Shown: in pieces, positions 1-40,309 of the stretch
Numbering within the stretch: the first letter of the stretch is position 1
Layout: the number at the start of each line of letters is the position of its first letter
Source: Pyramidobacter sp. C12-8
GTDB lineage: Bacteria; Synergistota; Synergistia; Synergistales; Dethiosulfovibrionaceae
Reading direction: 5' to 3'
NCBI RefSeq assembly: GCF_002007215.1
Contig: NZ_MUHX01000024.1
Location: 1 to 40,309 of the forward strand
Length of the DNA stretch: 40,309 nucleotides
Position numbers and translations under genes: made by a program
Notes under the pieces: model-generated
Told to the model about the DNA's origin: nothing
The model's input: the letters and a program-made list of their open reading frames with translations, nothing else
The model's database searches: none

Positions 1-225
1 AGAGGTGTTACAAAGGGAAGTAACGGAGCAGTCATACCGGTGAAGGCAGCAGTTTGCTGTCCGGCCATAACAGCCTTTGAAGACAGTCTCTGCATGTTTT
101 CTGATCTCTCTGGAGATCGTACTCGGCGACTTCAGAACTGTTGAGGCAATACTTCTGAGAGATTCTCGCCGGTTGAGGGCGCTTTCAATGGCTTTTCTTT
201 CAGCCAGAGTCAAATGTTTGTTCAT
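1..225 (-). CDS. IS30-family transposase, N-terminal fragment cut by window edge
   Basis: Reading the minus strand from 225, 75 codons stay open to the window edge. The product begins MNKHLTLAERKAIESAL and continues with a helix-turn-helix of the type LRSIASTVLKSPSTISREI, then a Cys-rich stretch. This N-terminus (LT..ER..IE..L......IA..L..SPSTISREI) is characteristic of IS30-family transposases, whose HTH binds the element ends; the DDE catalytic domain would lie beyond the window. An AGGAG motif about 8 bases upstream supports the start. Whether the gene is intact cannot be judged here. Identification is by motif recognition only. Confidence 0.8.
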   Translation of the reverse strand, partial: MNKHLTLAERKAIESALNRRESLRSIASTVLKSPSTISREIRKHAETVFKGCYGRTANCCLHRYDCSVTSLCNTS

Positions 226-277
226 GATGATGAACTCCTTTCCGAGATCTGTTGTCTCGTAAGAAAGGTCTTTCATC

Positions 278-350
278 AATTCAGACTAAATGCAAGCTTC
301 TTTTAATTCAGATTTAATGCAACGGGGTACCGGATGTTGGGTTGCATTTA
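278..350. repeat. Probable IS30-element terminus: direct repeats and inverted repeat
   Basis: Upstream of the transposase start, two near-identical 18-base direct repeats occur, aattcagactaaatgcaa (278-295) and aattcagatttaatgcaa (305-322). The second is followed by an inverted copy of its end (aatgcaac near 316-323 against gttgcatt at 341-348). This is the expected position of the element end and of transposase-binding sites. The exact boundary and target duplication cannot be fixed because the other end is outside the window. Confidence 0.5.
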
Positions 351-401
351 CCTTGAAGAATTTCACCTCGGGAACATCTCGGGATTTTCTCGATCAGGGT
401 C

Positions 402-430
402 TTGCAATTTTTTTTGAGGCATGCTATTAT
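402..430 (+). promoter_or_regulatory. sigma70-type promoter of the tRNA pair
   Basis: TTGCAA (402-407), a 17-base spacer and TATTAT (425-430) lie about 45 bases upstream of the first tRNA, in the right orientation to transcribe both tRNAs. Confidence 0.6.
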
Positions 431-476
431 TCCCTTGCTCTGCGGAAGACGCCGAGCTCAATTTAACATGAGGCTT

Positions 477-550
477 TGGGATATCGTCCAACGGCAGGAC
501 ATCTGACTCTGGATCAGAGAATTGGGGTTCGAATCCCTGTATCCCAGCCA
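477..550 (+). tRNA. tRNA-Gln (CUG anticodon)
   Basis: The cloverleaf can be folded by eye. Acceptor TGGGATA (477-483) pairs with TATCCCA (540-546). The anticodon stem TCTGA/TCAGA encloses the seven-base loop CTCTGGA, giving anticodon CTG. The T arm contains GGTTCGAATCC. Discriminator G and an encoded CCA end follow (548-550). A tRNA-Glu lies 10 bases downstream, so the two are probably co-transcribed. Confidence 0.93.
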
Positions 551-560
551 TTTTTTACGC

Positions 561-636
561 GCTCTCTTCGTCCAGTGGCCCAGGACATCGGGTTCTCAGC
601 CCGGTAACAGGGGTTCGAATCCCCTAGAGAGTGCCA
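561..636 (+). tRNA. tRNA-Glu (CUC anticodon)
   Basis: Acceptor GCTCTCT (561-567) pairs with AGAGAGT (626-632), including a G-U first pair. The anticodon stem TCGGG/CCCGG encloses TTCTCAG, giving anticodon CTC. The T arm contains GGTTCGAATCC, and CCA is encoded at 634-636. The gene is followed by a strong terminator, so it is probably last in its transcript. Confidence 0.92.
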
Positions 637-682
637 TTTTTTTATTCTCGTTCGGAAAACGCAACCAGAGGACGAAAAATAT

Positions 683-725
683 CGAGGCGCTTCACCTTCA
701 ACGGGTGAGGCGCCTCGTCTTTTTC
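683..725 (+). terminator. Rho-independent terminator after the tRNAs
   Basis: CGAGGCGC-T-TCACC (683-696) pairs with GGGTGA-GGCGCCTCG (703-717), about 14 bp with one wobble, followed by TCTTTTTC. It ends the tRNA transcript. Confidence 0.8.
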
Positions 726-762
726 ATGAAAGAGCCGGCGGCACACGATTTTCCGCCGCGTC

Positions 763-771
763 TGCTATAAT
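763..771 (+). promoter_or_regulatory. Extended -10 promoter for the alpha/beta hydrolase gene
   Basis: TGCTATAAT (763-771) is a perfect extended -10 element. No convincing -35 lies 17 bases upstream, which extended -10 promoters tolerate. It is about 90 bases upstream of the hydrolase start. Confidence 0.5.
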
Positions 772-859
772 ATTTAACAGATAAAAATGAAAAACTCGTC
801 TGTCCGCCTCGGACGGACAGCCGCATGCCGCAAGGGAACGGCCGAAAGGAGAGGAACCC

Positions 860-2062
860 ATGAAAAAATACGATGTCGGCGCACCGATCGTTTTCAAAAA
901 GGGCTTTCACGAACTCAACGACGAACCGCACCTCAACTATCAGTTGAACCGCATGATCAGCTGGAGCGGCGGCGATCTGGAGGAGGTGAGACGCGTTTCG
1001 CGGCAGATCAGAGACTTCGACGACTGGAAGAAAATCCTCATGGAGCTCGGCGCCCGGGCGCTCGCCGAAGAGCGCATCGGCAATGCCATCGCCTATTACC
1101 GGATGGCGGAATTCTACATGGACGGCGGCGATCCCGACGCCCTCGCGTGCTACAACAAAGCCCGCGAGCTGTTTTACGGATATTTTGCGGATTATTTCAC
1201 GCCAGGTTCCGGCAGCGCGCCCGTCGTCGAGCGTCTGGAAGTTCCCTACGAGGACGTTACGCTGCCGGTCATGCACACAGAACCGGAACGGAAGAAAAAA
1301 GGCGTTTTTCTCGTTCATGGCGGCAACGACTCCTATTACGAGGAATTCTTCTTCCCGATGTTGTACCTGCGCGAACGGGGTTACGAAGTCTATCTGTTCG
1401 AAGGGCCCGGCCAGGGCGCGGTGACGCGGCTGCGCGGCCTTCCCTTTACCGCCGCGTGGGAAAAGCCGGTGGCGGCGATCACGGCGCGCTTCGATCTGCG
1501 CGACGTCGCGATCGTCGGCGTTTCGCTCGGCGGCTATTTCGCGCCGCGGGCCGCCGCGTTCGACAAGCGGATCTCGCGCGTGATCGGCTGGTCGGTCTTC
1601 CCCTCGTTCTGGGACGTGTATCGGGCGACGGCCGGAAAAGCGCGCGCCCAAGCGCTCCGCTCCCTCTTGAAAGCGAATATGAAAAGCGTCGTCAACGGAC
1701 TCTTCCGCCGCAGCGTGAAGAAAGGGGACCTGCACGCGCTGGCGTTGGCAAAAATGCTGCCGCGCTACGGCGCGGCTACGCCGTTCGACCTCGGGCTGGC
1801 GCTCGCGGATTACGATCTGGCTCCCGTGGCGGAAAAAATCGATCAGGACGTGCTCATCCTCGGCGCGCAGCACGACATCATGATCCCCTACACGCTGGTC
1901 GGCAAGGAGATCGCCATGCTGAAAAACGCGCGTTCGCTCACCTTCCGCCTCTTCACCGACCGCGAAGAGGCCGGCGATCACTGCAGCTGCGGCAATACCC
2001 AACTGGCTCTGGACTCGATCTGCCGCTGGATGGACGCTCTGGACGCCAGGGACCGCGGATAA
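860..2062 (+). CDS. Alpha/beta hydrolase (FrsA / dihydroxypseudooxynicotine-hydrolase-like)
   Basis: This is a 400-residue cytosolic protein without a signal peptide. An N-terminal helical region (about 1-125) precedes an alpha/beta hydrolase core. Visible core elements are the oxyanion strand LVHGGND (151-157), the nucleophile elbow GVSLGGYF with Ser222, an acid in GAQHDIMIP (Asp339) and a His in GDHCSCGN (His374). The helical N-domain plus this core is the layout of FrsA-like and 2,6-dihydroxypseudooxynicotine-hydrolase-type enzymes, which cleave C-C or ester bonds. The substrate here is unknown. The start is supported by AAAGGAGAGGAACCC before the ATG. It is monocistronic: its own extended -10 lies upstream and a strong terminator follows the stop. 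Confidence 0.85.
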   Translation: MKKYDVGAPIVFKKGFHELNDEPHLNYQLNRMISWSGGDLEEVRRVSRQIRDFDDWKKILMELGARALAEERIGNAIAYYRMAEFYMDGGDPDALACYNKARELFYGYFADYFTPGSGSAPVVERLEVPYEDVTLPVMHTEPERKKKGVFLVHGGNDSYYEEFFFPMLYLRERGYEVYLFEGPGQGAVTRLRGLPFTAAWEKPVAAITARFDLRDVAIVGVSLGGYFAPRAAAFDKRISRVIGWSVFPSFWDVYRATAGKARAQALRSLLKANMKSVVNGLFRRSVKKGDLHALALAKMLPRYGAATPFDLGLALADYDLAPVAEKIDQDVLILGAQHDIMIPYTLVGKEIAMLKNARSLTFRLFTDREEAGDHCSCGNTQLALDSICRWMDALDARDRG

Positions 2063-2066
2063 AAAA

Positions 2067-2116
2067 CCGCAGAGCCGGCCGCCGTGCGACGGCCGGCTCT
2101 GCGGTTCTGTCTTTTT
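2067..2116 (+). terminator. Strong terminator after the hydrolase gene
   Basis: A GC-rich stem pairs CCGCAGAGCCGGCCG (2067-2081) with its complement ending at 2104 around a short loop. The T-rich run TTCTGTCTTTTT follows. Confidence 0.88.
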
Positions 2117-2164
2117 AAAAGGCCTCGCCGAAATTTCCGCCGTGACGCAAAAATGCGGGGCCTG

Positions 2165-2193
2165 TTCTCAAATTTCAAAATCGAGGGTATAAT
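2165..2193 (+). promoter_or_regulatory. Promoter of the PH-like gene
   Basis: TTCTCA (2165-2170), a 17-base spacer and TATAAT (2188-2193) lie about 85 bases before the start codon at 2279. Confidence 0.5.
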
Positions 2194-2278
2194 CTTGCGA
2201 AGGGTTTTCATGCCCTGAACGGAAAATGAATCTTCCTTGCTATCCAACCCAACATTACTTTTCAGGAGGGATTTCTCA

Positions 2279-2692
2279 ATGCCAGTATCGAAAGAAGTCG
2301 TCCGGGAGCAACTCCGCAAAATCGGTCCCTATCACAAGTGGTTCACCGGAAAAGAGCGCCGCGCCCTGCCCAAGATCATCGACGAGGGCGAAGTGATCGA
2401 ATTCCTGACCAGCGGCTACGACGGCAAAAAGAATACCGTGCTCGTCGTGGCGACCAACCGCCGCTTCATGGTGCTCGACTCGGGCATCGTCTACGGCAGC
2501 GACGACCGCATTTTCCCCTACGGCAAGATCAATTCCATCCGCGGCGAGCGCGGCATTTTCTTCGGCAAACTCCGCATCAGCACCGCCGGCGTCTCCGGCG
2601 ACGACGTGGTGATCTCCTGGGTGCGCAAGACCGACATCGCCCGCATGATCTCCACCGTGTCCAAAAACATCGCTCTGGCCAAAGGCGAGTAG
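2279..2692 (+). CDS. Small PH-domain-like (bPH/YokE-type) protein
   Basis: This 137-residue soluble protein has alternating beta strands such as KNTVLVVATNRRFMVLDSG and FGKLRISTAGVSGDDVVISW, ending in an amphipathic helix. That pattern (strand, N-R-R-hydrophobic strand, S/T-rich hairpin, C-terminal helix) matches bacterial PH-domain-like proteins. Their biochemical role is mostly unknown; some assemble into rings. The ATG at 2279 is chosen because TTTTCAGGAGGGATTTCTCA precedes it; an in-frame ATG at 2237 has no ribosome site. It stands alone between two plus-strand genes with its own promoter. Function cannot be assigned. Confidence 0.75.
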   Translation: MPVSKEVVREQLRKIGPYHKWFTGKERRALPKIIDEGEVIEFLTSGYDGKKNTVLVVATNRRFMVLDSGIVYGSDDRIFPYGKINSIRGERGIFFGKLRISTAGVSGDDVVISWVRKTDIARMISTVSKNIALAKGE

Positions 2693-3049
2693 TTTTTTCA
2701 AAAAATAGCTCAATCACAAATTCTGTGTGATGCAGAATTGCGTTCCAGTTTTTTTGCTGATGTCGAAAATCTTTCGGAACGGGGCATTCAGCATCCGAAC
2801 AGCCACCCCTTCCCTGCCGCCTGGGCGTTTTGATCTTGTTTAACATAGTTGGCTGGGCGCTGAAGAGCAGCCGCGGCTGCTGCTTCCGGTCGCAGACGCA
2901 GGCAAACATGAACGGTTTCGAGTATCAGGCCGACCAGTTCGCATGGCCTGTTCTGATGCCCGAGTGGGTAAGCGGCGAGGTCGAATGGGGAACAACGCCT
3001 TGCCGCGCTGTATCCGGAGTTTTCCGAACACGAGGGAGGCGTTTTTATT
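2693..3049. other. 357-base intergenic stretch, possibly with decayed coding remnant
   Basis: No intact gene is supported. An open stretch from an ATG at 2908 reads MNGFEYQADQFAWPVLMP and continues EWVSGEVEWGTTP. A one-base shift would then continue it as LAALYPEFSEHEGGVFI into the ribosome site of the next gene. It looks protein-like but I cannot name a family. A 16-base palindrome AGCAGCCGCGGCTGCT lies near 2864-2879. Confidence 0.3.
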
Positions 3050-5320
3050 ATGAAAAAACTGAGATTCATAAGTGCTGTATTACTGGCGGTGCTGTTCGGG
3101 ACATGCGCGTACGCCGAGCTGCAGCTCTCGGTCCAAGGGCCTCGCGGCACATTCCGATACTATGCGAGAGCGGAGGAGGAAGGCCGCACGACGTACTGGG
3201 CCCATGCCGTGCAGGTCGCTGAATCTGCGACTGAAAACGGCGTCACCGTTTACCGCGATCCGGACAAAAGGCCTCTGGGAGAGGCCCGGACCGTGGACGG
3301 AACGATCGTCTTCTGCGATGCCGCTGGAAAGGAACTTGCGAAGCTCGTCCGGCAGGAAACAAAGGATGTGTACTATTCCGGCGGCAAGGAGATCGGCCAA
3401 GCCTATAGGCGTGACGGAAGATTCGTCTTTACCGACGCAGGGGGCAGAGAGATCGGCCAGGCCGGGGAAAGTGACCCGCACATCCGCGCGATCCCCGTCG
3501 AGGTGATCGTCCTCGCCGGGGCCGGGGTCACGGCCTCGAGAGATTCGGATATCTGCCTTCCGGTGATCACGGAAGTCGCGGAGGAAGGGGCGGCGCGTAC
3601 CGCCGGACTGCAGAAATATGACATCATCATCGGTTATCAGGGCGACAAGTGGACCACGTTCAGCTTCATGGGCTATGATCCCGGGGAGTCAGCCAGCCGT
3701 GTTACCCCGATCATAGACGGGGCCTCAGAACGCGGAGATCTTGTCATGATCGTCTACCGCCCCGGTCTGCGTGAGGGAATGAGTGAAAATGAGATCGCCC
3801 AACTGCGTGAGAAACTGAGGGAAACTAGGGCAGCCCATAAGATAGCCCAAACGGATGACGCCTTTCTTGAGAAAGAATCGGCTCATGGGATGATCTTCGC
3901 GAGCGCGCCGATGCCCGAGGGGAAGAAGGGCTTCAGCTGGACGCCGAAAAAAACTGCTGATGGCAGCATGCTCTCCAATAAGGGGACGTACTTGTATTAT
4001 ACGCAGATCGTGAAGATCTACAGTGAATGGCTTGCCTCGGGCAACTCAGGACCGGCGGTCCGCGTTCCCTCATGTCTGCCTCGCGTTACGGATGTTGCTC
4101 CGGAGGGGCAGGCTCTGGCCGCTGGCATGCAGGTCGGCGACTTCCTGATCGGTCTGCTCGGAGAGAAAAAGTCATTCTTCGAACATGCGGGGATTTTTTC
4201 CGGAAGCACTTATACGAGCGTAGCGCATGAACTTGACGTGAACGAAAATGACACGAACGCTCCCCTTGTTGTCTACCGTCCCGCCAGCGGCGAGAAAAAT
4301 ACCGCGAAGGGGCAGATCCTGAAGCTTTCACCGATGAAGAAGGGCAGAAAAGGGTTTTACTTTGATGTCAGCGATGAGTGTCAGTTCTATAGCCGTGAGG
4401 AGTCGTCCGTTTACGTCGCGCAGATCCAGGCGCTCTATGAAAAATGGGTCGCGGAGGGCAACAACGTCTTCGTGCACGGACCGGCGGCTCTGACGCGGTT
4501 CACGTATGTCCCTAAGAACAGCGCGGCCTATGCCGCCGGACTTCGCGAGGACGACTTTCTGATCGGATACATGGGGGAAGCAGCGACGGCGATCGAATAT
4601 GCAAAACTGAGTTCAAGCTCGGACAGCAGGAAAAAAGTCAGGGCTCTGATCGAATCCATGAGCAGCAAACCCGACGCGGTAATGATCGTGTATCGTCCTG
4701 CCTCTGATGAGACGGGCGAGGCCCGCGGAAAGATCATCAGGCTCGATCCGATGTCGGCAGGCGATAAGGGGGTTAAATACGCGACCGTTTCCGAGTGCAC
4801 GTTCTACGCTCACAGTCAGGGGGCTGTCTATGCTCAGCAGATCCAGGCGCTCTATGAAAAATGGCTCGCGGAAAACAACGGCGGCCCGGCAGTACGAAAT
4901 GAAGTCCCTAAGTCCCGTCCGAAGGGCTCTGCTTCTCTGACTGTGATCTGGAATATCGACAAGGAAGGCACCGCCTACGCGGCCGGACTGCGTCGGGATG
5001 ATTTTCTGATCGGGTACGAGGGTGAGCCGGTGACCGCGCTCGGGTACGCAAAACTGTCCGGCGCGGAACCTCAGAAAAAAGTCAAGGCATGGAACGAATC
5101 TATGCGTGACAAGCCGGACACTGTCATGATCGTTTACCGCCCCGAACCGGGCGAAAAGGGCGAAGCAAAAGGAAAGATCATCAGGCTTGATCCAATGCCG
5201 GCAGGCGATAAGGGGTTCAAGTACCGTACCGGTTCCTCGTCTACGTTCTACTCACGTGACCAGGGGGCCGCTTATGCTGCTGACATTCAGGCGCTCTACG
5301 ATGCCTGGAAGTCCAAATAG
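3050..5320 (+). CDS. Exported protein with four tandem PDZ-like modules
   Basis: This 756-residue protein begins with a signal peptide (MKKLRFISAVLLAVLFGTCAYA, cleavage likely after A22), so it acts outside the cytoplasm. Residues about 60-140 hold short repeated strands (V-DG-IVF-DAAGKE, RRDGRFVFTDAGGREIGQ). Four PDZ-like segments follow at about 165-240, 340-412, 480-550 and 628-698. Each has the pattern A-AAGL--DDFLIGY-GE ... VMIVYRP, typical of PDZ carboxylate-loop folds. Each is followed by a second conserved unit, KGF-Y...FYS...AYA-QIQALYEKW. There is no protease, LysM or anchor domain, so a binding or scaffold role is inferred. The strongest similarity is between modules 3 and 4. GAGGGAGGCG precedes the ATG. 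Codon use is less GC-rich than in neighbouring genes. Confidence 0.8.
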   Translation: MKKLRFISAVLLAVLFGTCAYAELQLSVQGPRGTFRYYARAEEEGRTTYWAHAVQVAESATENGVTVYRDPDKRPLGEARTVDGTIVFCDAAGKELAKLVRQETKDVYYSGGKEIGQAYRRDGRFVFTDAGGREIGQAGESDPHIRAIPVEVIVLAGAGVTASRDSDICLPVITEVAEEGAARTAGLQKYDIIIGYQGDKWTTFSFMGYDPGESASRVTPIIDGASERGDLVMIVYRPGLREGMSENEIAQLREKLRETRAAHKIAQTDDAFLEKESAHGMIFASAPMPEGKKGFSWTPKKTADGSMLSNKGTYLYYTQIVKIYSEWLASGNSGPAVRVPSCLPRVTDVAPEGQALAAGMQVGDFLIGLLGEKKSFFEHAGIFSGSTYTSVAHELDVNENDTNAPLVVYRPASGEKNTAKGQILKLSPMKKGRKGFYFDVSDECQFYSREESSVYVAQIQALYEKWVAEGNNVFVHGPAALTRFTYVPKNSAAYAAGLREDDFLIGYMGEAATAIEYAKLSSSSDSRKKVRALIESMSSKPDAVMIVYRPASDETGEARGKIIRLDPMSAGDKGVKYATVSECTFYAHSQGAVYAQQIQALYEKWLAENNGGPAVRNEVPKSRPKGSASLTVIWNIDKEGTAYAAGLRRDDFLIGYEGEPVTALGYAKLSGAEPQKKVKAWNESMRDKPDTVMIVYRPEPGEKGEAKGKIIRLDPMPAGDKGFKYRTGSSSTFYSRDQGAAYAADIQALYDAWKSK

Positions 5321-5784
5321 AACGCGGGCCTAACCGTCTTCTGTAAAGCGGCCGAAGGTCTGATATGCTGACGGTCACCGGGTCTTTCGTGGCAGCTGAC
5401 CGCGGCCGTAGATGTTTTGACGCGCATCGTCGCCCCGCATTCTGGGCGGACAGGCTCTTCAGGAGAGATATCAAGCGCACCGTGACAGCAAAATACGGTT
5501 TTACCAGAGACGGCGTTATGCACAGTAGCTGCTGTGTTATGAAAGCCATACAGACAGCAAGTATTTTTCAGAAAACCGGCTGTTCCCTCTGAAATGAGGT
5601 GTCTGTCAACCTTGGAGCGTCTATGCTGCATAGCAAGGATCTCCTTATGCGCGTGATATGGCATCCGGCAGGATGATACTTAAACATAGGAAATATCCTT
5701 AACTATTCAGCTGAAAGGTGCCGTATGTCGCTGCAACTGATAACTGGCGATCGCACAGAAAAAAAATAATTGCCCCCAAAACAG
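5321..5784. other. Intergenic stretch, no gene supported
   Basis: Several short open frames exist on both strands (for example 5365-5592 plus and 5296-5664 minus). Their products are low-complexity or basic, lack recognisable motifs and have no ribosome sites. I see no RNA gene. Confidence 0.5.
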
Positions 5785-6090
5785 GAGACCGTCTCAAAAG
5801 CCAATTGAGGCGGTCTCTTTGCTATTCCTCGATGGACTCTATCCAGCACTAATACTATTTCTCAATTAAAATGCCGAATGCAGAGGCGCTGCGGAGGAGA
5901 TTCACAAAGCGAGCTGCGCAGACCGCGCAGCGATCGAGGGAGTCCTGAGCGACTGAACTCCTCCGCAGCCCCCGGGAAATTATGTTAATACTTTCTATCA
6001 AGAATTAGTATAAAGCACTGCGTATGAGTGGAGCGAAGTGATGCCATTTATCTTTCAAAGGCAGTGCTGTAATTTTGAGACAGCTTCTTT
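5785..6090. repeat. MITE-like intergenic repeat, copy A (interrupted)
   Basis: The left end carries the stem GAGACCGTCTCAA/TTGAGGCGGTCTC (5785-5797 with 5805-5817) followed by TTTGCTAT. GTCTCAAAA (5791-5799) is inverted as TTTTGAGAC at the right end (6073-6081). A second copy lies at 27321-27464 with the same ends and the same left hairpin, in which an A-T pair is replaced by G-C. Copy A is split by a 164-base insert (5850-6013) flanked by AGCAC on both sides. The left hairpin plus T run could also terminate transcription from the plus strand. Confidence 0.7.
5880..5985. repeat. Structured repeat, copy C, nested inside repeat A
   Basis: The outer stem CTGCGGAGGAG (5889-5899) pairs perfectly with CTCCTCCGCAG (5958-5968). 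The inner hairpin GCTGCGC/GCGCAGC (5913-5919 with 5925-5931) has loop AGACC. The 30-base core (5909-5938) recurs at 19256-19285 with only two A/G differences. Outer arms differ in sequence between copies but remain complementary. Confidence 0.65.
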
Positions 6091-6110
6091 TGTGTCCGCT
6101 CATCCCCGCT

Positions 6111-6614
6111 TCAATGTCGGCCGTACCGGGCTTTCAGCAGCGGTTTGATGCCGCCGGCTTCGAGGATCGTCAAAGCGTAATCGCCGACGGGCTCGCAGGG
6201 CAGCTCTTCGCCGCTGGTTTCGTTTTTCAGCAGCGAACGGGACAAGTCGAGCGTGAGTCGGTCGCCGTCCCTGACTTTTTTCGAAACTCCGGGGCAGGCC
6301 ACGAGCGGGATGCCGAGGTTGACGCCGTTGCGGAAGAAGATGCGCGCGAAGGACTCGGCAACGACGGCGCCGACGCCCACGGCCTTGAGGGTGACGGCGG
6401 CATGCTCGCGCGAGGAGCCGCAGCCGAAGTTCGTGCCGGCAACGATCAGGCCGCCGGGCCGGAAGCTGGCCGCAAAATCGGGATCGACGCCGGCCATGGC
6501 GTGGCGCTTCACGTCGTCGGGATTGGTTTCCGAAAGGAAGCGCCCGGGATAGATCTGGTCGGTGTCGATGTTGCTGCCGAAGACGCGGGCGCGGCCGGAA
6601 ATGATTTTTTCCAT
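6111..6614 (-). CDS. Aconitase-superfamily small subunit (LeuD-like; possible mesaconase small subunit)
   Basis: This 167-residue protein is of the LeuD swivel-domain family: GRARVFGSNIDTDQIYPGRF at the start, then the conserved GTNFGCGSSREHA, AVVAESFARIFFRNGVNLG and IPLV. It would pair with the large subunit encoded 14 bases upstream to form an Fe-S hydro-lyase. The ATG at 6614 is preferred over an upstream in-frame start because GCAGGAGGCATCCC precedes it. LeuD-like proteins include isopropylmalate isomerase, homoaconitase, dimethylmalate dehydratase and mesaconase. No leuA or leuB lies here. Its place in one operon with citDEF argues for a citrate- or citramalate-forming enzyme rather than leucine synthesis (inference). 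It is the last gene of the operon. Confidence 0.85.
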   Translation of the reverse strand: MEKIISGRARVFGSNIDTDQIYPGRFLSETNPDDVKRHAMAGVDPDFAASFRPGGLIVAGTNFGCGSSREHAAVTLKAVGVGAVVAESFARIFFRNGVNLGIPLVACPGVSKKVRDGDRLTLDLSRSLLKNETSGEELPCEPVGDYALTILEAGGIKPLLKARYGRH

Positions 6615-6628
6615 GGGATGCCTCCTGC

Positions 6629-7879
6629 TCACAGGAATTCGGCGGGATCGACGATCTCGCCGGCGACCGCCGCGGCCGCTACGGCGGCGGGAGAACCGAG
6701 GTAGATGCGCGCCTCGGCGCTGCCCATGCGGCCGGGAAAGTTGCGGCTCGAAGAGCTGATGCAGTTTTCGCCTCCCGCGAGCATGCCCTCGTGCGTGCCG
6801 AGGCAGGCGGCGCAGCCGGGCGTGACGAACGTGGCGCCGGCTTCGACGAGCGTCTCCATGACGCCGCTTCTGACGGCTTCAAGCAGCACTTTGCGGCTGG
6901 CCGGCACGACGACGAAGCGCGTGCCGCGCGACACTTTCCGCCCCTTGACGACGCGCGCGGCAATTTCCAGATCCTCGAAGCGGCCGCCGGTGCAGGTGCC
7001 GAGGAAAGCCTGCTGGATCTTCACGCCGGCACAGTGCGAAACGGGATGCACGTTGTCGACGCTGTCCGGCTCGGCGATCTGCGGTTCGAACGCGCCGACG
7101 TCGAAACGGTGCACGGCGGAATAACGGTAATCGGAATCGGTCTCATACACCGTGTAGTCGTCGATACCAAGGCGCCTCATGTGCGCGAAGGTGACTTCGT
7201 CCGGCTGGATCCACGCCGTCTTGGCGCCGATCTCGGTGGTCATGTTGCACAGCGTCAGGCGTTCGCACAGCGGCATACGGCGCACGGCCTCGCCGCAGAA
7301 CTCGATCACCTTGTAGACGCCGTAATCCGCTCCCAGCGCGCCGATGACGTGCAGGATCGCGTCCTTGGCGAAGACTCCCTGGCGCGGCTCGCCGTCGAGG
7401 ACGATTTTGACCACTTCGGGCACGCGGAACCACAGCCGCCCGGAGATCAGGATCGCGGCCATGTCGGTGGCGCCGACGCCGGTGCCGAACGCTCCCAGCG
7501 CGCCGTGAGTGGTAGTGTGCGAGTCGGTGATCACCATCAGGCGGCCGGGGCGCGAAAAGCCCTTGTCCACGCAGATCTGGTGGCAGACGCCCTCGTTCAC
7601 GTCCATGAGATTGGCGATGCGCTGCGCCTCGCAGAACTCTCGGAACTGTTTCTGGTTGTCGGCCTGCTGGATCGACGAAGCCGGCGCGTAGTGGTCGAGA
7701 AACATCACCACGTTCTGCGGCGAATGGACGGCGACGCCGCCAATCTCGAAAAACGAGCGCACGGTCTGCAGATACAGATCGTTGATCCCGGCCACGTCGA
7801 CCGTGCAGTTGACGATCTCGCCCGCTGCGACGGACGCGCGTCCGGCGTGGGCGGCGAGGATTTTTTCCGTTGCGTGCAT
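6629..7879 (-). CDS. Aconitase-superfamily large subunit (LeuC-like; possible mesaconase large subunit)
   Basis: This 416-residue LeuC-family large subunit carries the [4Fe-4S] ligands in FLGTCTGGRFEDL and TPGCAACLGTHEG (Cys plus C-x-x-C). Family blocks such as ITDSHTTTHGALGAFGTGVG and SSSRNFPGRMGS are also present. The partner small subunit follows immediately. The enzyme would interconvert a hydroxy-di/tricarboxylate and its unsaturated acid. Specificity cannot be read from sequence alone; mesaconate/(S)-citramalate and cis-aconitate/citrate both suit the citDEF context. The ATG at 7879 has GGGGGGAGATGCTGCA in front and gives the usual family N-terminus; an in-frame start at 7912 is less well placed. 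A gap of 72 bases separates it from citF. Confidence 0.87.
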   Translation of the reverse strand: MHATEKILAAHAGRASVAAGEIVNCTVDVAGINDLYLQTVRSFFEIGGVAVHSPQNVVMFLDHYAPASSIQQADNQKQFREFCEAQRIANLMDVNEGVCHQICVDKGFSRPGRLMVITDSHTTTHGALGAFGTGVGATDMAAILISGRLWFRVPEVVKIVLDGEPRQGVFAKDAILHVIGALGADYGVYKVIEFCGEAVRRMPLCERLTLCNMTTEIGAKTAWIQPDEVTFAHMRRLGIDDYTVYETDSDYRYSAVHRFDVGAFEPQIAEPDSVDNVHPVSHCAGVKIQQAFLGTCTGGRFEDLEIAARVVKGRKVSRGTRFVVVPASRKVLLEAVRSGVMETLVEAGATFVTPGCAACLGTHEGMLAGGENCISSSSRNFPGRMGSAEARIYLGSPAAVAAAAVAGEIVDPAEFL

Positions 7880-7951
7880 TGCAGCATCTCCCCCCTGCGA
7901 TGTCTGTGACAATGCGGGCCGTCCCGGTCAAAAGGATCGCCCCGCGCGAAA

Positions 7952-9361
7952 TTATTTCACGTTCTTGATGCTGTCGATCTGAGTTCCGTCGCGGTATATG
8001 ACCTTCGCCACCTCGCGGGTCCCGCGCGCGGGGCGGTTGGGCACGCCGGTCAGCTTCTCGGCCATGGCTTTGAGGTCGTGGATGTCCACGATCGTGACGC
8101 CCGCTTCGGCCAGACGACCGCGCAGGGCCGCGCGGGCCGGATTGACGGCCACGCCCTTCTGGGTGACGAGCACGTCGACCGTGCGGCCGGGAGTGGAAAT
8201 CGTGGTGACGCGGTCGGTGACGATGGGCAGGCGGGCGCGGATCAGCGGCGCGACGACGATGCACAGTTTCGCCCCGGCGGCGACGTCGCTGTGGCCGCCG
8301 CTGCCGCCCATGATGAAACCGTTGGAATCGGTGTGCACGTTGACGTTGAAGTCGGTGTCGATCTCCGTCGCGCCGAGGATGGCCGCGTCGAGGCTGTCGA
8401 CGCAGCAGGACTTGGACGTAGGCGAGGCGTAGCGCGTCGCCGAAATTTCCACGTGACGCGGATCGTCGCGGATCGAGGCCACGGCGCCGAGGTCGAAGCA
8501 CTGCACGTCCATGATGGAGCGGAAGCAGCCGGCGTTCAGCATATCGACGATGGCGCTGGTGATGCCGCCGAGGGCGTAGCCGCCCTGAATTTTTTCAGCC
8601 AGCATCACGTCTTTGAGGAACGTGGCGGCAGCCAGCGAAGCTCCGCCCGCGCCCGTCTGGAAGGAAAACCCGTCTTTAAGCAGGCCGGAGGCGCGGATCA
8701 CGTCGACGGTAGTGCGCGCCATGGCGAGAGCGACGGGATCGCGGGTGATGCGCGTGGTGCCGGAAACGATGCCCCGCGGATCGCCGATGCTGTCCACGGG
8801 GACGACGCTGTCGACCCACTGCTCCTGGATCAGCGCGTCCTCGAGCGGGTACGGGACAAGGTTGTCGGTGACGACGATCGTATGCCGGGCGCAGCGCGCG
8901 TCGGCTTCGGCGTAGCCGAGGGAGCCGCAGGCGCTTTTGCCACGTTTGCCCGTGGCGTTGCCCATGGGATCGGCCGCGGGCGCGGCCACGAACGCCACGT
9001 CGATCGGCGTGACGCCGTTTTCGATGGCGCTCGGGCGGCCGCCGTGCGATCGGAAGACGACCGGCTCCTTCATGCCGCCCTCGGAGATGAAGCGACCGAC
9101 CTTGGCGCCCATGTAGTTGGTCTCGATGCGGCTGACGAGACCGCTTTTGACGTGATCGATAATGGAGCTCTGCACGTCGAACACGGAGCTGCTGTTGAGC
9201 GTCAGACCGCGGTAGCCCATGGCGGCCAGTTCGGCCAGGACCATGTTCATCACGCCGTCGCCGTTGCGCAGGTGATGATGGAACGAGATCCTCATGCCGT
9301 CTTTCAGCCCGGAGCGGAGGACGGCGTCTTTCAGAGTGGCGACGACTTTGCTGTCTTTCAT
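7952..9361 (-). CDS. citF: Citrate (or citramalate) lyase alpha subunit, CoA-transferase
   Basis: This 469-residue CitF-family protein exchanges the acetyl group on the lyase acyl carrier protein for the incoming hydroxy acid. Characteristic blocks are DGMRISFHHHLRNGDGVMN near the N-terminus, FVAAPAADPMGNATG, TDNLVPYPLED, SFQTGAGGASLAA, and HTDSNGFIMGGSGGHSDVAA near the end. Its ATG overlaps the citE stop by four bases (ATGA), and AGGAGGACGCGAAGA precedes it, so the subunits are translationally coupled. Length is slightly below the enterobacterial protein (about 510). Citramalate lyase of glutamate-fermenting clostridia is homologous, so the true substrate may be citramalate. Confidence 0.93.
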   Translation of the reverse strand: MKDSKVVATLKDAVLRSGLKDGMRISFHHHLRNGDGVMNMVLAELAAMGYRGLTLNSSSVFDVQSSIIDHVKSGLVSRIETNYMGAKVGRFISEGGMKEPVVFRSHGGRPSAIENGVTPIDVAFVAAPAADPMGNATGKRGKSACGSLGYAEADARCARHTIVVTDNLVPYPLEDALIQEQWVDSVVPVDSIGDPRGIVSGTTRITRDPVALAMARTTVDVIRASGLLKDGFSFQTGAGGASLAAATFLKDVMLAEKIQGGYALGGITSAIVDMLNAGCFRSIMDVQCFDLGAVASIRDDPRHVEISATRYASPTSKSCCVDSLDAAILGATEIDTDFNVNVHTDSNGFIMGGSGGHSDVAAGAKLCIVVAPLIRARLPIVTDRVTTISTPGRTVDVLVTQKGVAVNPARAALRGRLAEAGVTIVDIHDLKAMAEKLTGVPNRPARGTREVAKVIYRDGTQIDSIKNVK

Positions 9362-10236
9362 TCTTCGCGTCCTCCTTTGGCGATGGCTTCGGCCATGGCG
9401 ATGGTCTGCTCGGCGCGCGCGACGATCGGCTTGTCGATCATCTTGCCGTACAGCGAGACGGCGCCGCGCCCCTGCTCCTTGGCCTGGCGGATGGCGGCGA
9501 GCACTTCGCGGGCGTAGTCGATCTCCTTCTGTGTCGGGCTGAACGCCTCGTTGACGGCGCGCACGTGGCGCGGCGAGATCACGGCCTTGCCGCTGAATCC
9601 CATGCTGCGCGCGAACCGCGCGTCCCTGGCGGCGCCTTCGTCGTCGTTGACGTCGGTGAACGGCGTGTCGTAGACGTCGATCCCGGCGGCGCGGGCGGCC
9701 GAAACCATGCGGCTGCGCGCGTAGAAGATCTCCGTTCCTTCCTTGGTGCGGGGGCAGCGCAGGTCGGCGGTCAGGTCTTCGGCGCCGAGGAAGATCGCCG
9801 CCACGCGCGGCGAAGCCGAAGCGACGGCGTAGGCGTTTTCCAGCCCGCGCGCCGTCTCGATCAGCGGGATCAGCTTCACGGTCCCGGCGGGAAGTCCGTG
9901 TCGTTTTTCCACTTCGGCCATGTAGGCGTCGAGCGTCGCGACGTCTTCCGCGCCGCCGACTTTGGCGGGCATGATCAAGTCGGGACGCAGCGGCACGATC
10001 TCGTCGAGGTCGGCCTGCCAGTACGGCGTGTCGAGCGAGTTGATGCGCACGGTCAGTTCGACGTTTTCGAAGCCGAGCGCTTCGATGGCGTTGCGCACGA
10101 GGATGCGGGCGGCGTCTTTCTGGTCCGGCGCGACGGCATCCTCGAGGTCGAGGATGACGTTGTCGGCGCCGAGCGCGTCGCCGTTGACGATGATGTTGGG
10201 CGTGTTGCCCGGCAGGAACAGCATGGAACGGCGCAT
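9358..10236 (-). CDS. citE: Citrate (or citramalate) lyase beta subunit, acyl-CoA lyase
   Basis: This 292-residue protein belongs to the HpcH/HpaI-CitE TIM-barrel family. Visible blocks are RRSMLFLPGNTPN, NVILDLEDAVAPDQKD, VRINSLDTPYW, LIMPAKVGG, KLIPLIETARGLENA, IFLGAEDLTADL and GFSGKAVISPRHV. It splits the (citryl or citramalyl) carrier-protein thioester, giving oxaloacetate or pyruvate and leaving acetyl on the carrier. The ATG lies directly after the citD stop codon, and citD's own 3' end supplies GGAGGAGGAAAAGTAA as ribosome site. Length is normal for the family. Confidence 0.94.
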   Translation of the reverse strand: MRRSMLFLPGNTPNIIVNGDALGADNVILDLEDAVAPDQKDAARILVRNAIEALGFENVELTVRINSLDTPYWQADLDEIVPLRPDLIMPAKVGGAEDVATLDAYMAEVEKRHGLPAGTVKLIPLIETARGLENAYAVASASPRVAAIFLGAEDLTADLRCPRTKEGTEIFYARSRMVSAARAAGIDVYDTPFTDVNDDEGAARDARFARSMGFSGKAVISPRHVRAVNEAFSPTQKEIDYAREVLAAIRQAKEQGRGAVSLYGKMIDKPIVARAEQTIAMAEAIAKGGREE

Positions 10237-10506
10237 TTACTTTTCCTCCTCCGCCGCGCGTTTGATCGCGGTCTCCACGCGGGCGCGGATCGTGCAGTCA
10301 AGCGCGCCGCGATCGACGACGCGCAGCGACGCGTTTTCCACCGCGAACTCCTTCAGCACCTCGCGCACGGTCTTCTCGATCGAAGCGCCGAACTGCGCCG
10401 TCACGACCGATTCCAGTTCGACGGCAACGCCGCGCCCCGGTTCGATCTCCACCAGCGCATCGCTCGATTCCAGCGTGCCGGCAACGGCTTTTCTCCTGAT
10501 CTCCAA
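10237..10506 (-). CDS. citD: Citrate (or citramalate) lyase gamma subunit, acyl carrier protein
   Basis: This 89-residue CitD homologue carries AVAGTLESSDALVEIEP at the N-terminus. The Ser in TLESSD corresponds to the residue that bears the phosphoribosyl-dephospho-CoA prosthetic group in known CitD. A TTG start at 10506 is chosen: GGGAGGG lies about 7 bases upstream, and the resulting MEIRRKAVAGTLES aligns with the known CitD N-terminus. An ATG a few bases upstream is in another frame. It is the first gene of the citDEF-leuCD operon. The ligase and prosthetic-group genes (citC, citX, citG) are not in the window and must be elsewhere if the complex is active. Confidence 0.92.
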   Translation of the reverse strand: MEIRRKAVAGTLESSDALVEIEPGRGVAVELESVVTAQFGASIEKTVREVLKEFAVENASLRVVDRGALDCTIRARVETAIKRAAEEEK

Positions 10507-10663
10507 ACGGCATCCCTCCCTGTCAAAAAAACGAAGCGGCCCTTCTTCAGCGCCGACGGATCATCCGAATCGTTTTTATTCTAGCACGGGCGCTCCGTCT
10601 GTAAACGATGTTTTTCGTCAGTCGTTGAGAAACAAAAATACGGCATTTCCGAAGAGTTTCGTG

Positions 10664-10669
10664 TATAAT
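10664..10669 (+). promoter_or_regulatory. -10 element for the malic enzyme operon
   Basis: A perfect TATAAT lies 65 bases upstream of the malic enzyme ribosome site, inside the 227-base divergent region shared with citD. No good -35 is seen 16-18 bases upstream, so an activator may be needed. The divergent layout suggests shared control. Confidence 0.45.
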
Positions 10670-10733
10670 AGAAAAAATTATAACGTTTTGTTTACAGCAG
10701 TCTATGCTCCACATTCAAAAGGAGGAGTTCTCA

Positions 10734-11912
10734 ATGGCAGAAAAAACGATTTACGAAATCGCGCTGGAGCGCCACAAGGAAACCGTGGGCAAGTTCGCCA
10801 TGGTCAGCAAGATGCCCGTCACCAACATGCAGGAACTGGCCGTGGCCTACACGCCCGGCGTCGCCGAACCGTGCCGCGTCATCAACAAAAAGCCGGAAGA
10901 AGTTTACACTTACACGTCCAAGAGCAACGTCGTCGCCGTCGTCAGCGACGGCAGCGCCGTGCTCGGTCTCGGCAACATCGGCGCCAAGGCCGCCATCCCC
11001 GTGATGGAAGGCAAGTGCTGTCTCTTCAAGAACTTCGCGGGCATCGACGCGATCCCCATCTGCATCGAGACGCAGGACACCGAAGAGATCATCGGCATCG
11101 TCAAGAACATCACCGCCACGCTCGGCGGCATCAACCTGGAAGACATCGCCGCGCCGCGCTGTTTCGAGATCGAGGACCGTCTCAAGGCCGTCTGCGACAT
11201 CCCCGTCTTCCACGACGACCAGCACGGCACCGCCGTGATCCTGCTCAGCGCCGTGATCAACGCGCTCAAAGTCGTGGGCAAGAAGATCGGCGACGTGAAG
11301 ATCATCCTCAACGGCGCCGGAGCGGCCGGCACGGCCATCAGCAAGATGCTGACGCTGGCCGGGGCGAAGAACATCGTCGCCCTCGACAGCAAGGGGGCTC
11401 TGTCCGACGACATGGAGCTCGCCCCCGCCAAGCTCGCGCTCGCCAAGATCACCAATCCGAATCACGAAAAAGGCCAGCTGGCCGACGTGATCAAAGGTGC
11501 CGACATCTTCCTCGGCACCTCCGTCGGCGGCGCGCTCAAGGCAGAGATGGTCAAGACCATGGCGCCGAAGGCGATCATCTTCGCCATGGCCAACCCCGTG
11601 CCGGAGATCTTCCCCGACGAAGCCAAGGCCGCCGGCGCGATGGTCGTCGGCACCGGGCGCTCGGATTTTCCCAACCAGGTCAACAACTGCCTCGGCTTCC
11701 CCGGCATCTTCCGCGGCGCGCTCGACTGCCGCGCCACGCAGATCAACGACGAAATGCAGCTGGCCGCCGCCTATGCGCTGGCCGCGCTGATCCCCGACGA
11801 AGAACTGACGCCCGACCATATCATCGCCGACTCGTTCGACAAGCGCGTCGTGCCTGCGGTGGCGAAAGCCGTGGCCGACGCCGCCCGCAAGACCGGCGTG
11901 GCGCGGCTGTAA
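10734..11912 (+). CDS. NAD(P)-dependent malic enzyme (short form)
   Basis: This 392-residue protein would catalyse oxidative decarboxylation of malate to pyruvate in the cytosol. Family signatures are TNMQELAVAYTPGVAEP, VSDGSAVLGLGNIG, FAGIDAIPICIETQD, INLEDIAAPRCFEIE and PVFHDDQHGTA. A Rossmann motif (NGAGAAGTAI) follows, then FAMANPVPEIFPDEA and RATQINDEMQLAAAYALA. It lacks the C-terminal phosphotransacetylase-like domain of E. coli MaeB. The start at 10734 has CAAAAGGAGGAGTTCTCA in front. It lies upstream of a 2-hydroxycarboxylate transporter in the same direction, so imported malate, or oxaloacetate reduced to malate, would be turned into pyruvate. Confidence 0.94.
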   Translation: MAEKTIYEIALERHKETVGKFAMVSKMPVTNMQELAVAYTPGVAEPCRVINKKPEEVYTYTSKSNVVAVVSDGSAVLGLGNIGAKAAIPVMEGKCCLFKNFAGIDAIPICIETQDTEEIIGIVKNITATLGGINLEDIAAPRCFEIEDRLKAVCDIPVFHDDQHGTAVILLSAVINALKVVGKKIGDVKIILNGAGAAGTAISKMLTLAGAKNIVALDSKGALSDDMELAPAKLALAKITNPNHEKGQLADVIKGADIFLGTSVGGALKAEMVKTMAPKAIIFAMANPVPEIFPDEAKAAGAMVVGTGRSDFPNQVNNCLGFPGIFRGALDCRATQINDEMQLAAAYALAALIPDEELTPDHIIADSFDKRVVPAVAKAVADAARKTGVARL

Positions 11913-11940
11913 AAACTTTTCCATCCCCTATGGTTGTACC

Positions 11941-11976
11941 GGCGCGGCGTCGCTCGGGCCGAGCCGACGTCGCGCC
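11941..11976 (+). terminator. Stem-loop between malic enzyme and transporter genes
   Basis: GGCGCGGCGTCG (11941-11952) pairs with CGACGTCGCGCC (11965-11976) with one wobble. The loop itself can form CTCGG/CCGAG. GCGAAAAATTTT follows. The T run is short, so it may reduce readthrough or protect RNA rather than fully terminate. Confidence 0.5.
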
Positions 11977-12012
11977 GCGAAAAATTTTCCGTTCTGAGGA
12001 GGAATTCCACAA

Positions 12013-13311
12013 ATGTCTGAAGAAAGCAAAAGCCTCAGGCTGTTCAACATGCCCTGGCAGATCTTCGCCGTCTTCGCGGCCATCGTCCTTGTGGCGACGT
12101 ATATGGGCGTGCTGCCCAAAGGCATGATCGGCGCCTTTCCGTTCATGATCGTCGTCGGCGCCGTTCTCAACGAGATCGGCAACCGTTGCCCGATCGTCAA
12201 CACCTACCTCGGCGGCGGCGCCATCGTCATCATTTTCGGCATGGCGACACTCTGTTATTATCATCTCATTCCCGACGCGACCGTCAAGATCGTCACGAAC
12301 TTCATGAAAGGCGAAGGCTTCCTCGACTTCTACATCGCCGCGCTGATCTGCGGCTCGATCCTCGGCATGAACCGCGATCTGCTGATCCGCGCCGCGATCC
12401 GCTATCTGCCCGCCATCGTCGGCGGCGTCGCCGTAGCGATCGGCCTGGCCGGGCTGGTCGGCGAACTGACCGGTTACGGCGCCAAGCAGGCCATCCTTTA
12501 CATCGCCGTGCCGATCATGGGCGGCGGCATGGGCGCCGGCGCGGTGCCGCTGTCGAAGATCTTCGGCGAGACGCTGGCGCAGAAACCCGAAGACATCATC
12601 AACATCATGATCCCCGCCGTCGCCCTCGGCAACGCCATGGCCATCGTCGCCGGCGGGCTGCTCAGCAAACTCGGCAAGTCGTTCCCCTGCCTCACCGGCA
12701 ACGGCGATCTGCTCATCACCAAGGGCGCCGACGACGCCATTCAAGCCGACGAAGAATTTCTCAAAAAGCGCGATGCCATCAGCCTGACGGTCATGGGCGT
12801 CGGCCTGCTGCTGGCGACGGCATTCTTCGCCTGGGGACGCATCGTCGCGTTCTTCATTCCCAAGATCCACAGCTACGCCTGGATGATCATCTCCGTCGCC
12901 GTCGTCAAGGCGCTGGGGATTCTTCCCCAGTATTACGAGATCTGCTGCTACCAGTGGTTCCAGTTCGTCATGAAGAACCTCACGGCCGTCCTGCTCGCCG
13001 GCATCGGCGTGGCTTACACCGACCTCGGCCAGATCATTTCCGCCTTCTCCGGCCAGTACCTGTTGCTCGTCGGCGTGACGGTGTTCGGTGCCATCATCGG
13101 TTCAGGCCTCGTCGGTCGCCTCGTCGGCTTTTATCCCGTTGAGTCGGCCATCACCGCCGGGCTCTGCATGGCCAATATGGGCGGCACGGGCGACGTGGCC
13201 GTCCTTTCCGCGGCCCATCGCATGGAACTGATGCCCTTCGCGCAGATCTCCTCCCGCATCGGCGGCGCCTTCATGCTGATCCTCGCCAGCGTGCTGCTGC
13301 AGATCATTTAA
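12013..13311 (+). CDS. 2-hydroxycarboxylate transporter (CitS/CimH family)
   Basis: This 432-residue polytopic membrane protein is of the 2HCT family, sodium- or proton-coupled carriers of citrate, malate and related hydroxy acids. The family's glycine-rich loop motifs are visible as PIMGGGMGAGAVPLS mid-protein and CMANMGGTGDVAVLSAAHRM near the C-terminus, where the substrate-binding Arg equivalent is expected. About eleven hydrophobic segments are seen. It begins MSEESKSLRLFNMPW; GAGGAGGAATTCCACAA precedes the ATG. With malic enzyme just upstream and citDEF divergent, it is the probable substrate entry point; citrate, malate or citramalate cannot be distinguished. Confidence 0.92.
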   Translation: MSEESKSLRLFNMPWQIFAVFAAIVLVATYMGVLPKGMIGAFPFMIVVGAVLNEIGNRCPIVNTYLGGGAIVIIFGMATLCYYHLIPDATVKIVTNFMKGEGFLDFYIAALICGSILGMNRDLLIRAAIRYLPAIVGGVAVAIGLAGLVGELTGYGAKQAILYIAVPIMGGGMGAGAVPLSKIFGETLAQKPEDIINIMIPAVALGNAMAIVAGGLLSKLGKSFPCLTGNGDLLITKGADDAIQADEEFLKKRDAISLTVMGVGLLLATAFFAWGRIVAFFIPKIHSYAWMIISVAVVKALGILPQYYEICCYQWFQFVMKNLTAVLLAGIGVAYTDLGQIISAFSGQYLLLVGVTVFGAIIGSGLVGRLVGFYPVESAITAGLCMANMGGTGDVAVLSAAHRMELMPFAQISSRIGGAFMLILASVLLQII

Positions 13312-13388
13312 TGCGTAGAGTAGTGAAAGCGGAGAAAATTAAACAAAAGATGCCATCAAGTCACAAAGGGAAACGAATGAAATAACAA

Positions 13389-13430
13389 GCCCCCCTGACA
13401 GCCCAGTTGCCATCAGGGGGGCGTTTGTAA
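13389..13430 (+). terminator. Terminator after the transporter gene
   Basis: GCCCCCCTGA (13389-13398) pairs perfectly with TCAGGGGGGC (13413-13422), followed by GTTTGTAA. The parS palindrome begins at the next base. Confidence 0.7.
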
Positions 13431-13446
13431 TGTTCCACGTGGAACA
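13431..13446. other. parS site 1 (ParB-binding palindrome)
   Basis: TGTTCCACGTGGAACA is a perfect 16-bp palindrome identical to a known form of the chromosomal ParB-binding site parS (consensus TGTTNCACGTGNAACA). It lies between a terminator and the end of the TRAP permease gene. Two further exact copies lie at 23550 and 36372. Confidence 0.88.
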
Positions 13447-13569
13447 TTTTCGATCAATGAAGATCCATCAGTTTTTTCGCGTTTTATACCGCGCACCAAT
13501 TCCTTTCGGATGCTATGCCACGTTTTCAACGAGGCTGTGAGCCGACCGCGAGTGACAATTTTTACCGTC

Positions 13570-15513
13570 TCAGACCGAGGCGTTCGGACTCGTTCTGCCC
13601 CTAGTCGCCAGCCAAAGGAGAACGAGGGCCGCCAGGCCCACCGCGTCGCTCAGAGTGCCGGGATAAAGCAGAGCCAGGGAGCCGACCAGCGCCAGAAGGC
13701 GTTCATACCAGCGCAGCGGCGCCATGAAAAAGTTCTCGGTGAAGCAGGACAGCAGGAACACGCCCACTACGGCGGAAATCATCGCCTGGAACGTGACGAA
13801 CCAGTTCGTGACGTTGGTCAGCAGGATCTCGGGAGCCAGCACGAAGATGAACGGCACGATAAAACCCGGCAGAGCCAGCTTGACGCCGGTAAAAGCCGTC
13901 CGGTTGGGATCGGCGTTGGCCAGGCCGGCAGCCGTGTAGGCGCCCACGCAGACCGGCGGCGTCACCGACGAGAGGACGGCGTAAAAAAACACGAACATAT
14001 GCGCGTCCAAACCTCTTACGCCGAGCAGAGTCAAGGCGGGGGCCGCCACAGCGCTGGCCATGACGTAGCTCGCCGTCGTCGGCATGCCCATGCCGAGCAG
14101 CGTCGCGATCAGCAGCGTCACGCACATGGTCAGGACCAAATGTCCCCGCGTCAGCGCCAGCACGGCATCGCCGATGCGCAGGGCCACGCCCGTGGCGCCC
14201 ATCATGCCGATGACGTTGCCGACGATGATGCAGGCCATGGCGACCGAAAGGGCGCCCAGCGAACCGTCTTTCAGCGTGTTGACGAACGTCGTCAGGTCCA
14301 TGCGGTCGGATTTCTTCACGAAGCTCAGCAGCACGCAGCAGCCGATGCCCCAGCAGCCGGAATAGAGCGGATTGTACCCCTTGACCAGGAAGTAGACGAT
14401 CACGAACAGAGGGATCGCTTTGTAGCCGCTCTTGACCAGGACTTCTCCGGCCCGGGGGAGCGTCTCCTTCGGCAGCCCTTTCAGGCCGAGGCGCGAAGCC
14501 TCGAGGCTGAGCGAACACCAGATGCCCCAGAAGTACAGCAGAGCGGGAACGATCGCGCAGAGCAGAACCTGAGTGTAGGGAATGTTCAGCGTATCGGCGA
14601 TGATGAACGCTGCGGCTCCCATGACGGGAGGCATGATCTGCCCGCCGGTGGAGGCGGCCGCTTCGACGGCGCCGGCAAAGTGCGGTTCGTAGCCGATGCT
14701 TTTCATCAGAGGGATCGTGAAGGCGCCCGTCGTCGCCACGTTGGCCGACGTGCTGCCGCTGATCGTGCCCATCAGAGCGCTGGAGAGCACGGAGATCTTG
14801 GCGGGGCCGCCCTTCAGATGCCCTGTCAAGGCCATGGAAATGTCGTTGAAGAAATCCGACGTCTTCGTGGACGTCAAAAAGGCGCCGAAGAGCACGAACA
14901 GGTAAATGTACGTGGCCGAAACGCCCGTCACCAAACCGAAGAGGCCGTCCGTCGTCAGATAGAGCTCTTCGATGATGCGCGGGACCGACAGGCCGAAGTG
15001 TTGAATGGGGCCGGGCATCGAGCGCCCGAAGTAGGCAAACAGCAAAAACAGGAAGCAGAAGATCGGCAGCGGCCAGCCAAGCACGCGCCGCCCAGCGATA
15101 AACACCAGCGCGGTGAAGACGCCGCCAAGCCAGAGCTCGTAGCTGTAAACTTCACCGGCGCGAGTGGCGATGCTTTCATACGCGAAGAACACGTAAAGAG
15201 CGCAGGCGCCCGACGCGATCGCAAAGATCCAGTCAAGAGCCGTGGCGCGGTCGCGCGGCGATCTTTTCGCGGCCGGGTAAAGCAGGAAAATCATGGGAAG
15301 AATGAAAGCGACGTGAAAACTGCGCTGCTGCATCGTCGGCAGCACGCCGAAAAAGGCGGTGTAAAGCTGAAAGACCGCCAACGCGACGGCCAGGACCGTG
15401 ATCAGCGTACCCATCGCTCCCGTGAAGGTACGGCGTTTGCCCGTTTTTTTCTGAAGCTGCCGAGCCTGAACGTTGGCGTCGGCAACGCTCTGGGCTGAAA
15501 TGCGCGTCGTCAT
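13570..15513 (-). CDS. TRAP transporter fused permease (DctQM fusion), TAXI type
   Basis: This 647-residue membrane protein fuses the small (4-helix) and large (12-helix) TRAP subunits. It has N-terminal hydrophobic segments and then the large-subunit signatures GTISGSTSANVATTGAFTIP, EAAASTGGQIMPPVMGAAAF, GMGMPTTASYV and TPPVCVGAYTAAGLA. Together with the binding protein encoded just upstream it would import an organic or amino acid with sodium; the substrate is unknown. The ATG at 15513 is preferred over an in-frame upstream start because GACGAGGGGGATTTTTCTCG precedes it. A terminator-like hairpin separates the two genes and may lower permease expression relative to the binding protein. Confidence 0.93.
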   Translation of the reverse strand: MTTRISAQSVADANVQARQLQKKTGKRRTFTGAMGTLITVLAVALAVFQLYTAFFGVLPTMQQRSFHVAFILPMIFLLYPAAKRSPRDRATALDWIFAIASGACALYVFFAYESIATRAGEVYSYELWLGGVFTALVFIAGRRVLGWPLPIFCFLFLLFAYFGRSMPGPIQHFGLSVPRIIEELYLTTDGLFGLVTGVSATYIYLFVLFGAFLTSTKTSDFFNDISMALTGHLKGGPAKISVLSSALMGTISGSTSANVATTGAFTIPLMKSIGYEPHFAGAVEAAASTGGQIMPPVMGAAAFIIADTLNIPYTQVLLCAIVPALLYFWGIWCSLSLEASRLGLKGLPKETLPRAGEVLVKSGYKAIPLFVIVYFLVKGYNPLYSGCWGIGCCVLLSFVKKSDRMDLTTFVNTLKDGSLGALSVAMACIIVGNVIGMMGATGVALRIGDAVLALTRGHLVLTMCVTLLIATLLGMGMPTTASYVMASAVAAPALTLLGVRGLDAHMFVFFYAVLSSVTPPVCVGAYTAAGLANADPNRTAFTGVKLALPGFIVPFIFVLAPEILLTNVTNWFVTFQAMISAVVGVFLLSCFTENFFMAPLRWYERLLALVGSLALLYPGTLSDAVGLAALVLLWLATRGRTSPNASV

Positions 15514-15570
15514 CGAGAAAAATCCCCCTCGTCTCAAAAACACATATTTTATAAAAGGCCAAGGACCGTG

Positions 15571-15603
15571 CAAAAACAGGGAGAGCCGGCAGGACTCTCC
15601 CTG
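15571..15603 (-). terminator. Internal terminator/attenuator between TAXI binding protein and permease
   Basis: On the minus strand CAGGGAGAG pairs with CTCTCCCTG (15577-15603) around a short loop, followed by TTTTTG. It lies after the TAXI gene and before the permease start, a usual place for partial termination. Confidence 0.75.
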
Positions 15604-15628
15604 TTCGATTTTCGCCGCGAGATCGTCT

Positions 15629-16576
15629 TTACTTAATCAGACCGATCTCCTTGTAATACTTGAGCGCGCCGGGATGGATCTCCATGGCGCAGCCGTCGAG
15701 GGCATGCTCGCGGCCGAAGTTGGAGAAATACGCGGGAAGACGCTTTTTCAACTCCTCCTGCCCCTCGAACATGGCCTTGACCGTCTTGTACACGACGTCC
15801 TCGCTCACTTTTTCGTCGGACAGCAGCACGCCAATGGCCGCGATCGTGTTGACGTCGTCGGGATGCTTGTCGTAAGTGCCGCCGGGGATGGTCGCAAGAG
15901 CAAAATAAGGATGCTCCTTGACGATCTGCTGACGCTTGTCCTCGTCGATGGACAAAAGGCGCACGCCGCCGGTGATCATGTCGGTGACCTGAGCGTTGGG
16001 CGCGGTCGTGGTCCAAAAGTTGCCCTGAACCTCGCCGGTCTTCAGGGCTTCGGCGCTCTCGGTCTTGCCGTAACGGTTGATCGTCACGTCTTCGTCCTTG
16101 ATGCCGTAGGCGTTCAGAATAATGCGGCTATACGTCTCGATCCCCTGCCCGATGGCGCCGTAATCGATGCGTTTGCCGCGGAAATCGGCGACGCTCTTCA
16201 TGTCTTCGCCGCTGACCAGGACATGACACGGCATCGGATAGATGGCGGCGACGAAACGGATGCTCTTCACGGGCGCCTTGAAGGGGCCGGAGCCGTTCAA
16301 AGCCTCGTCGACCGTGGCGGACTGACACATGCCGAACTCCATATCGCCTTTCGCCAAGCCGTTGACGTTCTTTGTGGAACCGCCGGTCACCGCCGTATAG
16401 TTGACGCCGTTCTTGGCCGCGTTGCCGATCTGGGCAATCGTGTTGCCGATCAGATAGAATCCGCCGCCTACGCTGCTCGTACCGATGCGGGCGAAGTCAA
16501 CCGCAAAACCGGCCGCTGCCGTCATTCCCAAGAACGCTGCTGCCGCGCAAACGCTTTTCACTGTCTTACGAATCAT
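15629..16576 (-). CDS. TRAP transporter solute-binding protein, TAXI family
   Basis: This 315-residue exported protein has signal peptide MIRKTVKSVCAAAAFLGM with cleavage near AAAGFA-VDF. TAXI-family features follow: ARIGTSSVGGGFYLIGNTIA, TAVTGGSTKNVNGLAKGDME, FRGKRIDYGAIGQGIETYSR and IHPGALKYYKEIGLI at the C-terminus. It would capture the substrate in the periplasm for the fused permease. The start at 16576 follows GAGGAGGCAGCAGTT. A consensus promoter lies about 90-120 bases upstream, and the divergent IclR gene is the likely regulator. Confidence 0.93.
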   Translation of the reverse strand: MIRKTVKSVCAAAAFLGMTAAAGFAVDFARIGTSSVGGGFYLIGNTIAQIGNAAKNGVNYTAVTGGSTKNVNGLAKGDMEFGMCQSATVDEALNGSGPFKAPVKSIRFVAAIYPMPCHVLVSGEDMKSVADFRGKRIDYGAIGQGIETYSRIILNAYGIKDEDVTINRYGKTESAEALKTGEVQGNFWTTTAPNAQVTDMITGGVRLLSIDEDKRQQIVKEHPYFALATIPGGTYDKHPDDVNTIAAIGVLLSDEKVSEDVVYKTVKAMFEGQEELKKRLPAYFSNFGREHALDGCAMEIHPGALKYYKEIGLIK

Positions 16577-16669
16577 AACTGCTGCCTCCTCCTCAATGTT
16601 CTGACATTTTCTTAAGCAAACGAGCACTGCATTTTACATGATGAAAGCAACTTTTACTAAGCGAACCCA

Positions 16670-16698
16670 ATTATGAAACACCTTTTCCCCTTTGTCAA
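16670..16698 (-). promoter_or_regulatory. sigma70 promoter of the TAXI-TRAP operon
   Basis: On the minus strand TTGACA (16698-16693), exactly 17 bases, then CATAAT (16675-16670). The predicted transcription start is about 85 bases upstream of the TAXI start codon. The region is AT-rich and repeats TTATGAAA at 16671 and 16739, possible regulator contacts. Confidence 0.7.
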
Positions 16699-16821
16699 TG
16701 AGCAAATAATGTTTCTTTGTTACACACTGACTTCCATATTATGAAATAAAATGATAAAATTTTTGTAGCGCCAGTGAGTTCTTGAGAGTCTAGACTTTCA
16801 CTCAAAAAACGAGGGGGAAAA

Positions 16822-17610
16822 ATGTCTGCAAAATCAGTCAACGGAGTTTCATCGATAAGAAAATGTCTGTCAGTGCTCGACTGCTTTTCCGAGGATGCCC
16901 CACAGCTCTCGCTGACCGCCGTCACGAAAAAAACCGGTTTTTCCATGCCCACCACGCTGCGAGTTCTTGCGGCGCTGTGCGAGGAAGGCTTTCTTGAGCG
17001 CGACGCCAATCGTCTCTACCGCGTGAGCTGGAAGGCCTACCGCCTGGGCAAACTCTTTCAGGCGCACGACTCCATCAAAAATGCCGTGCTGCCGGTCATG
17101 CGGCGGCTGCGCGACGTATTCGGCGAAACGGTCAGTCTCTATTACAAACATGACATCTGGCGCGTCTGCGTCGAACAAGCGGTCAGCCTTCACGAGCTGA
17201 AGCGCATTTCTCATCCCGGCTCCTACTATCCGCTCTGGGCCGGCGCCACCGCAAAGATCTTTCTCGGCTTCATGACGTCCGACGAGATTCGACGCGTGTA
17301 CGCGGAGGCTCCGCAGGATCGGAAGGAACGCTGGGCTCAGTTCCTCGGCGAAGTCGCCGAGGCGCGGCAGCGTGGTTACGCCGTCAGTCTGGCCGAACGC
17401 GAGGAAGGCACGTCGTCCATCGCCTGCCCGCTCTTCGACTTTATGGGCAAGCTGACGGCCTGCCTGTGTATCTCCGGCCCCAGCTTCCGTTTCACCGACG
17501 AGATCAAGGCGAAAGCAGCTCCCGTTATCGTCAGGGAATGCCGTGAACTTTCCCGTTCCTTCGGCGCGCCCGATTCGGCCTTCGGGACGCGCTCCCAAGC
17601 CCGGGGCTGA
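16822..17610 (+). CDS. IclR-family transcriptional regulator
   Basis: This 262-residue protein has an N-terminal winged helix (about 5-70: SIRKCLSVLDCF, LTAVTKKTGFSMPTTLRVL, LCEEGFLERD) and a C-terminal IclR effector domain (HPGSYYPLWAGATAKIFL, EVAEARQRGYAVSLAEREEGTSSIACPLFD). It sits divergent from the TAXI-TRAP operon with 245 bases between, the standard arrangement for a local regulator, so the transported compound or its metabolite is the likely effector. The start follows ACGAGGGGGAAAA. A strong bidirectional terminator lies after the stop. Confidence 0.92.
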   Translation: MSAKSVNGVSSIRKCLSVLDCFSEDAPQLSLTAVTKKTGFSMPTTLRVLAALCEEGFLERDANRLYRVSWKAYRLGKLFQAHDSIKNAVLPVMRRLRDVFGETVSLYYKHDIWRVCVEQAVSLHELKRISHPGSYYPLWAGATAKIFLGFMTSDEIRRVYAEAPQDRKERWAQFLGEVAEARQRGYAVSLAEREEGTSSIACPLFDFMGKLTACLCISGPSFRFTDEIKAKAAPVIVRECRELSRSFGAPDSAFGTRSQARG

Positions 17611-17638
17611 CGCCGGGAGCGCCATTTCCGTCTCCATA

Positions 17639-17691
17639 CAGTACGGGGCGGCAGCTTTTGGAATGAATTCAAAAGCTGCCGCCCCGTACTG
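17639..17691. terminator. Bidirectional terminator, 22-bp perfect stem
   Basis: Positions 17639-17660 pair perfectly with 17670-17691 (key sequence GGGGCGGCAGCTTTTG) around a nine-base loop. It lies between converging regulator and MATE genes; the plus-strand side is followed by GCGTCATTTTTC. Confidence 0.85.
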
Positions 17692-17693
17692 CG

Positions 17694-19055
17694 TCATTTT
17701 TCGGTACGAAGCGAGGCCATCGCTTCATACCGACGGCGCTTCGCCAGGTAATAGCCGAGCGTCAGCGCCGCGGTAGCCGCCCAGGCAAGCGGATAGCCGA
17801 CATAGACGTGGATGATGCGGTGATCCAGCGCCAGCGCTACCGCCAGATAGAGCTGGCGCAGCACGACCATACCGATCAGCGAAAGGATCATGGGAACGCG
17901 CGTGTCGCCGTAGCCGCGCAGCGTGCCCAAGCAGACTTCGCGCAGGGCCATGAAACCGTAAAACGGCAGCATCACGTGCATCATGTCGATGCCGGCCGCT
18001 ACGACGGCGGGCGCGTCGTTGAACAGTCTGATGCAGTACGGAGCGGCGGCGAAGAGCACGGCGCTAACGGTAAAGCAGTACGTCAGGGACAACAGCAGGC
18101 AGCTTTTGAAGCCGTGCTTGACGCGCTCGACCTTGCGGGCGCCGACGTTCTGGCTCACGAAAGTGGTTTGTGCCATGCCGAAACCTTTGCAGGGCAGCGC
18201 CACGAAGCGGTCGATCCGCTGCGTGGCCCCCAGTCCAGCCATCGCCGCCGCGTCGAAGCCGCTGATGTAGCGCCACACGAACAAGTTCGAGAAGGAGATC
18301 AGGCAGTTCTGCATTCCCGCCGGCATGCCGATCGAGATCACACGGCGCAGGATTTCCCGTTCGCGGGACAGTTCGCCGAAGGCGAGCCGGAAACTGCCGT
18401 CGTGCTTTTTCAGCCGGAAGGAGACGATGAACACCGCTACCATCTGCGAGACCACGGTCGCTGCGCTGACGCCGGCGACGCCCCAGCCCCAGACCACGAC
18501 GAAGAGCAGATCGAGAACGATGTTGAGAGCGCAGACCAGCACGAGGACGTTGAACGGGCCGCGCGAATCGCCGACGGCGCGCAGCAGGCCGGCCGCCACG
18601 TTGTAGACGACGGTGAAGAGAATCCCGGCCAGATAGATGCGCAGATAGACGACGGCATCGCCGTAAACTTCCGCCGGCACGGAGATCAGGCCAAGCAATC
18701 CCGGCGCGGCGAAGATGCCGACGCCTGAGAGGATCAGTCCGAGCGCGGCCGCAAAGGCAAAGGCGGTGCGCATGGCGGCGCCGAGACGTTCGCGTTCGCC
18801 GCCGCCGAAATACCGGGCCGCGATCACCGAGGCGCCGATGGACATGCCGTTGAAAAATCCCACCACCATCTGCGAAACGGCCGAGCACACGCTGACGGCC
18901 GCCAGCGCCTTATCGCCGACGAAATTGCCGACGACCATCGAATCCACCGTGTTATAAAGGTTCTGGAGCATTTCCGCCAGAACGATGGGCACCGCAAAGG
19001 CGACGATCTTTCCGATGATGCTGCCCCGAGTGAAGTCTACCGTCCGCCCCGCCAC
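17694..19055 (-). CDS. MATE-family efflux transporter
   Basis: This 453-residue membrane protein has about twelve hydrophobic segments in two homologous halves. Typical MATE features are FAVPIVLAEMLQNLYNTVDS, VVGNFVGDKALAAVSV, and in the second half SIGMPAGMQNCLISFSNL and GAGLGATQRID-like sequence (MAGLGATQRIDRFV). Such pumps export drugs or metabolites using sodium or proton gradients; the substrate is unknown. The start is GTG at 19055, preceded by GGGGGATGAATC. It is monocistronic and read convergently with the IclR gene. Confidence 0.92.
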   Translation of the reverse strand: MAGRTVDFTRGSIIGKIVAFAVPIVLAEMLQNLYNTVDSMVVGNFVGDKALAAVSVCSAVSQMVVGFFNGMSIGASVIAARYFGGGERERLGAAMRTAFAFAAALGLILSGVGIFAAPGLLGLISVPAEVYGDAVVYLRIYLAGILFTVVYNVAAGLLRAVGDSRGPFNVLVLVCALNIVLDLLFVVVWGWGVAGVSAATVVSQMVAVFIVSFRLKKHDGSFRLAFGELSREREILRRVISIGMPAGMQNCLISFSNLFVWRYISGFDAAAMAGLGATQRIDRFVALPCKGFGMAQTTFVSQNVGARKVERVKHGFKSCLLLSLTYCFTVSAVLFAAAPYCIRLFNDAPAVVAAGIDMMHVMLPFYGFMALREVCLGTLRGYGDTRVPMILSLIGMVVLRQLYLAVALALDHRIIHVYVGYPLAWAATAALTLGYYLAKRRRYEAMASLRTEK

Positions 19056-19141
19056 GATTCATCCCCCATTTCCCGATCGTCGCCAAGATTTTTTCACTTT
19101 AGATTCGTTCGCGCGGTTTGTCGATCGACCGAAAAACAAAA

Positions 19142-19173
19142 GCTCCTTCCGCAGGAATCCACTCGGAAGGAGC
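19142..19173 (-). terminator. Terminator of the GntR gene
   Basis: On the minus strand GCTCCTTCCG (19173-19164) pairs with CGGAAGGAGC (19151-19142), followed by TTTTGTTTTTCGG. It lies downstream of the regulator that ends at 19355. Confidence 0.75.
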
Positions 19174-19219
19174 GACCGACAGCGCCGGAAAAACATCTCT
19201 CATTCGTGACTCAAACAAC

Positions 19220-19330
19220 GAATGCCCGCCAAGCTCTCCGGGGGAGAGCATCGACGCGAGCTGCGCAGGCCGCGCAGCGGTCGAGATGCTCCCGAGCGGC
19301 TGGACGCCCACGGAGAGCGGCATCTCAGTT
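19220..19330. repeat. Structured repeat, copy D
   Basis: This is a nested stem-loop. The outer stem GCTCTCCG (19233-19240) pairs with CGGAGAGC (19311-19318). The middle stem GAGCATC (19246-19252) pairs with GATGCTC (19285-19291). The inner hairpin GCTGCGC (19260-19266) pairs with GCGCAGC (19272-19278). The core 19256-19285 matches copy C (5909-5938) at 28 of 30 bases, and CC-GAGCG-CTG follows in both. No gene is supported between 19056 and 19354. Confidence 0.65.
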
Positions 19331-19354
19331 GTCGTTCCCTATCGAGGATCGGCG

Positions 19355-20026
19355 TCACTGATCGGGGCGGTAAGCTTTGTCCAGCATGTAGCTTTCAATG
19401 CGGTTTTCTCCCAGCGCCGCCAAATCGCCGCTTCTCAGGTTTTTCACGATGTTGGTGTGGAACGTGAGGATGCTTTCCAGATCCTCGAGGCCGACGTTGT
19501 GGATCATGTACTGGAACAGGCGCGAATAGGTCTTCTTCAGGAGCTCGGAAGTCCAGGACAGTCCCGAGATCCCGTGGATATAGAAGTGGAAGCGGCATTC
19601 CAGATCGAAGAAATCCAGCTGTCCCTCCTGAAGGTTTTTCTCGAAGGCCGCGCGGATATCACGGTAATCGTCGATGCACTTCATCAGATACCGGTAATGT
19701 TCGTCGTTCAGCAGATGGTTTTTCACGATCCGAGAATAGACTTTCGACTCGAGCAGTACGCGCACATCGTAGATCTCCCCCACGTCGGCATTGGTGTACT
19801 GCAGCACCAGGGCGCCGCGCCGCGGCAGAGTTTTGACGATGCCGTAGGACTCGAGGATCTTCAGCGCCTCGCGCACCGGAGAGCGGCTTACCTTGAGCTC
19901 TTCGGCCACGTCGTTCTCGCGGATGAACGAGCCGGGCTGGAAGCGTTTTCTCACCAACAGCTGGCGGTGCAAATAACGCGTCACTTCCTCGGTAACGGAC
20001 TGGGGAATTGCGGACTGATACGACAT
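19355..20026 (-). CDS. GntR-family (FadR/FCD) transcriptional regulator
   Basis: This 223-residue protein has an N-terminal winged helix with the GntR signature GSFIRENDVAEELKVSRSP followed by VREALKILESYGIV. A helical FCD ligand domain follows (EIYDVRVLLESKVYSRIV ... LDFFDLECRFHFYIHGISG). FCD regulators usually bind metal-coordinated carboxylates. The start follows CGAGGAGATGATAAA. Neither neighbour (MATE, flavodiiron protein) is an obvious target, so its regulon is unknown. An independent terminator lies at 19142-19173. Confidence 0.9.
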   Translation of the reverse strand: MSYQSAIPQSVTEEVTRYLHRQLLVRKRFQPGSFIRENDVAEELKVSRSPVREALKILESYGIVKTLPRRGALVLQYTNADVGEIYDVRVLLESKVYSRIVKNHLLNDEHYRYLMKCIDDYRDIRAAFEKNLQEGQLDFFDLECRFHFYIHGISGLSWTSELLKKTYSRLFQYMIHNVGLEDLESILTFHTNIVKNLRSGDLAALGENRIESYMLDKAYRPDQ

Positions 20027-20184
20027 TTTATCATCTCCTCGGAGAAAACAATTTCACGGCAAAATTTTTTCTCGCGGCACAGAACGGCTCTTTCAAGAGA
20101 TCGCGTCTTTCGCGTAAAGCGCCTTCAATGAACGGGAAGAACGGCGACCCCAGCCTCGATAAAGCGCCTGGCAATGACAAAGAA

Positions 20185-20227
20185 ACTCGGGACGAAGCCG
20201 TCATCCTGCGGAGGCTTCGTCCCGAGT
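20185..20227. terminator. Stem-loop between GntR and flavodiiron genes
   Basis: ACTCGGGACGAAGCC (20185-20199) pairs perfectly with GGCTTCGTCCCGAGT (20213-20227). On the minus strand it is followed by TTCTTTG, so it probably terminates the flavodiiron transcript despite a poor T run. Confidence 0.65.
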
Positions 20228-20274
20228 TCTGCGCTCTCCTGCCGGACGGTGGAACGCGTAAAATCTTGCCGACG

Positions 20275-21474
20275 TTATTCTGCGCGAATCCGACGCGCCA
20301 TCTCCGCGCCCACCTCGCGCAGGGCGGCTTCGTCGGCTTCGGTAGGGCAGCTTTTCACTTCCACGACCTTCTCGATCAGATCCCAGCCGGGCTTGGCGGC
20401 CAGCGCCTGCAGCGGCTTGAGCTCGGTGCCCTTGCTCCACGAATAGCAGCCGGCGACGGCGAGCACGCGGCCGCTGAGCTTGCAGTTGTCGATCTTTTCC
20501 ACCACGGGCATCATGGCCGGGAACATGCCCATGTTGTAGCAGCAGCTCAGCAGCGCCAAGCCGCGGCTACGCCACGCGTCGCGGATGATCCAGCTCAGGT
20601 CGGCCGTGCCGGCGTCGTAGACTTTGACGTCCGTCACGCCGCCGCCGCACAGGCCGTCGGCGACGCACTCGGCCATGCGGGCGGTGTTGCCGTACATGGA
20701 ACCGTAGACGATCACGGCGCTCTGCGTCGTCTCCTGGCGGCTCATGCCGTCGTAAAGGCGGACGATTTTTTCCACGCCTTCGCCGCGGTGGACGGGGCCG
20801 TGGGACGGGCAGATCATCTTGATCGGCAGCGCCGCGGCTTTCTTGAGGGCGGCCTGCACGTTGACGCTGAAGCGCCCCACGATGGTGGCGTAATAGCGGC
20901 GCGCCTCGCCGGTATAAACGTGCATGTCCAGCTCGTCGCCGAAGATGCCGCCGTTGAGCGCGCCGTAGCTGCCGAACGCGTCGCAGGTGAAGGCGATGCC
21001 GCTGGAGTTCTCGAAGGAGATCATCGTCTCGGGCCAGTGCACCATGGGGATCGTCGCGAAAGTGAGGCTGCGGGCGCCCAGCGTCAGAGTTTCGCCGTCC
21101 TTCACTTCTTTCGCGTTCACGGACGGGCCGTAGAACTGACCGATGAAGGCAAGCGCCTGCTTGTCGGCGACGACGGCGATGTTGGGGTACACCTGGCGCA
21201 GCATGCGGATGGCGCTGGAATGGTCGGGTTCGACGTGGTTGACGATCAGATAGTCCACGGGACGGGCGCCGATGATGCTCTGGATGCGCTCGAGATATTC
21301 GCCGAAGAACTCGGCCTTGACGCCGTCGATCAGCGCCACCTTTTCGTCGTCGATCAGATAGGAATTGTAGGAGACGCCGTAGGGCAGCGACCACAGATTT
21401 TCAAAGAGCGGCGTCTTGCGGTCGTTGACGCCGACCCACCAGATTTTGTCCGAGACAGAAATCGCCTTCAACAT
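20275..21474 (-). CDS. FprA-type flavodiiron protein (O2/NO reductase)
   Basis: This 399-residue cytosolic protein has a metallo-beta-lactamase-like diiron domain followed by a flavodoxin domain. All usual iron ligands are visible: His80, Glu82, Asp84 and His85 in NHVEPDHS, His146 in PMVHWPE, Asp165 in TCDAFGS and His225 in CPSHGPV. The FMN P-loop VYGSMYGNTARM begins near residue 254. Such proteins reduce O2 to water or NO to N2O in anaerobes, with electrons from rubredoxin or F420-type donors; no rubredoxin gene is adjacent. The start at 21474 follows GGGAGGTTTTTTTTC. The promoter and an operator-like inverted repeat lie upstream. Confidence 0.93.
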   Translation of the reverse strand: MLKAISVSDKIWWVGVNDRKTPLFENLWSLPYGVSYNSYLIDDEKVALIDGVKAEFFGEYLERIQSIIGARPVDYLIVNHVEPDHSSAIRMLRQVYPNIAVVADKQALAFIGQFYGPSVNAKEVKDGETLTLGARSLTFATIPMVHWPETMISFENSSGIAFTCDAFGSYGALNGGIFGDELDMHVYTGEARRYYATIVGRFSVNVQAALKKAAALPIKMICPSHGPVHRGEGVEKIVRLYDGMSRQETTQSAVIVYGSMYGNTARMAECVADGLCGGGVTDVKVYDAGTADLSWIIRDAWRSRGLALLSCCYNMGMFPAMMPVVEKIDNCKLSGRVLAVAGCYSWSKGTELKPLQALAAKPGWDLIEKVVEVKSCPTEADEAALREVGAEMARRIRAE

Positions 21475-21531
21475 GAAAAAAAACCTCCCGGTCCAGAGTG
21501 TACTTTGACGCGCCGTGGGCACGAAACGATG

Positions 21532-21579
21532 GATATATGAAAACTATATCATTATACGATCCGGAGTCGGGACATGCAA
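21532..21579 (-). promoter_or_regulatory. Promoter and operator-like inverted repeat of the flavodiiron gene
   Basis: On the minus strand TTGCAT (21579-21574), 17 bases, TATAAT (21556-21551). The inverted repeat GATATA-N7-TATATC (21532-21550) covers the expected transcription start, a good position for a repressor. Confidence 0.5.
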
Positions 21580-21706
21580 GGCGGGCGAAAGCCCTTGCTC
21601 CCCGCGCCCGCCGCGGACGGCCCAAAAATTTTTCCGCAAAAAAAACGGCGGGAGGTTATAATGATCGGCAGGACACGATCACATTTTTGCAAGGAGGTTT
21701 TTCGCG

Positions 21707-23401
21707 ATGTTTTTCTCCGTTCTTCTCGTCCTTCTGACGCTGGGCGCGTTGCTGGCGTCCGCCTCCGCGGCGCGGGGCTGCACGACCATGGGAGCGGGAC
21801 GCCAAGCCACCGCCGACGGTTCGGTGCTGGTCACTCACAGCTGCGACGGCTGGTACGACCAGCGCCTTCGCGTGATCCGCGGCGGCGACCACGCGCCCGG
21901 CGAGACGGTCGACATTTACAACGTCATGTGCCACGCCAACCACCCCGCCGAGCCGCTGCGCAAAGTCGGACAGGTGCCTCAGGCGGCGCGCACGTACACC
22001 TACTTCCAGATCGCCTACCCGTTCATGAATGAACGTCAGGTCATCATCGGCGAGTTCACCTGGACGGGCCGGCCAGAGCTGGCGTCGCCGCAGGGCATCT
22101 TCTACATCGAAAATCTCGAGGCGCTGGCGCTGGCCCGCTGCGCCACCGCGCGCGACGCCGTGCGCCTGATGGGACAGTTCGCCGAACAATACGGCTACGC
22201 CGACGGCGGCGAAACGCTGGTCGTCGGCGACCCCAACGAAGCCTGGGTCTTCGAGATCGTCGGCGCCGGAACGGACTGGGAGCCGGGTTGCGGACGTCCC
22301 GGCGCGCACTGGGCGGCGCGGCGCATCCCCGACGACGGCTTTTTCGTGGGCGCCAACCGCTCGCGCCTCGGCGTCATCGAACTGGCCGAGAGCGACGCGC
22401 TCATGCTCGGCTCGGAGCTGACCGCGTACCCGGAAAAACAGGGCTGGTGGAAGCGGGGCGAGCCGTTCGACTTCTCCGGGATCTTCAATCCCGAACCGTA
22501 CGGCTACGCCTTTTACGCCTCGCGCCGCGAGTGGCGCGCGCTGAACCTCGTCGCGCCGTCGCAGCAGTTCCCCGTCGTCACCTGCCGCGAAGCCTATCCG
22601 TTCAGCGTCGTTCCCGACAAGAAGCTGACCGTGCGGGATCTGATGGACGTTTACAGCGACCATCTCGAAGGCACCGAATACGACCTCACCAAGGGGCTGG
22701 CGGCCGGCCCCTTCGGCTGCCCCGTGCGCTGGTTCACGCCCGCCGCGAGCCGTCCCGAAGGGCGCAAAACCGACGACTGGGAGCGCTCCATCGCCATCTA
22801 CCGCTGCGCGTACAGTTTCGTGGCGCAGTGCCGCGGCTGGCTGCCCGATCCCGTGGGCGGCGTGCTGTGGTTCGGGCTGGGTTCTCCCGATACGACCGTC
22901 TACGTGCCGGTCTACTGCGGCGCGCTGGACGTACCCGCGCCGTGGAGCGAGGGCAAGAGCCACGTCTTCGACCGCGGCTGCGCCTGGTGGGCGTTTACGC
23001 TGGTCAACAACTGGGCCTGTCTGAGATGGGACGCCATGTACAGGGACATCCGCGCCCGCCGCGCCCGGTACGAAGAGCGTTTCTTCGCCGCGCAGACGGG
23101 TTTCGAGAACGAGATCGCCGACCTCTGCTCCCGCGGCCGCGAAGAAGAAGCCGCCCGGCGCGTTACCGAACACACCTGCGCGCAGATGGACGAGCTGTGC
23201 GAGGGGTGGTGGAGCTTCGCCTTCGAGCTGATCGGAAAGTACCACGACGGCGGCGTGATGACGCCTCAGGGCGCGATGACGACGCCCGGCTATCCTGCCG
23301 AGTGGCTGGAACGGGTCGATTTCGGCGCGACGTCGGAACGCGACCTGAAAAAACTGGGCGGCCAAAAGCTCAGCGGCTCGTTCTCGGGCATTTCGCTGTA
23401 A
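21707..23401 (+). CDS. Exported C69-family dipeptidase, paralogue 1
   Basis: This 564-residue protein belongs to peptidase family C69 (PepD-like N-terminal nucleophile hydrolases). A signal peptide (MFFSVLLVLLTLGALLASASA) ends close to Cys25 in RGCTTMGAGRQATADGS, the family's catalytic N-terminal cysteine. Further blocks shared with the paralogues here are TYTYFQIAYPFMNE, GANRSRLGVIE and DLTKGLAAGPFGCP. It should cleave dipeptides in the periplasm or outside. AAGGAGGTTTTTCGCG precedes the ATG, and a TATAAT (21657-21662) lies about 45 bases upstream. A bidirectional terminator and then the minus-strand two-component system follow, so it is a single-gene transcript. DNA similarity to paralogue 2 is high. 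Confidence 0.9.
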   Translation: MFFSVLLVLLTLGALLASASAARGCTTMGAGRQATADGSVLVTHSCDGWYDQRLRVIRGGDHAPGETVDIYNVMCHANHPAEPLRKVGQVPQAARTYTYFQIAYPFMNERQVIIGEFTWTGRPELASPQGIFYIENLEALALARCATARDAVRLMGQFAEQYGYADGGETLVVGDPNEAWVFEIVGAGTDWEPGCGRPGAHWAARRIPDDGFFVGANRSRLGVIELAESDALMLGSELTAYPEKQGWWKRGEPFDFSGIFNPEPYGYAFYASRREWRALNLVAPSQQFPVVTCREAYPFSVVPDKKLTVRDLMDVYSDHLEGTEYDLTKGLAAGPFGCPVRWFTPAASRPEGRKTDDWERSIAIYRCAYSFVAQCRGWLPDPVGGVLWFGLGSPDTTVYVPVYCGALDVPAPWSEGKSHVFDRGCAWWAFTLVNNWACLRWDAMYRDIRARRARYEERFFAAQTGFENEIADLCSRGREEEAARRVTEHTCAQMDELCEGWWSFAFELIGKYHDGGVMTPQGAMTTPGYPAEWLERVDFGATSERDLKKLGGQKLSGSFSGISL

Positions 23402-23422
23402 AGAAACAAGACAAGACGACAC

Positions 23423-23478
23423 AATGGGGGGAGGGCGAGCAGCCGGATAAAATCCAGCCGTTCGCCCTCCCCCATTTT
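23423..23478. terminator. Bidirectional terminator between dipeptidase 1 and the response regulator
   Basis: AATGGGGGGAGGGCGA pairs with TCGCCCTCCCCCATT with a one-base bulge. The T run CATTTTCG follows on the plus side; on the minus side the hairpin is followed by TTGTGTCG, which is weak. Confidence 0.7.
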
Positions 23479-23549
23479 CGACGGAAAACGCCTGATTTCT
23501 TTTTCTCGTCGTCGCGCCGTCCCGGCATCTTTCGGGATCCAACACGGAA

Positions 23550-23565
23550 TGTTCCACGTGGAACA
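23550..23565. other. parS site 2
   Basis: Exact TGTTCCACGTGGAACA palindrome in the gap between the dipeptidase 1 terminator and the response-regulator stop codon. It lies 10,119 bases from site 1. Confidence 0.88.
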
Positions 23566-23623
23566 TCAAAAATCGGGAAATGAGACAAAAAACTTTCGCG
23601 TCACGGCGACGTCACCGCGATTT

Positions 23624-24310
23624 TCATTTCCTCAGCGCGTAACGGTTCGTGGGACGGCCGACTTTCTGATATTCCAGCTCCAGCGTCGCCTCGCCGGCGG
23701 CGACCAGATATTCCAGATAGCGGCGCGCCGTGATGCGCGAGATCTTGAGGGCCTGCGCCGTCTCAACGGAAGACAGCGGCGAGGCGGCGTGCCCGAGGAG
23801 GTTCTTCACCTGCTGCAGCGTCTGCGGGTTCAGCCCCTTGGGCAGATCGTTGGCGGCCGTATCCTTCTGCTGGACTTGAAGCAGTTTGTCCAGCTCCTTC
23901 TGATCGATCTGGTCGGCGCCGCGGTTGAGACGGTTTTCCAGCTGCTGGAACGAACGCAGCGACGTCTGGATGCGCTCGAAGACGAAGGGCTTGATCACGT
24001 AATCGAAAGCCCCCGCCTTGAGCACGGCGTTGATCGTGTTGGTGTCGCGCGACGCCGACACAACGATGACGCCGACGGTACGGTTCATCTCGCGGATCCT
24101 CTGCAGCGTGGCCACGCCGTCCATGCCCGGCAAAAAGACGTCCAGGATCACGAGGCGGACGGGATGCCGCTGCAAAAACTCCAGCGCGTCCTTGCCGCTG
24201 GAGACCACTCCCGCGACGATAAATCCCGGGACGGCGCCGATAAACTGGCGATGGATCGCCGCCACCATCGGATCGTCTTCGACAATGAGCACATCAATAG
24301 CTTCCGGCAT
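23624..24310 (-). CDS. Response regulator of the CitB/DcuR (DpiA) type
   Basis: This 228-residue protein has a receiver domain (residues 5-120) with acidic pocket EDDP and phospho-acceptor Asp57 in VILDVFLPGMDG, the switch Ser in VVSASRD and Lys in YVIKPF. A linker is followed by a C-terminal helix-turn-helix (about 165-215: SVETAQALKISRITARRYLEYL). This architecture is that of CitB/DcuR regulators that control uptake and fermentation of carboxylates. Its start overlaps the sensor gene by 17 bases, and CAGGAGGAGCTCTCTG precedes it. Target genes are unknown; the flanking dipeptidases or the citDEF locus are candidates. Confidence 0.93.
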   Translation of the reverse strand: MPEAIDVLIVEDDPMVAAIHRQFIGAVPGFIVAGVVSSGKDALEFLQRHPVRLVILDVFLPGMDGVATLQRIREMNRTVGVIVVSASRDTNTINAVLKAGAFDYVIKPFVFERIQTSLRSFQQLENRLNRGADQIDQKELDKLLQVQQKDTAANDLPKGLNPQTLQQVKNLLGHAASPLSSVETAQALKISRITARRYLEYLVAAGEATLELEYQKVGRPTNRYALRK

Positions 24311-26303
24311 CAGAGAGCTCCTCCTGTTTCTTCGGAAGAGGGATCGTCACGGTGAAATCCGTGTACTCCCCCTCCGCAAAATCCACTGAAATGTCGCCGC
24401 CAAGCGACGTTACGATATTGCTGATCGTATAAAGTCCAAAGCCCGAAGGGCGGCCTCTTTTCTTGGTGCTGAACCCCTTGTCGAAAAGCCGTTCCGCGAT
24501 GCGGGCGTTCATCAGCCCGGCGTTGTCGCGCACGCTCAGGAAGATGTAGCCCGATTCGTCGTACATGGAAAAACGGATCTCGGAACGTTCGTCGACGCCC
24601 TTTTCCTGAAGCGCTTCCACCGCGTTCTGCATCAGATTGCCGACGACGATCACCAGCGACCGCTCGCTGATCTCGGCGCTGTGATCGGCGCAGGAGCTGT
24701 CGGCTTCGAGAACAAAATTGATGCCCTGCTCGCGGCACAGTCCGGCTTTGCCCATCAGCACGCCGCAGACGGCGGCGTTTTTGATCCGCTCCGTCATGAA
24801 CGAATGCGCCGACTGGCTCGAATCGGTCTCCGCGGCGATGTAGGCCACCGCCTTGTCGTACTGTCCCAGCTGGATCAGGCCGGAAATGGCCTGGAGCGTG
24901 TTCATGAACTCGTGATTGTGGATGCGCAGCGACTCCACGTACATCTTCACGCCCGTCATCTCCTCCGCCATGGCCTGCAGCTCGGAAAGGTCGCGCAGCG
25001 TGACGATGGCGCCGTAGCAGCGGCCGCTGATAAACACCGGCACTTTGTTGCACGACACCAGCGCCTCGCGCAGGTTCTGCTCGAGATTGTACACGGGCTG
25101 ACAGTCGTCGATCACCCTGCGGATGTCGAGCCCGGGGATCAGTTCGTCGGCGATCTTGCCGACGTCGCTGTCCTTCAGGTCCAGCAGCAGCTTGGCGATG
25201 CGGTTCAGCATCGTGATCCGCCCCGCGGGATCGACGGCCAGGATCCCGTCGCAGACGAAATCGAGGATCCGGTCGCGCTCGTTGGAAGCGATGCGGATCT
25301 TTCGCTTCAGTTCGTGGTTCCAGAAGAGGATCGCGCCGACGAACAACAAAACGACACAGCCCGCCTGCACGAGAATCCGCGGACTGAGCAGGAATTCATC
25401 GTATTGCCCCAGCCATTTGTTCATCACGGCGTTATAGCGCCCGTCGAGCTTCATTTCCGCCAGCGCATGTCCGATCTTGAGCGTCATCGCCACGTCGCCG
25501 TGCAGCACCACCAGACCGCGCTCGTAGGATTGCAGCGGCAGCTTGCGCGCGTCGATGGCATAGCGGTAACGCCGCGTCTGCTCCAGCTGATAGCGCCCCT
25601 GAAACGTCTCGCAGACAAAGGCGTCGCACATGCCCGCCGCCAGGATGCGCAGCCCGTCGGCTGCGGACGGACAGTGCATGATCTCTTTTTTGAAGCCCAG
25701 ATTCGTCAAAAATTTTTCTTCCGGCGCGCCGGCAACGACGCAGATCCTTTTTCCGCGCAGCTCGTTCAGCCCGTCGGTCCGTCCGCTCGGCAGGAATACG
25801 GTCGACGATTCCCACAGGAACGGCAGGGCGAAGCACAGCGAATCCCGCTCCGCCTCGGGAAAGCCCTCGAGGATCCGCGCCACGTTCTCGGCCATGCCGG
25901 GATCGATCGGGTCGAGATTGCGCACGGCAAGATACCCGAATCGTTCCTGCTCGGGATCGACCGGGTAGAGCGAACCGAGCACGATCTCCGGCTGGATCTG
26001 GTACATGGAGTTTCTCACGTCCCCCGCGCCGCGCGGCGAAAGGAGAAAGCGCATCTTCTCCTTCTGAGCGATCAGCTCGAGCAGATCGACGTACACGCCC
26101 CGCATTGTGCCGCGAGAGTCGATCTGAAGATACGGAGGCTGCGTCTCCATACAGAGCACGCGTATTGTCCGCCCTTCGCCCGCGCCGATCACCATGTCGG
26201 GCACCGCTTCAACCCCAGCGGCGGTTTTTCCGCTCCACAGGATCTGCATCAGACAAAAGAGCGGCAGAGTCGTTCGCAACACCGCACGGAAAATTCTCGT
26301 CAT
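24294..26303 (-). CDS. CitA/DcuS-type sensor kinase with periplasmic solute-binding domain
   Basis: This sensor has 669 residues from the ATG at 26303 (an in-frame start at 26342 is also possible; ribosome sites are weak for both). After a signal-like segment, residues about 45-300 look like a family-3 amino-acid-binding domain: IRVLCMETQPPYLQ, GVYVDLLELIAQKE, LRGKRICVVAGAPEEKFL and a final MNKWLGQYDEF. One membrane helix (about 311-328) and a PAS-like domain (FVCDGILAVDPAGRITMLN) follow. The DcuS/CitA-type H-box is HNHEFMNTLQAISGLIQLGQ (His464), with N-box NLMQNAVEAL and G-boxes DNAGLM and GFGLYTI. DcuS and CitA normally sense through a PDC/Cache domain, so the binding-protein sensor is unusual; an amino acid or peptide ligand is inferred. 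Confidence 0.88.
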   Translation of the reverse strand: MTRIFRAVLRTTLPLFCLMQILWSGKTAAGVEAVPDMVIGAGEGRTIRVLCMETQPPYLQIDSRGTMRGVYVDLLELIAQKEKMRFLLSPRGAGDVRNSMYQIQPEIVLGSLYPVDPEQERFGYLAVRNLDPIDPGMAENVARILEGFPEAERDSLCFALPFLWESSTVFLPSGRTDGLNELRGKRICVVAGAPEEKFLTNLGFKKEIMHCPSAADGLRILAAGMCDAFVCETFQGRYQLEQTRRYRYAIDARKLPLQSYERGLVVLHGDVAMTLKIGHALAEMKLDGRYNAVMNKWLGQYDEFLLSPRILVQAGCVVLLFVGAILFWNHELKRKIRIASNERDRILDFVCDGILAVDPAGRITMLNRIAKLLLDLKDSDVGKIADELIPGLDIRRVIDDCQPVYNLEQNLREALVSCNKVPVFISGRCYGAIVTLRDLSELQAMAEEMTGVKMYVESLRIHNHEFMNTLQAISGLIQLGQYDKAVAYIAAETDSSQSAHSFMTERIKNAAVCGVLMGKAGLCREQGINFVLEADSSCADHSAEISERSLVIVVGNLMQNAVEALQEKGVDERSEIRFSMYDESGYIFLSVRDNAGLMNARIAERLFDKGFSTKKRGRPSGFGLYTISNIVTSLGGDISVDFAEGEYTDFTVTIPLPKKQEELSDAGSY

Positions 26304-26931
26304 CTCAGCACCGTCACTCGTTCGGATGATCGATATTGTCATCTTGCGAATCCGCGCAAAAAGACAAAGATCTTGTTTGTTAATAATAACACATACCGAA
26401 TAAAAAGAGGAGCCTTATGCAAAATGGGGTCAAACATCAGAGAGTAAAGAAGGCGATGCCGTTCGGCAAAAGCAATGAATTCGGATTTCTCCATGGAATC
26501 ACAACGACGTCCGCAGCGTCGACGGTGTTTCTCGTAGCTTTTCTGGGTTTCAGCTTTGCATCTTGTTTTGTCCCCTTGTACAACCTCGTTTGATCTCATC
26601 GCGCACCGCGTTGGGGACGCAGTTGAGCTCTTTGACTCTTTGAATGACCGACCACCCGTCTTTGGGACGTCCCTAAATTGGTATCCGGCCAGCGTAAGTC
26701 AGATGTTTTCCCTTTCGGCGTCCTTCTGTGGTAGAATTGCCTCACAGCAGCATCCTCCGTGGCGGTGTCGATTGGCGCTTATTTAGGGGGCTTGTTTTAC
26801 TTCTTACCCTCCCAGATGTTCAACTTCACTTTGCAATGAGCCATCACGAGTATCCGTGTGGTGTAGATTCAGGACAAAGCCGGCCGCGCTGCTGAGTCGC
26901 CGGTGCGATCATGGAACGGAGCGTGAAAAGC
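26304..26931. other. 628-base intergenic region, AT-rich leader and decayed DNA
   Basis: No gene is supported. The left part (26340-26420) is AT-rich and would hold the sensor-kinase promoter. A minus-strand open frame (26339-26599) gives a basic product without recognisable motif and no good ribosome site. GGGACGTCCC, a perfect palindrome, lies at 26664-26673. The remainder looks like degenerate non-coding DNA. Confidence 0.4.
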
Positions 26932-27297
26932 ATGAATCTTTTTCTCTGTTACGACAGATGCAGCACATGCAAAAAAGCCGAACAGTGGCTGAAAGACAAC
27001 GGCGTCTCCTACGAAAAGCGCCCTATCGTGGACGCTCGCCCCACGGTCGCCGAACTGCGCGCGTGGCACGAAAAAAGCGGTCTGCCTGTGCGGCGCTTTT
27101 TCAACACAAGCGGAATACTCTACCGTTCGCTGAACGTCAAGGACCGCCTGCCCGGCATGTCCGACGAGGAAGCGTATGAGCTTCTGGCCACAGACGGGAT
27201 GCTCGTCAAGCGTCCTCTGCTGGTTACGCCTGAAGCCGTGCTGCCCGGTTTCAAAGAAGCGGACTGGGCCAAGGCCCTGAAAAAACAGCGCCTGTGA
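26932..27297 (+). CDS. ArsC/Spx-family (YffB-like) thioredoxin-fold protein
   Basis: This 121-residue protein begins MNLFLCYDRCSTCKKAEQWL, with the C-x-x-C of the Spx/MgsR branch (Cys10, Cys13). It continues with VSYEKRPIVDARPTVAELRAW, FFNTSGILYRSLNVKDRL and TDGMLVKRPLLVTPEAVLPGF. The last contains the K-R-P-(L/I) signature of the ArsC family. The role may be a thiol reductase or RNA-polymerase-binding stress factor; no ars genes are nearby, so arsenate reduction is less likely. The start at 26932 matches the family's N-terminus (an ATG at 26911 is in frame). The repeat hairpin at 27321 follows and probably terminates it. Confidence 0.85.
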   Translation: MNLFLCYDRCSTCKKAEQWLKDNGVSYEKRPIVDARPTVAELRAWHEKSGLPVRRFFNTSGILYRSLNVKDRLPGMSDEEAYELLATDGMLVKRPLLVTPEAVLPGFKEADWAKALKKQRL

Positions 27298-27320
27298 AAA
27301 ACGCGCATCGCGTCAATCAT

Positions 27321-27464
27321 GAGGCCGTCTCAAAAGTCAATTGAGGCGGCCTCTTTGCTATATCTTTGATGAGCTCTATGCAGTGCTACAGCACTGCATA
27401 GAAGCGGAACGAAGCGGTATCATGTATCTTGAAAGACAGTTCTGTAGTTTTGGGACAGCTTCTC
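27321..27464. repeat. MITE-like intergenic repeat, copy B (uninterrupted)
   Basis: Left hairpin GAGGCCGTCTCAA (27321-27333) pairs with TTGAGGCGGCCTC (27341-27353), followed by TTTGCTAT. An internal perfect palindrome CTATGCAGTGCT-ac-AGCACTGCATAG lies at 27376-27401. GTCTCAAAA (27327-27335) is inverted near the right end as TTTTGGGAC (27448-27456, one mismatch), then AGCTTCT as in copy A. It directly follows the ArsC/Spx-like gene and can act as its terminator. Confidence 0.7.
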
Positions 27465-27784
27465 TCAATGACTCATAATTTTCAGACGACAACACACGTA
27501 AAGAACAAAACGACGGAATCATTTCCTAAATCTTTATCTCGCTGGGGAAAACTGTTACACTTTTAATGGTTTGGACGTTTCTTTAATCGAGAATTTGCGT
27601 CAACTCTTTCATGGGCATGAGAAAAGAAATTTTGTTCAAAGCGCCATCTTCAGTTGGACACATTCTTGCCAGATCTTCCTTCTTAAATTCCTTATCGTGC
27701 AGTACCGGGCCGTCCATGGGGGCAGCGCGGAGTGTTCTTATAAATCCTGCAAACGGCAGGCAGATTTCAAGGAGGTCATTAGGA
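27465..27784. other. 320-base leader upstream of dipeptidase 2
   Basis: No gene is supported. Open reading continues in frame upstream of the chosen dipeptidase start, but without a signal peptide or ribosome site. The region is lower in GC than its neighbours and probably holds the promoter; I could not pick a convincing -35/-10 pair. Confidence 0.4.
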
Positions 27785-29443
27785 ATGGAAATGAAACGTT
27801 TCTCGGCAGCGGCCTTCGCCAGCGCCGCCCTGCTCTTCTCGGCGGCGGCGGCGATGGCCTGCACGCCCATGGGAGTGGGCGCCAAGGCGTCGGCGGACGG
27901 CTCCGTCATGGTGAGCCACACCTGCGACGGCTGGTACGACAACCGCATCAAGATCATTCCCGGCGGCGACCACAAAGAAGGCGAAATGGTCGACATCTAC
28001 AACGTCATGTGCGTCGACACCCGCCCCAACAAGCCGCTGCGCAAAGTCGGCGAGATCCCACAGGTCGCGCACACCTACACCTACTTCCAGATCGGCTACC
28101 CCTTCATGAACGACCAGCAGCTGATGATGGGCGAGTTCACCTGGAGCGGGCGCGACGAACTGGCCTCCACCGAAGGCCTGATGTACATCGAGAACCTCGA
28201 GGCGCTCGGACTGGCCCGCGCCAAGACGGCCCGCGAAGCCATCAAGGTCATGGGCGAGCTGGCTGAAAAGTACGGCTACGCCGACGGCGGCGAGACGCTG
28301 ATCATCGGCGATCCCAAGGAATGCTGGGTCTTCGAGGTCTGCGGCGGCGGCCTGTGGAACAAGGATTCCGGCACCCCCGGCGCTCACTGGGCGGCCAAGC
28401 GTCTTCCCGACGACGAAGTGTTCGTCGGCGCCAACCGTTCGCGCCTCGGCGTCATCGATCTGAACGACACCGAGAACACCATGCACTCCACCGACATCAC
28501 CAAGCTGCCCGAGGCCATGGGCTGGTGGAAGCAGGGCGAGCCCTTCGATTTCTCCACGATCTTCAACCCCGAGCCCTACGGCTACGCCTACTACGCCGCA
28601 CGCCGCGAGTGGAGAGCCCTGAACCTGGTCGCTCCTTCCCTGAAGTTCCCCGTGCTGGCCAAGTGGGAGATGTACCCCTTCTCCGTCAAGCCCGACAAGA
28701 AACTTTCCGTCAAGGACATCATGGACGTGTACAGCGATCACCTTGAAGGCACCGACTACGACCTCACCAAGGGCCTGGCCGCCGGCCCCTTCGGCTGCCC
28801 CAGCCGCTGGCAGACGCCCAAGGACGTTCGTCCCGAAGGCCGCAAGGGCGACGACTGGGAGCGTCCCATCGCGCTGTTCCGCTGCTCCTACAGCTTCGTC
28901 TCCCAGAGCCGCGCCGACATGCCCGACGCCGTGGGCGGCGTGCTGTGGTTCGGCGAGGATTCCCCCGATACCACCGTCTACGTTCCCATCTACTGCGGCG
29001 TGACCTCCGTGCCCAAGGCGTGGAGCGAGACGAAGCGTCACGTGTTCGACCGCGACAGCGCCTGGTGGGCGTTCAACCTCGTCAACAACTGGGCGACGAT
29101 CCGCTGGGACGCCATCTATCCCGAGATCCGCGCCAAGAAGGCCAGCTACGAGGACAAGTTCTTCGCCGACCAGAAGACGATCGAAGACCACGCCGTCGAG
29201 CTGTACAAGAAGGATCCCAAGAAGGCGGTCGAATACCTGACGGCCTACACCAACAAGGCCATGAACGAAGTCAACGACGGCTGGTGGGATTTCGCCTTCG
29301 AGCTGATCGGCAAGTACTGCGACGGCGGCGTCATGCAGCCCGACGGATCGCAGAAGACCCCCGGCTATCCCACGGAATGGCTCAAGGCGGTCGACTTCGG
29401 CGGCATGACCGAGCGCGACCTGAAAGCAACCAACAGCAAGTAG
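27785..29443 (+). CDS. Exported C69-family dipeptidase, paralogue 2
   Basis: This 552-residue close relative of paralogue 1 is about equally similar to paralogue 4. Signal peptide MEMKRFSAAAFASAALLFSA ends in AMA directly before Cys26 of CTPMGVGAKASADGS, so signal-peptidase cleavage would itself expose the catalytic N-terminal cysteine. Shared blocks are TYTYFQIGYPFMND, YGYADGGETLIIGDP, GANRSRLGVIDLN, YSDHLEGTDYDLTKGLA and VGGVLWFGEDSPDTTVYVP. The start at 27785 follows AAGGAGGTCATTAGGA; longer in-frame starts would bury the signal peptide. A terminator lies between it and paralogue 3. Predicted role: hydrolysis of dipeptides outside the cytoplasm. Confidence 0.91.
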   Translation: MEMKRFSAAAFASAALLFSAAAAMACTPMGVGAKASADGSVMVSHTCDGWYDNRIKIIPGGDHKEGEMVDIYNVMCVDTRPNKPLRKVGEIPQVAHTYTYFQIGYPFMNDQQLMMGEFTWSGRDELASTEGLMYIENLEALGLARAKTAREAIKVMGELAEKYGYADGGETLIIGDPKECWVFEVCGGGLWNKDSGTPGAHWAAKRLPDDEVFVGANRSRLGVIDLNDTENTMHSTDITKLPEAMGWWKQGEPFDFSTIFNPEPYGYAYYAARREWRALNLVAPSLKFPVLAKWEMYPFSVKPDKKLSVKDIMDVYSDHLEGTDYDLTKGLAAGPFGCPSRWQTPKDVRPEGRKGDDWERPIALFRCSYSFVSQSRADMPDAVGGVLWFGEDSPDTTVYVPIYCGVTSVPKAWSETKRHVFDRDSAWWAFNLVNNWATIRWDAIYPEIRAKKASYEDKFFADQKTIEDHAVELYKKDPKKAVEYLTAYTNKAMNEVNDGWWDFAFELIGKYCDGGVMQPDGSQKTPGYPTEWLKAVDFGGMTERDLKATNSK

Positions 29444-29468
29444 TTTTTTCGCTTCCGCACCAGCGTTA

Positions 29469-29520
29469 AAAAGCCGGCGGAACTTTGCCGCCCCGGCGCA
29501 GAAGTTCCCGCCGGCTTTTC
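29469..29520 (+). terminator. Terminator after dipeptidase 2
   Basis: AAAGCCGGCGG-AACTT pairs with AAGTTCCCGCCGGCTTT with one bulged base (29469-29519). Flanking A and T runs make it potentially bidirectional. Confidence 0.75.
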
Positions 29521-29575
29521 GTCTCGTGAAACGGAGAATCCGAACGTCTGACCCATCATAAGGAGGTAAAGGACC

Positions 29576-31177
29576 ATGCGAGCAAAGAGCACTGTCATTT
29601 CCAGCATACTTGGCGCCATGCTTCTCGCCGGAGCGGCTTCGGCCTGCACCGACGTGGTCGTCGGAGCGAAAGCTTCCGCCGACGGTTCCGTCATCACTTC
29701 CCATACCGCGGACGGCGCGTTCTACGACGCGCAGGTGCGCTTCATCCCCGGCGGCAAGCATGCCGACGGCGAGATGACGCCCGTTTTCTGGAACATCACC
29801 AACGACGAATCCGCCGAGATCACGAAGATCGGCGAAATCCCCCAGGCGCCGGAAACCTACGGCTATTTCCACGTCGGCTACCCCTTCATGAACGAGTACG
29901 GCCTGGCGATCGGCGAAAGCACATTCGCCCAGAAAGTCGAAATGAAGACGTTCCGGCCCGACGCGCGCGCCATCCTGACGATCGAGCAGCTCGAAGTCCT
30001 CGCGCTGCAGCGCACCAAGACCGCCCGCGAGGCCATCGCCCTGATCGGTTCTCTGGCGGAAAAATACGGATTCCTCGGCTCCTGTGATTTCGAAGGTGAA
30101 AGCCTGACGATCGCCGACGGCAAGGAAGCCTGGCTGTTCGAGATCCGTTCCGCCGGCATGATGTGGACGCCCGAAAGCGGCAAGCCCGGGGCGTACTGGG
30201 TCGCTCAGCGCGTTCCCGACGATATGGTGCTGATTACCTGCAACGTGGCCCGTATCCAGGAAGTCCATCCCGAAGACACGGACAACTTCATGGCCTCCAA
30301 GGACTACCGCCAGTTCGCCATCGACATGGGCTGGTGGGATCCCGCAAGCGGCGTCCCCTTCAACTGGGCAAAGGCCTACGCCCCTTACACGGGCGGCTGG
30401 GCGCTGTCGTCCGACTGGGTCCGCAACCGTCTCTACTCGCTGTACCGCCGTCTCGATCCCGACCGCGAGTGGGATCCGCTGGCGGAAGCGACGTCTTATC
30501 CCTTCGCCGTCAAGCCCGGCAAAAAGCTCTCCGTGCAGGACGTGCAGGCAATGCTGCGCAGCCATCACGACGGCACGCAATTCGACATGTACGACGCCGA
30601 CGAATGGTTCATCCGCAAGGACGGCAAGCTCGTCAAAAGCCCTCTGGCCTCGCCGTTCCCCACCCGCGACATGCGCGCGCTGCTGAAGATGAACTACAGC
30701 CGCCCGGTCTCGGTGATCAACTGCGCCTACAGCTTCGTCGCCCAGGCCCGCAACGGCATGCCCAAGCCCTTGAGCACCATCCTGTGGTTCGGCTTCGACG
30801 CGCCCCACACCACCTGTTACGTCCCCATCTACTGCGGCGCGACCGACACAAAGGCCAGCTGGCGTCAGTTCGACCGCGACAGCTACACGCCCGAATCCGC
30901 CCAGTGGACGTTCATGCTCGCCGACGACCTCGTCTTGAAACGCTACGCCGAGGCCATGGCCGATCTCGAAGCCGTGCGCACGCCTCTCGAAAAGAGCTTC
31001 TTCGACGAGACGGCCCGCATCGACAAGGAAGGCGCCGAACTTTACAAAAAAGATCCCGCCGCTGTCAGCAAGAGGGTCACCGATTTCACCATCGACTGCA
31101 TGGACAAGGCCGAAAAAGCCTGGCATCAGCTGAACAGGACGTTGATCACCAAGTACATCAACAACAAGAAGAGTTAA
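29576..31177 (+). CDS. Exported C69-family dipeptidase, paralogue 3 (divergent)
   Basis: This 533-residue protein has a signal peptide ending ASA directly before Cys24 (CTDVVVGAKASADGSVITSH), the nucleophile position. It is clearly C69 (FHVGYPFMNEYGLAIGEST, IEQLEVLALQRTKTAREAI, ILWFGFDAPHTTCYVPIYCG). It differs from the other three: the block GANRSRLGVI is replaced by ITCNVARIQEV, the tail is shorter, and SDWVRNRLYSLYRRLDPDRE resembles classical PepD sequences. This suggests another substrate preference. The start follows TAAGGAGGTAAAGGACC. Its gene is transcribed towards the next exported protein, 103 bases away with no clear terminator. Confidence 0.9.
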   Translation: MRAKSTVISSILGAMLLAGAASACTDVVVGAKASADGSVITSHTADGAFYDAQVRFIPGGKHADGEMTPVFWNITNDESAEITKIGEIPQAPETYGYFHVGYPFMNEYGLAIGESTFAQKVEMKTFRPDARAILTIEQLEVLALQRTKTAREAIALIGSLAEKYGFLGSCDFEGESLTIADGKEAWLFEIRSAGMMWTPESGKPGAYWVAQRVPDDMVLITCNVARIQEVHPEDTDNFMASKDYRQFAIDMGWWDPASGVPFNWAKAYAPYTGGWALSSDWVRNRLYSLYRRLDPDREWDPLAEATSYPFAVKPGKKLSVQDVQAMLRSHHDGTQFDMYDADEWFIRKDGKLVKSPLASPFPTRDMRALLKMNYSRPVSVINCAYSFVAQARNGMPKPLSTILWFGFDAPHTTCYVPIYCGATDTKASWRQFDRDSYTPESAQWTFMLADDLVLKRYAEAMADLEAVRTPLEKSFFDETARIDKEGAELYKKDPAAVSKRVTDFTIDCMDKAEKAWHQLNRTLITKYINNKKS

Positions 31178-31280
31178 GCGTCTGGAAACGCCTGAACGGT
31201 TCAGCGCCGCTTCCGCAGGGAAAACGGCCTGGATCGTTCAGTTGCTTCATCAATTCTTATCTTTCACTGGAGGTTTTTTC

Positions 31281-31841
31281 ATGAAAAAGTTATCCGCCGT
31301 TTTTGTCGCCTTGCTCGCCGCCTGCGTGCTGAGCAGCTTCGCGTTCGCCGTGGAAGTGCCCAAGCTGAACGCGCCCTTTATCGTTACCACCTGCGGCCAG
31401 AGCCCCGGCGCCGTCATGGTGCACATGTCGGCCATGCAGTCGAAGATCGCAGCCAACCACGACAACAAACTCACCGCCGACAAGCTGGCCGCCGCCAACG
31501 CCAAGACGCTGATCGTCACTTCCGGCACCAGCATGAAGGGCATGGGCGCCGCCGGCACCAACGTTGAAAACGAGATCGCCCGCTGCACCGAGCTGATCGC
31601 CGAAGCCAAGAAGCTCGGCATGACCGTGATCGGCGCTCACATCGAGGGCATGGCCCGCCGCACCGACAACTCCGACGCCGCTTCCATCGAAGCCGTGATG
31701 AAGGACGCCGATGTAATCCTCGCCGTCACCGACAGCGACAGCGACGGGTTCTTCACCAAGTACGCCCAGGAACACAACAAACCTCTGATCGTCGTCAAAG
31801 ACGCTCTGGCCATCGGCCCCGCGCTGAAGGCCGCCGAATAA
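31281..31841 (+). CDS. Small exported protein of unknown function (DUF6305-like)
   Basis: This 186-residue protein has signal peptide MKKLSAVFVALLAACVLSSF with cleavage near AFA. The mature part has alternating strands and helices: APFIVTTCGQSPGAVMV, TLIVTSGTSMKGMGAAG, GMTVIGAHIEGMARR, ADVILAVTDSDSDGFF, PLIVVKDALAIGPALK. This is compatible with a small Rossmann-like binding fold. From memory it resembles exported proteins of the DUF6305 type found next to permease/deacylase genes; this needs a profile search. TGGAGGTTTTTTC precedes the ATG. A terminator separates it from the permease, allowing higher expression than the membrane protein, as for a binding protein. Function not assigned. Confidence 0.65.
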   Translation: MKKLSAVFVALLAACVLSSFAFAVEVPKLNAPFIVTTCGQSPGAVMVHMSAMQSKIAANHDNKLTADKLAAANAKTLIVTSGTSMKGMGAAGTNVENEIARCTELIAEAKKLGMTVIGAHIEGMARRTDNSDAASIEAVMKDADVILAVTDSDSDGFFTKYAQEHNKPLIVVKDALAIGPALKAAE

Positions 31842-31845
31842 GGCA

Positions 31846-31889
31846 AAGGCGTTCCCGCAGCCTGTTCGCCGCTGGAACGCCTTATTTTT
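31846..31889 (+). terminator. Terminator between exported protein and permease
   Basis: AAGGCGTTCC (31846-31855) pairs with GGAACGCCTT (31874-31883), followed by ATTTTTCC. Confidence 0.78.
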
Positions 31890-31939
31890 CCGCGCTCTTT
31901 TCCATTTAAATTTTTTCCGTTGAAAGGACGTATTTGTCA

Positions 31940-33274
31940 ATGACTATGTTTGTCCATTCTTCGCTGGTGCTGGCTGCGGTCGTCGTAGCGTTCGCCATCG
32001 GCAAGAAAATGAAGATAAGCACGGAGCTGTCCATGTTTCTCTCGGCCCTGGTCGGGCTGGCGGTGCACGCGCTGCTTCCGAAGGGCGTCGACCCCCGTTC
32101 GCCCCTTCCCTTTGTGGAAATGATCCGTCACGTGGTCGAAGGTTCCTTCACTTACTTCGACGTGTGCCTGACCTTCCTGACGGCCACGTTTTTCATGATG
32201 CTCTACAAGGAGTCGGGCGGCGTGGCCTACATCGTGCGCTGCATCGTGCGCAGCTTCCACGCGCACCGTTTCGTCTGCCTGCTCTTCCTTACGGTCCTGA
32301 TGCTGGTTCCCGGCGCCATCACCGGTTCGGGAGCGACGACGGTGCTGACGGTCGGCTCTCTGGTCGGTTCGGTGCTGATGACCATGGGCGTCTCCGAAGA
32401 CCGCCGCGTGGCGCTGATCTTCCTGCTCGCGGCCATGAGCGCGGCCTGTCCGCCCATCAACCTGTGGGCCATGATGGCGGCCGCCGGCGCGAACATGCCC
32501 TACGTCGGATTCGGCGCGCCGCTGGCGCTGATGTCGATCGTCGGCGCTTTGTTCTCCACCTTCTGGCTGGCCGGGCGCGGTAAACCGATCGACGTGGAGC
32601 AGGCGCTGAAGGAACTGCCCGAAGCTCCGGCCGGATGGAATTGGCAGAAAGCCGTCATTCCCTTCGTGGTGCTGGTCGGTCTGGTCATCGCCGGACGCGC
32701 ATTCCCCTTCAACTTCCCCGTCCTCGGCCTGCCGCTGGTGTTCATGATCTCGGCTCTTTCCGTCATCGTGCTGAGCCCCATTCGCCTGCGCATCTTCGCG
32801 GTCGCCCGTCAGACGGTCGAGAACCTGCTCGGCCTGGTCGGCGCGATGGTCGTCGTCGGCACGCTGATCCAGGTGCTGGCGCTGAGCGGTGCCCGCGGGC
32901 TGCTGTCGCTGATGGTGGTGACGCTGCCGTTGACGGTGCTGTTCGCCACGCTGTGGATCATCCTGCCGCTTTCCGAAGGCGTGCTCCAGTACGCCGTCGC
33001 GCCTCTGTTCGGCGTGCCGCTGATCATGCTGTTCAACATGCTCGGGCTCGACCCGATCGTGTCGCTTTCCACCTGGTCGGTGATGTGGCCCGTCGGCGAC
33101 TGTCTGCCTCCCACCGCGGTGGTCGGGCGCGCGGCGGTCATGGAGCTTGACTACAAGGGAAATTACTGGGGCGGTTTCGTCAAGACCGCGCTGGTCCCCA
33201 TGCTCTTCATCCTCGCCGTCTGCACGGCCTGCATGGTGTACAGCAAAGAGCTCGCCGCTGTGATTGGAGGTTAG
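31940..33274 (+). CDS. Polytopic permease, ion-transporter (DctM/C4-dicarboxylate-like) type
   Basis: This protein has about 444 residues and about eleven hydrophobic segments. Loop motifs PGAITGSGATTVLTVGSLVG and AAMSAACPPINLWAMMAAAG resemble the G-S-x-x and P-P hairpins of TRAP large subunits and related ion-transporter permeases. A second half has LIQVLALSGARGLLSL and SVMWPVGDCLPPTAVVGRAA. It is not paired with a normal DctQ or DctP. The start is ATG at 31940; an in-frame TTG six bases earlier is closer to AAAGGA and is possible. The operon continues with a 54-residue membrane protein, an exported deacylase and dipeptidase 4, so import of a deacylated amino acid, released acyl acid or peptide product is inferred. 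Confidence 0.75.
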   Translation: MTMFVHSSLVLAAVVVAFAIGKKMKISTELSMFLSALVGLAVHALLPKGVDPRSPLPFVEMIRHVVEGSFTYFDVCLTFLTATFFMMLYKESGGVAYIVRCIVRSFHAHRFVCLLFLTVLMLVPGAITGSGATTVLTVGSLVGSVLMTMGVSEDRRVALIFLLAAMSAACPPINLWAMMAAAGANMPYVGFGAPLALMSIVGALFSTFWLAGRGKPIDVEQALKELPEAPAGWNWQKAVIPFVVLVGLVIAGRAFPFNFPVLGLPLVFMISALSVIVLSPIRLRIFAVARQTVENLLGLVGAMVVVGTLIQVLALSGARGLLSLMVVTLPLTVLFATLWIILPLSEGVLQYAVAPLFGVPLIMLFNMLGLDPIVSLSTWSVMWPVGDCLPPTAVVGRAAVMELDYKGNYWGGFVKTALVPMLFILAVCTACMVYSKELAAVIGG

Positions 33275-33280
33275 TCGATC

Positions 33281-33445
33281 ATGATCATGCTGAACAATAT
33301 CGTTATGTGGCTGTATTACGGGATCGCCGCGTTCTTCCTGCTGGCGGTGGTCATGAACTTCGTCAAGACGAAAGATCCGCAGAAAGCCGTGCTTTACAGC
33401 ATCGTCATGATGCCCTTCGTACTGCGCCTTCTGCGCCTCAAGTAA
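33281..33445 (+). CDS. 54-residue membrane protein between permease and deacylase
   Basis: ATG at 33281 to TAA at 33443-33445. The product begins MIMLNNIVMWLYYGIAAFFL and continues LAVVMNFVKTKDPQKA, then a hydrophobic-basic tail ending VLRLLRLK. One clear transmembrane helix (about 6-25) and a second amphipathic or hydrophobic segment are seen. Translation is supported by TTGGAGGTTAGTCGATC and by spacing: 6 bases after the permease stop, 15 bases before the deacylase ATG. It is probably a small permease subunit; I recognise no family. It is far shorter than a DctQ subunit (about 150-170). Confidence 0.75.
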   Translation: MIMLNNIVMWLYYGIAAFFLLAVVMNFVKTKDPQKAVLYSIVMMPFVLRLLRLK

Positions 33446-33460
33446 AGGAGGGCGCGCGCA

Positions 33461-34630
33461 ATGAATCTGAAAGCCGTAAAATGCCTTGCTCTCGTCGTCG
33501 CCGGAGCGGCGGCGGCCACCGCAGGCATGCTCTTCAAAGAACACCGCGAATTCAAGGAACCGGTCGTGCCCAGCGCGGCGCTGACTCAGGTCAAAAAACT
33601 GAGCGAATACTTCCCCGACGGCGGGCTCAAAGGGACCGTCAACGACGCCAACGTCTACTTTTTCGACAGCGGCGTGCCCGGCGGCACGATCCTGATCATC
33701 GGCGGCACTCACCCCGAAGAGCCGGTCGCCAACATGTCGGCCCAGGTTTTCACGGAGAACGTGAAAGTCACGCAGGGACGGGTGATCGTCATCGATCGCC
33801 TGAACACCAGCGGCTCGACGCTCACGCGTCTGGGCGAAGCCTATCCCCGCTTCACTCACGTCAAGACGGACTGGGGCGTCAAACGCTGGCGTTTCGGCGA
33901 CCGCGCCAGCAATCCTCTCGACTCGTGGCCCGATCCCGAAGTGTACATCCACTACCCCAGCGGCCAAAATCTGGCCTACATGGACATCCGCAACGCCAAC
34001 CGCGCCTGGCCGGGGCGCGCCAACGGGCTGCTCACGGAGCGCACAAATTACGCCGCCATGCAGCTGATCCGCCAGGAACGCGTCGACATGACGATGGACT
34101 TCCACGAGGCCGAGCTTGAGTATCCCGTCGAGAACACGATGGTCGTGCATGAAAAGGGGCAGGACGTCGGCGCGATGACGTCGATGACGCTGACCTCGAC
34201 GATGTTCGACGTCCCCATCGGCATGGAATTCTCGCCCAAAGCCCTGCACGGCCTGTCGCACCGCGAGATCGGCGACCACTCCGAGGCCACGTCCTATCTG
34301 TGCGAAGTGGCCGAGCCGATGCTCGACCGTATCCGCGGCATCACCGACGAAGAACTGGCGATGTCGGGCAAGGACCGTTTCGTCATGAAAGCCGGCGAGC
34401 ACCATCTGCTCTACTCGCCCATCGACGAGAACGGCTGGCCGGCGGAAAAGCGCGTGGCGCGCCACGTGCAGACCGTGCTGACGCTGATCGAAGTCAACAA
34501 CATGATCCATCCCGACAAGACCATCCTGATCGAGGACGTCCCCGGCTACCGGGAGATCATGGATAAAGGGCTGGGATTCCTGTTCCACAATCCCGCCGAA
34601 GCTCCCAAGGACCGTCTGTATTACGATTAG
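33461..34630 (+). CDS. Exported/anchored zinc deacylase, AstE/aspartoacylase (M14) family
   Basis: This 389-residue protein has an N-terminal hydrophobic helix (about 5-23) that exports or anchors it. Metal-ligand motifs are His84 and Glu87 in GGTHPEEP and His215 in DMTMDFHEAE. The substrate-carboxylate motif DIRNANRAWPG resembles the N-R-x-(F/W)-P-G of succinylglutamate desuccinylases. Such enzymes remove acyl groups from N-acyl amino acids; the known ones are cytosolic, so an exported form is notable. AAAGGAGGGCGCGCGCA precedes the ATG. It is encoded between the permease pair and dipeptidase 4 (34-base gap), fitting a periplasmic substrate-processing step before uptake. Confidence 0.85.
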   Translation: MNLKAVKCLALVVAGAAAATAGMLFKEHREFKEPVVPSAALTQVKKLSEYFPDGGLKGTVNDANVYFFDSGVPGGTILIIGGTHPEEPVANMSAQVFTENVKVTQGRVIVIDRLNTSGSTLTRLGEAYPRFTHVKTDWGVKRWRFGDRASNPLDSWPDPEVYIHYPSGQNLAYMDIRNANRAWPGRANGLLTERTNYAAMQLIRQERVDMTMDFHEAELEYPVENTMVVHEKGQDVGAMTSMTLTSTMFDVPIGMEFSPKALHGLSHREIGDHSEATSYLCEVAEPMLDRIRGITDEELAMSGKDRFVMKAGEHHLLYSPIDENGWPAEKRVARHVQTVLTLIEVNNMIHPDKTILIEDVPGYREIMDKGLGFLFHNPAEAPKDRLYYD

Positions 34631-34664
34631 GCCTCAAAGCCAATTCACGAAGGAGGAAAAAAAT

Positions 34665-36332
34665 ATGAAACGTATTTCCGCAACGCTTTTCGCCGGCGCC
34701 GCTCTGATAGCCGCCGCTTCGGCATCGGTCGCCTGCACGCCTATGGGCGTCGGCCCGAAGGCCACCGCCGACGGTTCGATCCTCGTCGCCCATACCTGCG
34801 ACAGCTGGTACGACGCCCGCGTGCGCGTGGTGCCCGGCGGCGAGCACCAGCCCGGCGAAATGGTCGACGTCAAGATCGTCTCCTGCATGGACAGCCGTCC
34901 CGGCCGTTCGCTGACGGTCGCCGGCCAGATCCCTCAGGTCGAGCGCACCTACACGTATTTCCATATCGGCTATCCGTTCCTCAACGAGCATCAGGTCATG
35001 ATCGGCGAGCACACATGGACCGGCCGCGATGAAGTGCAGAGCGCCAGCGGCCTGTTCTACATCGAGAACCTCGAGGCCCTCGGCCTGCAGCGCGGCAAGA
35101 CCGCCCGCGAAGTGATCAAAGTCATGGGCGAACTGGCCGAAAAATACGGCTACGGCGATGGCGGCGAAGGCCTGGTCATCAGCGACGGCAAGGAATTGTG
35201 GGTCTTCGAGATCTGCGGCGCCGGCCTGCTGTGGACGAAGGACAGCGGCAAACCGGGCGCCATCTGGGCGGCCCGCCGCGTGCCCGACGACGAGTTCTTC
35301 GTCGGCGCCAACCGTTCCCGCCTCGGCGTGATCGACTTCAACGACAAGGACAACTTCATGTACTCCGCCAACATCACCGCGCTGGCCGAGGAAATGGGCT
35401 GGTGGAAAAAGGGCGAGCCCTTCAACTTCTCGCACATTTTCGACAACGGCAGCTACGGCGAAGCGGCCAAGAACAGTTTCGGCAGCTCGCGCCGCGAGTG
35501 GCGCGCTTTCGACATCGTCGCGCCCTCTCTCAAGCTGACGCCCGGCTCGGGCCTTCAGGATTATCCGTTCTCGGTCAAGCCCGATCACAAGCTGACCGTT
35601 CAGGATCTTGAGAAGATCTACAGCGACCACCTCGAAGGCACGCCCTACGACATGACCAAGGGTCTGGCGGCCGGCCCCTTCGGTTCGCCCGCCCGCTTCC
35701 GCCCGCAGAAGCCCAAGCACGACATGGAAGACCGCAAGGCGTGGGCTTCCTGGGAACGCGCCATCGCCGTGCCGCAGTGCTCCTACAGCTTCATCGGCCA
35801 GACCCGCGCCGACCTGCCCGCGGCGATCGGCGGCGTGCTGTGGTTCGGCCTCGCCGCTCCCGACACGACCGTTTACACGCCCATCTACGCCGGCGTCACC
35901 GAACTGCCGCAGAACTGGGGCGACAACGACCGCGTCAACTTCAACACGGAGAACCCCTGGTGGGCGTTCAACTTCGTGCAGCAGTGGGCGCAGCACCGCT
36001 GGGACATGATGTACCCCGAGATCCGCGCCAAGAAGGCCGCGATCGAACAGCGTTATTTTGACGCGCAGCCCGGCGTCGAAAAACTGGCGCTTGAGCTCTA
36101 CGCCAAGGCTCCCGCCGCGGCCAAGGCGTTCCTGACCAACTACTGCGCCACGAACATGAAAGCGCTGGAGAAAGATTGGTGGGCCTTCGCCGCGCAGCTG
36201 ATCTCCAAGTACGGGCAGATGCCCTTCTACGTCGAAGACAACAAGATCAAGCAGCCCGGCTACGATCCCGAGTGGCTCAAGGCCGTCGATTTCGGCAATA
36301 CGATGGCCGACGACGTCAAGAACGGGCGCTAA
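34665..36332 (+). CDS. Exported C69-family dipeptidase, paralogue 4
   Basis: This 555-residue protein has signal peptide MKRISATLFAGAALIAAASA, with cleavage at SVA directly before Cys24 of CTPMGVGPKATADGS, the predicted nucleophile. It shares GANRSRLGVIDFNDKDN, YSDHLEGTPYDMTKGLAAG and VLWFGLAAPDTTVYTPIYAG with paralogues 1 and 2. It has a small insertion (GSYGEAAKNSFGSS) before SRREWRAFDIVAP. It is the last gene of the permease-deacylase operon. GAAGGAGGAAAAAAAT precedes the ATG. Predicted role: dipeptide hydrolysis in the periplasm, coupled with import by the operon's permease. Confidence 0.91.
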   Translation: MKRISATLFAGAALIAAASASVACTPMGVGPKATADGSILVAHTCDSWYDARVRVVPGGEHQPGEMVDVKIVSCMDSRPGRSLTVAGQIPQVERTYTYFHIGYPFLNEHQVMIGEHTWTGRDEVQSASGLFYIENLEALGLQRGKTAREVIKVMGELAEKYGYGDGGEGLVISDGKELWVFEICGAGLLWTKDSGKPGAIWAARRVPDDEFFVGANRSRLGVIDFNDKDNFMYSANITALAEEMGWWKKGEPFNFSHIFDNGSYGEAAKNSFGSSRREWRAFDIVAPSLKLTPGSGLQDYPFSVKPDHKLTVQDLEKIYSDHLEGTPYDMTKGLAAGPFGSPARFRPQKPKHDMEDRKAWASWERAIAVPQCSYSFIGQTRADLPAAIGGVLWFGLAAPDTTVYTPIYAGVTELPQNWGDNDRVNFNTENPWWAFNFVQQWAQHRWDMMYPEIRAKKAAIEQRYFDAQPGVEKLALELYAKAPAAAKAFLTNYCATNMKALEKDWWAFAAQLISKYGQMPFYVEDNKIKQPGYDPEWLKAVDFGNTMADDVKNGR

Positions 36333-36371
36333 GGCTCCCGAAAAAAACGGCATGAATTAACCTGACAGCAC

Positions 36372-36387
36372 TGTTCCACGTGGAACA
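36372..36387. other. parS site 3
   Basis: Exact TGTTCCACGTGGAACA palindrome, just upstream of the terminator of dipeptidase 4 and 12,822 bases from site 2. Confidence 0.88.
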
Positions 36388-36391
36388 TTCG

Positions 36392-36444
36392 AAGAGGCCG
36401 AAGGCTGATGAATCAGATTTCATCAGCCTTCGGCCTCTTTTTAT
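36392..36444. terminator. Bidirectional terminator after dipeptidase 4
   Basis: A perfect stem of at least 19 bp (from AAGAGGCCGAAGG at 36392 to CCTTCGGCCTCTT ending at 36440) with a short loop. TTTTT follows on the plus strand. It also ends the convergent aminopeptidase gene. Confidence 0.88.
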
Positions 36445-36483
36445 CGGCGGCGTATCAAAAAGGAAACGACGTTCCTGCGTCCC

Positions 36484-37896
36484 TTAGCGCAGATAATTTT
36501 TCATCTCGGCGGCGCTGTTGAGGAAGGCCTCGTAGGCGCGCGCCGTTTCGTAGACGTCGGCTTTGCTGGCCAGTTCGAAGGGGGCGTGCATGCTCAGCAG
36601 AGCCACGCCGCAGTCGAGCACGTGCATGCCGTAGCGAGAGGCGAAGGGCGCGATCGTGCCGCCGCCGCCCAGGTCGATGCGTCCCATGGTGCTGATCTGC
36701 CACGCCACGCCGGCGTCGTCAAAAACGTCGCGAACCATGGCGACGAATTCGGCATTGGCGTCGTTGCAGCCGCTTTTGCCCTTGGAGCCGGCGTACTTGA
36801 CGATGGCCGGTCCGCTGCCGAGGCGCGCGGTGTTGTTCACCTCGAACGCGTCGGCGAAATTCGGGTCGTAGCCGACGGTGACGTCGGCGGACAGCAGTCT
36901 GGAATTCTCCAGCGCCAGATCCAGGTCCAGCGCGTCGCCGCCGCATAGGCGCACGAGGCGGGCGGCAAGGTTTTCCATGTAATGGGAGTTCATGCCGGCG
37001 TTGCCGTTGCTGCCGACTTCTTCCTTGTCGACGAACATCACGCCGGCGGTGTAGGCCGGGCGCGCCACGTTCAGCATGGCCCGCAGGGCGGTGTAGACGC
37101 AGACGCGGTCGTCGTGCGCGTAGGACGCGATCATCGAGGCGTCGAGGCCGACATCGCGCGCGCGGCCGGCGGGGACCGCTTCGAACTCGGCGCTGACGAA
37201 ATCCTTTTCGGCGATGCCGTAGCGTTCTTCCAGCAGCGCGAGGATCTGTTTCTTGACGGCATCCCCCTCGGCCCCGGCCAGCGGCACGGAACCGACGACG
37301 AGGTTCAGTTCTTCGCCTTTGAGCCCCTCTTCGAGAGAGCGCTTCATCTGCTCGGCGGAAAGGTGCTTGGGCAAATCGCTGACGTACATGACGGGATCGT
37401 TTTCGTCCTCGCCGACGACGACGTCGACGCGCTCGCCGCCTTTTTTGACGACGACACCGTGCAGGCTGAGCGGCAGCGCCGCCCACTGGTATTTTTTGAT
37501 GCCGCCGTAATAATGGGTTTTCATCAACGCGTAGCCGTCCTTCTCGTAAAGGGGGTTGGCGCGCAGGTCGAGGCGCGGCGCGTCGGCGTGGGCGCAGATC
37601 AGGTTCATGCCGTCGGTCAGCGGTCTTTGGCCGATCACGAAGAGCGCGGCGGCCTTGTTCTGGCGCAGCGCGTACACTTTGTCGCCGGCGTTCAGTTCGC
37701 GGTGCGCCACGCACAGCTCGTCGAGGTCTTCATAGCCGGCGGCGCGCGCCTGACGGATCACTTCGGCCGCGGTCTCGCGTTCGGTCTTGCACACGTCGAG
37801 AAAGGCCTTGTAACCTTCGGCGAACTCCATGATCGCGCTCTGCTTGTCCTGCTTCCAGAGCGACGGATAAAGACGGGTAAAACCGTTCTGACTCAT
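36484..37896 (-). CDS. M18-family aminopeptidase
   Basis: This 470-residue cytosolic metallo-aminopeptidase of family M18 has no signal peptide. Metal-site blocks are ICAHADAPRLDLRANPLYE (His and Asp), FVDKEEVGSNGNAGMNSHY (Glu), SADVTVGYDP and ALLSMHAPFELASKADVYE (final His). YGGIKKYQWAALPLSLHGVV is also typical. It releases N-terminal residues from imported peptides, complementing the exported dipeptidases next door. The start at 37896 is used because TGGGAGGTATCTCA precedes it; an in-frame ATG lies 15 bases upstream, inside that ribosome site. It is monocistronic and convergent with dipeptidase 4. Confidence 0.93.
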   Translation of the reverse strand: MSQNGFTRLYPSLWKQDKQSAIMEFAEGYKAFLDVCKTERETAAEVIRQARAAGYEDLDELCVAHRELNAGDKVYALRQNKAAALFVIGQRPLTDGMNLICAHADAPRLDLRANPLYEKDGYALMKTHYYGGIKKYQWAALPLSLHGVVVKKGGERVDVVVGEDENDPVMYVSDLPKHLSAEQMKRSLEEGLKGEELNLVVGSVPLAGAEGDAVKKQILALLEERYGIAEKDFVSAEFEAVPAGRARDVGLDASMIASYAHDDRVCVYTALRAMLNVARPAYTAGVMFVDKEEVGSNGNAGMNSHYMENLAARLVRLCGGDALDLDLALENSRLLSADVTVGYDPNFADAFEVNNTARLGSGPAIVKYAGSKGKSGCNDANAEFVAMVRDVFDDAGVAWQISTMGRIDLGGGGTIAPFASRYGMHVLDCGVALLSMHAPFELASKADVYETARAYEAFLNSAAEMKNYLR

Positions 37897-38016
37897 TGAG
37901 ATACCTCCCATAAAACTTAAGATGAATTCGTCCCGTAATTTCAGATTATACCGGAAAACGGAAGAAACCGCAGACGGAATGCCGCTCTGGATATGAAAAG
38001 ATCATAAAGTTAGCCT

Positions 38017-38072
38017 GATATGTACCTTCCTTACTGGCTGTCCAGTAAAGAGGGTACATATCAATTTTTTTT
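38017..38072 (+). terminator. Orphan terminator-like hairpin
   Basis: GATATGTACC (38017-38026) pairs with GGTACATATC (38053-38062), with inner pairing TTACTGG/CCAGTAA (38031-38037 with 38042-38048), followed by AATTTTTTTTC. It points along the plus strand where no plus gene ends, so its role is unclear. An inverted repeat ATACTA/TAGTAT lies just downstream near 38082-38102. Confidence 0.5.
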
Positions 38073-38136
38073 CTTTGGCTATACTATAAAGAAATAGTAT
38101 TACAGAAGTACTTCAAGTTAGCAGCTTAGCCGATGA

Positions 38137-38964
38137 TCATGGCAGATACCCAAGAGCACAAGAAAGCTCTCGTGCTGCTGCAAGTAGCTTGGGGATAACA
38201 TTTTGCGCTTCCTGCTTGATATCGCGACCCATGATCTTTGCGAGAGCAACGCTCATGGCAGCGATAGTGGCACCTCTGTAATTACGAATAGGAGCTGCAA
38301 TGCAGTAAAGGCCTTCAACATATTCTTCATCGTCAATACTGTACCCGCGCTCTCTCGTCTGGGCCAATTCAGTGCAAAGAGCTTCAAGGTCAGTGATTGT
38401 ATTAGCAGTATACCGACGGAGCTGCAGGAGGTCTTCATGGCATTGAATTGTGTTTCTTGCCGCTGTCTCCGACGAATTTCTATAATTTTCCCGAATCTCT
38501 TCTTCCGGAAGAGCCGCAAGAAGCATTTTGCCGAGCCCTGTACAGTAAGCCGGCATGTAGGCACCTAGAGGAAGATTGACGCGTATGGTGGACTGGCTCT
38601 CGATTTTTTCGATATAAGCGATGGCATAGGACTCCATAACAGCAATGTTCACACCTTCGCCTGTCTGATTCGCGAGACGCGCCATGAAAGGTTTCGCGAT
38701 TTGACTCAGCCCTAGTGAACGCACAACGCTGTGACCAAGATCGAAAAACTTTAGACTATTCGAGTATTTAAGATTACTTTTATTCTGATTTACATAGCCA
38801 AGAGAGCGTAGCGTAGCTAAAAGCCGGTGTACAGTGCTGCGGTCAAGAGAAAGAAGAGAACTTAGTTCAGAAATGCCTAATTCTTGATGTACTTTAAGCA
38901 TTTCCACAATAGAAAAAGCACGTTCAATTGACTGGACTCGCCCGGCGTTTGACTTATTATCCAT
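38137..38964 (-). CDS. IclR-family transcriptional regulator (second)
   Basis: This 275-residue protein has an N-terminal winged helix: VQSIERAFSIVEMLKVHQEL, LSSLLSLDRSTVHRLLATL, LGYVNQ. An IclR effector domain follows (LPLGAYMPAYCTGLGKMLLA, LAQTRERGYSIDDEEYVEGL, CIAAPIRNYRGATIAAMSV). It is not a close copy of the other IclR protein in the window. GAAGGAGAGTTATT precedes the ATG. The gene and its surroundings are noticeably poorer in GC than the rest of the window, suggesting later acquisition. It is divergent from the ketopantoate-reductase-like gene, whose promoter carries an operator-like palindrome, its probable target. Confidence 0.92.
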   Translation of the reverse strand: MDNKSNAGRVQSIERAFSIVEMLKVHQELGISELSSLLSLDRSTVHRLLATLRSLGYVNQNKSNLKYSNSLKFFDLGHSVVRSLGLSQIAKPFMARLANQTGEGVNIAVMESYAIAYIEKIESQSTIRVNLPLGAYMPAYCTGLGKMLLAALPEEEIRENYRNSSETAARNTIQCHEDLLQLRRYTANTITDLEALCTELAQTRERGYSIDDEEYVEGLYCIAAPIRNYRGATIAAMSVALAKIMGRDIKQEAQNVIPKLLAAARELSCALGYLP

Positions 38965-39064
38965 AATAACTCTCCTTCATGTGTTCTGTAGTAAAAAATA
39001 CCCAATAAGCTGCATAATCGGAAGAATCTTTAGGCTAAGATTAGCAGGTAGGTAAATAAAGTGA

Positions 39065-39092
39065 TTGACATCTGGTGAAGGTTATGTATAAT
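39065..39092 (+). promoter_or_regulatory. sigma70 promoter of the PanE-like gene
   Basis: Consensus TTGACA (39065-39070), 16-base spacer, TATAAT (39087-39092). The predicted transcript has a leader of about 160 bases. Confidence 0.75.
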
Positions 39093-39114
39093 GATTTTAC
39101 TAGGCAATATACCG

Positions 39115-39129
39115 TTTCGCAATACGAAA
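39115..39129. promoter_or_regulatory. Operator-like palindrome, candidate IclR site
   Basis: TTTCG-caata-CGAAA lies about 15 bases downstream of the predicted transcription start, in the divergent region beside the iclR-type gene. A second perfect palindrome TTATTCATGAATAA lies at 39151-39164. Position fits repression; binding is inferred. Confidence 0.4.
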
Positions 39130-39259
39130 TTAATTCGGATTTTATGATCTTTATTCATGAATAAGCACGATAAGTCATGAAAAATTATGGAGTATAATTT
39201 GATAATCATAGTAATTGGCCTTTGTTTTTATAGCTTTCATAGTTAAAGGAGGAGATACC

Positions 39260-40168
39260 ATGAAGATTGCCATTATCGGCGCAGGGGCGATGGGGAGCCT
39301 TTTTGGTGGTTATCTGTCGCAGAAGAACGACGTTTATCTTGTGGATATTTGGGAAGCTCATGTAAACGCAGTGAACGAGCAGGGGCTCAAAATTGAGGAG
39401 AAAAACGGAGCACTTCGCGTCTTTCACCCGAAGGCGACAACAGACGCAAGCACTGTAGGCGCAATTGATCTCGCGATCGTGTTCGTAAAATCCATCCAGA
39501 CCGCCGAGGCAATGGAAAAGAACCATTCATTAATTGGTCCTGATACGATAGTGCTCTCTCTTCAGAATGGTTACGGCAATGACGCAGATATTTGTCGCTT
39601 TGTCGATAAAAAGAACGTTATCCTCGGCACCACGGCACATGGTTGCACAATGAAGGGGCCTGGACACGTATACCACGCTGGGGTTGGCTTAAACCATATC
39701 GGGCCAATTATCGGAGAGTGCGCAGCGGCTGCAAATGTGGCGGACGTGTTGACTGCCTGCGATTTGAAAACTGATGTTTCCAGCGATGTCATGAGACTTG
39801 TATGGAGCAAGCTGTTTGTCAATGTGGGGATCAACGCGATAACCGCTTTGCTGAAGATGCCTAATATCTGTATTGCTGAAAATCATTACGCCAACGCGCT
39901 GTCGAAGGAATTGGTATACGAGGCTGTAAAAACGGCAAACGCCGGTGGGGCCAATTTTGATCCATCTCAGGTGTTTGCGAACGTGGTAGACATTGCGCGC
40001 GCGACGGGAGCGAACCAGTCGTCCATGTTGCAGGATGTGTTGAAGAATCGGAAAACCGAGATCGGTAAAATCAACGGCGCCGTTATAAAAGAAGCTGAAA
40101 CACAGCATGTGGACGTGCCCGTGAACAGTACGATCGTGAAATTGATTCAAGCTTTGGAATTGCAATAG
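39260..40168 (+). CDS. Ketopantoate reductase (PanE/ApbA) family oxidoreductase
   Basis: This 302-residue protein has the NAD(P) motif KIAIIGAGAMGSLFGGYL at the N-terminus, VFVKSIQTAEAM, the family block LSLQNGYGN, and in the second domain VWSKLFVNVGINAITALL with the catalytic Lys. The C-terminal helical domain contains SSMLQDVLKNRKTEIGKING, typical of PanE/ApbA. Classical members reduce 2-dehydropantoate, but many relatives act on other 2-oxo acids. A dedicated IclR regulator and no pantothenate genes nearby favour a catabolic role (inference). The start at 40-bases-internal ATG 39260 follows AAGGAGGAGATACC and gives the correct Rossmann start. Confidence 0.88.
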   Translation: MKIAIIGAGAMGSLFGGYLSQKNDVYLVDIWEAHVNAVNEQGLKIEEKNGALRVFHPKATTDASTVGAIDLAIVFVKSIQTAEAMEKNHSLIGPDTIVLSLQNGYGNDADICRFVDKKNVILGTTAHGCTMKGPGHVYHAGVGLNHIGPIIGECAAAANVADVLTACDLKTDVSSDVMRLVWSKLFVNVGINAITALLKMPNICIAENHYANALSKELVYEAVKTANAGGANFDPSQVFANVVDIARATGANQSSMLQDVLKNRKTEIGKINGAVIKEAETQHVDVPVNSTIVKLIQALELQ

Positions 40169-40309
40169 AGCGTTACACTATGGCTCTGTCTCGGGTGGAA
40201 GCGTTTACAACAAATATCGTTAACTTAAAGGAGACCAGCTATTAAAAGTCAAGCAGGAAATTCGAGCTCATGCCCGAAGTATTTCTAGCCGGTTGCCCGC
40301 GTGAAAAAG
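40169..40309 (+). other. Window edge downstream of the PanE-like gene
   Basis: TTAAAGGAGACC near 40230 looks like a ribosome site, but no ATG, GTG or TTG at proper spacing opens a long frame. A later ATG reads MPEVFLAGCPREK to the window edge and could be the start of a truncated gene. Nothing firmer can be said. Confidence 0.25.

Follow-up and report, generated by a model that had tools for sequence, protein, structure and literature searches.

The window, that is, the whole stretch of DNA analysed (40,309 bases, 59.5% GC), belongs to a 2.67-Mb genome of 99.3% completeness, in which it is contig C105, and carries on its minus strand five intact, co-directional genes in the order citD–citE–citF–LeuC-like–LeuD-like (Table 1). 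The sequence-only reading of this DNA had described one operon encoding all three lyase subunits and a two-subunit aconitase-family enzyme, free of leuA/leuB and of citC/citX/citG and facing a divergent 2HCT transporter, and this description proved correct: neither leuA/leuB nor citC/X/G lies within the operon, the genome having citC elsewhere (C40), as well as an ORF containing citX (C106), and the transporter gene is present beside a divergent malic enzyme gene. The citE and citF genes overlap by 4 bp; homology and Shine–Dalgarno sequences point to ATG 7879 and ATG 6614 as the better start codons for the LeuC-like and LeuD-like genes, respectively. In three other genomes of this genus the entire block is retained, at approximately 88–100% identity per gene. 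TRAP, TAXI and IclR genes were considered as further parts of the module and rejected, since they are not adjacent to it in the genus mates G046 and G069.

Table 1. Features of the lyase/hydro-lyase operon and of the divergent genes (positions refer to the window)
Feature	Position	Strand	Remarks
citD-type acyl carrier subunit (gamma)	10237..10506	-	TTG start; ESSD serine region conserved; NCBIfam citD 111.6 bits > 63.5
CitE-type lyase (beta) subunit	9358..10236	-	Citramalate-lyase clade, as judged by context; Met89 where citrate lyases have Arg
CitF-type transferase (alpha) subunit	7952..9361	-	60–69% identity to glutamate-mutase-linked homologues
LeuC-like large subunit, putative aconitase-superfamily hydro-lyase	6629..7879	-	CTGGR subfamily
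LeuD-like small subunit	6111..6614	-	DTDQIYPGRFLSE specificity loop; homoaconitase Arg missing
Malic enzyme (392 aa)	10734..11912	+	Divergent; found with the module in other lineages too
2HCT-family transporter	12013..13311	+	Met/Met/Thr at CitS positions 186/402/405, i.e. a predicted malate-type site
Shared divergent intergenic region	10507..10733		Promoter-like matches toward citD, by consensus match only

CitF scores above the cut-off of its NCBIfam equivalog model (575 against 501 bits) and CitE below that of the citE equivalog (311 against 443 bits), a miss that is non-discriminating on its own because other CitE proteins, including a second copy of the same genome (C100, 364 bits), miss this cut-off too. 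The LeuC-like and LeuD-like proteins exceed the cut-offs of broad subfamily models only (517.6 against 385 bits and 177.9 against 109 bits) and miss all the IPMI, homoaconitase and aconitase equivalog models; the LeuC-like protein, for instance, reaches 410 of the 611 bits required by the LEU2 model and 245 of the 560 required by the leuC model. Automatic annotation would name such a block citrate lyase plus leucine biosynthesis.

When 85,000 named genomes were scanned with CitF, the relatives returned had 55–69% identity and were nearly all from Clostridia. The nearest relatives of the window CitDEF (60–72% identity) are sets linked to glmE, which adjoins the cit genes in 48 of 81 loci, that of Peptoclostridium acidaminophilum among them; the gene for methylaspartate ammonia-lyase (MAL) is also adjacent in 44 of these 48 loci. 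Judged by this context, the glmE/MAL-linked cit loci encode citramalate lyases (compare PMC4682846). In a tree built from CitE and CitF, the window lyase lies inside a 30-member clade (SH-aLRT 99), where it groups, together with those of its genus mates, with the glmE-linked lyases of the Christensenella loci L087 and L100 (SH-aLRT 89, short of 95). The citrate lyases of Klebsiella, Streptococcus and Secundilactobacillus, as well as the C100 lyase of the same genome, fall outside this clade, so that the tree places the window lyase apart from the citrate lyases. Position 89 of CitE is occupied by Met in the window protein and in all 15 glmE-linked sequences, and by Arg in the seven citrate lyases compared and in a third CitE of the genome (C71). 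Met also occupies this position in the human citramalyl-CoA lyase CLYBL (alignment with 5vxc). From this distribution we infer an active-site role for residue 89, which would read the extra carboxylate and is a candidate marker separating citramalate from citrate lyases in genomes. Because of its position in the tree, the glmE neighborhoods and CitE residue 89, the window CitDEF is most likely of the citramalate-lyase type, acting on (S)-citramalate rather than citrate, an assignment that the sequence-only reading had anticipated. It resembles the clostridial citramalate lyase (EC 4.1.3.22) of the methylaspartate pathway, as in C. tetanomorphum and the Peptoclostridium acidaminophilum cluster, in its three-subunit make-up, degree of identity, clade and Met89, but differs from it in that (i) the genome encodes no glutamate mutase or methylaspartase, (ii) the hydro-lyase partner is LeuCD and not class I fumarase and (iii) the genes are linked to a malic enzyme and a 2HCT transporter.

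The gene names would also fit the use of citrate or cis-aconitate, which had been raised as an alternative: LeuCD would then be an aconitase, CitDEF a citrate lyase, the 2HCT protein a citrate carrier and the malic enzyme an oxaloacetate decarboxylase of the CitM type, reminiscent of the CitP/CitM-like combination of lactic acid bacteria (LAB), where Secundilactobacillus has a malic-enzyme-like gene beside citCDEFXG. Besides the clade of the lyase and its Met89, the transporter speaks against this scheme. Residues N186, R402 and S405 of KpCitS are replaced by Met, Met and Thr in the window transporter and in all the module-linked 2HCT homologues tested; R428, Q424 and Y348 are retained. MleP, a malate-only carrier, has Met at the positions equivalent to KpCitS 186 and 402, and a Met at position 186 would, according to the KpCitS work, collide with citrate's 3-carboxylate (PMC5451387). 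Given these two Met residues, shared with MleP, citrate is an unlikely substrate of the transporter; judging from the same site, it is likely to carry (S)-malate and (S)-citramalate. LlMleP also shares the Thr at the S405 position; unlike it, the window transporter keeps Tyr348 (Leu in MleP and CitP), and it is closer overall to an uncharacterised 2HCT group. Furthermore, the genome contains two other CitDEF sets, both with Arg89, one adjoining a TctA permease (C100) and the other PrpF, MmgE/PrpD and a second LeuCD (C71), so that a citrate role has no need of the window copy. Finally, the loop of LeuD reads GRFLSE, without the Arg of its homoaconitase counterpart, GPYLRT, and on this basis argues against tricarboxylate substrates. 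We consider citrate or cis-aconitate use improbable. Citrate fermentation operons (Klebsiella citS–citCDEFG; LAB citP/citM) have CitDEF, a carrier of the 2HCT family and, in LAB, a malic-enzyme-like gene in common with the window, which differs from them by its lyase clade, the loss of Arg89 and of citrate contacts in the transporter, and the addition of LeuCD.

The operon had been matched to the consecutive mesaconase and citramalate lyase of glutamate-fermenting clostridia. The lyase half of this proposal holds, whereas the glutamate half does not: the methylaspartate genes expected elsewhere are missing from the 99.3%-complete genome, where neither glmE, with a model that finds real matches in other genomes, nor MAL was detected, and in the phylum as a whole glmE is a rarity (2 of 151 genomes). 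Despite the kinship of the window lyase with those of methylaspartate clusters, fermentation of glutamate via methylaspartate with LeuCD as the mesaconase is thus the least credible of the readings considered. The premise that the clostridial mesaconase is LeuCD-like was also mistaken, the enzyme having been assigned to class I fumarase by Kronen and Berg (PMC4682846). Class I fumarase alpha is present in 32 of the 48 glmE-linked loci, a count obtained with one distant query and hence a lower bound, and LeuC in none of the 48. In 27 of these 32 loci, FumA/B lies directly behind citF; these include the sister loci L087 and L100, ordered citE–citF–fumA–fumB–glmS–mutL–glmE–MAL. A search of the window's own genome for class I fumarase (TIGR00722) gave no match, and the five controls were detected. 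In the window, it is LeuCD that sits behind citF, in the slot held by the fumarase alpha/beta mesaconase in the nearest relatives, and because it fills this slot, a hydro-lyase feeding the lyase is plausible. Compared with the mesaconases MesAB/FumD (class I fumarase family; PMC4682846), LeuCD would catalyse the same step from the same slot but belongs to an unrelated protein family.

By its motifs, LeuCD is assigned to the aconitase superfamily of hydro-lyases and is unrelated to class I fumarase: the three Fe–S cysteines and the catalytic motifs GTCTGGR, GCAAC, TDSHTTTHG and RNFPGR are retained. The LeuC of the window falls into a subfamily of its own (clade support 99), where CTGGR replaces CTNGR (35 of the 41 LeuC sequences compared); the plasmid collection held no close relative, the best match reaching 44%. 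For both subunits, the closest solved homologue is the isopropylmalate/citramalate isomerase of M. jannaschii (4NQY/4KP1, 3VBA), which shares the Fe–S cysteines and acts on citramalate-type acids, but which has CTNGR, a different small-subunit loop and neither the catabolic neighborhood nor the lack of leuA/leuB seen here. This structural kinship is the argument for regarding LeuCD as a biosynthetic isopropylmalate/citramalate isomerase (leucine/isoleucine) placed behind citDEF by chance. Such a role is very improbable, since a search of the genome for LeuA or citramalate synthase (CimA) gave no score above threshold (best 42 bits), the IPMI equivalogs are missed, and the association with transport and catabolic genes recurs in unrelated lineages.

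The substrates of aconitase/IPMI-type enzymes are cis (maleate-like) acids, and the citramalate that they form is the (R) isomer, whereas a citrate-lyase-type enzyme should be specific for (S)-citramalate. Because of this geometry, a LeuCD mesaconase would be unusual and would have to bind its substrate differently, a change for which the altered motif leaves room. E. coli LeuCD has been reported to convert citramalate into citraconate (PMC6561320). Hydration of itaconate by LeuCD was rejected on mechanism, because the methylene carbon would have to be protonated. In the 21 carriers of this type of lyase, absence of glmE goes with a higher frequency of the CTGGR LeuC, weakly so (Fisher P = 0.046 with the window's own genome, 0.11 without it), and several carriers have neither gene.

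Parts of the module are found in other arrangements. A Christensenella MAG (UBA1385) carries all five parts in another order, on one strand, as malE–2HCT–leuC–leuD–AEC permease–(198-aa ORF)–citD–citE–citF; its LeuC pairs with the window LeuC (support 81) and its lyase lies in another subclade of the CitE and CitF tree. Genome G195 has 2HCT–leuC–leuD–malE separate from its lyase, BM714 has malE–2HCT–citC–citDEF, and an Acidaminococcus MAG has 2HCT–citDEF followed by malE. In a Synergistaceae MAG devoid of glmE, a two-subunit class I fumarase/tartrate-dehydratase pair accompanies citDEF, a TRAP transporter, malE and a malate racemase. This re-assortment across different lineages supports a functional coupling of the parts. 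A LeuCD–citDEF operon linked to IDH elsewhere in the phylum (L069) was set aside as a different module with an Arg89 lyase, and no described citDEF–leuCD operon was found in open-licence papers.

In other genomes of the phylum, the neighbors of the same LeuC subfamily are malate racemase, malic enzyme and TctABC, which suggests a malate-forming LeuCD instead. The main rival to a LeuCD feeding the lyase follows from there: a maleate-hydratase-like or malate-forming LeuCD would serve the malic enzyme and the lyase would take citramalate imported as such, the two being co-regulated without catalysing consecutive steps. It agrees with the order leuC–leuD–TctCBA–malate racemase–malic enzyme in G019 (racemase 579 bits against a cut-off of 500), with leuCD–larA in G186 and with the lyase-free cluster of G195. 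However, the window holds no racemase that would turn D-malate into L-malate, LeuCD is placed in the lyase operon and not with malE, and it stands where the sister loci have their mesaconase. We therefore rate this rival as unlikely, though ahead of the other alternatives.

Altogether, the locus probably encodes a catabolic module for C4/C5 hydroxy-dicarboxylates, with which external (S)-citramalate and L-malate would be fermented and LeuCD would feed citramalate, the substrates and the direction of flux being those that we infer from the genes. In this module, (i) the 2HCT transporter would import non-citrate (S)-2-hydroxy acids, with (S)-malate and (S)-citramalate as the most likely ones; (ii) CitDEF, activated by CitC and CitX encoded elsewhere in the genome, would cleave (S)-citramalate into acetate and pyruvate; (iii) the malic enzyme would convert malate into pyruvate; and (iv) the LeuCD-like Fe–S hydro-lyase would convert an unsaturated or isomeric C5 acid, more likely mesaconate, and next citraconate or 3-methylmalate, into (S)-citramalate, as a non-homologous replacement of the class I fumarase-type mesaconase of clostridial methylaspartate clusters. 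More tentatively, and with chances slightly below even, the CTGGR LeuCD may be a new aconitase-superfamily mesaconase, or an enzyme converting citraconate or 3-methylmalate into (S)-citramalate, that has displaced class I fumarase in a glutamate-mutase-independent fermentation of C5 dicarboxylates. If the module works as proposed, it would open citramalate, mesaconate or related C5 acids to anaerobes of the gut and rumen that produce no mesaconate of their own; glutamate fermenters may release some of these acids. The CTGGR proteins form a sequence-defined LeuC subfamily whose activity is directly testable.

Note also that a DcuS/MalK-like kinase and a DcuR/DpiA-like regulator are encoded about 10 kb away within the window; the gene of a regulator of this family lies directly upstream of malE–2HCT in BM714 and of the 2HCT gene in Ilyobacter.

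At a locus of another member of the genus (L075; genome G142, contig C5), CitF is 84% identical to its counterpart in the window and LeuCD just 51–61% identical, a pattern that looks as if LeuCD had been exchanged, on a contig of only 4.3 kb. The LeuCD of this locus is closer to the Acidaminococcus type.

LeuCD of the CTGGR type, as in the window, is found in the operon of locus L077, which looks like a route from an unsaturated C4 acid through D-malate and L-malate to pyruvate. The operon of locus L069, whose type is present in other genomes of the phylum, could lead from 2-oxoglutarate to acetate and oxaloacetate. The sister of its lyase is the Pyramidobacter lyase encoded on contig C71. Alongside that lyase, C71 carries a second LeuCD, whose LeuC is 40% identical to that of the window, together with a PrpF-like isomerase and several genes of the MmgE/PrpD family.

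Features in the window and at the loci compared
Feature	Location	Coordinates	Strand
Fused TRAP permease, TAXI binding protein; IclR-family regulator	window	13570–17610	minus; plus
Four related proteins (about 530–610 aa), C69-type dipeptidase-like by appearance	window	21707–36332	
DcuS/MalK-type sensor kinase and DcuR/DpiA-like response regulator	window	23624–26342	minus
leuC-leuD-TctCBA-malate racemase (LarAH6)-malic enzyme operon	L077 (G019)	2131–9618	
Two LeuCD pairs, isocitrate/homoisocitrate-dehydrogenase-like gene, citDEF (Arg89)	L069 (G010)	4136–11872	
Third CitDEF of the Pyramidobacter genome	L067 and L189 (contig C71)		

As for the surroundings of the module, another TRAP/TAXI pair adjoins citDEF in an Acidaminococcaceae locus (L150). 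The N-terminal part of the window's sensor kinase is SBP-like, and regulators of the same family as its response regulator lie immediately upstream of malE-2HCT at L163 and of the 2HCT gene at L183. Finally, transporter-like and peptidase-like genes, named by appearance, are interspersed among the four putative dipeptidases.
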